Assembly (NCBI GenBank): GCA_030141605.1
Contig: JAQGDQ010000282.1
Location: 1-64,000 of the forward strand
DNA: 64,000 nt
Direction: 5' to 3'
Source: Tubiluchus corallicola
Taxonomy: Eukaryota; Priapulida; Priapulimorpha; Priapulimorphida; Tubiluchidae
In this document: positions 1 to 64,000 of the stretch, piece after piece
Position numbering within the stretch: the stretch's first letter is position 1
How the letters are laid out: the number at the start of each line of letters is the position of its first letter
The notes under the pieces: generated by a model
Database searches by the model: none
Told to the model about the DNA's origin: nothing
What the model saw: only the letters and a program-made list of their open reading frames with translations
Translations under genes and position numbers: made by a program

Positions 1-205
1 GCCAGTATACATGCGTGTTGTTAGTTTTATCAACTTTACCCCTTTTGCAAAGTTGCTCTTTTGTTTTCAACTTCTTTGTTTTCCCGGTTGCGCTCATCTT
101 TCTAGTTACAACCTCGTTGCTTTGCGAGTTATAATAAAGTTGTTAAATTTATTCTTGTCGTCTTGGTGTTTGAGACAAAGCTGGTACATTCTTTAATTAA
201 CGGCG
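1..205 (+). repeat. possible 3' part of a 5' LTR
   Basis: The segment before the Gag-like ORF contains an AATAAA at 133-138 followed by a T/G-rich stretch, as in the R region of a long terminal repeat. It is followed at about 206 by TGGTGGCTGCCGGTG, a TGG-starting stretch that could be a tRNA primer-binding site. No second LTR copy is seen in the window, so the identity is inferred only from position and these two signals. Confidence 0.3.
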
Positions 206-407
206 TGGTGGCTGCCGGTGTGATTACGAACTACGTACTCAGAAAAGCCAGTGGACCTTATAATTGGTTTGTCGAGAGTGTACATGCATCTGTCTAAATC
301 CAACCAGTCAGCTTATTCCATAGCTGTAAAGACGTAAGAATTCAAATTTATCAGCGCAATTTTCGAAAGAACTAGTATTAATAAACACCCTCAATTTGTG
401 TTAGAAT

Positions 408-1529
408 ATGGCCACTACTCGTGCTCCAAAACAGTGGTGTCTGACAAAACAAGAGACAATTACATCATTTGAAGCATGGCGCCAAAATTTGCAATACACT
501 CTATCGCTAGATCAGAATTTTGCAGAATTTTTAGTTGAAGGTGCGACCTGGCATAAGAAAACAAATGCAGCACCTTTACGAGGTCTGCAAGATGATGATG
601 AAAATGTTCCCATTGCAAACCGCCGAACAGCCGCACAAAAGACCACTCATCTGGACTTAATGCTGCGACAGATTGCCAACTATTGTCCGATTATTTCTAG
701 AAATTCCATTGTCAAAAACTCAACATCATTGACTAGTATATGGCAAACAATTAGACAGCACTTCGGATTCCAAACAACAGGTGGTCATTTTTTGGATTTT
801 AATAATATTCATATGCAGCCAGACGAACGTCCAGAAGATCTTTTCCAGCGTTTAAATAGTTTCATTGAGGATAACCTCTTACGCGCTGCAGGTGGTATAC
901 AGCATCACAGTGAGAATCCAATTAGTGATGAGGAAATTACACCTACCTTAGAGAACCTAATCATTCTGACTTGGCTTCGACTTTTACATCCTGGGCTACC
1001 CAGCTTAGTCAAGCAAAAGTACGGTACAGAGCTAAGATCAAAAACACTTGCCTCACTGAAGCCAGAAATTTCATTGGCACTAGATTCTTTGCTAGAGGAA
1101 CTTCAGGCATCAGCCGATGCTAAAGTGTTACGCACAGCCTTCCAACAGTTTCCAGCTTATTCCAAATGCAAACAGCCGTTGATTCGGAAAAAGCAACCGC
1201 GTCGTTCAACAAAAATTTGCCCGTTATGCAAACAAGCGGGTCGTGCTAAATTTCAACATTTTCTCAGTACGTGCCAGTACCTACCAGAGGAAGATAAGGA
1301 ATATTTCGCCAGAGCCCGTCAGACCATCAGCTTTGAGGAAGACTACAGTCAAGACAGTGCAGATAGTTGTCATAACATTGACACAACAGAGCCTGACGCC
1401 GGTGACGATGATGAGTGTGCTTCCCATAATCTCCGTTGTGTGTCTACCGCACATCGAGTCAGCACAAAACAATCTCCTCATTTGAAAGTTTTCTACAAAC
1501 ATCATCCAATCAGCAAGCCACTTCTGTAG
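408..1529 (+). CDS. LTR-retrotransposon Gag-like ORF, element truncated
   Basis: Intact 373-codon ORF starting at ATG 408. The protein is mostly helical, hydrophilic and without membrane segments. It ends with a nucleocapsid-like zinc motif (Cys271, Cys274, His284, Cys289; CX2CX9HX4C) in a Lys/Arg-rich context, followed by an acidic linker. The last residues, around YKHHPI, resemble the entry into the aspartic protease of Ty3/gypsy-type elements, but the frame stops there and no protease, reverse transcriptase or integrase follows. It is therefore probably a Gag-only remnant of a retrotransposon. A host gene derived from Gag is the alternative: the ORF is undamaged, unlike every other retroelement piece here. 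The family assignment (Ty3/gypsy rather than BEL/Pao) is inference. Confidence 0.6.
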   Translation: MATTRAPKQWCLTKQETITSFEAWRQNLQYTLSLDQNFAEFLVEGATWHKKTNAAPLRGLQDDDENVPIANRRTAAQKTTHLDLMLRQIANYCPIISRNSIVKNSTSLTSIWQTIRQHFGFQTTGGHFLDFNNIHMQPDERPEDLFQRLNSFIEDNLLRAAGGIQHHSENPISDEEITPTLENLIILTWLRLLHPGLPSLVKQKYGTELRSKTLASLKPEISLALDSLLEELQASADAKVLRTAFQQFPAYSKCKQPLIRKKQPRRSTKICPLCKQAGRAKFQHFLSTCQYLPEEDKEYFARARQTISFEEDYSQDSADSCHNIDTTEPDAGDDDECASHNLRCVSTAHRVSTKQSPHLKVFYKHHPISKPLL

Positions 1530-2640
1530 TTGAAACACAAGGTCACTGCTTTTGCCTTCAGACATTAATAATACTGGATTATTTATTACTTATTTACAAG
1601 TTTTGGAACAGCAGTTTTACAGTTGTGACTGGTTTAAATTATACAGGCATGGTTTGCAACAGGACCTACAGTAATAATAGTTTTATTTTACCGTGAATTG
1701 TGAAACCAGTAGGTAACGAGCCTTTGGTTATTACTAGGAAATTTCAAAGTCTCACTAGGTTTAAATATATGTATTTAAACTTTACTTACAGTGAGATCTG
1801 ATACTACGAGTTTTTGCTCATTGTGAGGAAATTTGGCTGCACTGTGATTGTACTTTACCTATATATAGCAAGCATGAGTTATAAAACAATGGGCATAAGG
1901 GCACTATTCACCAAAGGTAAAAGATCACTGTGCACGGTGCATAGAACGATGTATATCAAATACAGCACATGCAGTCGTGCTGGTCATGCGTCATGATGTA
2001 TAGCAACTGGAAAGGTTAGAAAGAGCCAAATTTATTGTATGTGTCTCCAGCTAATAAAGACTTAGACAAGCATCCGCTGAATCAAAATAAATGCGAGAAA
2101 TTATAGTTTTTTTGTATCACAACTGGAATAAAATTAGTTTCCAATGCCTTGGCATAAAACTGAATATATAAATTTTATGCCAAGGCATTGGAAACTAATT
2201 TTATGGTTACTTTGGTTAGTATAAAAGTATTTAGCAGAAATTTAAATCATATTTTTTACATTGTCTAGAACTTTCTATTGATAAAGCTGTATATATAATT
2301 GTTGTGAAGGAACATGTGCACATTCCATTGAGGTCTATAATAAAATGAGCAGGTACAAACTACTGAACAGCCTGCCTACTGTAAGTAGGACAGTTGATTT
2401 CTGAATAGATTATACATTCTGCCGAATTGTTATTTCTGTATGCATGTATGGTAGTTACATAGCAGCAATATCTGGTCACTTGCGATTTCACAACCTTCGC
2501 TTTCCGAAAGTATAGGTACCCTATACTCATTTTTTGACTATTTCACTCGAAAATGCTTTTAAAATCTTACGGCATTCATTCTTAAATGATTTGGTAATAC
2601 ATTGTATATTGTATATCACAAGAACCTTTTTTCATTTATA
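1530..2640. other. spacer between Gag remnant and ARMC7
   Basis: AT-rich sequence with only short accidental ORFs. It contains one strong hairpin (annotated separately). A TTTATAG acceptor-like site at 2634-2640, just before the ARMC7 start, suggests that an upstream 5' UTR exon of ARMC7 lies in this stretch or further left. No LTR copy or further retroelement coding sequence is recognised. Confidence 0.5.
2128..2204. repeat. perfect 32-bp inverted repeat (hairpin)
   Basis: Positions 2128-2159 and 2173-2204 are exact reverse complements with a 12-13 nt AT-rich loop. The core arm reads CCAATGCCTTGGCAT. No target-site duplication is obvious. It could be a very short foldback MITE or a transcribed hairpin. 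The lack of any mismatch suggests recent origin or active gene conversion. Confidence 0.85.
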
Positions 2641-2663
2641 GATCATTCAGTGTTTGACTGGTG

Positions 2664-3233
2664 ATGTTTAGTACCAAAGAACATCTTAAAAAGAAAACTG
2701 GACCATACGGTGTTGGGCGTCTTTCTTACCTGCAGTTGCTCGTGAATGAATTTCAAGAAGTTACGGATGCTGACAGCAGGCACCAGATTCTTGCAAATTT
2801 GGCAAATTTCAGTTATGATCCGATTAATTACGAATATTTGAGACAGCTCAATGTCATCGAACTATTTCTGGATTGCCTTACAGAGGCCGACGAAAAAATT
2901 GTTGAGTTTGCAATTGCCGGTATTTGTAATTTGTGCTTAGATGAAAAAAACAAGTCCCACATTTTCCGAAACGATGGTATAACTTTGGTCATTGGATTGC
3001 TGTTGAGCGGAAATGAAAATGTGCTCACGCATGCCATTACAACATTGATTTATTTTGCAAATACATCTCAATTAGGGAGAGATGTTTTGAACTTTGAATT
3101 GTTACAGCGCATGCTAAAGTTTCAAGCATCTGCGAATGGAATCTTGGGTAATTTAGCAACGGTTTTCATTGAAGATAATTACACTGCTGAAGCTATTAAT
3201 CAAGTCAAAGCAAGTCTTGGCAAAACCATTTAG
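2664..3233 (+). CDS. ARMC7: armadillo repeat-containing protein 7
   Basis: A 189-aa protein encoded in one exon. After a short basic N-terminus it has the family's strongly conserved core: [15 protein letters not shown], then [13 protein letters not shown] and NYEYLRQL, followed by helices forming two to three armadillo repeats (about residues 25-140). The length is close to the vertebrate protein (about 198 aa). The start was set at ATG 2664; an upstream GTG in frame is ignored, and a TTTATAG acceptor ends 23 nt upstream, so the transcript probably has a 5' UTR exon not located here. ARMC7 is an armadillo scaffold reported with spliceosome and nuclear complexes; its biochemical role is poorly defined. 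There are no frame disruptions. Confidence 0.95.
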
Positions 3234-3642
3234 CATTATAATTAAAGTGGTAAGTTTTAAATCTGCTGCATTATCATCATACAGTTTCTTCACATTTTTA
3301 CTAGACTTAGATAAGTTGTTAAACATGTAATTTGTACAATTCTCAACTTCTTCATATAGCAATAATGCTATCAGTTTGGTACAGTATTTTTCAACATATA
3401 AGTTGCTCTTTCTTCAGCAAAAACCATGCTAAAAGCAGCTTGCGTCTTATATGCTAAATACAGAGGCCTAACGTATGCAACGACTTTTATTATTATTACT
3501 ACATTTGTAATATGCAAATAAGTGTTTTTTATTATTGATAGTACAATTGACACATCATTCTTTTATTATGCACGAAGTTCCAAGCTGAAAACACGTTAAA
3601 CTTTTGAATTGCATTTTATATGACAGCTTTTATCGTGCGTGG

Positions 3643-3648
3643 AATAAA
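3643..3648 (+). terminator. candidate poly(A) signal for ARMC7
   Basis: AATAAA about 410 nt after the ARMC7 stop codon, the first canonical hexamer on this strand that I found downstream. It would give an ordinary 3' UTR length. Not confirmed by transcript data. Confidence 0.45.
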
Positions 3649-3727
3649 TGACCAGCGCTTGCCCATGTAAGCTCATAACTTTGTACCCCAGCAACTATCA
3701 GCCACCTCCTATCGTACTCACTGATGA

Positions 3728-3893
3728 CCTCGCTATGGCCGTAAAAATTAGACAAGTCTCTGTCAGGGCACAGCAAGGTTTACTAAATCTTAGTAAAACC
3801 CAATGACACCAAGGGAAGACCTCAGTGCGACCTTAAAAAATTGGCCAGGTCTCTGTCAGTACGCAGTGAGGTCTTCTAAATCTTAGTAACAAC
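3728..3893. repeat. degenerate tandem pair, unit about 85-97 bp
   Basis: Two neighbouring segments share, in order, a GACCTC start, an AAAAATT(A/G)G(A/C)CA block, TCTCTGTCAG and CTAAATCTTAGTAA. Spacing and mismatches indicate an old local duplication. Confidence 0.5.
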
Positions 3894-5212
3894 ACAATTG
3901 AAATGGCTAGGGATGCGCTGTGGTTTTGTAAGTTTGACGCAGAAAAATTTTGAGCATGTTCAAAGTCCTTGCCGCAAGATCGTGGAAGCAATAGATCACA
4001 ATTTAGGCATGATTCGAATTATCATCGAGAAATTCTTTATTTCGCTGGGTCTAGGTGGGCCTTCATTGTTGTCATCCGATGTGAAGGGGGCTTAAATGTG
4101 AGTGGTTACTTGCGCTACCTTTGTCAAAATGAAAACCATTCATTTGTAAGAAGTATTCCTTAGAAATTCTGAAAATTTTTGAATGAAAGTAAAAGTGAGC
4201 TCCTCTGCACATTTACTGGTAAGTTTGGGATTTTGTATTATCGTAGTGTAGTCACTATTAGATTAAAACATATAATGTATATTTTAAGCCTATTTAGAAA
4301 TAATCACATATATGCATCTTTTGTTACAACTAGCGAAAACATGACCAACCTTAGGCCCAACTGAGGCCTAAAACTTTGGTTGCTTAATTTTGCCTAGCAA
4401 AATCGATGGTGCATCATAATTGACAAAAAGCATAACCAACGATTTTTTGTTATTTTGTATTAAAAAATAATGTTTTTGACGATGACTGCTAATGTAATAA
4501 GTGTATGGTCTTTACATAGCTGGTTAAGCGATCATCTGTTTTTTATTTCTGTGTTCATGGATATCTCAGAAAGTTGTGAAACATTTTGTAGATTTTATTG
4601 TGAATCTAGCACTATGTTTTCTGGGAACTTAAGAATATTTACTGATGATAGATTGGGAGACAGAAAAATAGTGAAATCAATATTATTAATAACTAGTTTG
4701 AGATTTCAGAACTATTGTTAATTAAGAACAATTAATCCTTGTTTGTAAAATACACGTAGTAGCTTCTTCTTTTGGAGACTATGTTAACTGACATCATATT
4801 TCGACATTTTTAAATGCTTGTTGCATGGCAAAAGTTTCTGTAACATGGAGGGAAGTTATTTGTGTTTGAATTTTCTGACATTTATACGCACCATCCTGTG
4901 CAGGAAAGATTTTTACTGGGTATCTTTAACAGGTCTGTTACTCTTCTTATCATTGGTCAAATAAAACTTAGCTGGAACAAGGTTTATTTACAAAGTACGA
5001 GTTGGTGCTTGTGATAGGTATAGCTATGTTTCTGATAGTGCAGCTGTTTATAGTTTATATACAAATGATTTCCTAGTCTATGGTACAAAGCAATGAGCTT
5101 TTCCCATTCCATTTTATGTGGAACTGGGTTGGCAAACTAGCAATCTCTCTATTTTATTTATTGCAGTGCAATAGTTGAAGAGGTTTCTCTAAAATTTTTA
5201 GCCCTCTGAATA

Positions 5213-8200
5213 ATGAAGACTGTTATGCGTCATTCACTTTGTAGACATCAGGGGCTGAGTCGTTTATACAGTGGGTAAGTTGTTTACCTTTTTTAATAGT
5301 CTTTCCTAACTTGAACTGCTGATTAACACTGACATCTAACAGCCCTGAGTTACTCCAATGTCTCACTTGCTATGAGACAAATAGGGTTATAAAAGTACAA
5401 GTGGTTTGGTAGGGGTAGTTGACCTCAAATGTTCTACTGCTTATTAAGAATAGAATGTTGATAAAAGGAACAGTCTATTTTTTTTCAACTACACATCTTG
5501 CTTGCCAAAATATTTTCTTAAAAATGTTTTTTTACGTTTAATGTTGAGTAAAATACTTTTAATGTTGAAAAAAATGTGAAATTACAAAATTTCAAGTTTT
5601 TCTCTGTGCAAAACAGTAAAAATTTTAATTTGTAGTTTAACTTGTGTATGGTAATTCTTTTAAATCAAAACAGCCAATGCCCCCTCAAATTATTTTTCTG
5701 TAATAGTGCTCAACACATGCAGAATACTAATTAAATTAACAACTGTTGTGGTTTTCCATGCAAATATAATTTAAATCCTAATAAAAAATGATTGGTTTAC
5801 AAAATTTTATTTTTCAGCATAACAGGATTTATGAGTGGCAGTGATTCTCCGCCGGAAATACCATCACAAGCTAGAGTTGTCATTTGTGGCGGAGGAATCA
5901 TTGGGACGTCTGTCTTGTATCATTTATGTAAATATGGATGGAGAGATGTCGTGCTGTTGGAACAAGGGCGGTATGTTATAAATTTCTTTTGAAATCTCTT
6001 ACAAAAATTTGTTATGTCAGGTGGCACAAAAAAATGTGCAGAAGTTTTGGTCACATTATACAAAGAAAACAATGGAGCCACTTGAAAATTACCACATTGT
6101 GTTACAGGCGTTTATGTATAAACATCAAAGTACACTTTCTCCAGATACCATAATCCAGAGGATTAAATCCCATTTTTATAAGAAATCTTTATTAGTGCTT
6201 TACTCTCTGTGGTGAAGACCAGTGAGGTAAACTTTATTGTCTTTATTGTTTTGCTGCCATGCTGTTTTTCAGTTTATGATTAGCTGCCATTGTTCTGTTA
6301 TTTAATTTTTTGGACAGTCAAAAGCTTTTCAACTGGAACTTAAAAACTGCTAAAACTATGAACTGTTACATATGAACTTGTAACTTTCGCAACCATACGT
6401 TAATGTAATATCATGCTGTGAAGTTTAACTTTGTAGGGCACTTGCATCTAATGCTTCTGGCTTCTAAAATTTGGCACACTTTTTGTGCCACCTGATATAA
6501 CATCAGGTTTATACTGATTTGGCTACACATTTGTAAAGACATTTGTGTAAGCATACCTTTGATGAGAAAAATTGAAGTGACATATGGACCTATAATCTAT
6601 TGTCTGTAATGATGCAGATTTTTTATTGTAATGTTATTTTATTATAAACATTGCAGCTGCCTAACATATTGCTAACTTGTATTTTATTTAGTGATGAATT
6701 GTAACTGTAAAATTGTTTACTTTAAACCTTTGGGTTTACTTTTGAATCTTAATTTCTAGATTCTAAATGTTTTTTGTGCATTTCTTGAACTTTGTGTTGT
6801 GTTAACTGTTACCATAGTTTTCTTCAATTAGTTTATTTGCATTTAACTTTCACAGGCATTGTTTAATATGTGCACACTGACAATTTTACAGGTTATCATG
6901 TGGCACTAGTTGGCATGCTGCTGGATTAATAGGCCAGGTTAAGAGTGGCTTATCCGAGTCTAAACTAGCAGTGTATTCAAGGCAGCTTTATAAGGAACTG
7001 GATGATGATGGTGAACCAACAGGTTGGCACATCTCACTATAGTGCTAGCTTTAACAAAGAATTTTTGTTCTTTGTTAAAACTGTAAAATTTTTAGTTATG
7101 CGATTTTATGAGAATCATCCATGTCTCAAGTTCGATTCGGATATTGTGTGTAGTTTTTTGTATCTGCATACATGCACATTTCTGCACAGAACTTAAATTG
7201 CATTTGTTAAATCTAATATGTAAGTTCAAATTTGAACCAGCCATGTTGAGAAATGTTGAATTTAAAAGGTTAAATTAGAAATTATTTTTATTTTTCACAT
7301 GGTAATAATATTAGATCGGTGTGGTGATGCATCAAAAGAACCAATATACAACTGTATTATAAATGTTATAAATATAGAGGCTCCTTAAAAGGCTTTGGTA
7401 GTGGTGGCTATATTTAAGAGGATGTCGGTTTTAGTGAGAGTTGCTATGCTTTTATTCCCAAGCATGTATTTGCGATGTATTTCTTTTAGACTTTTGTTTT
7501 ATTATTTGATTTTAAATGTTTTAGGATGGAAGCAATGTGGTAGTATCAGTTTAGCTCGAACAAGAGACAGGTTGGATACATTTCCAAGTCTAGTTACAAG
7601 AGCTAGGTGTGTTTAATATATGCACATCATGAATTTGCAGATATGTTATGTTGACATTGAAAGTATTATAGTACTTTAAACCAATTTATTCTAGCTTTGA
7701 GTGAGTTAAATGCTGCATCAAATTGTTCACTTGTTCTAACTAAAAAGATGGTGCTTTACTTTTAAAACTTGTAATATCGATTTCATTAACATTTGTGGTT
7801 ACAGTGATGTGCTACTGCTAGTAGAAAAATCCTGGATAGAAGTGGTTTTAATGAGCACCTGTTTCTGTCTGTAAATTAAAATAATTGCTTTTTTCCTTTG
7901 GCAGCACATTAGATGTAGAAGCATATATGATCTCTCCTCAAGATGTACAGAATCACCTGCCTTTTGTAAAAATTGATGATATTGAGGTAATTGTCTTTCC
8001 ATTATTAAAAGTGCGCGTGTCACTGTTAAAGTTTTTACATTTATTAAACAAAACAGGTCAATTCATTTAATGTTTTTTTAAAAAGACTGCTTTTTCTGAC
8101 GTTGTCACAAAGAGTATCAGAAAATTTCTTAGTACACGCGATCAGTTTTTTAGCAGATAGGTAGATTTTATTGTCAGTAAAAATCGTACAATTGACAAGC

Positions 8201-11200
8201 AATTGAATATACTGTTTGTACAGCGACAAATAATGTGGCAGCATACTATTCAATCATTTATGATGACTGACTGGTATGCTGCCATATTGTATGCCACAGT
8301 ATACATTGTATAGTCAATTGTATGAACAGATTCAGAAGTTCAGAATTTGCAGCTGAACAATCAAAATTATTTTTTGTCATTTGTTTATATTTCATTATTC
8401 TGTTCGGCTTGAGCTGCATACTCTATTTAATTCAGTATAAATAATTTGCTTTGATATAAAAAACTATCTTGAATTTTTTGGATCAACAAATTCCTGTCGC
8501 CTTCCTAATAAGCAGATTCTTCTAAAGTTATGTGACGTTTTGGAATATGATTTTGTGAAGCTCATAATACAAATTTAGAGTTGAGATTTTTTGCGCTATC
8601 TCATGTTGAAGACATTTTGTTATTTCTGAGTTGCAAATATTCCTTTTTTTATCTTATGTGAATTTTATTCATTCTATTTATTTAATTTAAGTTGAAATTG
8701 TACATTTCATTTGGCATAGATTTTTTAAAGGTAAATTTAAATTCTGAAACGTTACTGTGCTTTTTTGGAAATTTAGCTTTGAAGAAATAATTATGCCATT
8801 TCTTTAATGAGAATTTAAGATTTTAAGAGAAGTAAAAGTAACATTAAAACTATGTATTGTTTTTAGGGTGGACTATTATATCCAACAGATGGCGTAGTCA
8901 GCCCTACAGACATAGTTTCAAGTTTTGCAAGACGAGCAAGACAAAATGGTACTTAAACTCCATAATTTCTAACTTGAAAATAAAAGTTGTCTTCTCCATC
9001 TGACAGTTGAGTTTTGCGCCTTAATTCTGTCACATTAGTGACTTTATTTACAAAGGAAAGGATTGTTGTTGAGATGTATTTTAATTTAGCTAAAGGAATT
9101 TTACTTTTTGAGATACACATAGACAATTATACATAGTAAGTCTTTAAACTGGTTTCTGTCATTCAAACTGTGTATTTAAATGTTGGAAACATCCTACAAA
9201 GAGTTTCCACCTCCATCATGCTGACAAGGTCAAAATATTCTAATGCTCTGTAGTTTGACTGCATACTTGGTTGGCTTAGTACAGTAACATTTTCTTTGGC
9301 AATCTAAATTATTTTGTTAAGATTGAAGCTGCCCCTTTAAAAGTGACTGAAGGCTTGTTAGCTGCAACAATGAATTGAAATTGGAATTGAAAATCTGACA
9401 CTTGCAGTTGCTCCGGAATGGAGTTCTAGTTAGGGTGACTTTAGCAGCTATCCAATTTTTTGTTGGCTGAGTAAACTTAGGTTAAAGTTCCGCGGTTCCA
9501 GGCACTGTGTGATATATGTTATGAAATGCCAACTTGTTAAGTCTATAAAATTGACATGCTTAAATGATATTGTTTAATCCGGCTTAACTGGAGTACCAGC
9601 CGTACTAATTTAACCCTATCTTTAAATGCCATTTTTACATTTTCACAGGTGGTAAGGTTTTCGAAGGCGTCAAAGTTGAGAAAATTTTGACAAAAAACTG
9701 CAAAGTTTCTCAGGTGCAAACGAACGCTGGCTCAATTGACTGTGAATATTTTATCAACTGTGCTGGCTTTGTAAGTTGTTAATTCTTATTTTACTGCAAC
9801 GCCAGTGATATCGCTTTTATGATTTCACAAAACTCTCCTAAACTCATCTTTGTATTCTATATATATAAACTTTGGTTATTTTGAGTGGATTTACAACACA
9901 GTAACTATTCCCGATCACAGTATTTCCACTATGTGCAGTGATGAAATATACTATTGGTTAGTTCGAGTATGTAATAAGTCATAATAGTTAATTCAAAAAT
10001 ACGACTAGTTCATTAGTTGACACTTAATTGAAATTTACGAAACCCGTAGAATAGATATGATAATAGAAACGATTCTCGAAGTACATAAGTCTATAAGCCC
10101 ATGCAAAGTATAAGTAGTACCTTGTAATGCACAATGTTGCTACTTAATTCAGAAATCCAATAGATGTGGAATTAATACAATTAGTGTAGTATTACAGTTA
10201 TTACAGCAATACATATAGTTGTTTCTAGCATAAGTCGTTAATTAATGAGTGCTTGATTGAGAGACAGTCTACATAATAACTTAAAATACAATTATATGTA
10301 CAATTAGTTAACAAAACGTTTAGTGGATTTTATGTAGTTCTGCAACAATTTAAAGAAAATGCCACTGGATGGCTGACCTGATCTGAGTTTATGAAAAATG
10401 TTGTTGTATATAATAGCAGGTCTAGGGTTGGCGTTATTTGTATTCCAAGTGTGCATTACTGTTTTTCGTCTTAAAACACGAAATATAGGTGCCATTTTCC
10501 AGCATTTTTCTCTTTTGAAAGTTTGGTACCTTAAGTGGCATGTTAAGTACTAGTTGCTTGAGACTGTATATGTTTGCTGAATGTAAAGGTGATAGGTTGG
10601 TTTATTGCATTCAGGTGCAAACTAATGGAAGTGCGGCTTTATTTGTTTAGTGGAGTCATAATCTGGGACGTGACGGTATTCCCGGCAAGAAAGTCCGTGT
10701 TCCACTGCATCCGGTTGAACATTTTTATATTGTAACTAAAGAGCTGGAGGGAATCCCACCTATGATGCCTGGTAAATTTTCTTAAAAATGTATTAGCTAG
10801 CACTGTAAACATACCAGAGATTACATACAAGCCAATGCTAGCCTCAGATGCTACTCTTGAAGCTGAATAAAACTACTGTTGTTTGGTTTTAGATTAACAT
10901 AAAGGAAGATAATTGTGATTCTTGTAGATATTTTAAAAACTCTATCACCAAATAGTTCATTTTTTTGTATATTTGATTAGCCAAACATGTTAAGTCATTC
11001 CTCAAAGAGAATTTTTGTTTATGTTTCTGCATCTCACAAAGTATTTACTTTGATAGCAAGGTTAGTGACAAGAGAATGACTGTAATTGTTAATCTAGGTA
11101 AAAGAACTTGCTTTGAGAAAAATATACTTTTTGCAATAGTGTCTTTGTCTCGATAACACTTATTGTAACTTTTCTAACATAAAAGAAGTTGCTAATTTCG

Positions 11201-14200
11201 TAAATGAGTTTCTTTGTGTTATTAAACTTTTTTTTATGTATTTAGTGATAAGAGACATGGATGTTGGAACTTACTTTCGTGAATGGTCGGGTGGACTCAT
11301 GTGCGGGGGATTTGAGAAAGTAGCTAAACCAGTCTTTCATGACAAAATACCAGATGAGTTTTATTTTCAACTTCTTCCTGAAGACTGGGATCATTTTCGT
11401 AAGTAGTTTTTCTGACACGTTGTAGCTTTCTTACGTTATGTTTTTTTAAATAACCAGAACATTTATTTAGTGGCACCTAAGGCCTTATATTGTACAACAT
11501 TGTAAAGATAATTAAATGAACTTGTAATTTTCTGTTTTTCCTCTTTCCTGTCTGTTGTGCCTTCTGTTTGTGCTCTGTATCATTTTAAAAGCTGGAATAT
11601 TCTTTCTGACATGGATCACATATATGTAATTGATCATATCACTTTCTATATGTAATTGATCACATTTATGCTAATAACGTACAGTAATTGCCACTTAATA
11701 GACTCACGGTTAATTGACTCAAATTACCTGGTACAGGCTGCTTCTATTAAAATGTACATAAAAACTGTCGGTAATTGACTCAAATAATTCCGCATAACCG
11801 ACTCAATATTTTTGCTTCACTTCACATTCAATAAGACACTTTTCATGTGACTGATAAGCTTTCATGACTTTTATATCATCTTAGTTCACTTTTGTCCTAT
11901 AATATACATATAAACAATCATGTTAAGTACCGATTTGTTTGTAAGCAGGGACGTTTATCATGCGCTAATCATGCTAGCCTAAAGGTTTGCTTTGACCCGC
12001 CCATCCACTGCAATTAGCCTCGTTACCCAAGAATTCCTGAAAGCTAAACATTTAATCACTTGTCTAGCGGTTTGCTTTAGAAGCTCTCGTTGTCTTTCCC
12101 AGAAAGTTTAATTAGTTTACCGTTGCTGTTATGCCAGGGATGCAGGTACAGTACAGTTAGTACATCACAATAGCAAGCGGGAGCTTACAGACGAAGCCAC
12201 ATGCGGGGAAATACTGTCACCACCAACAACAACAGTTTTAAATGTTTTTATTATTATGAGAACTTTCTGACCCAACTTGTCACAAAAAATGAATCAGCCG
12301 ACCTTAAACGTATTTCCATTATTTTTGCGAATGAACAGACTTGCGTGATTTAGAAAAGTATATTTTTTAATTTATTGCTAAATCACTTATATAAATTACT
12401 ATTTTAAAATATTTTTTCTAATTTTTAGCTGCACAAAGGAATTTAGGCATTACTTCACTTCTAATATTATTAAAACCCTTTGCAGTGCATAGTAAGCTGA
12501 GGACTCATACTTCTATACCAGTAATACTACACCCATCATTTAATAGGTTCAGTCGGTTAATTGGGTCAAAACACTTTGGTCACAAAGTGAGTCTATTAAG
12601 CGGTGCCTACTGTATTTAATGTCAATTTTTCAGGTGTTTAGGATGTTTCTGACCATCTCCCAGCTGTACTTCATTTAACACTATAGGTATACAAAGTAAG
12701 GAGCAAAAAAAGATTACAATTCGAGACTTTAAAACTTCAATAAGATTCAGCTTAACCGTGAGTCCACAATCTATTTCAAGAAGAACTCTATTGATTAGGC
12801 TCCTACAACGCTGACGAAAATTCTCAAAATTCATTAACTACATATTAAGATGTGCATAACTTTATCAAGGAAACGTACTAACCTTCACAGTAAGCCATTG
12901 CTTACAATTTGTGTACTTAAGGTAGTAGAATTGGAATGTTGTAATCCCATAACATCAATATCAATACTTTCCAGAAATGAAACACAAACAGTTCTCAAAC
13001 AAAAATAACTGATATAATGGACATTGCTAATTATTGTAAACTATTAATTGCTAATATAATAAAAAAACACAAAGAAAGTGTGGATAACAAATAATTAGTA
13101 TCACTATCATGTAATAATTATTCAATAAATTTTTTATCAACTGTTAATCTATTTATTAGTATGAAACTTGTGTTAGAAGAAATGTTACACTTCTTATGAC
13201 GATTATTTTTTGATTCCATTTTGTTTATCAGATTTGGCATTTATCTGTTGCAGAACCAATGTTGGAAGAAATGTTGCATCGAATTCCTATGTTAGTAAAT
13301 GCTAAGGTGAGACACATGACAAATGGTCCAGAAAGCTTCACACCCGATGGAAAGATCATTTTTGGAGAAGTGCCAGAGGTAATGAATATAACGATGTATG
13401 AGTGTGATTTACGTGTTTTGAGTTTGCTCACGTTAATACATTTTATGGAATTAATGAGCACGAAATCCACTGAAACCAATGATTCTTAATCACATTATAG
13501 CCCTCATAGAGAAAAGCTGTTATTAGGCAATTGAAAAACTTTTTAAGGCTAATCTAGTACTGTTTAAAATACTTGTACCTGTAAGCATGTACACTTTTAC
13601 TTGTAAAGCATTAACAGCCAAAATTGTAAGCATGTGCAGTCGTAAGCATGTACAGCTGTACTTGTAAGTATTTTTAAATAATAGATTTTAAACTTGCTAG
13701 AAATTGACTGCTGAACTTCAGAATTTGTTTTCATTATTCAGAAGTTTTGTTTCATGTGAGAATGAAGCAATATGGGAAATCTTAGCTACCAGATCAACAG
13801 CTGATGCTATTGAATCATGCTTGGACTGTTGTCTGATGAAATCAACTTGACAACTGTCTTTAAATTGTATTGAAATTGGGATGAGTGGACCACAGTCATG
13901 CGGACTGGATAGGACAAGGTCTACAACTTTTTTTGTGGATCAGATCATACTATGGATTTATTATTGAAAATAAGGAAAATAGGTGGACCAGATAAAAAAA
14001 TAATAGCGAACCGGATCTTTAGAGTTGTCATTTATTATCGATGTTAATCCGCAACTATGATGATGCACATCGCGGGGAAATGCACTCCATGTTTAGCAAA
14101 TGAGGCTTTATTTTCTCGTGATATTACCTAACATTGTTCCCGTCTTAGTGATAGAGTACTGACTGCAAAACAGCCCAAAATATTTTTATTTAATTTTAGT

Positions 14201-17200
14201 TTTTTGATCAGCTGATCCCCTCATCCCTGTATTGAAATGAAAGTGTTGTTCACCTTACAGAGTTTTAATCAGTTTTAAGCTTTTACATGTTGGTTTAAAA
14301 CTTTAATATTAATATTGTGGCACCTTTTTATAGTGTTACACTTGAAAATGGCTTATCCAGTTTTATCAGCTGTCTCTTTAGCTAAACATTGGTTTATGAA
14401 TGAAGCTGCGTGTTTCCTTCGTACATAAGCCTTTTATCGAAACCATCTTTTCTTGAATAAATTTTATTTTTTATTTTTTACATTTCAAACCTGGGGCTTT
14501 TATTTGGATAAGCTTTCCAGAGTGTTCTTCAGAAGAAAAATAATCAAAACATTGATTCATCTCATTTCACGGCTAAGCGTTTTATCTTTTTTATTGAAAG
14601 CCTCAGTCTTTTTCGTGCTTTTGGTTTTTGACTAAAAGCATCTTATGCCAAGTCGGGGTGATCTGTTTTTCGTAGGTAGACAATTACTATGTTGCTACGG
14701 GTATGAATTCATCAGGACTAACATTTGGAGGTGGAATAGGCAAGGCAATGGCTGAATACATCATTGAAGGAGAGCCAACATTAGACCTGTGGCATCAAGA
14801 TGTTAAGAGATTCCTAGACTTGCACAACAACAAGAAATACCTACGCGATAGAGTGAAGGAGATAGTTGGTGAGAGAAGGGATTTATTGGAACTTTCCGCC
14901 CTACTGCATGAGGAGTTACTAAGCCCCTTGCATGCTCGTTAATTTATTTTTCAGGTGAATAATTACTTTGTCGCTACTGGCATGAACTCTAGTGGCATTG
15001 TGTTCGGTGGCGGTGTGGGTAAGGCGATGGCTGAATACCTGGTCGAAGGCGAACCATCTCTCGATTTGCTGCAGCAGGACGTCAAGAGGTTTCTTGACCT
15101 GCACAATAATCGGAAGTTTCTGCGTGACAGAGTGAAAGAAGTTGTCGGTGAGCCCTGGAGAACATTTGTAAAGCTACCCACTGCGATATGCTTTTTCTTG
15201 TCTTTTTTTCAAAATTTAAACCAATAGCAAAGAGCAAATTGTGCAACTTATTTCTTAGGCCAAAGAAATTTCTTAGAATGTGCTCAACCTTGACATTAGG
15301 TTTGACCCTCATACCTAAGGCAGTCTAGTATGTCATCTGTAGATTTAAATGTCACGCTTGCACAGAGAGTCTGCACGTTGAACAGTAATTCAAAAGTGAG
15401 CCACTCAAGGACTGTTTTTGCTGTACAATGAATGCGATTCCTGCTGTTTGCCATACAGCAGCCATAGAATTTGTACTAGAACTTGGCGCCCTTTATTGCC
15501 TCACCTTTTTCCATGCCTAGCAGTGTCTCTGTGCACATGTGGCATTTAAACATATAATGTTATCCTAGGGCTTATCAATGATACTGCTTTAGGATTTGGT
15601 CCTGTCACAACCACTAGCATAATAATAAGTAACCCTAATGTGGTACCAGCTTGCCGTGTGCCGAATATGTAAAAAAGCAGCAGTTATAGGATTTTGAAAA
15701 GAGCTACAAAGGAAATCATGTAATGGTCACTTATGGGAAACATCTGGATAAAAGTGCAATTGAGTTATCTGTTAGGGAAGTATGTGTTACCCAAAGTTCA
15801 AGTGCTGTAAGTACTGACCATAATTTTCGACCACTATTGCCAGTTAGAAGTCTTTTTGCTATGGCATGTACTTTTAATTTTAATTTTTTGCTCATTTTAT
15901 ATATTCGCATGTTATCCATCATAATTTTTGCTGCTTCGTTTAATTGTAACAACTTTGGGTTGTATCCAGAGATGCATGTTAATGTCCGTGCACTTGCATA
16001 CTATTTTTATCGTTTTTTGCTTTTTTGGTTTAGACTCCATTTTAATCTCATTCTTTTTAAAGTTATTTATTTTAACATTTGTGTGCTCATGTGTGTTTGT
16101 GTATTCAACACTTTTTGTGTTTGTCCTCAGTACAGTATTAAACAAAAGATCAAGTCTTCTAGGAAGTTAGACTTACTTCAATGTTTGCGAAAAAAGATTT
16201 AGTAATTAAAGTGTGATAAGCGTCTCGCATAAGTAGTAAAATCACTAAAGTCCACATCACTTCCCTCATGGTTGCACCCATTCTGAACACCTGTTCCTCC
16301 ACAAATGATGTCATTCTTCGATTGAAGAAAAGCAGCACACTGTCAGTTCCTTTTCTGCTTAAGTATGATAAGTTTTTACAAAAAAGCTGACTTTATAATG
16401 TTTTTATATTTGGGTATATTTGGGTTTATATTTGGGTATTAACTGACCAATTAAATTGTTTTGTATAGGTCGGTACTATAAAATTCAGTACCCACTTATG
16501 GACTATTCAACTAGTAGAAAGTTACGTACATCTCCGCTGTACACTAAATTACAGGCTGCTGGTGCTGTATTTGTACAATCATGTGGATTTGAGAGACCTA
16601 TGTGGTTCGACGTCGACTCGGGTAATCTTTTTTTTTTGGTTGTTTGAACTTGTCACAACGTAACTGCGTAACTGCGTGTTTTACAGAAAATGTCCACTTC
16701 AGTTTGAATTTTTTTTTACTTAGAGGACATCTTTTAGTTAATTGTGGTTACCAAAGTTGCATAAGTTAAACAGGTCTCAAAGATGGAAGTGTACGTCCCA
16801 CTGCTTTTGTTTTAAACTTGGTATTTGTTTTAGTTGACAAAAGGAAAATCCTGGCTGGTTCATGAAAATTTTTTGTGAACCTGTTTAAGTTTCTATAAAA
16901 CAATTTTCAACATGTGCAGCTAGCAAACGTTGCTCAACTTGCAGTTAAAAGCAATTTATTGTTTGCATTTGCTGTCCTAACATGCCTTACTTTCAATTAG
17001 GCGAGCTAAAATTTTTAATTCTACCTTTATATTACCTTTAAAGAATGAATAGTCATTAACCTTTATAATATAGCTGATTACAAGAGCAATATCTGTTTCA
17101 TAGATAAATTTCATTAATTTTTTTAGGAGAAAAATCCAGTGTCTAAAGCAAGCTAGCAGTCATCATCAGGAAATATATAAATAATGAGTTAAAATTCATT

Positions 17201-20200
17201 AAAATTCATTTATAGAAACGTGAATTTTTCTAATAAGAATTTAATGAAATTTATTATATAGTAATTTGTTTATAAAATTCAAATAGATCTTAAAATATGA
17301 GTAACTAGAATGAATAAACTTAAAAATTTATGTGAAACAACAATCAGCTTAACAGCCAAGTTGCCGAAGAACTGAGATACGGTTTTGTGTGCAAGACTGC
17401 TTGTGTAATTGATCCAGTTAATTAACTAACCAATTAATTAGTTGGATTTAGGCATTTAACCACCATTGCACTAATTATTTGTTTGCTAAGGATGACATTT
17501 GTCAATGGCTTAGATGTTGATGTAAAGCTCAAGAGATTAGAGTGCGTATGTGGTAATTACATGCTGCACAGTCTCTTATTCATTTGTTAAGCAGTTCACA
17601 ATTTTCAAATATTGGCCATGTTGTTTCAAATGAAGTGTCAAGTTTATTACAGCAAATTGGTCAATAATTAATTATTTACTGAACCGTCCAATCAGTTTAC
17701 ATTTTTTCTGCATTAGATGATTACACAGATCGCTCATCATTTTATCAGTTGGATAAATCATTTGGGAAGCCTGTTTGGTTTGATGCGGTCAGAGACGAGT
17801 ACCTTTCTAGCAGGGAAGGAGTGGCTATGATTGATATGTCTGCATTTGCCAAATTTGAATTAAAGGTAAATGTGGTGCTTTGTCAATGATCAACAGTAAA
17901 ATATAAGCCATTGATTTAGACATTCATGGATTGAATATTGTGTTGATTTGGCTTTACAATACGTTGTTTTTAACATGTGTTTAAATATGAGTTAAACTAA
18001 GGATTATTAGTTGCAAATGTCAAGTATTCTTAGGTCTGTGCAGTTTTTGTGCCTCAAAACAAAAATTATTTAGGTGCAAAGCCAATGATAGTAATGTAAG
18101 TTACATTTTGTTGTTTTCTTTTATTTATTTATTGCTATTAGCTGTTTTTAGATTCTTGACCAGTGGCGGCTCGTGTATAGGTACTGTGGTACTGCAGCGC
18201 CCCCTGTTTTCACTCATTATTATCGATAATATTCAATATAATAAGTCCTTTTTCTTTAGTTTTTTTATATTTGTTCAGAACCGGAGCATGCGAGGGAAAT
18301 ACAATTTGCTTCACAGCCCAAGCAATGTGGTGTTTGGCTGTTGTACGCATGTGGCCATGTACACATGTCTGAGGTAACACGCTGTATGCTAGCGTCTGCT
18401 GCTAGGTAGAAAAGTACTCTATCACATTAATAATTGCCATGTGCTTACCGGGTACCGTCATATTCTTGGATATGATAAAGCGTAAACTTAGCGTGTGTGC
18501 TTAAAACATAAATTATTTAATAATGGACGCCTTGCATCCTCAAGAAATAAGTTCTGTGACTGTAAGTGAACTACAACAGCTTAATTTTTCACAGTTGTCT
18601 CTCCATGAGAAAGTTGCAGTTAAGAAAAGAGGCCGTTTAGCACCTGATCTTCAAATATAACTACAACATTAAAGTTACATATGTTTCTTACGTTTTCCAC
18701 AGTATTAAAACAATGGCTAAAAATTTTCTGGAGCAGCACCCCACTAATTTTAGCTATTAGCCGCCACTGTTCTTGACTCTGTAAATCCATTAACCAATGC
18801 TTTTCATTTCTTTCATACAGAAAAGGTGAGAGTAAAGCTTGACGAAAGTTAAAATCTGACTTATTTTGACACTTTCATTGAAATTCTGAGAAATGTGAAC
18901 TTTTTTTGATACCAGATTTACATTATTGTGCGTTAATGTGCTGCTATGTTTAAGAACACCATTAAAATTCAACCTTGAGATGGATTTTTATACTTTCAGT
19001 CAGCTGGTCATGAAGTAGTGGATTTTATGCAGTATCTCTGCTCCAATAACGTTGACAAGCCAGTAGGTGACCTCATGCATTCAGGCATGCAGAACCACAG
19101 AGGCGGTTACGAGAATGATTGTAGTGTTGTACGGCTAGCTGAGAACCAGTAAATATACATGCTGTAAAAGTTTAACATAAAGAATGCTGAGCTGAGCCTT
19201 GGCCTTGCATGCACTAATAATTACCATACTTGTAAAATGTTTCAACTTGAGGCCTAATAAGGAGGGTTAGCTTCACGAATCATTGGCATACTTTTGCTTT
19301 TTAGCATTTTAGGTCTTTGAAATACGTCTGAGAACTTAAGGAGTTAACAAAGAGTCAATTGTGATTTTCACGTTTACTGCAAACTTGTCTCCATCTACCA
19401 GTCTCGACTTGTAAAATGTAATTTGTTCAAACTTATTTATTCAATAATTAATTTACCTCTGTAACTTTTTAGCTAACACGTTGACCCCATTTTGTTGTAG
19501 ACTATGATGCAAGTCAGTTCAAATTTATTTCCCCATTATTTTAATGTTTTCATGATAGTTATAGCAGTTTGGATCAGGAACTGTATTGAAAAACCGTAAG
19601 ATCTACCAATAATGCTTCTACTTGCCAAAATATTTTTTAATATCTTTCCTTTTTACTGGTGGCATGCAGGTCTTTGTTTACCAAGCATCTGAAGTAAGAG
19701 AAATACGACGGGTAATGTTTCCCATATTTTGCATGGGTTTGGTTGTTAGTCAAGGACCAATCATTTAGGAGTTGACTTCTAGGAAATAAGGAAATGAACA
19801 TCACTTGATTAAGTACAGGCTTCTGTAAGAGGTATTGGAATAGCTTCTATCTCTAGGTGTTCCAATGTACTGTTGGAAAAAACTACACAACAAAACAAAG
19901 GTTACTTTTAGAACAATGTGTGACAAACGAATCCGAGCAAAAAAATTGCTTGTGAAGATTTTAAGTTATACAGTTAGCTGATTCCGCTCTACTGGTAATG
20001 GTTTGTATTGTTTGATTTGATTTGACTTGATTTGTTTTGTATTATCGTAACATTTCTCTTGATTGTCAGTTTGTAACATTATCGAGTTTATAATTCCATA
20101 CAGATTACTTGTGCTATCTTGAATTAACTGTAGTTGCATTTATAAAATCGTAGCAGTTATTGCCAGTTTTAATGTGTTCATTAGGCTAAAGATATGGTGC

Positions 20201-22846
20201 AAACTTGATCTTTTGATACGCTAATGTTCTGTCTCCTTTTTCAGTTATTTTGTGATCTCACCTTCCCAGCAGCAGACACGTTGTATGAAGTGGATCAAAT
20301 CACATTTACCCAGTGATGGATCTGTAATGGTGACTGATGTGACTTCCATGTACACGGCGATTAATGTCATCGGAGCTTTGTCACGTGATCTCATGTCAGA
20401 GTTAACCGAAGTTTCGATGGCTAATACAGATTTTCCTTTCTTTAAATGCAAGGTGCATTTTCAGATTTAATTGGAAATCAACAAAAACACATTAGGGCTT
20501 TGCTCTAGGATGCCACTGTTCTAAGAAAATAGCATCCGTTAGGTTTTCTCATCCATCCTCTTAAAATTGGCCAAATCATTGTAATTGTTAAGTTTCAATT
20601 TCATTAGAATGTAATCTTAGATACAATCAGTGCTCTTAGAAACAGTTGCTTTTGCAGGTTATTGATGTAGGATATGCGACAGGAATTCGTGCTCTCAGTA
20701 TATCACATGCTGGCGAATTAGGCTGGGTGTTGTATATTCCTAACGAGGTATTCTTTTTATTGTCTGTTACTGTATGAAAGGCATTTTTATAATACAACAA
20801 TGCAATGCCACATTTTCAGTGTTGGAATTCCTGCTTGTCACAAGCCAGTTTAACTGTCACCTTTTCCCACAATTTTCCTGACCTATGTAGATACAACTGC
20901 TACGTGTTATTTGTATTTATAATTTATCTTTATGTATATATTTGAGCAAGCGACACATTTCTACCTATGGACAAAGTATTTGTAATAATTCACTGCTGTA
21001 TTTGCATTGATTTTCAGTACGCCTTGCATGTATATGATCGCTTGCAAGCTGTGGGGAAGAATTACGGGTTACGGCATGCCGGTTATTTGGCGATGCGATC
21101 TCTTCGTATAGAAAAGTTATTCGCTCACTGGGGTCAGGATCTTACCCCCTTTACAACGCCACTTGAGGCTGGGAGAGCATTCCGTGTTAAAATTCATGTA
21201 AGTGAGGATTTCTTTCTTAGGGTGTAAAACATTTTTTGTGTTGGGTCAATTACTTTTAAATAAAACATATATGCTCGCTCAATTAATTTTAAAATGTAGT
21301 TTCACTACATATATAATCGTTCTCCTGAAAAGAAGTGTCTTATAGTACCAACACAGTTATTTTTTAAACGTACAGTTGCAGTTATAATTATTGTATAAAT
21401 ATTGTGTCACTACAATAACCATTATTTTCATATTGCAACGGTTCAGCTGAGCATTGTTGATATAGTACATTGCAACGTGCGCAGTTGGTACGTTAAAAAA
21501 GAGCTAATAATTTTATAGTGATTATTAATATGTTAAGTGGTAGGTAAAGAAAGCCAAGTTCATGGTTATAAGTAGTTTATTTATGATTTATCATACACTT
21601 GCAGGTTATTCCGCCTTACAAGGATAATTTAACCTACTGTTTTGTTTCCAATGTCCATGTAAAGTACTTTTATATGTACTGTAGTTGTTACTGAATTAAC
21701 AGGCTTGTTTAGATCTCATGATTAGAAATCTTCACCAATCTTGAAAATGTGTCTTGTCCAGTGTGTTTTTTCCAAAATTGGTTGACCACAGTGAGAAACT
21801 CGTATCAGCTAGCAATGTTGCATAAAGCAGAACTTGTGATTTTTCACTGTTTGTAAATTATGCTTTTAATTTAGTTGGTGTTTTCCGTCATCTGTAGAGA
21901 AACTTTGCTCAAACTTTTTATCTTCTGATGATGTATCTCTCATCTCTTGTAACATTGTTTCCTCTTAAGTTTTTTTTACCCGCAGAGTGACGTTGACTTC
22001 ATTGGCAAACAATCATTACTGGAACAGAAAAAGGATGGCGTGTGCAAGAAACTCATCCAGCTACAAATATCTGATCATGACGTGGACAGTGACATCTGGC
22101 CTTGGGGTGGTGAAGCCATATATAGAAATGGAAAGCATTGTGGAACAACTACGTCGGCTATGTATGGCTTTACGTTGAACAGACAAGTGTGCATAGGTAA
22201 AACGTGTTTAAGTGATGTAATTATTGAAAAAGTCCTCTGAGGTACTAAGTGATACCACTAAATCCCTGAAATTCAGTTTTCTCCAGCAAGTGGAATCACT
22301 ATGAAGCTTATTATTGCTTATAGTACAATGCTACTTTCATTTCAAACAAGTGAAAAAGTAGATTTTCAACATTTGTTTTGCATCACTTTACTAGCTTTTA
22401 CTTTTACTTGATTTGGCCATTCTTGTTTAAAAATCAGAAACTGAGATCTCATTCGTTAGTGTCAAAGAATTTCATTTGTCAAAACCAATTTGAATTTTTG
22501 AGTGTGCTATTCAAATATTTAAACTCTTTTACCTTTTCACATACCAAACTCTAGTGCTTTTTGATAATTATGAAGTATTTGCCTCATATGGCTTCACTAC
22601 AGTACTTACCTGATGTCATTAACTATAACATTTTCTATGTGCTTAGGCTTTGTGCATGACAGAGACGATGTTTCTGGTCAACTGAGACCAATAGATAATG
22701 ACTACATACTAAAGGATGCTAGTTTCGAAGTGGAAATTGCGGGCAGACGTTTCCCAGCAAAAGCTGGTGTTCACTCACCTACGCTGGTCTCTGTGGTTGC
22801 GCCACCTAGTCAGTATGCAGCTACACAAGCTTGGTCTCCAACTTGA
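5213..22846 (+). CDS. PDPR: PDPR-A: pyruvate dehydrogenase phosphatase regulatory subunit type flavoprotein
   Basis: Complete gene with 19 coding exons (5213-5274, 5818-5970, 6892-7022, 7525-7606, 7905-7986, 8867-8948, 9649-9770, 10651-10771, 11246-11398, 13254-13378, 14676-14868 or 14955-15147, 16469-16621, 17717-17865, 19000-19148, 20245-20452, 20658-20747, 21018-21197, 21986-22196, 22647-22846). All junctions are GT-AG and phases agree; the product is 881 aa (human PDPR 879). Residues 1-20 are basic and without acidic residues, like a mitochondrial targeting peptide. A DAO-type FAD domain follows: GGGIIG 45-50, Glu69 for the FAD ribose, EHFY in exon 8, GGFE in exon 9, GMNSSG 380-385. A GCV_T/folate-binding half follows, with GGYENDC 571-577 and WPWGGEAIYRNG in exon 18. 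In mammals PDPR lowers the Mg2+ sensitivity of PDP1, which reactivates pyruvate dehydrogenase in the matrix. Unusually, Trp79-His80 matches the flavinylation site of dimethylglycine dehydrogenase. Confidence 0.95.
6011..6501. mobile_element. MITE with terminal inverted repeats, copy 1 (PDPR-A intron 2)
   Basis: The left end reads TTATGTCAGGTGGCACAAAA and the right end is its near-reverse complement, ending GTGCCACCTGATATAA. The interior has no transposase coding. A second, longer copy with the same ends lies at 62949-63742, and the interiors share several blocks, for example CCAGATACCATAATCCAGAG and the (A/C)CTAAAAC motif near the right end. This is a non-autonomous DNA transposon family whose superfamily is not determined. 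The target duplication is ambiguous (TA or TTA). Confidence 0.8.
8200..8320. repeat. imperfect 47-bp foldback in PDPR-A intron 5
   Basis: Positions 8200-8246 and 8274-8320 form inverted arms at about 75% identity around a 27-nt loop. The best-conserved ends are CAATTGA at the outside and GGCAGCATAC next to the loop. It could be a decayed foldback element or hairpin RNA precursor; only the sequence symmetry is seen. Confidence 0.6.
11682..12612. mobile_element. non-autonomous pogo/Tigger-like transposon (PDPR-A intron 9)
   Basis: A 931-bp element. The left end starts CAGTAATTGCCACTTAATAG and the right end is the reverse complement of CAGTAGGCACCGCTTAATAG, so the inverted repeats run about 26 bp with few mismatches. 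TA dinucleotides flank both ends (11680-11681 and 12613-12614). Inside, from 12172 on the + strand, SKRELTDEATCGEIL is readable; it resembles the N-terminal helix-turn-helix of pogo/CENP-B transposases. The rest of the transposase is absent, so this is an internally deleted copy. Confidence 0.75.
14676..14868 (+). other. PDPR-A alternative exon 11a
   Basis: 193-nt exon entering at phase 0 (after GTAG) and leaving at phase 1 (G|GTGAGA). It encodes residues 372-435, the last segment of the FAD domain including ATGMNSSGLTFGGGIGK. It is separated from its near-copy 11b by only 86 bp. Its codons use A/T at third positions more than 11b does. It joins in frame to exon 10 (13378) and exon 12 (16469). 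Confidence 0.93.
14955..15147 (+). other. PDPR-A alternative exon 11b
   Basis: 193-nt exon with the same entry and exit phases as 11a (TTTTTCAG before it, G|GTGAGC after it). Its 64 full codons match 11a at about 51 positions and the changes are mostly conservative (I/V, Y/F, T/S, K/R, D/N), plus WH to LQ. Nucleotides differ much more, mostly at third positions, and are more GC-rich. This shows an old duplication kept under protein-level selection. It joins in frame to exons 10 and 12 but not to 11a. Confidence 0.93.
16185..16400 (+). repeat. dispersed repeat, copy 1 (PDPR-A intron 11)
   Basis: Aligns over about 200 bp with 50735-50945 in the same orientation. Shared words are GATTTAGTAAT, AAAGTGTGATAAG, AAAAGCAGC.CACTGTCA and TATGATAAGTTTTTA/TATAATAAGTTTTTA. 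No terminal repeats or coding were identified. It may be a SINE or MITE. Confidence 0.6.
18161..18769. mobile_element. non-autonomous hAT transposon (PDPR-A intron 13)
   Basis: A 609-bp element with terminal inverted repeats CAGTGGCGGCT / AGCCGCCACTG. It is flanked by a perfect 8-bp target duplication, TTCTTGAC (18153-18160 and 18770-18777), the hAT signature. An ORF at 18523-18660 (+) encodes 45 aa ending SLHEKVAVKKRGRLAPDL, which resembles the segment just before the TTF-type zinc finger of hAT transposases of the ZMYM1-like group. The catalytic part is missing. The intact duplication suggests a fairly recent insertion. Confidence 0.85.
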
Positions 22847-23193
22847 GATGTTTATGGAGATGGATGACTTGTATATACGAAGAAACCATTGCTGTAATTC
22901 GCCTGTAATTCATTAGTACAGTGCAAACTTCGTGAAGCAGAACTATTTACCTCCATCGTGGAGTAACATGTGTAATTACTCAGCTTAAGTTAATTAACCT
23001 ACTGAAATATGGTAAATCTTTCCACTGAGAATTAGATCATTTAGGTTTCTGTTTGTGAAATATAAATGTATAAGTCAACTAGATATTGTATATGGATCTC
23101 TTCTGATTATTTTATGTTATCGATTTCTTAATATTGTTTGTTATTGTTGGTGGCATCATATTATGACATTGTCCAAGCAACAGACACTGTAAA

Positions 23194-23199
23194 AATAAA
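23194..23199 (+). terminator. candidate poly(A) signal for PDPR-A
   Basis: AATAAA about 350 nt after the PDPR-A stop codon. It is the first canonical hexamer found downstream on this strand. Confidence 0.45.
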
Positions 23200-25784
23200 T
23201 GTTCAAATCTGTAGTTCTGAAACTTTTGTAGATACATGCATCTGCAATAGCGTTGATAGCATGTGGAATTTGTAATGCAGCTTATTGACTGTTTCATATT
23301 CTGCAATACATACAGGTTGCAATATTATTCATGTGCTCTACTCAGAGCTTTACTTATTCTTTTATATATGTGTAGCAACAACTATAATGTTACCTTATCG
23401 TACCTAAATTGTATATTGAAATTGTTTTGCAATGTGATATGTTTTAAGTAAGTTTTAAAGCTAAACGTTGGATAAAACATAAACATTCAAACTAGTAATG
23501 TAATTTCACGTAACTGTATATGATTTAACACCAGTAAGGAAATGTATTTTACACAATTATATTAAAATGCTCATAATGCCTTTTCAGCACTTCACCGGTT
23601 TACTCAAATATGTTTACAAACAAGAAAAAATGTAAAGTAAAATGAAGCTTGAATATTAACTTTATTTACACCCTGCTATAATAAACTATCAATTTTCTAG
23701 ACTATATACACAACATATTATCTTTCTAAGTCTGTCTAGAAACATATTCTATTACACAAATCACAGTAATATAATACACTTGCAAACAATATTTTACAAT
23801 ACATTTAAATAATAAACACACTTTAAAAATGCATCCCTATAACACCCTGAGCTAGGTCCAAATGGCCTGCTTACTGATAATGAACTTCCGTATTGCTGTA
23901 TTTTCAAGTCTATTTCACAAACTACTTAAAAGATATTGCATTGAAAAGTACAACATTAATGTAAAAAAGTAATACAAATAATAACATAGTTCCCATTTTT
24001 GTTTTATTATTTTAGAGATAAACATTGACATCACAAAATGCTTGTATAATTGCCTAATGGTCATGTTGCGCAAAAATAGACACCGAAAACAAGCATCACA
24101 TTTGAACCAAGACTATACCAAGTCCTTGCAGTGAGAATTCTAATTTGTAATTGTCCAAATGACCTACAAAACACCAAGCAAAAGATTTTCTCATTTAGAT
24201 AATAGATTACATCAAATCATCTGTCATCATGTGGATGTAGTTTACAATAGCCTAGATATTAGAGGCTGCACACTAACTGTAGTAGAGATCAGGTGAAAAC
24301 ACACCCATTGTGGAAGAAAAGGACTGCAGTTTGCATTGAAGAAAAAATAATCCCATGTACATCTTAACACATGTTATTCTAATTATTAAAGGTCACATGA
24401 TCAAACAACACACTTAGTATGAATAAATATTAATGCCCCGTAAGATGCAGCAGGAACTGAACAATGTTGGTTTAAGAGTTGTAAAAGTTAAATTACTTAG
24501 TGACCTATTGTGTAATTTGTCACTTTTGTAAAAACTAGTGTAATATCTCTCGTCACATACTCCACAGTCATTTTAAAATTTCTATGTATGTACTTTGCCC
24601 CAAAGTCTCCAGCGGCTTTCACTGTATAGTAGGTGAAGCCATTTTTGTATTTAAAGAAAGAAAAGTTCATGCAGCTACATCTATATACAAGTATAACAGT
24701 ATAGTTCAAACAGACAATTTTACAGTAAATTAGTAAAAAATATTAATGATAATGTTAGCAACTGCTACACTATATCTAAATCAAGTTTAGTAGACAGAAA
24801 AAATGTTCAATACTCACTAACAAAAAGGCAACCTGTAATAAGTAAGGACTGTATCATTTGCTTAGAACTGTTATCTTTACTTCCAGTGTCATAAAAAAAA
24901 GTAACTGTCATAAAAGACCTAGCAATATAACTAGAACGTTACCATAAAAACAACCCTGGAGGATCTGTGTAATGCACGTCAACATACTTACAAAATAAGA
25001 AATGCAAATTCACAGTAAATAAATAAACTGTCAGGAGATGTTGTATACTAGAAAAACAAGGAGTAAACACTGCATAAGACTAAATCACTGCACTGATCCA
25101 AAAAAGAATATAGTAAATGTTTTTTGTCTAACAATGTGCTAGTAAAAAGTATGTGCATTATAGACCTCTGTGTGGTAAAAAAGCTAAATTCATTCAAAGC
25201 AAATATACAAAGTTTCTACAGAAGTTAACAGAACAATAAAGACATGGTATATATGCAACATCGGAATGTGCACTGGGAAAAAGCCCAATGCAATGCAAGA
25301 CAAATAATTCAAACTTTAACGTTAAGCTCATGATAAAATCTTGACCAACATGATTAGTTATTGAACATACACCTACCGCTACATCTCACCAAAAAAGAAT
25401 AAAAAACTTGGCACAAGGCACTTGGATTGCAGTTATGTAATGAGAATTCTCTTTGAAAAATGGCATTGCAGTTAGAAAGAGAGGAGGTGACACGATGCAG
25501 GCTTGCACTGCAATGTCGACAGAAGTGAGTACTGTTTCCAACCGAGAGTTTGAGCTTGGATGGTGTAGTAACAAACACCACAAAGATGATGTAGACTTAA
25601 AAAGCTACTATGTTTAAATATTAAATTAAGGTCATACATCTCCAAGATAAAACCGTTTTGACAGCAAAAATGTCACATTAAAAGGCGCAGATACTTCTTT
25701 AAACGAAACCAGCAGATTTATGTTTTTGTAAGAAACCTGGCTCCAATTTACCTGAAAATCTTGTATTATTAATATCATTTGCAG

Positions 25785-25790
25785 TTTATT
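25785..25790 (-). terminator. candidate poly(A) signal for PDPR-B
   Basis: TTTATT on the + strand, which is AATAAA on the - strand, about 120 nt past the PDPR-B stop codon. Confidence 0.45.
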
Positions 25791-25908
25791 TCTTACGATT
25801 ACCTTTTGTAGAACTACAACATAAATAGCATTTTACCAGCTCAATTCTCTGCCAGATTATTTTTCTAGGTAGACATTACTTGAATAGTATTCAAGATAAA
25901 ACATCCAG

Positions 25909-28900
25909 TTATTTCTTAACAGTCCAATGTGACTTTGTTTTTGTCATAACTGTGGGTTTTGGTCTGTATTTTACGTTAAATTGTTGAGAAGCCGTCGGAA
26001 TTCGTGGCGGATGTAGATGCTGTGTCGCTCGGAATCGTTTTCCGCCGATCTCAATCTCAAATTTTGCAGACGGATCAGTGATAAATTCTGGTGGAAATAT
26101 TTGTCGTTGCCGAGTAGTCGGATGAAAGTCATGAACAGCGCCCAGGCACACCATCCTATGAAGAGTGAATCCATAGCAGGTGCTTCTTGTTAGACCAACG
26201 TATTTCCCTGGAAATTAAAAACAACTACGGCATAAAACATTGCTATTAACAGAGAGATTTTTCGAATATGTTCAAACTTCCTCAAGAAAACTGAAAATTT
26301 AATACACAATGTAATAATATAACAAACTTTTTCAAATACCACTTTCCCGATCATTCACTTATTGATGCACAGGCTCTTCATTAATTATCAGGTGATAAAC
26401 TAATTAACTGACTAAACAACCTGCCAAACATTCAAACTTTTCTGGATTGCTTCCCAGATCAGAGTAAAATTGCTCACCGTTCCTGTAGATCGGTTCTCCT
26501 CCCCAAGGCCACTGGTCACGGTCCATATCATGACCTTCCAAATGAAACTGTACAAGTCTACGAGATATGCCCTGTTCCTTTTGTCGCAGCAAGGCACCTT
26601 TGCCAATAAACGTTGATTTCTAAATACAAAAAACTTACTATTAGCAAATATCAGGGGTGTTCAAGATGAGGGTTGCTATGATCCTGACCCTGAACTTCGA
26701 TCCCAAACTTTCTTCAAACCCCAAATCACCTTCCTGAACATTCAGTCCTGTCCTGAACCCAGTTCTTGAACTTCTGATCCCGACATGACCTTGAACTTCA
26801 AAAGTTTACACTATGATGGACATGAAGAAAAATGAAGTTATTTATCAAGTTATATATATCACTTAAATTTTGTGAGAACATATTGTTTATTAAGATTTTG
26901 TTAACCATAACTGCATCATGCTTCTGGTAGGGAGTATTTGCAATAATGTTGGAACAATTTACAAAAAATATTGTTTCATTTTTGTCTTACAATACTGCTA
27001 CTACTATTTTTCCTGAATAAACATTGCCCAAGCAGATAATGTGTCTTACTGTATATAGTTATTCTTGTTATTCTTTCTAACAATTGTTTTCACTTCATAA
27101 CAAGATAATTACTGTTACGTATACTTATCGTAGTGAAGTGTGCATGTTTATGGCAGGGAGACGCCACAGAGACATGAGAAATACACTTATTGCTACTACA
27201 TGACCGTCAACAAACATTTTATCAATTTCAAAGTTATTTCTTAGCTCTATTTACTAATATCCGTAATTATGTTTCTGGTTCCGGGTCAGGACCTCCGATC
27301 CCTCTAGTGTCATAAAAAATCTAATATTTAATTATTATCACAACTACGTAACACACTATTGTAGGTTTTTGTCGTTGCTATCGTGTATTGTTCTTATTTT
27401 TTCAAATTTCCATTTCTTTCATTTTTGTATTATTCCAAATGCTTGAAATTTCATTCATTTAGTTCGCGTGTTGAATAGCAGTCGTTCATGTATTTCACTC
27501 GAGCATCATGTATTGTGTACCAAACATTGCTCCATTTACCTGAAATTTGACTCGAAAAATGGCACCAGTTTCCCATGGTGTGGTCCATCTGTCAAAGTCC
27601 TCACCCCAAAGCGTGTGGAATTTTTCTATGCGCAGAAAGCGCACAGCTTGGTAGCCAGCATTGATGATACCATAATCTCTGCCTACCGTCATTAAACTTT
27701 CATAGATGTGTACTGCAAGCTATAAAAAAGTATAGTTCATTAACAACCTATGAAACCAGCCAATAAAACGAATGGGTAACCAAAGTCAGGTGACCAGCTT
27801 ATCTACTACCAACTAGCCCGAGTATCCAACGAACCAAATGTGAACCCATCAGTAATCAACCAACATTTCTGCCATTTACCTACCAGTCAACCAAAAAATG
27901 AATCAACCGACTGGCCAACAAACACAACAGTCAACCAGCCCAACCAATCAACCAGTAACAAACCGGCTAGCAATCACTCAGCCACACTAACTGTCCAGCA
28001 AATCAACTAATCAATCAGCCAACCAACCAGCTAGCCAGTTAATTAACCAGCCAACCAACTAACAAACAAATACGCCACCACATAAACTATGATAATAATC
28101 ATAAGATGTATTTCATAATCATAAGAAAGACATGTATTTCAGGCAAAACATTGGCTACCTCATTTGGCACATAAAGTGTCCACCCTGGTTCTCCAGAATG
28201 AGTCATGTGCATTGCCTTTATACCACCAGCCAAACCTACATCTATTAGCTAGAAAAATACAACAAATCAAATTTCTGTGAAAAACAAAACATTGAAAAAC
28301 AGAACAATGACATTTTAAGAAATTTGTGATAAACTCTTTAAACAAAGTTTTATTTTCGATATATTTCAATTAAATAATGCTTTAAATACTATAGTAATAA
28401 GTGATGCATAAATTTGTTTTATGCTCATCAGATGAAAGGAGAAAGAGAAAAAAGAAAAGCCGATAAAAATGCAATTAAAAATTTAGATTGATGCTTTAAT
28501 AATTTTCTTACTTCCCCATAGAAAAAACTCTAGTAACTGAGCACAGGCTCTTAATAGAAATGAAAGCATTTTAATTATTTTTACGATATATATATAATTG
28601 CTGCTTGGCAACCTAATCTGATATGTCAGTAGCAAATATAGCCATACTCATAGCTGCATATTTTCATGAGTAACGTGAAAAAAAGGCTAAAAAGTAGTTT
28701 ATTAAATTTTTGTAGGCTAACACGGATATGTAAAAAACATGAGATACCTGATAAGAAAAATATGGAAATTTATCAATGTCAGCATCAGTGAGCAATTTCA
28801 GCACTTCGTTAGATTTGGGTCCGATTAAATTCATGACAGTAAATTTAGATGACACGTTATTGATCATGACAGAGTTATCTTCGGGTAGATGTTTCTGGAT

Positions 28901-31900
28901 CCATTCCCAAGAGTGAGTCAGTTGTGAAGTAGGAGAGATCATGAAATACCTGTAAAAGAACTTTGTGATTCACCCAAAAAACTGTATAAGCTAAAAGAAA
29001 AGGATGCAGCAGCAATAGCACTAGGGATGTATGTATCAATAGGCTAACTAGGCTGCAGACTAAGGTGCCAGATTTTAGGAGCCCAGGGTTAAAAAAAATT
29101 TTGAACTCCTCAGCAAATGCATATGCTTTCATATTCATATAAAGCGAGAATTTCGTAACACACAACAAGCAGTCCGCTTTTTTTAAATGAAACCCAACAA
29201 ACAAGTACAAATGTTACATAAAAGATACTACGCCACAAACAAATATAGATAGGGAATAATTTTCGGTGTTGGGCAATTTGGTGAAAAATATGATAATTTG
29301 GCAGGAAATATGATAATTTTTAGTCTTCAATACAATAATCAGCATCATACAAAATGGCAACATTTGTAGTTAACAATGACCTCATAGATACTAGGTTATA
29401 GAGGAACTAATACAACACAAGTAATTGTGCATTGCACTTCATGTATAAGCAATCATAAATCCATAATAGAGATAAGTAGGATTGAACTATCAGTCTGGCG
29501 CATCATAATGTCATGATGACAAGGACACAGACTCACAGATAACACAAAACACGGATCACTCTATGGAATGCTACCCCATGAATTATTTTCCTTACAATTT
29601 TTCATAGTCCATTCTGTGACTGTACTGAGACTGATAACTTTCTGAAAAGACATTTTAATTTCGATTCTTTATCAAAAAATATAGGCGAAAGAGTTGACAA
29701 ATCACCTTTCTTCTGTCAGCAGTTATTTCTGTTTCTCATAACACAAAATCTTCAACAAAATATATTTTCTTTCCCAGGTCAAACTTTAGATAACCAAACC
29801 TAAAACTAAGACTGATAGCTAACCGGTGGAAATTTCTATATAAAGTAGTACAAAAATAACTTTCAATGAGATAGACTGTTGTCAGTAATGAATAAATATT
29901 ATTTTTTGTTTGCAAACCATCAAATTGTGATGCAAACTAATCAGCAGTGAGAATCAAATTTTCCAAATTTAGTCCCTTTGGGGTCAATATATTTTAACTA
30001 CATGTAACAAAACATATATTCACAAAACAGTGTATTATATAACACAATAAACAACACTTGAAAAATCTTCATGCATGAACGGATGACCTGTTTTGTGCTG
30101 TCCGTACAATGCTGCAGTCATTCTCATAACCACCATGATGGTTCAGCATCCCTGTGTGAACGATAGCACCCGGAGGCACATCTACATCATTGGCACAAAT
30201 GTATTGAAGCAATTTCACAACTTCGTCGCCACGAGACTACAAAGCAAACAGAGCACGTTAAAATATGAAAAGCAACAAACAGATTACCAAGCAATAAATA
30301 AAAAGTGGATAAACTAAAAGATGCTCAATACAAGTGCAGGTGCATGATATCATATGAAATCACTACGGTCAAAAATTCATTTTAACATTTCTGACATTAT
30401 GACTTTGACACTTGGTCTTTTGAATCAAAAGGCAATTTGTTACTTTGCCGATACTAGCCATATCTATCCCTGTACTAAGCTTGATGCATAGTTAGGTAGT
30501 AAAGATGGTACACAGTTCCATCCGTTTTGACTTATTGCAGATGCACAGACGCAACTACCCATGCACCCACGGTTGGTGTGGGTGCAAGGCAAAAACACTC
30601 AGTAAAATGCATCGTAAATGTAATTCGTCACCAAATGCATATTCTTTCTCCCATTGATTATCAACAAAGATAATATATGTGTATAAAAAAACAATTCTAA
30701 TAAATGAACACAAGTGATTTACTAATACCCTTGACTGACACTGACAAAAAATTGGTAAACAGGCTGCAAGCACTGAGTAAAACAAATGCAGAGAACAGTG
30801 TTTGCCCACCAACTACAAATTTACTAAACAAATGGTCTCCAAAGATGTCCTGTAGACTTGCACAGTTTTTGACAAAGCACTGATTGTCGAGATTTTTATA
30901 ATTAAAGATTTTACATTTTTTAGCAGTTAGCGGCACATTGAATTAAATTTCTAAAAATGTGATAATTGTAGAATGAGGCTGAACAATGACGCTTCTTTCA
31001 GTATTATGTATATATATATATAAAATCAATATAGTAAAAAGCACAAAATTCAAAAAATATATTCACCCAGAGTTCAAATTTCGACAAAGATGACATGTCA
31101 ATAAGACAGACCCCTTCTCGGCATGCATGATACTCTGCTTCGACATCATCAAACCATTCCGGCTTCCCGAATGTTTCTTGTTTTAATGGTTTTTCCTGTA
31201 GCTCTGCAGTAAAATGACAAATTAAACAAAGCTGTTAATTAACTGAATTGTGTTAACTGCCTCACATCTCTAAAAACCAATCAGCACTTGCAAATACCAA
31301 CACTTACAAGCACGGTACATGCATAATATTAACATAGTAAAATAATATTACTTTTATGTGATAAAAACTGCATATGTTAGTTAGTATACAAAACAATGCT
31401 ACTGTACATGACATACATAAGGGACACAGATGATATTCCATTTTACTGAAGTAGATATGATTTATACAGGCGGTTTAAGTGACTCTGTAACTAGAAAAAT
31501 TATCTCCAGCTCAGATAAAACGAAACTGTTTCTTTTTGCCCCGAATTAAACTTTTTGCCACTTCAAAGTGGATAAAAACAAGTGCAACAAAACTATATGA
31601 AATCATTATAAGAAATATATATGATTGAAAAACTAAAAATACAATCTCCAGTACATGATACTGTACACAATAAACATAGTTCGCATGTATGCTGTTTATG
31701 AAATTATATGAGTAGGTGGCTTGTAACACTGATGAATTAATCTGCCGAATGCTTACCTGTATCATCGGTAAACCACATAGGCCGTTCAAAACCCATTCTG
31801 TCTATGTAAACTGCACCATTTTCTTTTAGAGTAGTGTGCAGTGTAGAGGTTCGAAGATTCCTTCCTGTTCTATGCTCTAGAAATGGGTAGTTTATGGCAT

Positions 31901-34900
31901 AATGGCGACCTAAAAACAATAAAGAAAATGAAAATTTAATATTATAGCAAGTAACTGCATAGTTTACCTGTAATTTATAACATACCAAATAATGGCTAAA
32001 TTACCTCTGTTGATATTTTTTAGGTTCAGTGACTCATCTTAATGGCTTAGCAAAGTTCTAAGGTAATGAGCCAGGTTCTGGTATTGCCACAAGCATTAAT
32101 GTTAAATAAGTCTTGTTACCTAGGGCAGGATTCCAACTTGTTGTGCACCAAATTGTACACTGTACCAAAAATTTAAAAACTGAAACTAATTATAATTTTT
32201 AATCCTGGTGAAGACTTCCAATTTTCAAATTTTCATCGAACACTTGAGCTATAACAAGTTAAATTACAAGTATGTACATTTAATTTTGACAAGCATAAAA
32301 TGTTTAGATGACGTTAATGTCTTTTTGACTTGTCCAGACACATTTTAATTTTGTGAAAAAAGTTGGCATTTCATACTTAGTGCCAGCCTGGGTAATAAAA
32401 TCAAACTGTTGATAATAGAGTGATTTGCAAGAAATTTTGTAAATTAAAGTAACACGTGGAAAGTTATACATAAAACTGTGGTATTGCTTTGCCTTAATAG
32501 GTCAAAATTTGTTGCAACTATTAAATCATTTAAATTTTATGTGACAAAATAATGATGTTCTTTGTTAGTGCTGACTGAGATAAGTACATAGAAACATAAA
32601 GCTGATCGAAGGACAGTGATTGAGTTCATTGTCAAAATTAAAATGACCATGCGTCAAATAATAAAATTGGCCAAAAAAAAACAACAAGAAATCACTGATG
32701 GAGTTACCAACTATTTCCGTCACTCTGTCGCTGAGATATTTGAGATTACTATGTGCTTCAAAGAACCGAGTGATTTCCAATGACCACAGGTCAGTCATGC
32801 GAGGTTCTTCCATCTGGACGATTCTCTCGGCCAACGCTTTTCCCACCCCTCCAGCAGCCGCTATGCCACCATCGCAAAAGCCAGTAGCTAGGTAGTAGTT
32901 ATTAATCTACAAAAGAAAGAAATATTTATTTATTATACAAAGCACATTTTGTCTGGCAACATAGCATTACTGGAGTGTTATTACAACAATGGCGTTTGTT
33001 AGGACTGTCATTAAAGGTGCCACACTGTGCAACACAGCAAGAACATTGTTTTTTTGCTCTATTTGCTCTATACATAAAAGTCCAGCAAAAGGTTACTTTG
33101 GAATGCATGCAAATTTTCTTTTTAACAAATGCAAAAAAGATCAGAACCAGATGATTTCAGTGAGAAGAACTTAGGCGCTTATACTTTAATCATACACCTT
33201 GGCAAAGTACATCGAAAATTTATCTTTTAAAATTACATAAATATTGTTTGTGAAAATTTATCTTTTAAAATTACATAAATATTGTTCACCTCTGGAGCTT
33301 CTCCCACTATCCATGTGCCATCCGGAGTGAAGGCTTCAGGTCCATTAATCATATTCACAGCTGGACGCGCCCCACTGGTAGGAAATCGGTAGTTAAGACG
33401 TAACAAGAGGTAGTCTAAATTGAATACAAAAAAATCATTTTATATCTTTAATTTTACATTCTTGGTGATTAAAACAAGGCAGTGATAAAAGTAATTTTTA
33501 ATATGAAAATAAAAAAAAAATAAAAAACTATTATGAAGATTAATAATCTTGGATATTTGGACATCGTGGATATTTCATTATTTTCAAGTTAGTGAAAACC
33601 CTGAAACCTCAAATCATCATTAAGTGTAAATTACTCTTTTGTTGGAAATGTTGCTGACATTTTACGTCAATAGATGAAGATACCAACATGAGCAAAGGCA
33701 TGGCTTAAATTATCTGCAAAGTTTCAACCATAACATGCTCATGATCAAGCTATTGTACCTAGTAAAATATAATGTATAAAAATCACTACTGAGGTACAAA
33801 AATCAACATTGTGAAAAGCAAAGAACTGTTTCTGTGTTATGGTTTATATCTTGTATTTGAATGTAAGGAAACAAACGGTTATTTCCGCCACCATTTCTAC
33901 CATTTCTACAGCCAATGGTCATTTTCAAGATCTAGCCACATGCGTGGTCGGTTGCTTTTAAAACAGAAATAGAATCACTGCCTGAATGCCTCTCTTTAGA
34001 ACAGAATCCCTCCTCGCTTCCGGAATGAATTATCTGCAAACATTATTCTAATGGCATCATTATCCTCTTTCACACAGGCTGTTTTCCATCATTTTACTAT
34101 CCAAGAGCATGCATTTTAAACCTTTGGCCTCGTAAACAGTTCATTTATTTTTAATATTTAATCATATTTGCAGATAATTTTTGTATTCTAAGTAAATTGT
34201 CTTAGAATATTTTATATAATTTTTTAACAATGTAATTTTTATTTTAGTTCTACGTGTCTCCATGGCACACAGTAGTAGGCACAACCTTCGTATTGATCAT
34301 TAACAAATTTAAATTCACTGTTTTGTTTTACTCATGTATGAAATGTACATATCGATTTTTGTGTCTAATAAATAAGTAAATAAATCGTTGAAACATTGCA
34401 GATGGTAGTGTTGGAATAAACAGGGAGTCTTTGCTTAAGTGGATGTTGGCAGTTCTTTACACCTTAACAATCCAATTTTCCCATCACCAATCAATTTCTC
34501 AACAGAAAATTTTCTCTTAATCTTTAGATTAAAAACAACTCATAAATCGAATTTTTACCTAGGTTTTCAAACATTCTTTAAAGGGGCTATCAATGACAAA
34601 AATATTTCCAAACCCAAAAGTTATTCTGAAGAAAAACAATGTTGGCCTTTACATAAAAATCTATACAAAGTTTACTGTAAGAAATTCTTAACGACCATTT
34701 ATAATACAAACTCAGTGGAAGTTGTAGATATATTTTTGAGAAAAGAACGTGTTCTTAAGAATGTCCAAGATTTTCCTTTCAACAACATTTTTTGCTAATT
34801 CTTAACAGATGTTTTAAACTTTATTAACTTAGCCAATTATGCTTCTAAGCCACTTTTGGATATAAGATAAGTGAGAACAATTGCAGGAATTTTATACCTG

Positions 34901-37900
34901 TCACATGATAAATGATTCTGATAAATTTATGAGATATGAACCCTATCAAAACATACTAAAATGCTCCCAGTCCTCAGGAAGAGCTTGAAACTGAAATGCA
35001 GGTGGTATTCCATCAGTGAAAACAAGCTTGGGATTAGCCTCGTAACCACGTATTTGCAGGCAGCCTCCAATTAATGGTTGGAATACAATGGCACCATCAT
35101 AATCTCTAATCACTGCAAAATAAAAATAAAAATACCATTAAGTAATAAATGTGTAATTTTTAGAACAGCGCTACTCGTTCATTTGTGTAACCATTTAGAT
35201 CCCTGATGTATAGTCACTAAACTAAAAGGAGTAATTTAATCAAACACTGGCACATTCATAACATTCTACTTAGAATAAAACGTTTTAACAAAATCAGGCC
35301 AAAAATGAACAATTTATAACTATGGGAACTCAAAGACCAAAGCCTGAACACCGATAAATTAAAACTATGAAACATAACCACAGATTATACTAGACAAAGC
35401 ACGGCATTCATAGTTAATCACATAAAACAGTAAACATTACTATCAAATATGGAATGCTCAAGGTAGAAAATTTTCCAGAAATAATTTTCAGTTTGGGCAT
35501 TTGTAAAAATCTATCAAATAGGAGCAGTTTCATATGATTACAAAGTTAATATTTTTTGTCACTTTAAACATTATTTATTACAACAAATAAATCTGCTACA
35601 AATCAAAATTATATCATTTGCCATACATGTTAAAATTCATTATGAAAACAGTAGCTAACTAAAGTCGGAACTCAAAAAGCAAATAACTGAATACACTGAA
35701 TACAATAGATGTCTCTAAATAAATGATATACAGCGACCAAAAGAGAAATTAGAAAGAAGTGCACTAACAACCAAGAAATAAAAAAATAATTTTTTTAATT
35801 AATTTGTAAAAAACTTACAATGCAAAACAACAGTATAATACAGCGATTAATCATACTGACTGGAAAATACATATACAGAATCCATTGAATACTCTGGTTA
35901 ACAGAAAATGAATAGGTAAATGTCTGAGGTGCTAATGATAGTCAAACTGGTAGAGCATTATACAAACCTGAAGTAATGGGACCGGCTTGTCGAATTTCAG
36001 TTTCTGTGGCAAGCAAGCAACAAAGTATGGACAATTAAACATATTAACAGTTTGTGTGCCACACTTAGTAAAAGATGCTCTGTTTAGTTTATGTTAGTAT
36101 CAAATGCCAGCTAGCATGCTAAGCATTACACACATTATGACACTAACGTCAAAAACAAGTTGATTACAGTTTAATTGATTTGCAATGCATGCGATACCCT
36201 TACATAACAGTTGGCAACACAGAGTCATTCATATGCACAAATGTTATTGAAACTGAAATTACAAAAGGTAAAAGAAATTTATGAAACATACGAAATTGAT
36301 ACCGAAACAGGGAAAATACACTCGAAAATAGAAAATCTGAATACAAAAGGTAGAACAATGTTTACGGTTAGAGATAATGATGCTTCAAAAAATAAATAAT
36401 TTATAAAACTAAACTTGGCTTTGTTCAAAGCACACTTTTATGTTTCAGTTGAAAGTGCCTGAAGACTTTAAAGCTTCACAGTCGTCAGCACTGAAGATAT
36501 GCCATGTTGCTGTAAAAAGCTGACTTTAACATGTACGTATAGGAAATTTTCATTTTATCTGGCCTATTTTTGCTTAAGATTTTCCAGCGGTTTTAACAAA
36601 TAGGAGAAAAGAAAAGGCAAACTGGATAAATACTACTTAAGCCTTGGAACAATACTATCGAAAGGTTTGGCTGCGACGAACTTCGACGAAAATGAAACTG
36701 AACCGGAAATGTAATTATCAGCAAACCCAAATGAAAAATTTCGTTTCGGTAACAACTCTGCTGATACGCTTCAAGTGAAGCTGCAAATACACAAACTTGT
36801 AAAATGCAGTGCTAGAAAATACACAGACAGATTCGTTTTTGTTACTGTAACACATATCAGCATGTATATTCAGTTGTTAACTAAGGCTAAACATTATGCA
36901 CACTCAGGAAAAGGCCTACAGTAACAAAAACATTTAAATAACTGCAGAAAAACATGAAACAAGAGTGTAAGTTGAATTCATATATAATATATAATATAAT
37001 ATAATATAAACAACTCCAACTCATTCTTGTCATTGCTATTAGTATATTCACTAACCTGATGTAACAAGTTCCATGCCGCTGACAGTTTTGGTTGTGACTG
37101 CAGCGTGTAGCACAGGAAGAACTGGTACTCTGACTTGGGGATTGCTTCTCTGACCTATTTCTCTTGACCACTAGAATAAATCCACGAATCATGTAATCAC
37201 AAAATCATAAACGACATACTCATTTCAGAAAAAAATTCAATTTACCAAAAACAAGTTTCGCAACAAAATAGGTAAGTCATATTAATTGATTAATTAAACA
37301 TCAGAAATTTTTTATGAAGCCAATTGCATTTTTTCAATTTTTGATAAACTATCATTTAATTAGCTTTGTCATAAATTTGAAAATCTGTGTGGTTCAAATC
37401 AGAAATAAATGTATAGTGAACCGTTTAACATTGTGTTAACTGTTCACTTCAAAACCAGTTTCAAATTCAGTTTTTTCAAAACGTGTTCAACTCACAGTCA
37501 TCAGTGATGCAGTCCTAGTACTGGTCTTAGGTAAGAAATATGTAATCTAATTTTTATTTTTTAATTATAGGCACTTAGAAACATTTATAGTTAAAACAAC
37601 ACAACTCTGTTAAAACTTTTACTTTACATAGTTAAAATCATGCCAAACTTTACAAACATACAACCAGTTTATATAGGCAGAGCCTATTATGCACTAATTA
37701 AATAACTAACAGAAGCCAAATAGGTAATGAAATGATTTCTTTATCAAGACTAAGATTTCCTTACAGGTCTGCTTATTCATTACCAATTTTGCTTATTTTA
37801 ACTACTTAATTAATGCATAATAGGCTCTGCCTAAATAAACTGGTTGTATGTTTGTATTTTTTCCACTGATGATAACAGCAGTTGTCTGCCGAAACATTTC

Positions 37901-40900
37901 GCATGATTTTAACTATGTAAAGTAAAAGTTTTAATAAAGTTGTGTTGTTTTAACTATAATTTTTATTTGTTTACAGAAAACAAAAATACAGAATAGGGAA
38001 AATTTTGCTCCCTTGGAGCTATAGTCATAGTCCTACAGGTTTCAAGTTCTGTTCTGAACACAACTCAAGACAAGACTGATTCGCCGCTCTTTAAACAGCA
38101 TTATATAGCAGCTCTATAGTAGTCTAGACAGAAATTGTTTATGGATAATACAATATGAATGCTCAATATCAAACTATTAAAAAGTTTTTTTCATTTTAGA
38201 AGATCTGCACTATTGATACTCGTGCTAAATAATACAACTTTAAAACAGTTTAAAAAAATATATGTGCTAATTAGTAAATGGAATTAATAAATTGTTAGAC
38301 AAGTATACGAAGAGCAAAAATAATACAAACCATGCCAGCACTATTAATAAATGTTTCACATTCAACAGTTCCCAAATTTGTCCTAACGCCTTTCACTCGC
38401 TGGCTTTCCACTAAAACTTCTTCTACTGTGCAGCCTTCTATGATTTTTGCACCTATAAAAACACATCTATTTGTTTCCAGTTTTACTTGAAGATGCTGTG
38501 CCAATAGGTAAGTTACATTTATTCATTGTATGGAAATTAAAAACTAACACACACAAATGTACAGTTCAGTCAACATTTTGTTGACATAAAATATTTGTTT
38601 TACTTAATATTTCAGATAACGTATCAAAATGCTATACTTAAGTTATGTATAAGAAAAAAGCATTATATCTTAATTTATTATTGCTTTATGCATGCTTTAT
38701 GACTGCTAAGAATTTTATGAAGCCGAGTTACACACACCAGCCTATAGAGAATTGAAGGCTTAAAGTTGCAAGCAAAAACCTAGCTGGTCTTTTGTAGCCT
38801 AACGGTGACTAGATAGTGTAGCAGCACATCTGATCAGGAACTCACAAGGTTCCAGGCACTGGGGAGGAGTAGCTAGGATTTTTCTTTGTCAGCCTGCTAA
38901 ATATTATAATTTTCCCAGATAGTAATGACATTAAAACCAATTAACTAGTGTAGTAAACAATTAACCTAAAAAGTGAAATGACTACTATCACTGTACTTAC
39001 AATATTCCCTTTGTGCACTTAATCTATAAAACATTAGCGACGGGAAATGAATGGTGACTTTGCGAGGAAACATAAACATTGAAAGGTCTTTTGTCTTTGG
39101 AACACAGTCAAACTAATGACTTGCCTTTTTCCTCAGCCAACTTTGCTAAAGTTTTACAGAGTTTGTTGGGATCCACAATAGCATCATTTGGTACATAAAC
39201 ACCTCCCTACAAATACAAAAAATTATAGCATTATTTGAAACAAAAGCAAGTAATTGGTAAACTTCGCTGTTTCTTTATAAATTGCTTAAAACAGAAATAA
39301 AGCTCTTGATAATTTACCTTCAAATCATTTACTTTCATTGGTGGAACCAAATGACCAATTTCTTCAGGAGTGACAAAACTGCATTCCAGCTTCTGCACTC
39401 TGAAAACATCTTTTATTGTACATTTTACTTAAATCGCAAGGAGAGACAAAAAGAGAAGGAGGATTTCTATTACAGTGTTTGTTTAAAGAAGCTTCAAATC
39501 TACCAAAAACACATTTGTACACTGAACTGGTTATAATTTAGGATGATTACGAGTGAAGCTCAGAAATATGATAGTGATGCTGAACAGTAACCTTCTTTAA
39601 AAATTTAGCTTACTTGGCTTGCCCCGCTAGCCGCCGTAGTGAGATCATCCGATTTTCAGTACGAGCTAGATTAATGCTACCTGTTTGGTGCCAACCTAAA
39701 AAAGGCAATAATTAAAAAAATAACAAAAAAGTGTGAAACGCTTAATTTCAGTTTGGTTAATTAACATATTTTTTACTTATACTTGTAAAGAAGTATCCAT
39801 AGTAAAGAAGTACTCTTGCATAAAACAATTGGTGAAGAATGCACTTTAGTGAGAAAGGACAGACAGTGCCATCCAAAATTTCCATATTTCTGTTATTTAA
39901 TTTATCAAACTTGCTTTAGGAAATTAATTTTACGAATCAGTCTAAGTGCGTGTGAATGCATATATTTATGAATGTGTATTTAAAACTATGCCTTAAATAT
40001 GCATCCAATTTAGTTTGAAATTTTAACATTTAAACTCAAAAAAAGCTCATTTAAACAGTTTTACACGGTAGTTAGCTACACAAAAAGCAGATGTGCTTGC
40101 CCACTTACCGATGTCGTAACCTTGTTCGTGCAGGCTCCGGTAGAACTCGACGCTCAGTATGCACAGCTGCCGTTCTGCTGCTTTTCGGAGACAACCGACT
40201 ACGCCAGATGACATCCATGTTACACCCCCGGATAGCCTGTGAAATGCTAATGCATGTGCACCTATTTCATACTAAGCATACCATTTCATAAAAGCATAAA
40301 GCATGCTAAGCATAAAAATGTTACGTGAACTAGACATGTTTGCCGAATAAGATGAAAGTCCACATGTAGATGATGCCAAGTTAAAGATACAAATATCTCT
40401 GCCTATACTGCAATTCTAAAGAAGTCTGATCAAACATACACTTGCCATACAAATTTCGATAGTATAGCTCTTTTTGCCATGCCACAGGACAGACAACCAT
40501 GATATATCAACAATGCTATAATGAAGTCTGTTTGGCACAATATTGTTGGAATCTTGGTAACTTGTATATATATATATATATATGCAAAACCGATCCTAAG
40601 TTCAACGACTTCAATAATTCTAATCCCTTACTGTCGAGATTTGGCATACATAGGCATGTAGACACTGCCAGTCAAACAGATACTTTAGTGACAGACAAGA
40701 ATAAAAAAATTCAAGACAGTGTGTCTGAAAATAGTACACCGGGTATGTAAACTGTATATTATGATACGTTTCAAAAACAATTTCTGTGCAGAGTGCAGCC
40801 ATGCATATGCTATGACCATTTAGACTATTTCCACTAAGCAAACCATCAAGAACAGCTTTTTTAGAAAAAAAGTGGTAATAATTTAGTAGTTACAAGAAAA

Positions 40901-41627
40901 GTAAATGATGCAAAATCAACTGATAGCAAATCCAGCAATGATGGCACAAAGCTGTTTCAATGGGAAAAATGACACCGGAGAGGAACTGTTTCAATATAGC
41001 TTGAAATCATTGATCATAGAAACTGGCACATTATTCAGATTTCATCTTCCTCATAACAAACTCCAAGTAATTTGAAACTGAGAAACGCCTGCTGTAAATG
41101 TTAAGTGAACAGTATGTAGCTGATAATACGAACAAATTTTGCTCCCAAGCGAAATCAATGATATTTCATGGATGGCAGGTAAAAAGCAATTTGGGCAAAA
41201 TATTTATGGGCTGTAAGGGCATGAATTCAGTTTACTGACAAAAGCTGGTAAAACACAATTATTTATTGACAAAATAAAGTTACTTCTGTGAGCTGTAGCT
41301 AATGCCTTAATGCTTAATGATTATTAAGATACATTCAATATTTAGTGCAGTATCAGTTTACTTACGCTCCCTGTTCTAGCAACACTACGCCAGTAACGCC
41401 AAGTCTTGTGAGGTGATAAGCAATAGATGTGCCTATTATTCCTCCTCCACATATAACAATATGTGTATGAGATGGTAAATTCTCCTGGTAATAAGACGGT
41501 TTTTGCTTACAACACGTAGTATTAAAATTCTGAAAATAAAAACGACATACTGTCAAAAATTACCTTGCTGAACTAAATGATTTACACAAATGCTTACGAA
41601 GATATGGTGACAGCAGCAATGCTTCAT
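25909..41627 (-). CDS. PDPR-B: divergent PDPR paralog
   Basis: Exons, 5' to 3' on the - strand: 41598-41627, 41366-41529, 40109-40236, 39614-39695, 39318-39399, 39125-39206, 38331-38452, 37056-37170, 34957-35112, 33290-33414, 32708-32906, 31757-31909, 31067-31203, 30088-30236, 28748-28949, 28159-28248, 27540-27719, 26478-26619, 25909-26207. These give 878 aa in frame; many exon lengths equal those of PDPR-A (82, 82, 82, 122, 125, 153, 149, 90, 180). GGGIIG at 38-43 is kept, but the flavinylation His is Met73, GMNSSG is GFCDGG (371-376), EHFY is LHAA and GGFE is RGYE. The C-terminal half keeps GGYENDC and WPWGGEPIYRNG. It is probably a mitochondrial regulatory protein without normal FAD chemistry. 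Exon 1 (MKHCCCHHIF) is the least certain: it is a weak targeting peptide and lies beside a LINE. The intron after exon 6 uses a GC donor. Confidence 0.9.
26654..27308. repeat. possible decayed foldback/hAT-like element (PDPR-B intron 17)
   Basis: The left part starts CAGGGGTGTTCAAGATG, like some hAT ends, and has GATCCTGACCCTGAAC. The right part carries the inverse of a similar block (GTTCCGGGTCAGGACC), about 13 of 16 bases matching. The left end also holds several near-repeats of CTTGAACTTC(T)GATCCC. The terminal match is poor and there is no target duplication, so this is tentative. Confidence 0.35.
27750..28075. repeat. degenerate CAAC/CAGC-rich simple repeat (PDPR-B intron 16)
   Basis: About 300 bp built from variants of AACCAGCCAACCAATCAACC with a 4-bp underlying period. 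It is purine-poor on one strand and heavily mutated, so it is an old expansion. It lies inside an intron and contains no splice signal. Confidence 0.8.
33214..33286. repeat. 38-bp tandem duplication beside PDPR-B exon 10
   Basis: Two nearly perfect copies of a 38-bp AT-rich unit beginning GAAAATTTATCTTTTAAAAT. The second ends immediately next to the exon 10 donor at 33289. This is a recent slippage or duplication event. Confidence 0.85.
35968..36003 (-). other. candidate 36-nt cassette microexon of PDPR-B
   Basis: Lies between exon 8 (37056) and exon 9 (35112). A pyrimidine-rich TTGCTTGCCACAG acceptor precedes it and a GTTTGT donor follows. It is phase 1 in and out, so inclusion adds 12 residues (ETEIRQAGPITS) without changing the frame. 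Without it, the A and B proteins align here with equal length, so it would be optional. Its end, ATTACTTCAG, resembles the end of exon 8, GTTACATCAG. Confidence 0.45.
37587..37959. repeat. long foldback repeat (PDPR-B intron 7)
   Basis: Left arm 37587-37702 and right arm 37806-37959 are inverted copies. Shared words include GCAGAGCCTATTATGCA, ATACAACCAGTTTAT, ACTTTTACTTTACATAGTTA and TTAAAACAACACAAC. The right arm has an extra insert of about 45 bp containing CAGTTGTCTGCCGAAACATT. It is a MITE or foldback transposon without recognisable coding. Confidence 0.8.
40565..40583. repeat. (TA)n microsatellite
   Basis: Short TATATA run in PDPR-B intron 2, directly before a coding-like stretch noted in the findings. 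Confidence 0.9.
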
Positions 41628-42119
41628 GGAGGATGTCGCACGGACCAAGTACACATAAGATGTTCTGATAGTTGGAACAAATGTTAGTTAACTAAAAGTG
41701 AAGAGGATCAAGCAGGCTATAAGAACTCACTTAACAGATCAGATAGAGAAATTTAAAAAGCAAAGCATTAGCTGAGAATGTAAAGGAGGACTCTACGATA
41801 TTTGACAACTATGTGCCTAGAAAAACCAAAACAAGAGAGAAGGCGCAGTCATTTATTGACAAGGAGGGAAAGCAATTGTTCACAATACTGTTGCAGCTAA
41901 CTTGTTGAATAATAATTTTTTTACTCGGTGTTCACAGGAGAAAAATTGGATAATGTAACTGCTCCTGTAAGCTACTTTGGAAGTAGCACGAGGAGCTTTA
42001 ACAAACTGATTTGTCTCCGAATAGGATAGCTAAAGTCTCGAGGAGTGTGGAAACCTTGCAAAATCAGCAGGTATGGAGTCCCTACCAATGTGTTAAAGAA
42101 GCTGGCAGGTGAACTGAAA

Positions 42120-42173
42120 CAGAGAATGTAATATCTGTTTTGTGGTTAAGCATAGTAGATATTACATTCTCTG
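42120..42173. repeat. 17-bp perfect hairpin inside the LINE remnant
   Basis: CAGAGAATGTAATATCT at 42120-42136 is repeated inverted at 42157-42173 with a 20-nt loop. The LINE family would not normally carry this here, so it is probably a local inverted duplication or tiny insertion. Confidence 0.8.
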
Positions 42174-43703
42174 TCTAAAACTACTGCTTAGTACGACATA
42201 TAGGAAAAGCCCAGATGCAGGAGAGATTCCAAATAGACTGAGTGTGTGTAAATGTGCCTCTAATTCATAAGAGTGGACCGACAAAATTGCGTCGAACTAT
42301 AGGCCAGTTAGCTTAACTAGATATTTTATGAAAAGTCATGGAAACTTTGATCAAGAAAGGTAGTACTTCATCTAAACAAGTTTGAGCTCATCAAAGGTAA
42401 TCAGCATGGATTAACCAAAGAAACGTCATGCTTCACAAACTAGTTATATATTTTCGTGAAGAAGTTACTAAACATATAAATGAGGATCATCCTGTGTGTA
42501 TCCTATATTTAAATTTCAGCAAGGCATTTGATAAGGTCCTACGTGAGAATGATAAAGAGTTTGAAGCAAGTGGTAGTATTTTATGTTTCAAAGTAATCGG
42601 AGAAATCACGTAGTTATTACAGAAACAGCAAAGGGTGGTAGTCAACGGTTAAGCATTTATTGGTCCAGAGGTGAGTAGTGTACATCAAAATTCAGTTTCA
42701 GGGTTTGCATTACTTATTTATTATCTTCATTAATGTTATAGATGAAGTGTGCAATAGAGTTTTGAAATTTGCAGATGATATAAAAAAGTATCAATCTATT
42801 GTTTCCATGAGGAATGCAGTTGCTATACAGGATGATTTGTATGCAATGTTTAGTGATCTGAGGAATGGCAAATGTTATTTATATTTCAGCAGGTGTGTGT
42901 GCATACATTCTGGCTACAGTGTAGAGTGTGATAATTATTTGAGTAAGAACCTATTTAAAGCTGTGGTTAAGGAGAAAGATTTGGGGGTAATGATCAGTAA
43001 ATTCTTATGAGTGATGTAACAGTGTGCAGTAGCAGTAAAAAAAGGAAACAGAATCTTGGGGATGGTAAATAGGATATTTGCCTATTTGTTAAGGATGTAT
43101 AAAAATTTTTTGTTTTGCCCCCCTCTGTTTGGGATACTGTATAAGCACACTTCCAAAAGGATGTAAATATTTTGGAGGGCGTACAATGTAAGTTTAATAA
43201 GAAAGTACCTGGCCTTGAAGGTATGTCATATGAACAGAGAGTGAAAGTTTTGAATTTGACAACATTGGAAACCAGATGCATTGAAGGGGATGAGTCGGAT
43301 ATTTTTAAAATTTTCAAAAGCACTGAAGATTTAAACCATGATGAACGATAATTTTTTTGCCTTGAGTGATGCACACACCAGACAGCATACTTACAATGTT
43401 TACAAGTAATGACCAAGATTAGATGCGAGAAAATTCTCCTTTTCTTGACAAGCGATAAATTGGTACAATGAGCTACTGCACAACCAACTCTGCTAATAGT
43501 TTTAAGGTCATCTGGACAAACTTTGTAGAACTTACAGGCAGTGCATAATTAATTAGGAGTCAGCAGACAACTAGCACATTACTTCGTCCCAGTCCGTTGC
43601 TTTTTCCCGACAAATCTGATCTGTCATGTGGGACTGTGGGAGGGATATGTTTCTAACAGGCATCAGCATGCTGTGCTACATTGTGAGAGAAAATCTTGTG
43701 AGA

Positions 43704-43747
43704 GAAAGACCAACTGGTCATCTGACTACATGACCAATTGGTCTTTC
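43704..43747. repeat. 3'-terminal stem-loop of the LINE
   Basis: Arms 43704-43721 and 43730-43747 pair over 18 bp with one mismatch around an 8-nt loop, about 75 bp before the (ATT)n tail (43824-43843). LINEs of the CR1/L2 clade use a 3' hairpin plus microsatellite tail for reverse-transcriptase recognition. Confidence 0.65.
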
Positions 43748-43823
43748 GCTGCCCTTTCTTCACATTTTTGTTTCCAAATTAATTGTATTATAACTGTGCG
43801 TGTGTTGCAAGATAAATAAAAAG

Positions 43824-43843
43824 ATTATTATTATTATTATTAT
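43824..43843. repeat. (ATT)n tail microsatellite
   Basis: About six ATT units following AATAAAAAG. It fits the 3' tail of the CR1/L2-like LINE. Confidence 0.8.
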
Positions 43844-44633
43844 AAATCGACAGTCTGATTTCAAGACCTGACTTGAAAGACATTGAGACTTGAAAAATAT
43901 TAGAATACGGATTCTATTTTGGAGACTTTGGATAGCATACAGAAGGGTATCAGCAGAAGTGCATCTGTGTTGATCAGCTGTTCTACATTACAGTTGAAAA
44001 TTTTTTTAATGTACGAAATAATACAATTATTAATTGGTTACGTCAGTTCACCAAGTACGAACTGAAACACAAAAGATGAAGACTAGGTTACCTTCACAAA
44101 TAAATTACGGACCAATCCCTTTCGAAAAAACTGTCTCAAACAACTACATGTTTTTAACAACATCATTCATTTCGCAACTAACAAAAAGATTTTAACAACA
44201 TTCTATGAAAATTACGTCGAAACACATCAAGAATGCAGGGCGCAGAATACGCCAATAACCGAATTAGGACACTTGCGCTTAAGCGCATGCGCTAAATTTG
44301 TGGAAAAGCCCTGCCTGTCATACTACTTGGGTTAGCCCATGTACGCCAATTGTCCTACCTTGGCTAGTGTCCTACTTTGCTTCCAACGAAGATCAAGCAC
44401 TCTGGCAAATTGGGACCCGGATGTTATTTACGTCAGTAACTTCAAAGATTTCCTCGCTTTTTCAAAAAAAAATACTATGGAAAGCAGACCAGTTGTGGCA
44501 ATTGAAACACTGTACTAATTGGAAAGTTGAAATATTCACTAATTGTTATAACTATGCTGAATTTAAAATAAATTGCGTTATTCGGTCCACAGTTGCGCAC
44601 AACACTTGCGGCTAAAATTTAGCCGAAACTCAA

Positions 44634-47600
44634 ATGGGAATGTTTAGACTTTTGGTTAGTAAACTTCGTTTGATTTTTTTTAGCAGGATGGAGTTTGTCA
44701 ACTAGTTTACTGTAAGACGTGGGCCTATTTCGATGCAGTTAACATTGAATTTTTAAGTTTGCGTATTGCTGAGGTTGGTTTAGGGGTGGAATTTGGACAC
44801 TATTTATCATTAACACTAGTTTTACATACATTCAATTTCACAGTTGTTTTTATCTCTGTGCTCTTTAAGTCAATTCAATTCAGTTTATTTGCACAAATTT
44901 CTTCTAATACAGTGACAACACACATAGAAAATACAATTTTATAATTATTCAGAAATATAAAGTTGACGAAATATTCTAGTAAAAGGTAACACAATACATA
45001 AGCATAAGTCTATACTACAATACGATAGTTGCTGAGTGCAATAATATCAATTATGTCATCTAAAACTTCATCTTGCCTCCTGAGTCCTAAGCTACGGCGA
45101 GTAAGGTGAGTTCTCAGGACTTAGGAGGCATGTAAATCTGAGCTATGAAGTATGGTCTATTTTGTGTTTTCTTCATATTTTTCAGTTTAAGCTAGATGGA
45201 AAAATCAGTTTATTTTGTTAAAAGCACTCAAAAGTCAGATAAAATTAAATATAGATATAGCATTGTGAAAAACACAACTGACAACGTATTGTTTCCTCGT
45301 TAATACGATTGAAAGAACCTTCAACAAAATTTTTGAACAACAGTTTTAACATCATTCCATCCGAAAACTCATATGATTCCCGATTAATCCAAGAATCTTA
45401 TTAGCCTTGCTCAGTTGAATTTCTAGATGTTTGGAAAACTCAAAGGCATGATCCACATCCACATCCAAGTCCTTCTTCAGTTCAGTGGCTTCTAAGGCTG
45501 TTGTTCTTAAGCCTCCCTGTTTTATACTGTAGTCGAATAATGGGTTGTTAGAACTTTCTGGTACGAACCGCGTAAAAAAATAATGTTTAAAATAAAATAA
45601 AGTCAGACTACACAACCTAAAGCATGTAATTTACGTATATTATGAGCGTTATTAAATTGGACCCACTGTGGAATCCCTGATGTGACTTGAGACCATCAGA
45701 TATGTGACCATTAACTATAGTGGACTGGCAGTGTCCCTATAGAAATTGTTGAATCCATGGCAAAAGCTTACCTATGTGGTATGGAAACAAATGCGTTTAC
45801 ATAATCAAAGTATAATATATCTAGAGATAAACTAGCCTTTTCAACAACCATTGTCAGATCTGTCAACTCTCATGCATTGTGTCACATGCATTTTAAGTCT
45901 TTCACACTCATGAAATTTCACTTCTCATGAATTCAGTAACTTTACACGCTTGTTTACAAATCAGTTGGTTCCTTTGCCATCAGTACCAACCAGAAAACAA
46001 TTAGTAGTTATTACTCTCAATAAATCAGTAGCATTCAAGATGTATTATACACTAAAGGGTACGGGACAGGATGGAGTTATGGAGCTTTGTGTATAAAAGA
46101 ACATATATTATATATAAAACATAGTGAACTGCAATAACAGCGTAAGAAAGCTTGATCTGTAGTAGCCAAAAATTACCTTATTAATCTTTTTTATTTTGTC
46201 CTAATTTTTTGATAATTTGATTTTGATACACAAAAAGCAAAAATTTCTGGAGCATGATTTACCCCCTGGACCCTTGCGAGATGATCCCCGGGCTGGTTCC
46301 ATTTCACATTCATTTTTACATCAAATGGTTGTCAGGTTTACATTGTCCAAGCATCTAATGCAATAAAAAGGTTAGATATGCATGAGCTTTTGCTCAAATA
46401 CCACATTGGTAGTCCAGTGTAGATCATTAATCATGATATGGTGGAGCACTACTATAGATATTCCTCACAATCAACTCCATGTCTTTGCAACATACACATG
46501 TGAGGATAATAGGCTTGTAGTTTCAGGCCTGTTATGTTGCTTATATAGCAATTGTAATAAAAACTACTGCTTAAGATTATCTACAACTTGGTTTGCGAGC
46601 TATAATTGACAAAATGTGGAACCTCGCCAGTATGTGTTACTTATGGATATGGAGAGATTTTTGCTCCTTCTCTTGAGTCTGTTAATGCTATTTAAAAAAC
46701 TGTAGACTGGTATTAAAATGAATGTTAATTCATTTTATGAAAATAAAATATTAATATTTGAAAGTTGTCACTGTCCAATAATAACCCTGATAGATTCAAA
46801 ATAAAAAATGGTCTTCGATGTTGTTGGAAACGTGACGTAAACATCTAAAAGAATACACTCTTGATATTAAATTTAAAAACTTGAATAGTATTAATGATAG
46901 CGTATAAAAAAACTGGCCATACTTTTTTATTTTAATAGCTAACCCTAATTTTTTTCTTCACACATTAACACATCACAAACAGTTTATTTGAATGTAGCCA
47001 TACGATTGTAATATATTTTTATGCAAAACAAAGTTTGCATCTGCAAAACAAAATTTTTGCAGCTCATTACTGATGATCTGTTTGTTGAAGATCCCATTTG
47101 TCTGAAGTAGTTTTTTATCTATGTACTTATATATTTTGATATCTTATGGTAGGTTACATTTGGAGTTGGCATTTATGCTGGCATTTACCTTTGTCAGAAC
47201 TATGAGGTAAGTATTGGTAAATTTGTTGTTAATTAATTATAGTTATGATTATAATAATATGGTAGTATTGGTTGTTTTGTGTAGTTTACCTGACTTCTTT
47301 AGGTAATATAACTGGCTTGTTGCTTTTGATTCTATGTAACCATTGTCAACAGTTACGTCTAATTTAGTTACTTTATAATGTTTACTTTATAATAAATGAG
47401 ATTTTGTTATAACGTCTGACTATACTAGACATCTTGTTTGCTGTTGACCAGGTATACCAGGTATAATTTAAAAATATAGAACCATGGAAACAAATTGACA
47501 ACACTACATGTGTTATTTTGAATTTTGGAATGTGTTTGAAATTTTTAAATTACATTACATAACTGAGAAATTACATTATAGTAATTATGGAGTGTGATGA

Positions 47601-48015
47601 AGACATTTTATAACTACTCTTCATTGGGTAAAAAAAAAATTGGATATGAATATTGGATATGAAAATTATGAATGTGATCTTCAGTAAAACAGTAAAAGCA
47701 CCACTTTAATTTGAACATATATGTATTATTTTAAAGGAAGGTTGCTGTCGCTTTTTCCTTTTAGTGCTATTACTCTTATCTTCTATAATTGTTTTTGCTC
47801 AGGCTCTGTCACCTGTTAAATGTACATAATTATCTGTGACATTAAGATTACTGTCTATATTTGTTCTCACTAAAATTAATGAATTTTTAAGTAACTGTTT
47901 TATATCTGCGTTTTAGATTCCAAGAGTGGATGAACCATCCGAACTGTACAGAAAATTCATAGAATTTACTAAACAATACAAGAAGCAGTCTCCGTCACGC
48001 CCCGATGATAGTTAA
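44634..48015 (+). CDS. STMP1: STMP1-like short transmembrane mitochondrial protein
   Basis: Three coding exons: 44634-44654, 47153-47206 and 47917-48015, all phase 0 with GT-AG introns, giving 57 aa. Residues 3-20 are a hydrophobic, Gly-rich helix (FRLLVTFGVGIYAGIYL). It is followed by CQNYEIPRVDEP, the conserved (A/C)QNY(D/E)(I/V)P signature of the STMP1/DUF4535 family, and then a charged Lys-rich tail. Vertebrate STMP1 is a microprotein of about 47 aa in the mitochondrial inner membrane linked to respiratory complexes. Exons 2 and 3 are secure. Exon 1 (MGMFRLL) was chosen because it has a good GTTAGT donor, the right phase, a continuing hydrophobic helix and a CpG-richer upstream region. 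An alternative ATG at about 46809 would need a weak donor. Confidence 0.75.
45074..45130. repeat. 15-bp inverted repeat in STMP1-like intron 1
   Basis: TGCCTCCTGAGTCCT at 45074-45088 and its complement at 45116-45130, with one mismatch and a 27-nt loop. It is small; its origin is unknown. Confidence 0.6.
45300..45620 (-). mobile_element. CR1-like LINE fragment (RT C-terminal part)
   Basis: The - strand reads TELKKDLDVDVDHAFEFSKH followed by SKANKILGLIGNHMSF. This is the EKDLGV...FS.H...KANKILG region downstream of the RT palm in CR1/Jockey-type LINEs. It is truncated on both sides and lies inside intron 1 of the STMP1-like gene. Confidence 0.8.
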
Positions 48016-48062
48016 CACCTGTGTAAAGGCAATTTAGTACGTAAGCAGTGATACCTTGAGAC

Positions 48063-48068
48063 AATAAA
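48063..48068 (+). terminator. poly(A) signal of the STMP1-like gene
   Basis: AATAAA 48 nt after the stop codon. A TG-rich stretch (TGTGCTGTACTGTGTTTG) follows near 48119, as expected for a cleavage/polyadenylation site. Confidence 0.7.
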
Positions 48069-48069
48069 A

Positions 48070-51000
48070 ACAATTATGGTATTCATGCATTGTCTGTGAT
48101 AATGTAATGTTGATTAAAGTGTGCTGTACTGTGTTTGTTCAATGCTTGCCATTTCTGCCAATAGACGGCACTAGAATGATGTCAAATTTTGAGAAGCTCC
48201 ATCATCTTTAATCACACTTCATTTGGTATATTAAATCGTGAGTCTGCAGAGGCACCGCTGCCTATATAAATATATGTAATGTTATAAATAGTAAGATTAA
48301 TTTTATGCTTGCCTAGAAAAAATTATGCAAACAAAAAAGAGAAAGCCTTTCTTGATAACTTTGAAGGCAGTGGTAAGGCCATGAGAAGAACAAAATTAAT
48401 ATAATAAAATCCATATGAAGTAAATGGCTTCAGTCTTTTATTTACAGATGTTCAGTAAAAGTCAGGAAGTTGTATTTAATGAAATGTTATTGTGCAGTTA
48501 GACAGTTCTGATCATGTACATTGTATAATCAGATGAGATAAATCATTACTCTTTTAAAAAATATTTTGACTTGTTAATATTTTAAGCTAAGTCAAAACAA
48601 CTAAGTTTATTAATCCGTGTTTCTTTCGAACTGCATATTCTAGATTAAACTGAAAAACCGAAGTTGGATTGTTTTCCTTACTGGTTTTTTCTTACAGCCA
48701 TGCAAAAGAACTCGTAATTTCTTTCGAAATGTGGGTGATTAGCGCAAGTTGCATAAACTGTTAAAGGCTGCTGCCGGCATATGACTGGTCCTCAATAGTG
48801 GCATTACAATAGCTCCTCTCTTAATACGCACTTCTGTATAAATAAATGTGGTTCTTTTAATCACAAGCATATTGACTATTAGTCTTCAAAAAGCATCCAA
48901 CTGTAGCAATCAACTTTTAATGAACTTTAATTTTTCATATTTCAAGTAAGATAGAAATCGTTAAACAGCAACCCTTCGATGAGCAAGAGATTTCGCAACT
49001 AGACTGATAATACAATCTTGCACTTTATCATGTAGGCAACAGACTGAGGCATCACCCTGCACATTCTCGAGTGCAATACAAGCATCCCAGTAATTCTACC
49101 TCTTTCAGTATGCTTTTAGCTGAGTGGTGACCTTATAAGACAGTGAGTGTTCAAAGAGAGTAAATGTAGTCCATGGAACGTGATCAGGAAATGTGTGATT
49201 GCTGGGTTCAATACTTGTCCTGATGCATTTCATTTACCATACTGCCCCCATGGATACTTATCTCATTGGGGAGGATGCTTACTCATCTAAATGTAACTGA
49301 GACAACATGTTTATCAAGATGATGAGTTTTTGGTCCAGCCACAACCACCAACATGGCCATCGACATGCCAAAGTTTATGTAATTAGTTAATGCTTTAATA
49401 AGCAAAAGTAGTGAACAAATTTTGTAGAGTGGAAAAATGGTTGCTGAAATAGTCATGATACAGACACAAACTCATACTTTCTCATATTATTATTGAAGTA
49501 ATAACAGTATGTACAGCTGGTATATACAAACAAAATTTATGCATAAAACTGTATTTTTAGAAAATAAACTATTTACCTGCAATAAAGTTGCAAAGCTACC
49601 CACTTAAAATCTTAAATATAGATTATGTAATCATAATATCTATACAAAGCACTTTTTAAAACATTCAATCAGCAGCTTAAAATATGTAAAGTATCAGAAG
49701 CTCTTAATTATAATTTATAGATTAATTTTGTGACACTATTTTAATGGATCATTAATTTTAACTTAAATCACAGTATATATAGCAAACGAAAGCCCATAAA
49801 CTGGTATCAGACTTAATTTTATGTAACAGTGCATGTAAATAATAAATAATTAAAGCTACATAATTGTGAACTAAGCGTATTAAATACACTGTGTGACACG
49901 ACAGTTCAGTAGTGACCTCAGAAATCTAAAAAATAGAGATGTATTCACTAGACATCCAGAATTGCATATTCGTTATTGCATTATAGACAAAAATAATTTC
50001 ATGTTGCTTTTTTGATAATATATGTCATTGTTTATCAGGCCTGCATTACTGTGTACCACACCCTGCAGATGAGGAAAAGCCTATCGCTCCTTGTAGTGAT
50101 CTTTCCACAAGGGGTTGTAGCAAAAAAATCATATGGTACAGCACTTGCCACTTGACAGCAAAATACTGCAGTACTGTCTATAAATGCACTCCTACCAAAA
50201 TTCACTCAAATTTAAACAATACATTGTAGCATTCCGTTCTGCATGTCTGGTAAAAACCATTTCACAGCTATTTTAGAGAAATTGCAGGTGTTCATCCACT
50301 CCAGGATTCGTGCATATACAATTACAGACATCTGGTAAATGCTGCTTTACACTAAAGTACTGTTGGCATATTAAGTTCGGGAGTAAAGGTTCTGAGTTCA
50401 TTTCTAATTTAAATAATGAACTAACTGGCACAAATACTTAGTACATATTTAGTACATAATATGGTAATAAACAGGCTATCCGGTTAATTTTTTACAAGAC
50501 AAACGTTAGGAAATTCTTGAGTTGTAATTAGCGCTGTTTAAAAAATAAAATGTGATGCATCAGTCCGATGAGAAAAAGTCAGAAAACTTTTCCATCTACG
50601 TTTACTTATTTTTATTTTAGTTCAAAAATTTTAACTACATCTTAATCAAGCAACGGCATGTCCACATACCTGTGCATTTAATATTCAGAATGACTAGATT
50701 ATGCCAGTGCTTCTGAGCAATGTTCAGGAAAAATATTAGGATTTAGTAATAAAAGTGTGATAAGGGTTTTGTGCAATTTATAAAATCTTCTGAAAGTCAC
50801 GCTTTGTATTTCAATTTTTGAACGCCCATTTTTCCACCAATGACGTCGCTCATCGGATGAATAAAAGCAGCGCACTGTCAATTTCCACCAAAGTATAATA
50901 AGTTTTTATAAAAAATTAGATAGCTAATTTGTGACATTTTTGCGTGAACATCTAGTACGCAGCAGAAGTTTGAATTAGTTTTAAGCAGTGCACTTATGGA

Positions 51001-51217
51001 GAACCATGATGCGCTTCCGAAAAGTCATGAAGTCCATAATCGTCATAATTTTCAAATGCACAGCAGCTACCATTCTGTACAGTAGTAGTATAAATTAACT
51101 TTATGCTTTATACACAGTTTTTTGCCAATTTCTTTGTTATAGTTTTCCAAGTTTAAGTGAGAAGCAACAATGTCTAATATGGGAAATCTTAAAGTGTTCA
51201 GATGATTAGGGAAAACT
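48070..51217. other. intergenic spacer, STMP1-like gene to Rab-like gene
   Basis: AT-rich with no coding exon recognised. It holds one dispersed repeat near its right end (50735-50945) and presumably the 3' UTR of the Rab-like gene. A TTTATT (minus-strand AATAAA) at 50611-50616 is a possible but distant poly(A) signal. Confidence 0.45.
50735..50945 (+). repeat. dispersed repeat, copy 2
   Basis: Counterpart of 16185-16400 at roughly 70% identity by eye in the same orientation, including GGATTTAGTAATAAAAGTGT and AAAGCAGCGCACTGTCA. Confidence 0.6.
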
Positions 51218-52183
51218 TCACTTACCACCACAACATGATTGTGACTCTTCTTGCTGTGATGGCATAACTTTAAATGCATCTGGATCGATTCGCTGTCTGA
51301 CATTACGGCATAAACTCATAGCTATGTCTTGAAACATCTCATGAACACCAGTGTTCGATTTACATGAGACTTTGAAATTTTTGCTCACCAAGTCTTGACA
51401 CTGTTCTTTAAATTCCTCTATTTGAGCATCAGTCACATACTCGTGCAAGTCACTTTTGTTACCACAGAGAAAGATTTTGGCATTTTCGGCATTTGACACA
51501 ATGTCTAGGATATGTTGTGACAAGTTGTGGAATGATTCTAAGTCTTCACTGGAGTATGTCAGTATTGCTGCATCAGAAAATTTATAGTAGGAACTAGTTA
51601 CTGTGGCTACTCTCTCCATCCCACCTGTATCCCAGAGCTGCAGCTGAAAGAAAAATAAAAGATAAACCTATAATACATCAGTTTGCACACTCATCACAAA
51701 TGCAAAGCATCACAAATCTAAAATATATTTGTGTTGCACCAGTAAAATTTTGTAATTATTTTCACTAAAATCTAGAGAACAAAATTACAAGATTTGACAA
51801 GTACTAAATCACCAATTTTCGAAGATGAGCAGGCATATTCTTTCCCCAATGGATAGCATGAAACTAAAAAGAACATTCATGACTGTAGTAATGTTCATTG
51901 TAAACTTCGTCGAGATTAATTTGTCACATTGCAATAAGCAATGTTTCGTTAAATTTCACAGACAATTTGTCATCACTGAAATATTACAACGTTTGCTTAC
52001 CTTAACCTCGTCTGTGCCTCTACAGGTAAAATATTTTTCAAAGCGATCTAACCCCATGGTTGATTCTCTATCTGTAGACACAACAAAAGTGTCAGTGCTG
52101 AATCTGCGGAAGAGGGATGTTTTTCCAACGCCGAAATCACCACACAGAATTACTTTGAATGCGGGAGAAGATGTTACAGCCAT
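51218..52183 (-). CDS. atypical Rab-like small GTPase
   Basis: Two exons, 52001-52183 and 51218-51643, joined at phase 0, 202 aa. G1 P-loop GDFGVGKTS is at 15-23, switch I Thr42 in STMGLD, G3 WDTGGMER at 65-72, G4 NKSD at 123-126 and G5 SCKS at 154-157. The C-terminus, SQSCCGGK, has a double Cys suitable for geranylgeranylation, so membrane anchoring is likely. Switch II is unusual: the canonical DTAGQER is DTGGMER, so the catalytic Gln is Met70 and hydrolysis should be weak. The last codons overlap a strong donor (G|GTAAGTGA at about 51225), so a spliced isoform with another C-terminus is possible. I do not recognise the Rab subfamily. Function is presumably vesicle traffic. Confidence 0.85.
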
Positions 52184-52638
52184 TATTGGTTTACAAGCAC
52201 TAAGAAAAAAAAGTCGACCATACAAACTGCATATTGTCATAACTGCCTAAATATGCAGATGATCCAGAATAATATAAGAAAGCAATAAGACACTATTCGC
52301 ATAGTATTTACAGTATTTCCTACAGACCAACATCATTTCAGCCCACACATATTTTGACAGTTGGCAAACAAATTCTGCAAAACTTTGTTTGCTGGTAGTT
52401 TGTTTGGTCAGTGATGGAGTACTCACAGGGCCATACCAATATATAAATGAGTGATGCCTCTGATGTGAAGCTACCAAAATAATTACCATCCCCAGATTTT
52501 GTGCAGTTTGCTAACTTGCTGAGAGGAGTGCTAACAAAGAACATTGCTATTTGCAGAATAAGAATTAGATCATGGAAATAATATGCATAATTTTTCATGC
52601 TATTATGCTACCTGTATGTTAAATATGTATGTATGTTG

Positions 52639-53060
52639 CTATACTGTTATACTGTCATGATTAAGGGTTAAGCGAGTACACTCATAGAAACCCCTTATAT
52701 AACTGTCGATTAACGATTTAAACTTTACTGTGGTTGGTGCGGCAATCACCATGGCAGGCAGATTATTCCATTCATTCAGAACTCTCACAGAAAATGAATA
52801 TTTACGAATGTCAAGACGTGACCGCTCTAGTTCTAGAATCAGCAACTAAATTAAAGAATTTTTAGGGCAAGATGTTTTCTTTTCAAATTAATATTTTATA
52901 AACTTCAATAAGGTCTCCACGGTATCTTCCTAATTCAAGCATGGTCAAACTACAATATTTTAATCTTTCCAAATATGTCAGATTTTTACAACCTAATATT
53001 ACTATTAGTCTTGTAGAACGCTTTCGTACACCTTCCATAAGCAATATAAGCAATATATTG
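52639..53060 (-). mobile_element. CR1-like LINE fragment (RT C-terminus)
   Basis: The - strand begins near 53045 with MEGVRKRSTRLIV and LTYLERLKYCSL, then LELGRYRGDLIEVYKIL. It ends with LDIRKYSFSVRVLNEWNNLP, the standard C-terminal motif (RKYSFS.RV..WN.LP) of these LINEs. Stops between the blocks show it is dead. Confidence 0.85.
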
Positions 53061-53755
53061 TATGTGAAATCAAGCTAAGCCTCATCTTCTTTCCAGCGAA
53101 AAAGTTCTGTGAAGACGATAATTCATTCACAATTGTTAAAAGCTGCCTAAATTAAAGCACACAAAAGAATTAACAACTAAACAAGCATAAAAAACAGTGC
53201 AGTACTACTAGTACTAGCATTCTTGTTCCACGTTTAAGAAATAGTCAAGAAATTATAAAAAGCTTCAATTAAAACAAGCTGACACGCCAAAGAACAACAA
53301 AAGCGATCCTTACTTAAGATCCATACCAAATACTAATACTACTACTATTACTATGCTATTATATTAAGTACTACTACTAGTTAAAATTTGAAATAAACAA
53401 TAACTTAGTCATGCTTACGTTAACAAAACTTAAGCAGATCAAAACAAATAAAACAGTTCTGTATCATAACTGACACAGATGTGACGCAAGGCACTCGCAC
53501 AAAATATTAAGTGGGTGTTTATGTACTGCAAATAACCAAATACTTATTAAAAGCGTATTGTAAACACGAACTTGCCACAATCCATTTTTCTATATTTTTG
53601 TATTCCATATGCTCACCAATAGGTGTCACTACATAACCAGTGGCACTGTAGTAACGAAAGCCCAAAATGCCCACCACTCAAGCCTTAAACATAAAACCGA
53701 GAAATAAGAAAACGTCATTGATCATAAAGTGAACAATGTAGTTATACATGCTTCA

Positions 53756-54815
53756 AATCTTCGATACCATCATATAGGACAAACTCTTTGATTTTCAAGA
53801 AATTTCCATATATAATTATAGATTTCCCCTCAACTCCAGAGCAAAAATTCTCACTTTAACCAGCAACTCAGATTTCCAAGAATCATCTATCCACACTTCG
53901 AAACGTGGTTGAAATTTATTCCTGTTAAATTTAATCACTGTAGAAGACCTATCCAGTTGATTTTTCCAAACTTGCACGCCAACCTCACTAACTTTCTTTT
54001 TTATGAAATTATTCGAACCCTTCTCGGTCAAATTTATGTCTGTTAATTTACTAAGGCCTTGCGCTGATAAATTTCCAAGCGCCATAGTATGTTACCATAA
54101 ACTCCCAAACTAAATTTATCTGCTTAAAAGGTTACTCGTTTCACTCGTCTTGAACCAATTCTACAACACACCATAAAGCTCTCATCCTTCTTGAATAATC
54201 TATCTTCGCTCATAAATATAATATAAGACGCACTTTTGCTTCTCTTACGACCCATAAAATATGAAAAACCAGATTCACTTCTCAGCGCTGGTCCACAACA
54301 ATTTTTGCTCTTCTATAGCCAACGAGAAGAATTTTATCTCATACTTTCATAAAATTAATCTCTTTTTGATCAAACACTCTCCCAGCACATCGAACATGGA
54401 ACTATTACTGACTTCAGTCCTACTAATCCCTCTTCGATAATCAAATTCCATTGCCATAAATTTATAGCACCCACCATTTTTCTTAAATCAGGTATTCTCT
54501 CACGCTCTCTCACGAACTATTTTCATCTTATGCTTTCTGATCAGCATACCAAACTATTTTTCACTTGTAGATTGTTTAGTTTCAAAACCAGCCTATTTAA
54601 AACTACTTAGATTAATAGTATTATCACCAGTTAATAAAAGAGATGCACCCTTTTTAGAACTAAAAATCAAACCATATGCAACGTCCACCCAGACTTTCAA
54701 CTATTTTCAATAAATATATGACCCATATTATTTTCTCTCTCTGAAAACAAGATTATATCATTTGCAAAAGCTAATCCAGTAATCACTAATTCATCGTGAA
54801 AGCAAAACCACATTT
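53756..54815 (-). mobile_element. dead LINE fragment of a second type
   Basis: The - strand near 54.79 kb reads ELVITGLAFANDIILFSE, the RT palm motif (usually FADD, here FAND). It is followed by frame-broken sequence and then, at 53816-54085, an open stretch with FIKKKVSEVGVQVWKN and similar. The motif context differs from the CR1-like pieces and is closer to site-specific or R1/R2-like elements. The exact clade is not determined. It is truncated just upstream of the NHE 5' region. Confidence 0.65.
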
Positions 54816-55118
54816 TAACTCATCTACTTTTTTAAGAATTCAGAAATATATAGGCAAAAAATATTGCTGTAATACGGCTTTACAACTTGTCTATCAAGGT
54901 GCACTATTTACTCTCCATACTTTCTACAGCACCATGAACGATATACATTGTACAGTTAGGACGGTCACGTGATCGTTAAATGAAAATGAAATCGTCGTCT
55001 GTCGGTTGACAGGAGAGACTGTGATCTGATTAAACTGATGTGATCGCTTTGTAAAGTGTTACGGCATTCTGATTCACCCAGCAATTACTCTGTAATGAAC
55101 CTGTGATAACATATTAAC

Positions 55119-58100
55119 ATGACTGCAAAATTAACTTTTATTGTTCTCATTATTCTTTACGTGTCTATAATTTGTACCGAGTCTCTTGTTAATGAGAATG
55201 TTGCTCATGGGTTTAATAATATAATAAATGGGGCTAAAAGTGACCGTGAAGATTCAAACGTAACTTTGCTGCATGTAGAGAAGCATAATACTAATGATCT
55301 GATGCTTGTGGAAGGTACTGAGATGCAAAATGGTCATAACAATGACACTGAAGATAAACGATATCATGTTGCTAGTTTTTCCTGGGAACACGTCCAAGCG
55401 CCCTATATCATTTCATTGTGGATTCTTTTTGCGAGCTTATGCAAAACAGGTAATTTTTGAAGATGACAGCGTCTTCATTTTTAGTATGCAGCAATTTAGT
55501 CTAAATTTACTATATCAAATGAAGAAATAAAATCTGTCATTAATTAGCAGCAAAATAATTATGCATATAATGATTATTGCAATGTCACATGATTATGGAA
55601 GGGCCATGTTGAATAACTGTTGCTGAGTAATTTACTTTTTATAGTATAACTATAAATTCGATACCAATTTATATTTTACATTTTTATTGTAAAACACCAT
55701 TGCAGTTACACACATAGATCTATGTACTGCGTCACAATGTACTACGCTTACAATTGCACAATAGTAGGCAAACTAAAAGAAAATTACTAGCAATAAAGTA
55801 TGCAATTAATACACAACAGCTTGCATGGTTAGTTGTTAGCTGCTAGGGGCAAGATAAAAGAGATACGCAATGAAAAAGGATGACATGATGGTAAAATGGG
55901 GGTGTAAGTAAGTAATTTAAATAAAAAAGAAGAAAAAGCTAAACATTGTAAAAATGATGAGAAACAGTGAGGTTATAATGATGAAAATCCGATGGCTATA
56001 GCATTATAAGTCTAATATACGTGTACAAGGACGTACTAAGAGTGGCAACCAACATGGCACATACATCCTAATTGTAATGTGTATTTTTTTTTCTAGAAGC
56101 ACAGATTTAGAATTGTTTATTGGTTGTCATACTTACACCAGGTATTCTTAGCAATGTGAGCACATTGAATAATGATATAGGCATATTTGTCTAGATGTGC
56201 TATATAGTTTTGGTCAACCCCTTTCATCTGGAGGCTGATAATAGAGGCTTTCTCTTAATCAGCAGGTTTAAAGCATATCCAAACCAAAGCTAGGTTGTCA
56301 ACTAAGTCATGTAAAAAAAACAGACAGTACAGTATACAGGAAAAGTGTCATTTCTGTACTCTCTGAACAGGATTATGTAATATGTATATGTTAGGCTTTG
56401 TTATATATATATATATGCACATAGGTGCTGTGCAAATGTAATGTAATGGCATACCTAACAAACAGTCTACTGGGAGGGCTGAGTCTTTTATACAAGAAAG
56501 CTTTGAGCTTTTTATGCGCTCATTATGTGTACATTGTTTAAGACATTTTGTAGAAGATTTGTCGAGATTTGATAAAAGTTGGGAGTTTATAACTTTTTGC
56601 AATGGATATACCTTTGATACTGACATCTCTTGTTATTTCATCTTTTAGTCTTCAGTAGAGTTAGCTAATGTAAACTTCATCTTCACTGCTATAAGAGAGC
56701 CACTCCTATCTCTCAGTTACTTCTACACTTTTTGGTTATCTTTTTTGCTTTCTATCCATGCTTCACCTCATCCACATTATCTTAATTTTTGTTTAGTATA
56801 TATTATAGTAACATCCATTACACAGCAAGTTAAACAATATTGACTTTTTACGTTGATACTCTCACCACTTTGAGGCAAGCTCAGAAATTATTCTTCGAGT
56901 TTACATCCCGATTAGTCAGCATTATTGTGCATTGATGTTATAGTTCTAAAAATTTTTCAAAATTTGCCCATTCTAGACAACAAAATTTTTAAAAATTATT
57001 CTGACCTTAGCCTGATGTAATGTTTTGGCACCGTAATATCTTCGTTTTTTAAATATGATAAACTTGTCAATTGACTCAATGCCAGCTAAATTATTTTGAC
57101 TTTTGCTGATTACAGCACAAGAAATAGTGTAAAAAATTACTAAAAATATCTATCAGATTTGATTTTTGAAAATTTTTTTTTATTTTGTTGTTCTAGTTTA
57201 TTCGTTTATCTGTCTGTTGCTTCAGACACTTATATTGTTAAGTGCTAGTTTTCCCATTGTCGTTTTCAGGCTAAGGCCTGGTTGAGCTGTGTATTATGTT
57301 TTAGCTTTAAGGAGGCGGAAGCTCAAAATTTTGTCGTGATTTGTTTGCTTCTCCTTTTGTTCTTGTTTTGAGCTACTCCTTTAATTTTGTTCTTCTTTTT
57401 CTGTGATAGAAAAGAAACATTTGCTTGCAATTTATGGGAAAGTATCATTTGTAAATTGGTTTTGCTAAATTTATTGCTGAAAATAAGTAGTGAAAATGGG
57501 GATGATTAAACAGGAATGGAAAACTAGTATGTAACTTCTAGTCACATCTTATGAAAATAATCCCTAGAGGCCAGATCACTTTCATGGTAGCATTTTAGAA
57601 TTTTTTGTGACCTTGAGCTTGATTTTATACTCGAGCTAGACGCTGTACAGGATTTGGCATAGGCCTATATATTTTTCATTTGATTTCCAGGAAGTTACTT
57701 AGTTATAGGATTGTACGCAGTTTCTGTCGCTGGTAGTAATGAACATATTTTGAAATAGTTAAACTGGTTTGAAATTTTGCTGGTGGACAAAATACTAATT
57801 AGTTACAAATTACTATTTTAAAAAATGCAGAGTTTCTTCCTGGTAAACATGTTATATATAGCTTAGACCTATTATAAGGACAAACTTAGTAACCACATTT
57901 TTATTTTTGTTGATTGTTAAACCATCTTGTCACTCTCTTGTAGCAAACTTAACCTCATTGCAAACTATAGGAGCTATATATAGAGCATCCCTAATGGACC
58001 AAATGACACTCAGTTTGTAACACAAAGTTGTCATTTCTGCATGTCATGCATCCAACATGTGGTGTCGCTGTGCACTACCACATCTTCCTGGTGAGATACG

Positions 58101-58158
58101 ACCAGCAAAAAAGTTCTGGAATACTGTTAATCGAAAAGCTAAAGTTCTTTAAATAATT

Positions 58159-58206
<48 letters not shown>

Positions 58207-61115
58207 GCTGCTGCTGCTGCTGTTATTATTACTATTATTATTATTATTACTAAAAAATTAAGCAAGTTGATTTTTGTGGGTATTGCACAAAGTTGTCATT
58301 TACGGCTGTCTAAGTTATCACTTTTACCTTTTACCTGTCACACACATTTAAGACAAATGATTGGGGATTGTAAGGTAGTCTATATAGGGATTTACAAATA
58401 ATAGTTCAGACATATTAGTGGACTGACTAGTTTTTTTTTCTGCTTATATGACCCAGTGTTTACTTGCTTTAATACTGCTTTAGTTGATTTGTAGAAAAGC
58501 CAGCAGCTAGGTGATGACTGGGTGATCCAATGGGTAGACTGTTTGATTGATTAGTCGCCTTTCCTCATTTTAGGCTAGATTGCTATCCTGAGCTAGGTTA
58601 CTGAGCATTTGAGTAGGACTGCAAAAACGCACATGCCTAGGGAAAAAAGCTGCAAGTATTCTCTTACTGGCTTAATAACGCTGTCAAATTTTTACCATTG
58701 TTTACCACCTGAACAGCATTCTCTAGCACTAAACAGTCTGCAGTAAATGCACTAGGCTACTAGACAAATATATATATTCATGTAGGCAATTCAGTGTTGT
58801 ATCATTTCTTTTACAGCTTTCCATCTGTCTAAGAAGTTGCCGCTTGTGTTTCCGGAGAGTTGCATGCTGGTGTTGCTTGGGATCACTGTTGGCATCGTCT
58901 TCTTCTTCTCCAGCCAATCCAGGGAACAGTTTTACACTATGAGCAGTGATACATTCTTTCTTTATCTTCTACCTCCCATTGTGCTTGATGCTGGTTACTT
59001 CATGCCCACGAGAGCTTTTTTTGATAATATTGGAACCATACTCCTATTTGCTGTGATTGGGACATTGTTCAATGCATTTGCAGTAGGATTCTCATTATTT
59101 GGCCTCAGTGTAGCAGGCGTGTTCGGTATAAAGGTAACAAAATAAAATGTATATTACAAATAATGAAAATTTTTACTTAGTACACAAAGTCCACGTGTGT
59201 TAAGAACAAGATATAGGGTCAGTGATATGCTTACTATCATTAGCAACATAATTAGTGCTGAATGCAGATGTCAAAGTATTTTCTAAAAGTCTCTTGCAAC
59301 AGTCAGTATACGGGATGATTGTGTTTAATAGATCTTGTGAGAATTGTAGGGTAGGACTGTTCCTTTTTTTAAAGTGAAGTTTGTGAAGAGAAAGTCATTT
59401 TGAAAATTTCTGCAACTTGTGAACCAAAATTAATTTCATGTAATTCTATAGGTATAAGTCACAAAATTATCGTTAATCTTTTGTTTGCACAAATCAGGCC
59501 CGCGACCATAGATTTACTGGTGCTGAGCAACAGCATAGAAAATATTCAGGAATTTCTCACTAAATGTGCTGTGGGTGTTTGTTTAAAGATACAAATTGCT
59601 TTATGACATATAGATGATTTAGAACATTGATGTAGGGCAAATCAATACTATACTATTATAAAAAAACTTCTCGGGCACTTAACATAGATCTATGATGTTG
59701 ATAAAGTTATGCACACATGACGTAGCTTAACACTTTATCCTAATAGTTTCAACAATCAATATATTATTTGTCACAACCTGTCATTGTCCACAAAGCTTAA
59801 AATGCTTGTGTTAAAATAAATGCTGATATGATGGAACAAACTCATAATTAATGTTTATCCAATTGTAAGGAGTGAACTTTGGACTGTCATCACTGGGAAA
59901 CACAATGACGTAGTGGTGTCAGCCTTGTAGTAAGCCGAAGGTCACTGATTCAATCCAGGCTGTTCCAAATTTTCACATTCTCAGTCTTTCCAGTTTGGTA
60001 TCAAAATTTAATGTTGGTTTGTACCATCATTAATAATAACCTTGATATTAGAATTATAAAATTTTTAATTCTTACATATTAAAAACTTTTAAATATTTGA
60101 ACAACACCTGTAGTTAACTAATTATTCTGGATCTTTCACGTAAGGGGATTCACGTGCTTGTTAACAGTGTAGTAGAGAGACTGTTATTCGAAAGTACTGT
60201 CACAGTAATTACAGTCAATTACACAACTGCAAGCTAAAACAATTCAGTGCAGTAATGGTGCAATTAATTGCAGTAGCAAGCAGTTTGTCACTTTTTAGCT
60301 TCGAGCATATTAAATTCTGAAAATTTGTTATCTCACGTTGTATAAACTAAGATATAGGCTTTTTTAAACTTTGCAATATACATACATTTAACTGAGTCCT
60401 GGTCATCCTTACCTGCAGCTGTTTTATAAGTGTAGATCATTGTAGGTGTAGATTCGTGCCCGTTATGACTATGCTTTGGCACTAATTAATACAAATAGAC
60501 TCAATAGAAAATTAATAATTCAAACCAGGCTTTGAATTTTAATGCACTGCGTGTCTAACACCTGCATTATCTGTCCTGAATATTCATAATTTCATGATGG
60601 TATTGATTTAAAATGTCACCTGTACAGAGTGTTCTGTAATGCAACTGGTACCTAATTTACAATTTTAGTTTGAGCCCATAAATTCTGTTGCTATATTGAT
60701 AAAAAAAGGCTTACTGTAATAGCTTAGTGAAAACTTTCAGTTCTGTGTAAGCCTGCATTATCATTGTTTCAAAATTAATCGTAATTTAAGTCGTTTACAA
60801 AGTTGAGTGTTGTAACTAACAAATGCTGTTATGACTTGAACTTCAGGCTTTGCTGAGCTGCATTATAAATAACAACGATCATATCTCTAGGCCTTTATTT
60901 TCTTAACTGTGTGTAAATGACTTGAATTAAAATTATGATGCATTATTTATTTGAATATGCTTTAGATTGAATTACTACATTGCCTGTTATTTGGCTCACT
61001 CATATCTGCAGTGGACCCTGTGGCTGTGTTAGCTGTCTTTGAGGAAGTTCACGTCAATGAAATATTACATATCATTGTGTTTGGTGAATCACTGCTAAAT
61101 GATGCTGTGACTGTG
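55119..61115 (+). CDS. SLC9-family Na+/H+ exchanger, first three coding exons (3' end outside window)
   Basis: Exons 55119-55449, 58817-59133 and 60966-61115 give the first 266 residues in frame. Residues 1-20 form a hydrophobic signal peptide. A variable, glycosylatable loop follows (NVT, about 42-44, and NDT, about 75-77), then the first membrane helix ([20 protein letters not shown]). [18 protein letters not shown] at 157-174 is the amiloride-sensitive TM4 signature. [15 protein letters not shown] at 230-244 and [11 protein letters not shown] at 256-266, with the Asn261-Asp262 ion-binding pair, are diagnostic of NHE exchangers. These swap Na+ for H+ at plasma or endosomal membranes to control pH and volume. 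The motifs fit the NHE2/3/5-like plasma-membrane group, but the subtype cannot be fixed from this part. No further exon is seen up to 64000. Confidence 0.94.
58155..58250. repeat. (TTG)n/(TGC)n/(TTA)n compound microsatellite
   Basis: About 16 TTG units, then CTG/TGC units and TTA units, in NHE intron 1. It is likely polymorphic in length. Confidence 0.95.
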
Positions 61116-61589
61116 GTAAGGTTATGTATATAAGTTTTTTTATAAACAATTGAAATAGTATGATTGCTTCAGAATTAAACAAAACAATTTTCTGAAAACT
61201 GTGATGATGGTCAGCCGCTGGCTAGACAGTATGAAAGAAGAAATTATAAAATTACTTTTGATTGTGCAAACATTGGCTGATTTTATGTTACAATGAATTT
61301 ATGTTACAGTTAGAAACCTAGGGATGTAGCTTGTGCGCTTAGAATAGTCTATGTGGGTAATTAAATAATTAACTGTAATAACTAGTTGACAATGTTTCTG
61401 ATGTGGTCAGAAACTGATGATTTTGCAACAATAGTTATAAAATTTAGCCTTACATATAAAGAGATAACAGTTTTTCTTGAAAATGCTTATTTTCTTTTAT
61501 TGAATTCACCTTGCTTGAATACATGGGAAGTATATTTCACAATGAAACCTCAGCATTTAACTGTTCAGCCCAGTCAAAGGTCAATCGAT

Positions 61590-62035
61590 CTCGGCATAAC
61601 TCATATCATTCAGTTTGTCTCATTGAGGCCTCTCATTTGATATGCAACAAGCTACTTTTGGTAGACCGTGGAAGGCATTTGTCTCCTCAACCCCTATTTT
61701 GCCCCCTAGATGTGTCGCGGATTAGCTATTCTTATTGTAACCTATACCATTCAATTCGCCTCACCAAGACCTTTCATTTGATATGCTACATGGCACTATT
61801 CGTAGACACTCGATGCATTTCTGTTCCCGACCCCACTTTTCGGTTTTTGCCCCTACTAGGGTCAGAGATCAATCAGTCTCGGGATAACTTATACCATTCG
61901 GTTTGTCTCATTGAGACCTTTCATTTGGTATACTATAAGCTAGTTCTGGTCGACACTGGAAGGCATTTGTCTCCTCGACCCCTATTTTGCCTCTTAGCGC
62001 TGTTCTGGACCCCCATTTTTCGATTTTTGCCCGTA
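61590..62035. repeat. satellite-like array, three units of about 141-147 bp (NHE intron 3)
   Basis: Three diverged units contain TA(C/T)CATTC.(A/G)TT(T/C)G(T/C)CTCA, then CCTTTCATTTG.TATGC and GGAAGGCATTTGTCTCCTC. Successive starts lie about 141 and 147 bp apart. The flanking segment to about 62530 is noticeably richer in C/G than the rest of the intron and may belong to the same element. The unit lengths are multiples of three, so one frame stays open for 224 codons; that frame shows no known domain. Confidence 0.75.
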
Positions 62036-62948
62036 GCAGAAATTTTTCCTGTGCATGGATGTCCCATATTTTGTGATGTGCAAGACCACACCCCGCCTAG
62101 CAACATACCAAATATTGTGACCCTAGCTCAAAAACTGTGGGAGCAGTTGGATCATAAAGAAAATAAAGACCCGCCTGCTCCGTGACCTTTGATCCGGAAA
62201 CTCCGGTCACATGCATACGTAGATAACTTTGCCTAGAGAGTGTACCCTGTGAGTTTTGTGTCCAATTGGAGGATCCCAAATTTTGCATTTTGGCCCCTCA
62301 CCTGGGCATTTAAAACTTGCCAGCTTTTTAAAACCCCAGGTGCACATCTACCCCATAGTACGCAAATACTTGTGAAAAAAATTTTGCAAAAACCCAAAAG
62401 TCCTAGGAGGAGTTGCGAGCTAAAGGAAAAACTGACCAATGCCCACTGCCTTTCCACCCTTGACCGTTGGTCAGCAGTTGCTATACTGTTGTTCGTGGCC
62501 CGCCAAGGGCTACCAACCCTGTGAGTTTAGTGAACCTAGCTTGCAAGGCTTACGAGTTATTAAGCGTTAAAGTGGTGGAGAATAAATAATAATAAATCAT
62601 AATAAATCAAGTTTTTGCTATCTTAGTTAATTTCATAAAGTTTTTGATTTCGAAGTTAAGAATTATATATAGTGATGTAAATTTAAAATTATTGGTAATT
62701 CTAACTGAAATTTTAAAAACATATGACTTAGGCACATATATTTACTGCCTAATATCCAGTATGAGTCATGGAACTAAATGGGTGAGGTATATAAAGTAGA
62801 AATAGGACCTATTTTTGCAGAGGGATTGTGTAATCTGGTGATCAAGCCTAATGAGTTCTACTTAGATTTCCAGATTTAAACCTAAATTTGCTTTCCGATC
62901 TTTTGTTTGTTTATCACAATAATAACTTTAAAATTAAGTTCACGCTGC

Positions 62949-63742
62949 TATATCAGGTGACGCAAAAAATGTGCGGAAGTTTTGATCACAATTTAGAAAA
63001 AAAAAATAAATCAATTAAAGATTGTCACACTGATGTTACAGACACCTACGTATGAACATCAAAAATTTTAAGTCATTCCTTTAGATTTTTCAAAAAAATA
63101 TAGACGTTTTAAAACAACAAATCAACAAATAAATGTGGGAAAACTTTGTATGTCACTGTTGTTGAAATTTACGAAAAGTGCTCTTTCTGTCCACCATTTT
63201 CATCGCAAACTAGATGAAGACATTTCTTCCAGTAGCTTACACCGTTTCTCACTTCTTCAAGCGAGGTGTAATTGCAGCACTCAACGTTTTTTGCCTTTAG
63301 TTCCTCTGCCCCCAACAGTTTGTACAGTCACTTTCTCTCTAAGGGAATTCCAGATACCATAATCCAGAGGGTAAAAGTCCCATTTTTTTTCTTTGCCATA
63401 AACCTTTATCAGTGCTTTATATTCTGTCATGATAACCATGAAGTAGACTAGTTAGTTCCTTTATTGTTTTGCTTCATGTACAGTGAGTGCTTTATACGTC
63501 ACTGAACGTGGCTGTTTTTCAGTCGATGATTGATGATTAGCTGACATTGTTTCAGCTTGTAATTTTTTAACGTGAAAAGCTTTTCGGTTACAACCTAAAA
63601 ACCACCAAAACTATAAGCTTGTAACTTTCCCAGCCAAAAATTAATGTATTGTAATATCGTACTGTGAAATTCGTAGACCACTTGCTTCTGATATCATTGT
63701 AGTCTAAACTTGTGCACTTTTTTTCTGTGCCACCCGATATAA
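62949..63742. mobile_element. MITE with terminal inverted repeats, copy 2
   Basis: The ends, TATATCAGGTGACGCAAAAA and ...CTGTGCCACCCGATATA, match the element at 6011-6501. Interior blocks are shared but this copy is about 300 bp longer. The extra part (about 63160-63350) holds a short open frame without recognisable transposase motifs. It lies downstream of NHE exon 3, in the same intron as the satellite-like array. Confidence 0.75.
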
Positions 63743-64000
63743 ATAAATAGTGCAGTAAATATGGTAATAACAGTGTAGGCAGAATTTATGTCATTTTGTT
63801 TTCAAATGATATTGTCAAAGAATAGTGATTGAGTGAACTGATTCAGTGGCAGCGACAGTAACAGATCCTTTAAGGAAGTTTATGCTCTGATTGAGTCTCA
63901 AATTAACACTCCTGACTGACATTAGTTAATGTCAAGTTCTGGCTGTTGATCACATTTAAAAGAAACTGTCAAGCAAGTATAGAATGTGGCGGCGTATTCT
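63743..64000. other. right window edge, NHE intron continuing
   Basis: No NHE exon, repeat end or RNA gene is recognised here. The exchanger's remaining exons must start beyond 64000. Confidence 0.5.

Follow-up and report, generated by a model that had tools for sequence, protein, structure and literature searches.

Exons 11a and 11b of a gene of the priapulid Tubiluchus corallicola are very probably functional homologous mutually exclusive exons, and their host is a member of the DMGDH family, most likely PDPR. The gene lies in a window of 64,000 nucleotides, which comprises positions 1 to 64,000 of the forward strand of contig JAQGDQ010000282.1 (assembly GCA_030141605.1); all coordinates given below refer to this whole stretch. 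According to this explanation, both exons would be used, though in different cells or states, and mRNAs which contain both exons, or neither, should be removed by nonsense-mediated decay.

Exon pair, reading frame and coding constraint

Exon 11a (14676-14868, plus strand) and exon 11b (14955-15147, plus strand) are each 193 nt long and are separated by an intron of 86 nt (14869-14954, plus strand). They are flanked by two shared exons, namely exon 10 (13254-13378, plus strand), which in the exon model ends at a codon boundary, and exon 12 (16469-16621, plus strand). Exon 11a encodes residues 372-435 plus one base and contains Leu386, Thr387, Trp410 and His411; its homologue 11b has Ile386, Val387, Leu410 and Gln411 at these positions. 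Both are entered in phase 0 and left in phase 1, and both possess an AG acceptor and a GTGAG donor. The initial annotation had described two exons of 193 nt, 86 bp apart and with equal phases; its coordinates and anatomy were found to be right.

When 11a is joined to 11b, the sequence reads GGT GAA TAA, with a stop at the third codon. When both exons are skipped, the frame shifts and a stop is reached in exon 13 (17717-17865, plus strand). A full protein is obtained only from the combinations 10-11a-12 or 10-11b-12. Both of these early stops had been pointed out before, together with the statement that exactly one exon must be used; the stops were reproduced in the exon model, and it follows from the frame that an open mRNA admits one exon only.

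The acceptors of 11a and 11b scored 8.2 and 9.0 bits, respectively (leave-one-out range 0.2-13.1 for 28 acceptors), and the donors 5.6 and 7.4 bits (leave-one-out range 2.3-10.8 for 27 GT donors); the ranges were taken from genes A and B (see below), with the three introns touching 11a or 11b and one GC donor left out. Exon 11b was slightly above 11a on both scores, but to call it the default exon from splice scores alone would be guesswork. The G+C content of exon 11b (0.49) is the highest among the 20 exons of gene A; that of 11a is 0.41.

The same residue is encoded in 51 of the 64 complete codons, with a different spelling in 35 of these 51. The bases of the two exons differed at 14 first, 6 second and 43 third codon positions, each of 64, which bears out the earlier impression of about 51 shared residues with widely diverged third positions. 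Differences were also found at 17 of the 21 fourfold sites; dN, calculated with NG86, was 0.145, and dS was undefined (saturated). Neutral simulations were carried out at rates of 0.3, 0.6 and 1.1 substitutions per site (20,000 at each rate), the lower 95% bound for the fourfold sites being about 1.1 substitutions per site. Not one of the 20,000 simulations at any rate retained an open frame and at least 51 identities; the top identity, which occurred at the lowest rate (0.3), was 49. The pair stems from an old tandem duplication of an exon, and selection has constrained the coding sequence of both copies.

When the 343.5 Mb assembly, as far as its sequence was available, was searched with the peptide of 11a (E <= 0.001; all five of five candidates were scored), matches were obtained in four places. 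Two were 11a and 11b themselves; the others were a diverged paralogue within the window and, on C1803, a SARDH-like gene. No third copy of the exon was found among the repeats in 13379-16468 or, at E <= 0.001, in the assembly, and no processed mRNA copy turned up in the assembly search with this peptide.

Differences between the two predicted proteins

In the gene product, the flavin domain (PF01266) extends over residues 40-398 and the FAO_M linker (PF16350) over residues 402-457. The first part of exon 11 closes the flavin domain and the rest is situated in the FAO_M linker. The original placement of the pair in the flavin domain holds therefore for the first part of the exon, but not for Trp410/His411 (11a) versus Leu410/Gln411 (11b), which sit in the linker domain. 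As had been noted, the segment GMNSSG..FGGG.GK is retained (it is identical in 11a and 11b), next to 13 differences, which include WH versus LQ; about 13 had been claimed. Ten of these exchanges are conservative, with a positive BLOSUM62 score. The three non-conservative ones are T/V and H/Q, both with a score of 0, and W/L, with a score of -2.

Thr387 of 11a and Val387 of 11b align, with no gap nearby, with Lys348 of monomeric sarcosine oxidase; the sequence used for this oxidase agreed with the PDB record over its whole length. In the portion of PMC12582975 available, Lys348 is described as one of seven residues round the isoalloxazine ring and as an anchor of the substrate, together with Arg52 and Tyr55. 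The same column contains Thr in DMGO and in one bacterial relative, Ile in DMGDH, Met in the SARDH-like sequence, Ala in paralogue B and in three bacterial relatives, and Gly in one bacterial relative; Val is present in none of the nine other family members. At residue 386, Ile, which is the letter of 11b, is the commonest residue (six of the nine other members), and for this reason 11b is not simply the odd one at that position. The Thr387/Val387 exchange, which is absent from the initial annotation, is the most telling difference between the exons.

A switchable flavin site, as proposed at the outset, is supported in part by the position of Thr387/Val387 on the Lys348 column, but the unchanged GMNSSG..FGGG.GK segment and the conservative nature of ten of the 13 differences speak against an extensive change. 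The exchange could perhaps tune the protein at two spots. One is the flavin-covering loop, with Leu386/Thr387 versus Ile386/Val387 at the position where sarcosine oxidase anchors its substrate; the other is the linker that joins the flavin domain to the folate domain, with Trp410/His411 versus Leu410/Gln411. Both are less certain parts of the explanation. The suggestion that the exchange might tune how a regulator senses its ligand is speculation.

It is also possible, though on balance we would not favour it, that the exclusive exons are real and the two proteins are nearly equivalent. The switch would then act as a control of expression, in which the wrong choice feeds decay, or else a tissue-split pattern of splicing would have been kept. 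The identical GMNSSG..FGGG.GK segment and the ten differences with positive BLOSUM62 scores are in line with this possibility. However, the T/V, H/Q and W/L differences are non-conservative amid strong constraint, and T/V is located on the substrate-anchor column. Moreover, the retention of both exons over the long time in which 17 of 21 fourfold sites changed would hardly be expected unless each had a use of its own.

The host gene and its relatives

The complete coding region of the host, the PDPR-like gene A, extends from 5213 to 22846 on the plus strand, in a hand-built exon model which is open from ATG to TGA. It consists of 19 exons per mRNA, or 20 when both alternates are counted, all with AG acceptors and GT donors, and encodes 881 amino acids with either exon 11. 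From the N- to the C-terminus, the Pfam domains of the product are DAO, FAO_M, GCV_T and GCV_T_C; this domain order places gene A in the DMGDH/SARDH/PDPR family. The N-terminus is, by eye, similar to a mitochondrial presequence. The closest solved structure is that of dimethylglycine dehydrogenase (4pab, E 2.8e-120); none of the 45 solved sequences listed in this comparison is a chain named PDPR, and in NCBIfam the 11a-12 peptide was without a match.

A separate DMGDH was found on C1017, in three pieces with 59-73% identity to the rat DMGDH query; one of the three pieces has a TAA inside the match. A further family gene, distinct from gene A, is present on C1803; judging from its motifs, we take it to be SARDH-like. 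Gene A was taken as PDPR because separate DMGDH and SARDH-like genes exist in the same genome. It also agrees with GMNS.GL.FGGG.GK, which we assume to be the signature of PDPR. By elimination within the genome and by this signature, gene A is most likely PDPR.

Gene A retains the covalent-flavin His of DMGDH and the counterparts of His225 and Tyr259 of DMGO. The flavin link in human DMGDH is given as His91 in the part of PMC5082570 available, and this residue would be, in our reading of the alignment, the His of WHAAG. Since the covalent His and the counterparts of His225 and Tyr259 are kept, the product of gene A could still have enzymatic activity; with these residues retained, the difference at the substrate anchor gains in interest and the term "regulator" becomes less certain. 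Human PDPR is not known to have the covalent-flavin His. PDPR binds PDP1 and alters its response to Mg2+; to our knowledge, neither its ligand nor the purpose of its flavin has been settled.

Gene A could be, instead of PDPR, another branch of the DMGDH family which is still catalytic, and the exchange would then tune an enzyme rather than a regulator of PDH. The covalent His, which human PDPR is not known to have, and the counterparts of His225 and Tyr259 would suit such a gene. We consider it unlikely, however, since the separate DMGDH and SARDH-like genes of this genome leave A and B as a third animal kind, and since both the length of 881 amino acids and the presumed signature GMNS.GL.FGGG.GK fit PDPR. 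Of similarly low probability is a more far-reaching version of the exchange, in which Thr387 (as in DMGO) versus Val387, together with the change from Trp/His to Leu/Gln in the linker, would yield one form that is catalytically competent as an amine-oxidising flavoprotein and another that regulates PDH phosphatase but is ligand-blind or redox-altered; splicing would then switch between enzyme and regulator.

The PDPR-like paralogue B (30088-41461, minus strand) is arranged tail to tail with A. Thirteen exons were modelled; the upstream boundary of the first of them was chosen arbitrarily, and by eye more C-terminal exons appear to follow toward about 26 kb. Over 331 columns, the N-terminal part of B showed 41% identity to A. 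The counterpart of exon 11 in B (32708-32906, minus strand) is 199 nt long. Paralogue B is similar to A in the phases of exon 11 and, as far as it was modelled, in the domain order. Unlike A, it has a single exon 11, no duplicate having been found in the assembly search or the gene model, and it contains GFCDGG for GMNSSG, Met for the covalent-flavin His and Val for the catalytic Tyr. It may be a flavin-altered, non-catalytic paralogue. An apparent GC-AG intron was noted in gene B (donor GCAAGT, 39119-39124, minus strand, following the exon 39206-39125).

Other observations in the window are an open frame of 373 residues (408-1529), gag-like by eye and perhaps a remnant of a retroelement, and, downstream of it, a single-exon frame of 189 residues (2664-3233), which presumably resembles ARMC7. 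A perfect inverted repeat of 32 nt with a loop of 13 nt (2128-2204) looks like a small transposable element or a hairpin.

For an exon-level tree, 11 sequences were used, i.e., 11a, 11b and nine other family members. As outgroups, six of 120 pattern-matching stretches in genome_contigs were confirmed as relatives, all of them bacterial records; five of the six entered the tree, since L007 was, by eye, near-identical to L005 and was dropped. In viral_contigs, not one of the 176 stretches that matched a pattern could be confirmed as related to the exon pair. The branch lengths were 0.12 for 11a, 0.083 for 11b and 0.84 for paralogue B. These three sequences formed a three-way fork (83/90), and no fork in the tree passed both support limits. 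Identities of 11a and 11b, respectively, were 33 and 32 of 65 to paralogue B, 23 and 23 of 65 to the SARDH-like sequence and 22 and 22 of 63 to DMGDH; the widest gap between 11a and 11b among the nine members was 23 against 19 of 65, for L010. Because their branches are short and their distances to the nine members are nearly equal, neither 11a nor 11b appears to be visibly decaying.

Enforcement of exclusion and comparison with known exon pairs

The best reading is that mutual exclusion would be enforced at least by the reading frame and nonsense-mediated decay. The spacing of the exons could contribute. Among the 31 introns modelled in genes A and B, none is shorter than this intron of 86 nt, and the next shortest, in gene B, has 111 nt; the SARDH-like gene probably has an intron of 114 nt, which is the likeliest of 13 possible joins, although few genes were looked at. 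The occurrence of the 111-nt intron and the probable 114-nt intron suggests that short introns are apparently spliced in this genome. The best branch-point-like motif for 11b, picked by eye, is TTACTAAG (14916-14923, plus strand), which is a putative branch point. Its last A is 54 nt inside the intron, about 53 nt from the 11a donor, and the intron ends 32 nt farther on. The very short intron and this position of the motif may hamper the direct joining of 11a to 11b. For the human OGDH exons 4a/4b, branch points at 25-41 nt from the donor and a steric limit of about 50 nt are reported in the available part of PMC7969005. The distance of about 53 nt, obtained by eye, is at rather than under this threshold; spacing may help exclusion, but is borderline in the present case.

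Competing base-pairing between introns, as in Dscam, could be the main means of exclusion in place of frame and spacing, and a candidate pair of 19-nt stretches with 79% complementarity occurs between intron 10 (14525-14543) and the acceptor region of 11b (14944-14962). This is quite improbable, since, when the flanking introns were put through four duplex tests, shuffled sequences equalled or exceeded the real one in stability in 85, 99, 96 and 92 of 100 cases, and at the sensitivity of these tests none of the pairings was stronger than chance. Still less credible is the use of one exon with the other as a silent duplicate, which would agree with the one copy found in paralogue B, but hardly with an open frame and 51 of 64 shared residues at saturated silent sites (none of 20,000 simulations at each rate), two intact pairs of splice sites and two short branches.

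Functional exclusive exons, the preferred reading, were compared with the criteria for such clusters stated in the available text of PMC5740500. Exons 11a and 11b are internal, adjacent and similar in length (193 and 193 nt, 86 nt apart), they are homologous and in the same frame without a stop (51 of 64 residues, both open), and their splice sites are usable (GT-AG, with scores inside the ranges obtained for the other introns of genes A and B). Frame incompatibility, which is not a criterion there but is given for 60% of homologous mutually exclusive clusters (PMC5740500), is also present, since joint inclusion and joint skipping of 11a and 11b both lead to an early stop. In human tandem homologous exons, ligand-binding residues are kept in 80.6% of cases, compared with 53.1% for other residues, and the pair in ACOX1 keeps all five of five predicted FAD residues, according to the portion of PMC9741552 available. 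The pair 11a/11b fits this human pattern of kept ligand-binding residues.

The closest parallels are found in metabolic genes. As far as they are described in the available part of PMC7969005, OGDH exons 4a/4b are similarly mutually exclusive and belong to a mitochondrial dehydrogenase system; their combined length is not divisible by 3, and the intervening intron is restricted in size. They differ from 11a/11b in that their branch points (25-41 nt, compared with about 53 nt for 11a/11b) are inside the limit of about 50 nt, and in that their exchange alters sensitivity to Ca2+. ACOX1 is, like the product of gene A, a flavoenzyme with homologous exons over the flavin-binding segment, but it is an unrelated enzyme, and 28 of 55 residues are kept, compared with 51 of 64 here (PMC9741552, available portion). 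PKM and KHK, as presented in the accessible text of PMC9741552 and PMC7954323, share with gene A the metabolic role and an exchange of homologous exons beside a ligand site; the PKM exchange changes the allosteric site and tetramerisation.

No report of an exon pair in PDPR was found in the searches made of open-access full text, as the initial annotation had supposed, and PDPR is absent from the main text of three surveys of exon pairs. Mutually exclusive splicing is a known class of event, and a PDPR-like gene appears to be new among its cases. Should both forms be produced, gene A would rank with OGDH, PKM and KHK as a gene in which splicing may control the flow of carbon, in this case where pyruvate enters the citric acid cycle. 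A handle on the ligand of PDPR should then also become available, in the form of two natural variants of the pocket which differ at a known anchor position.
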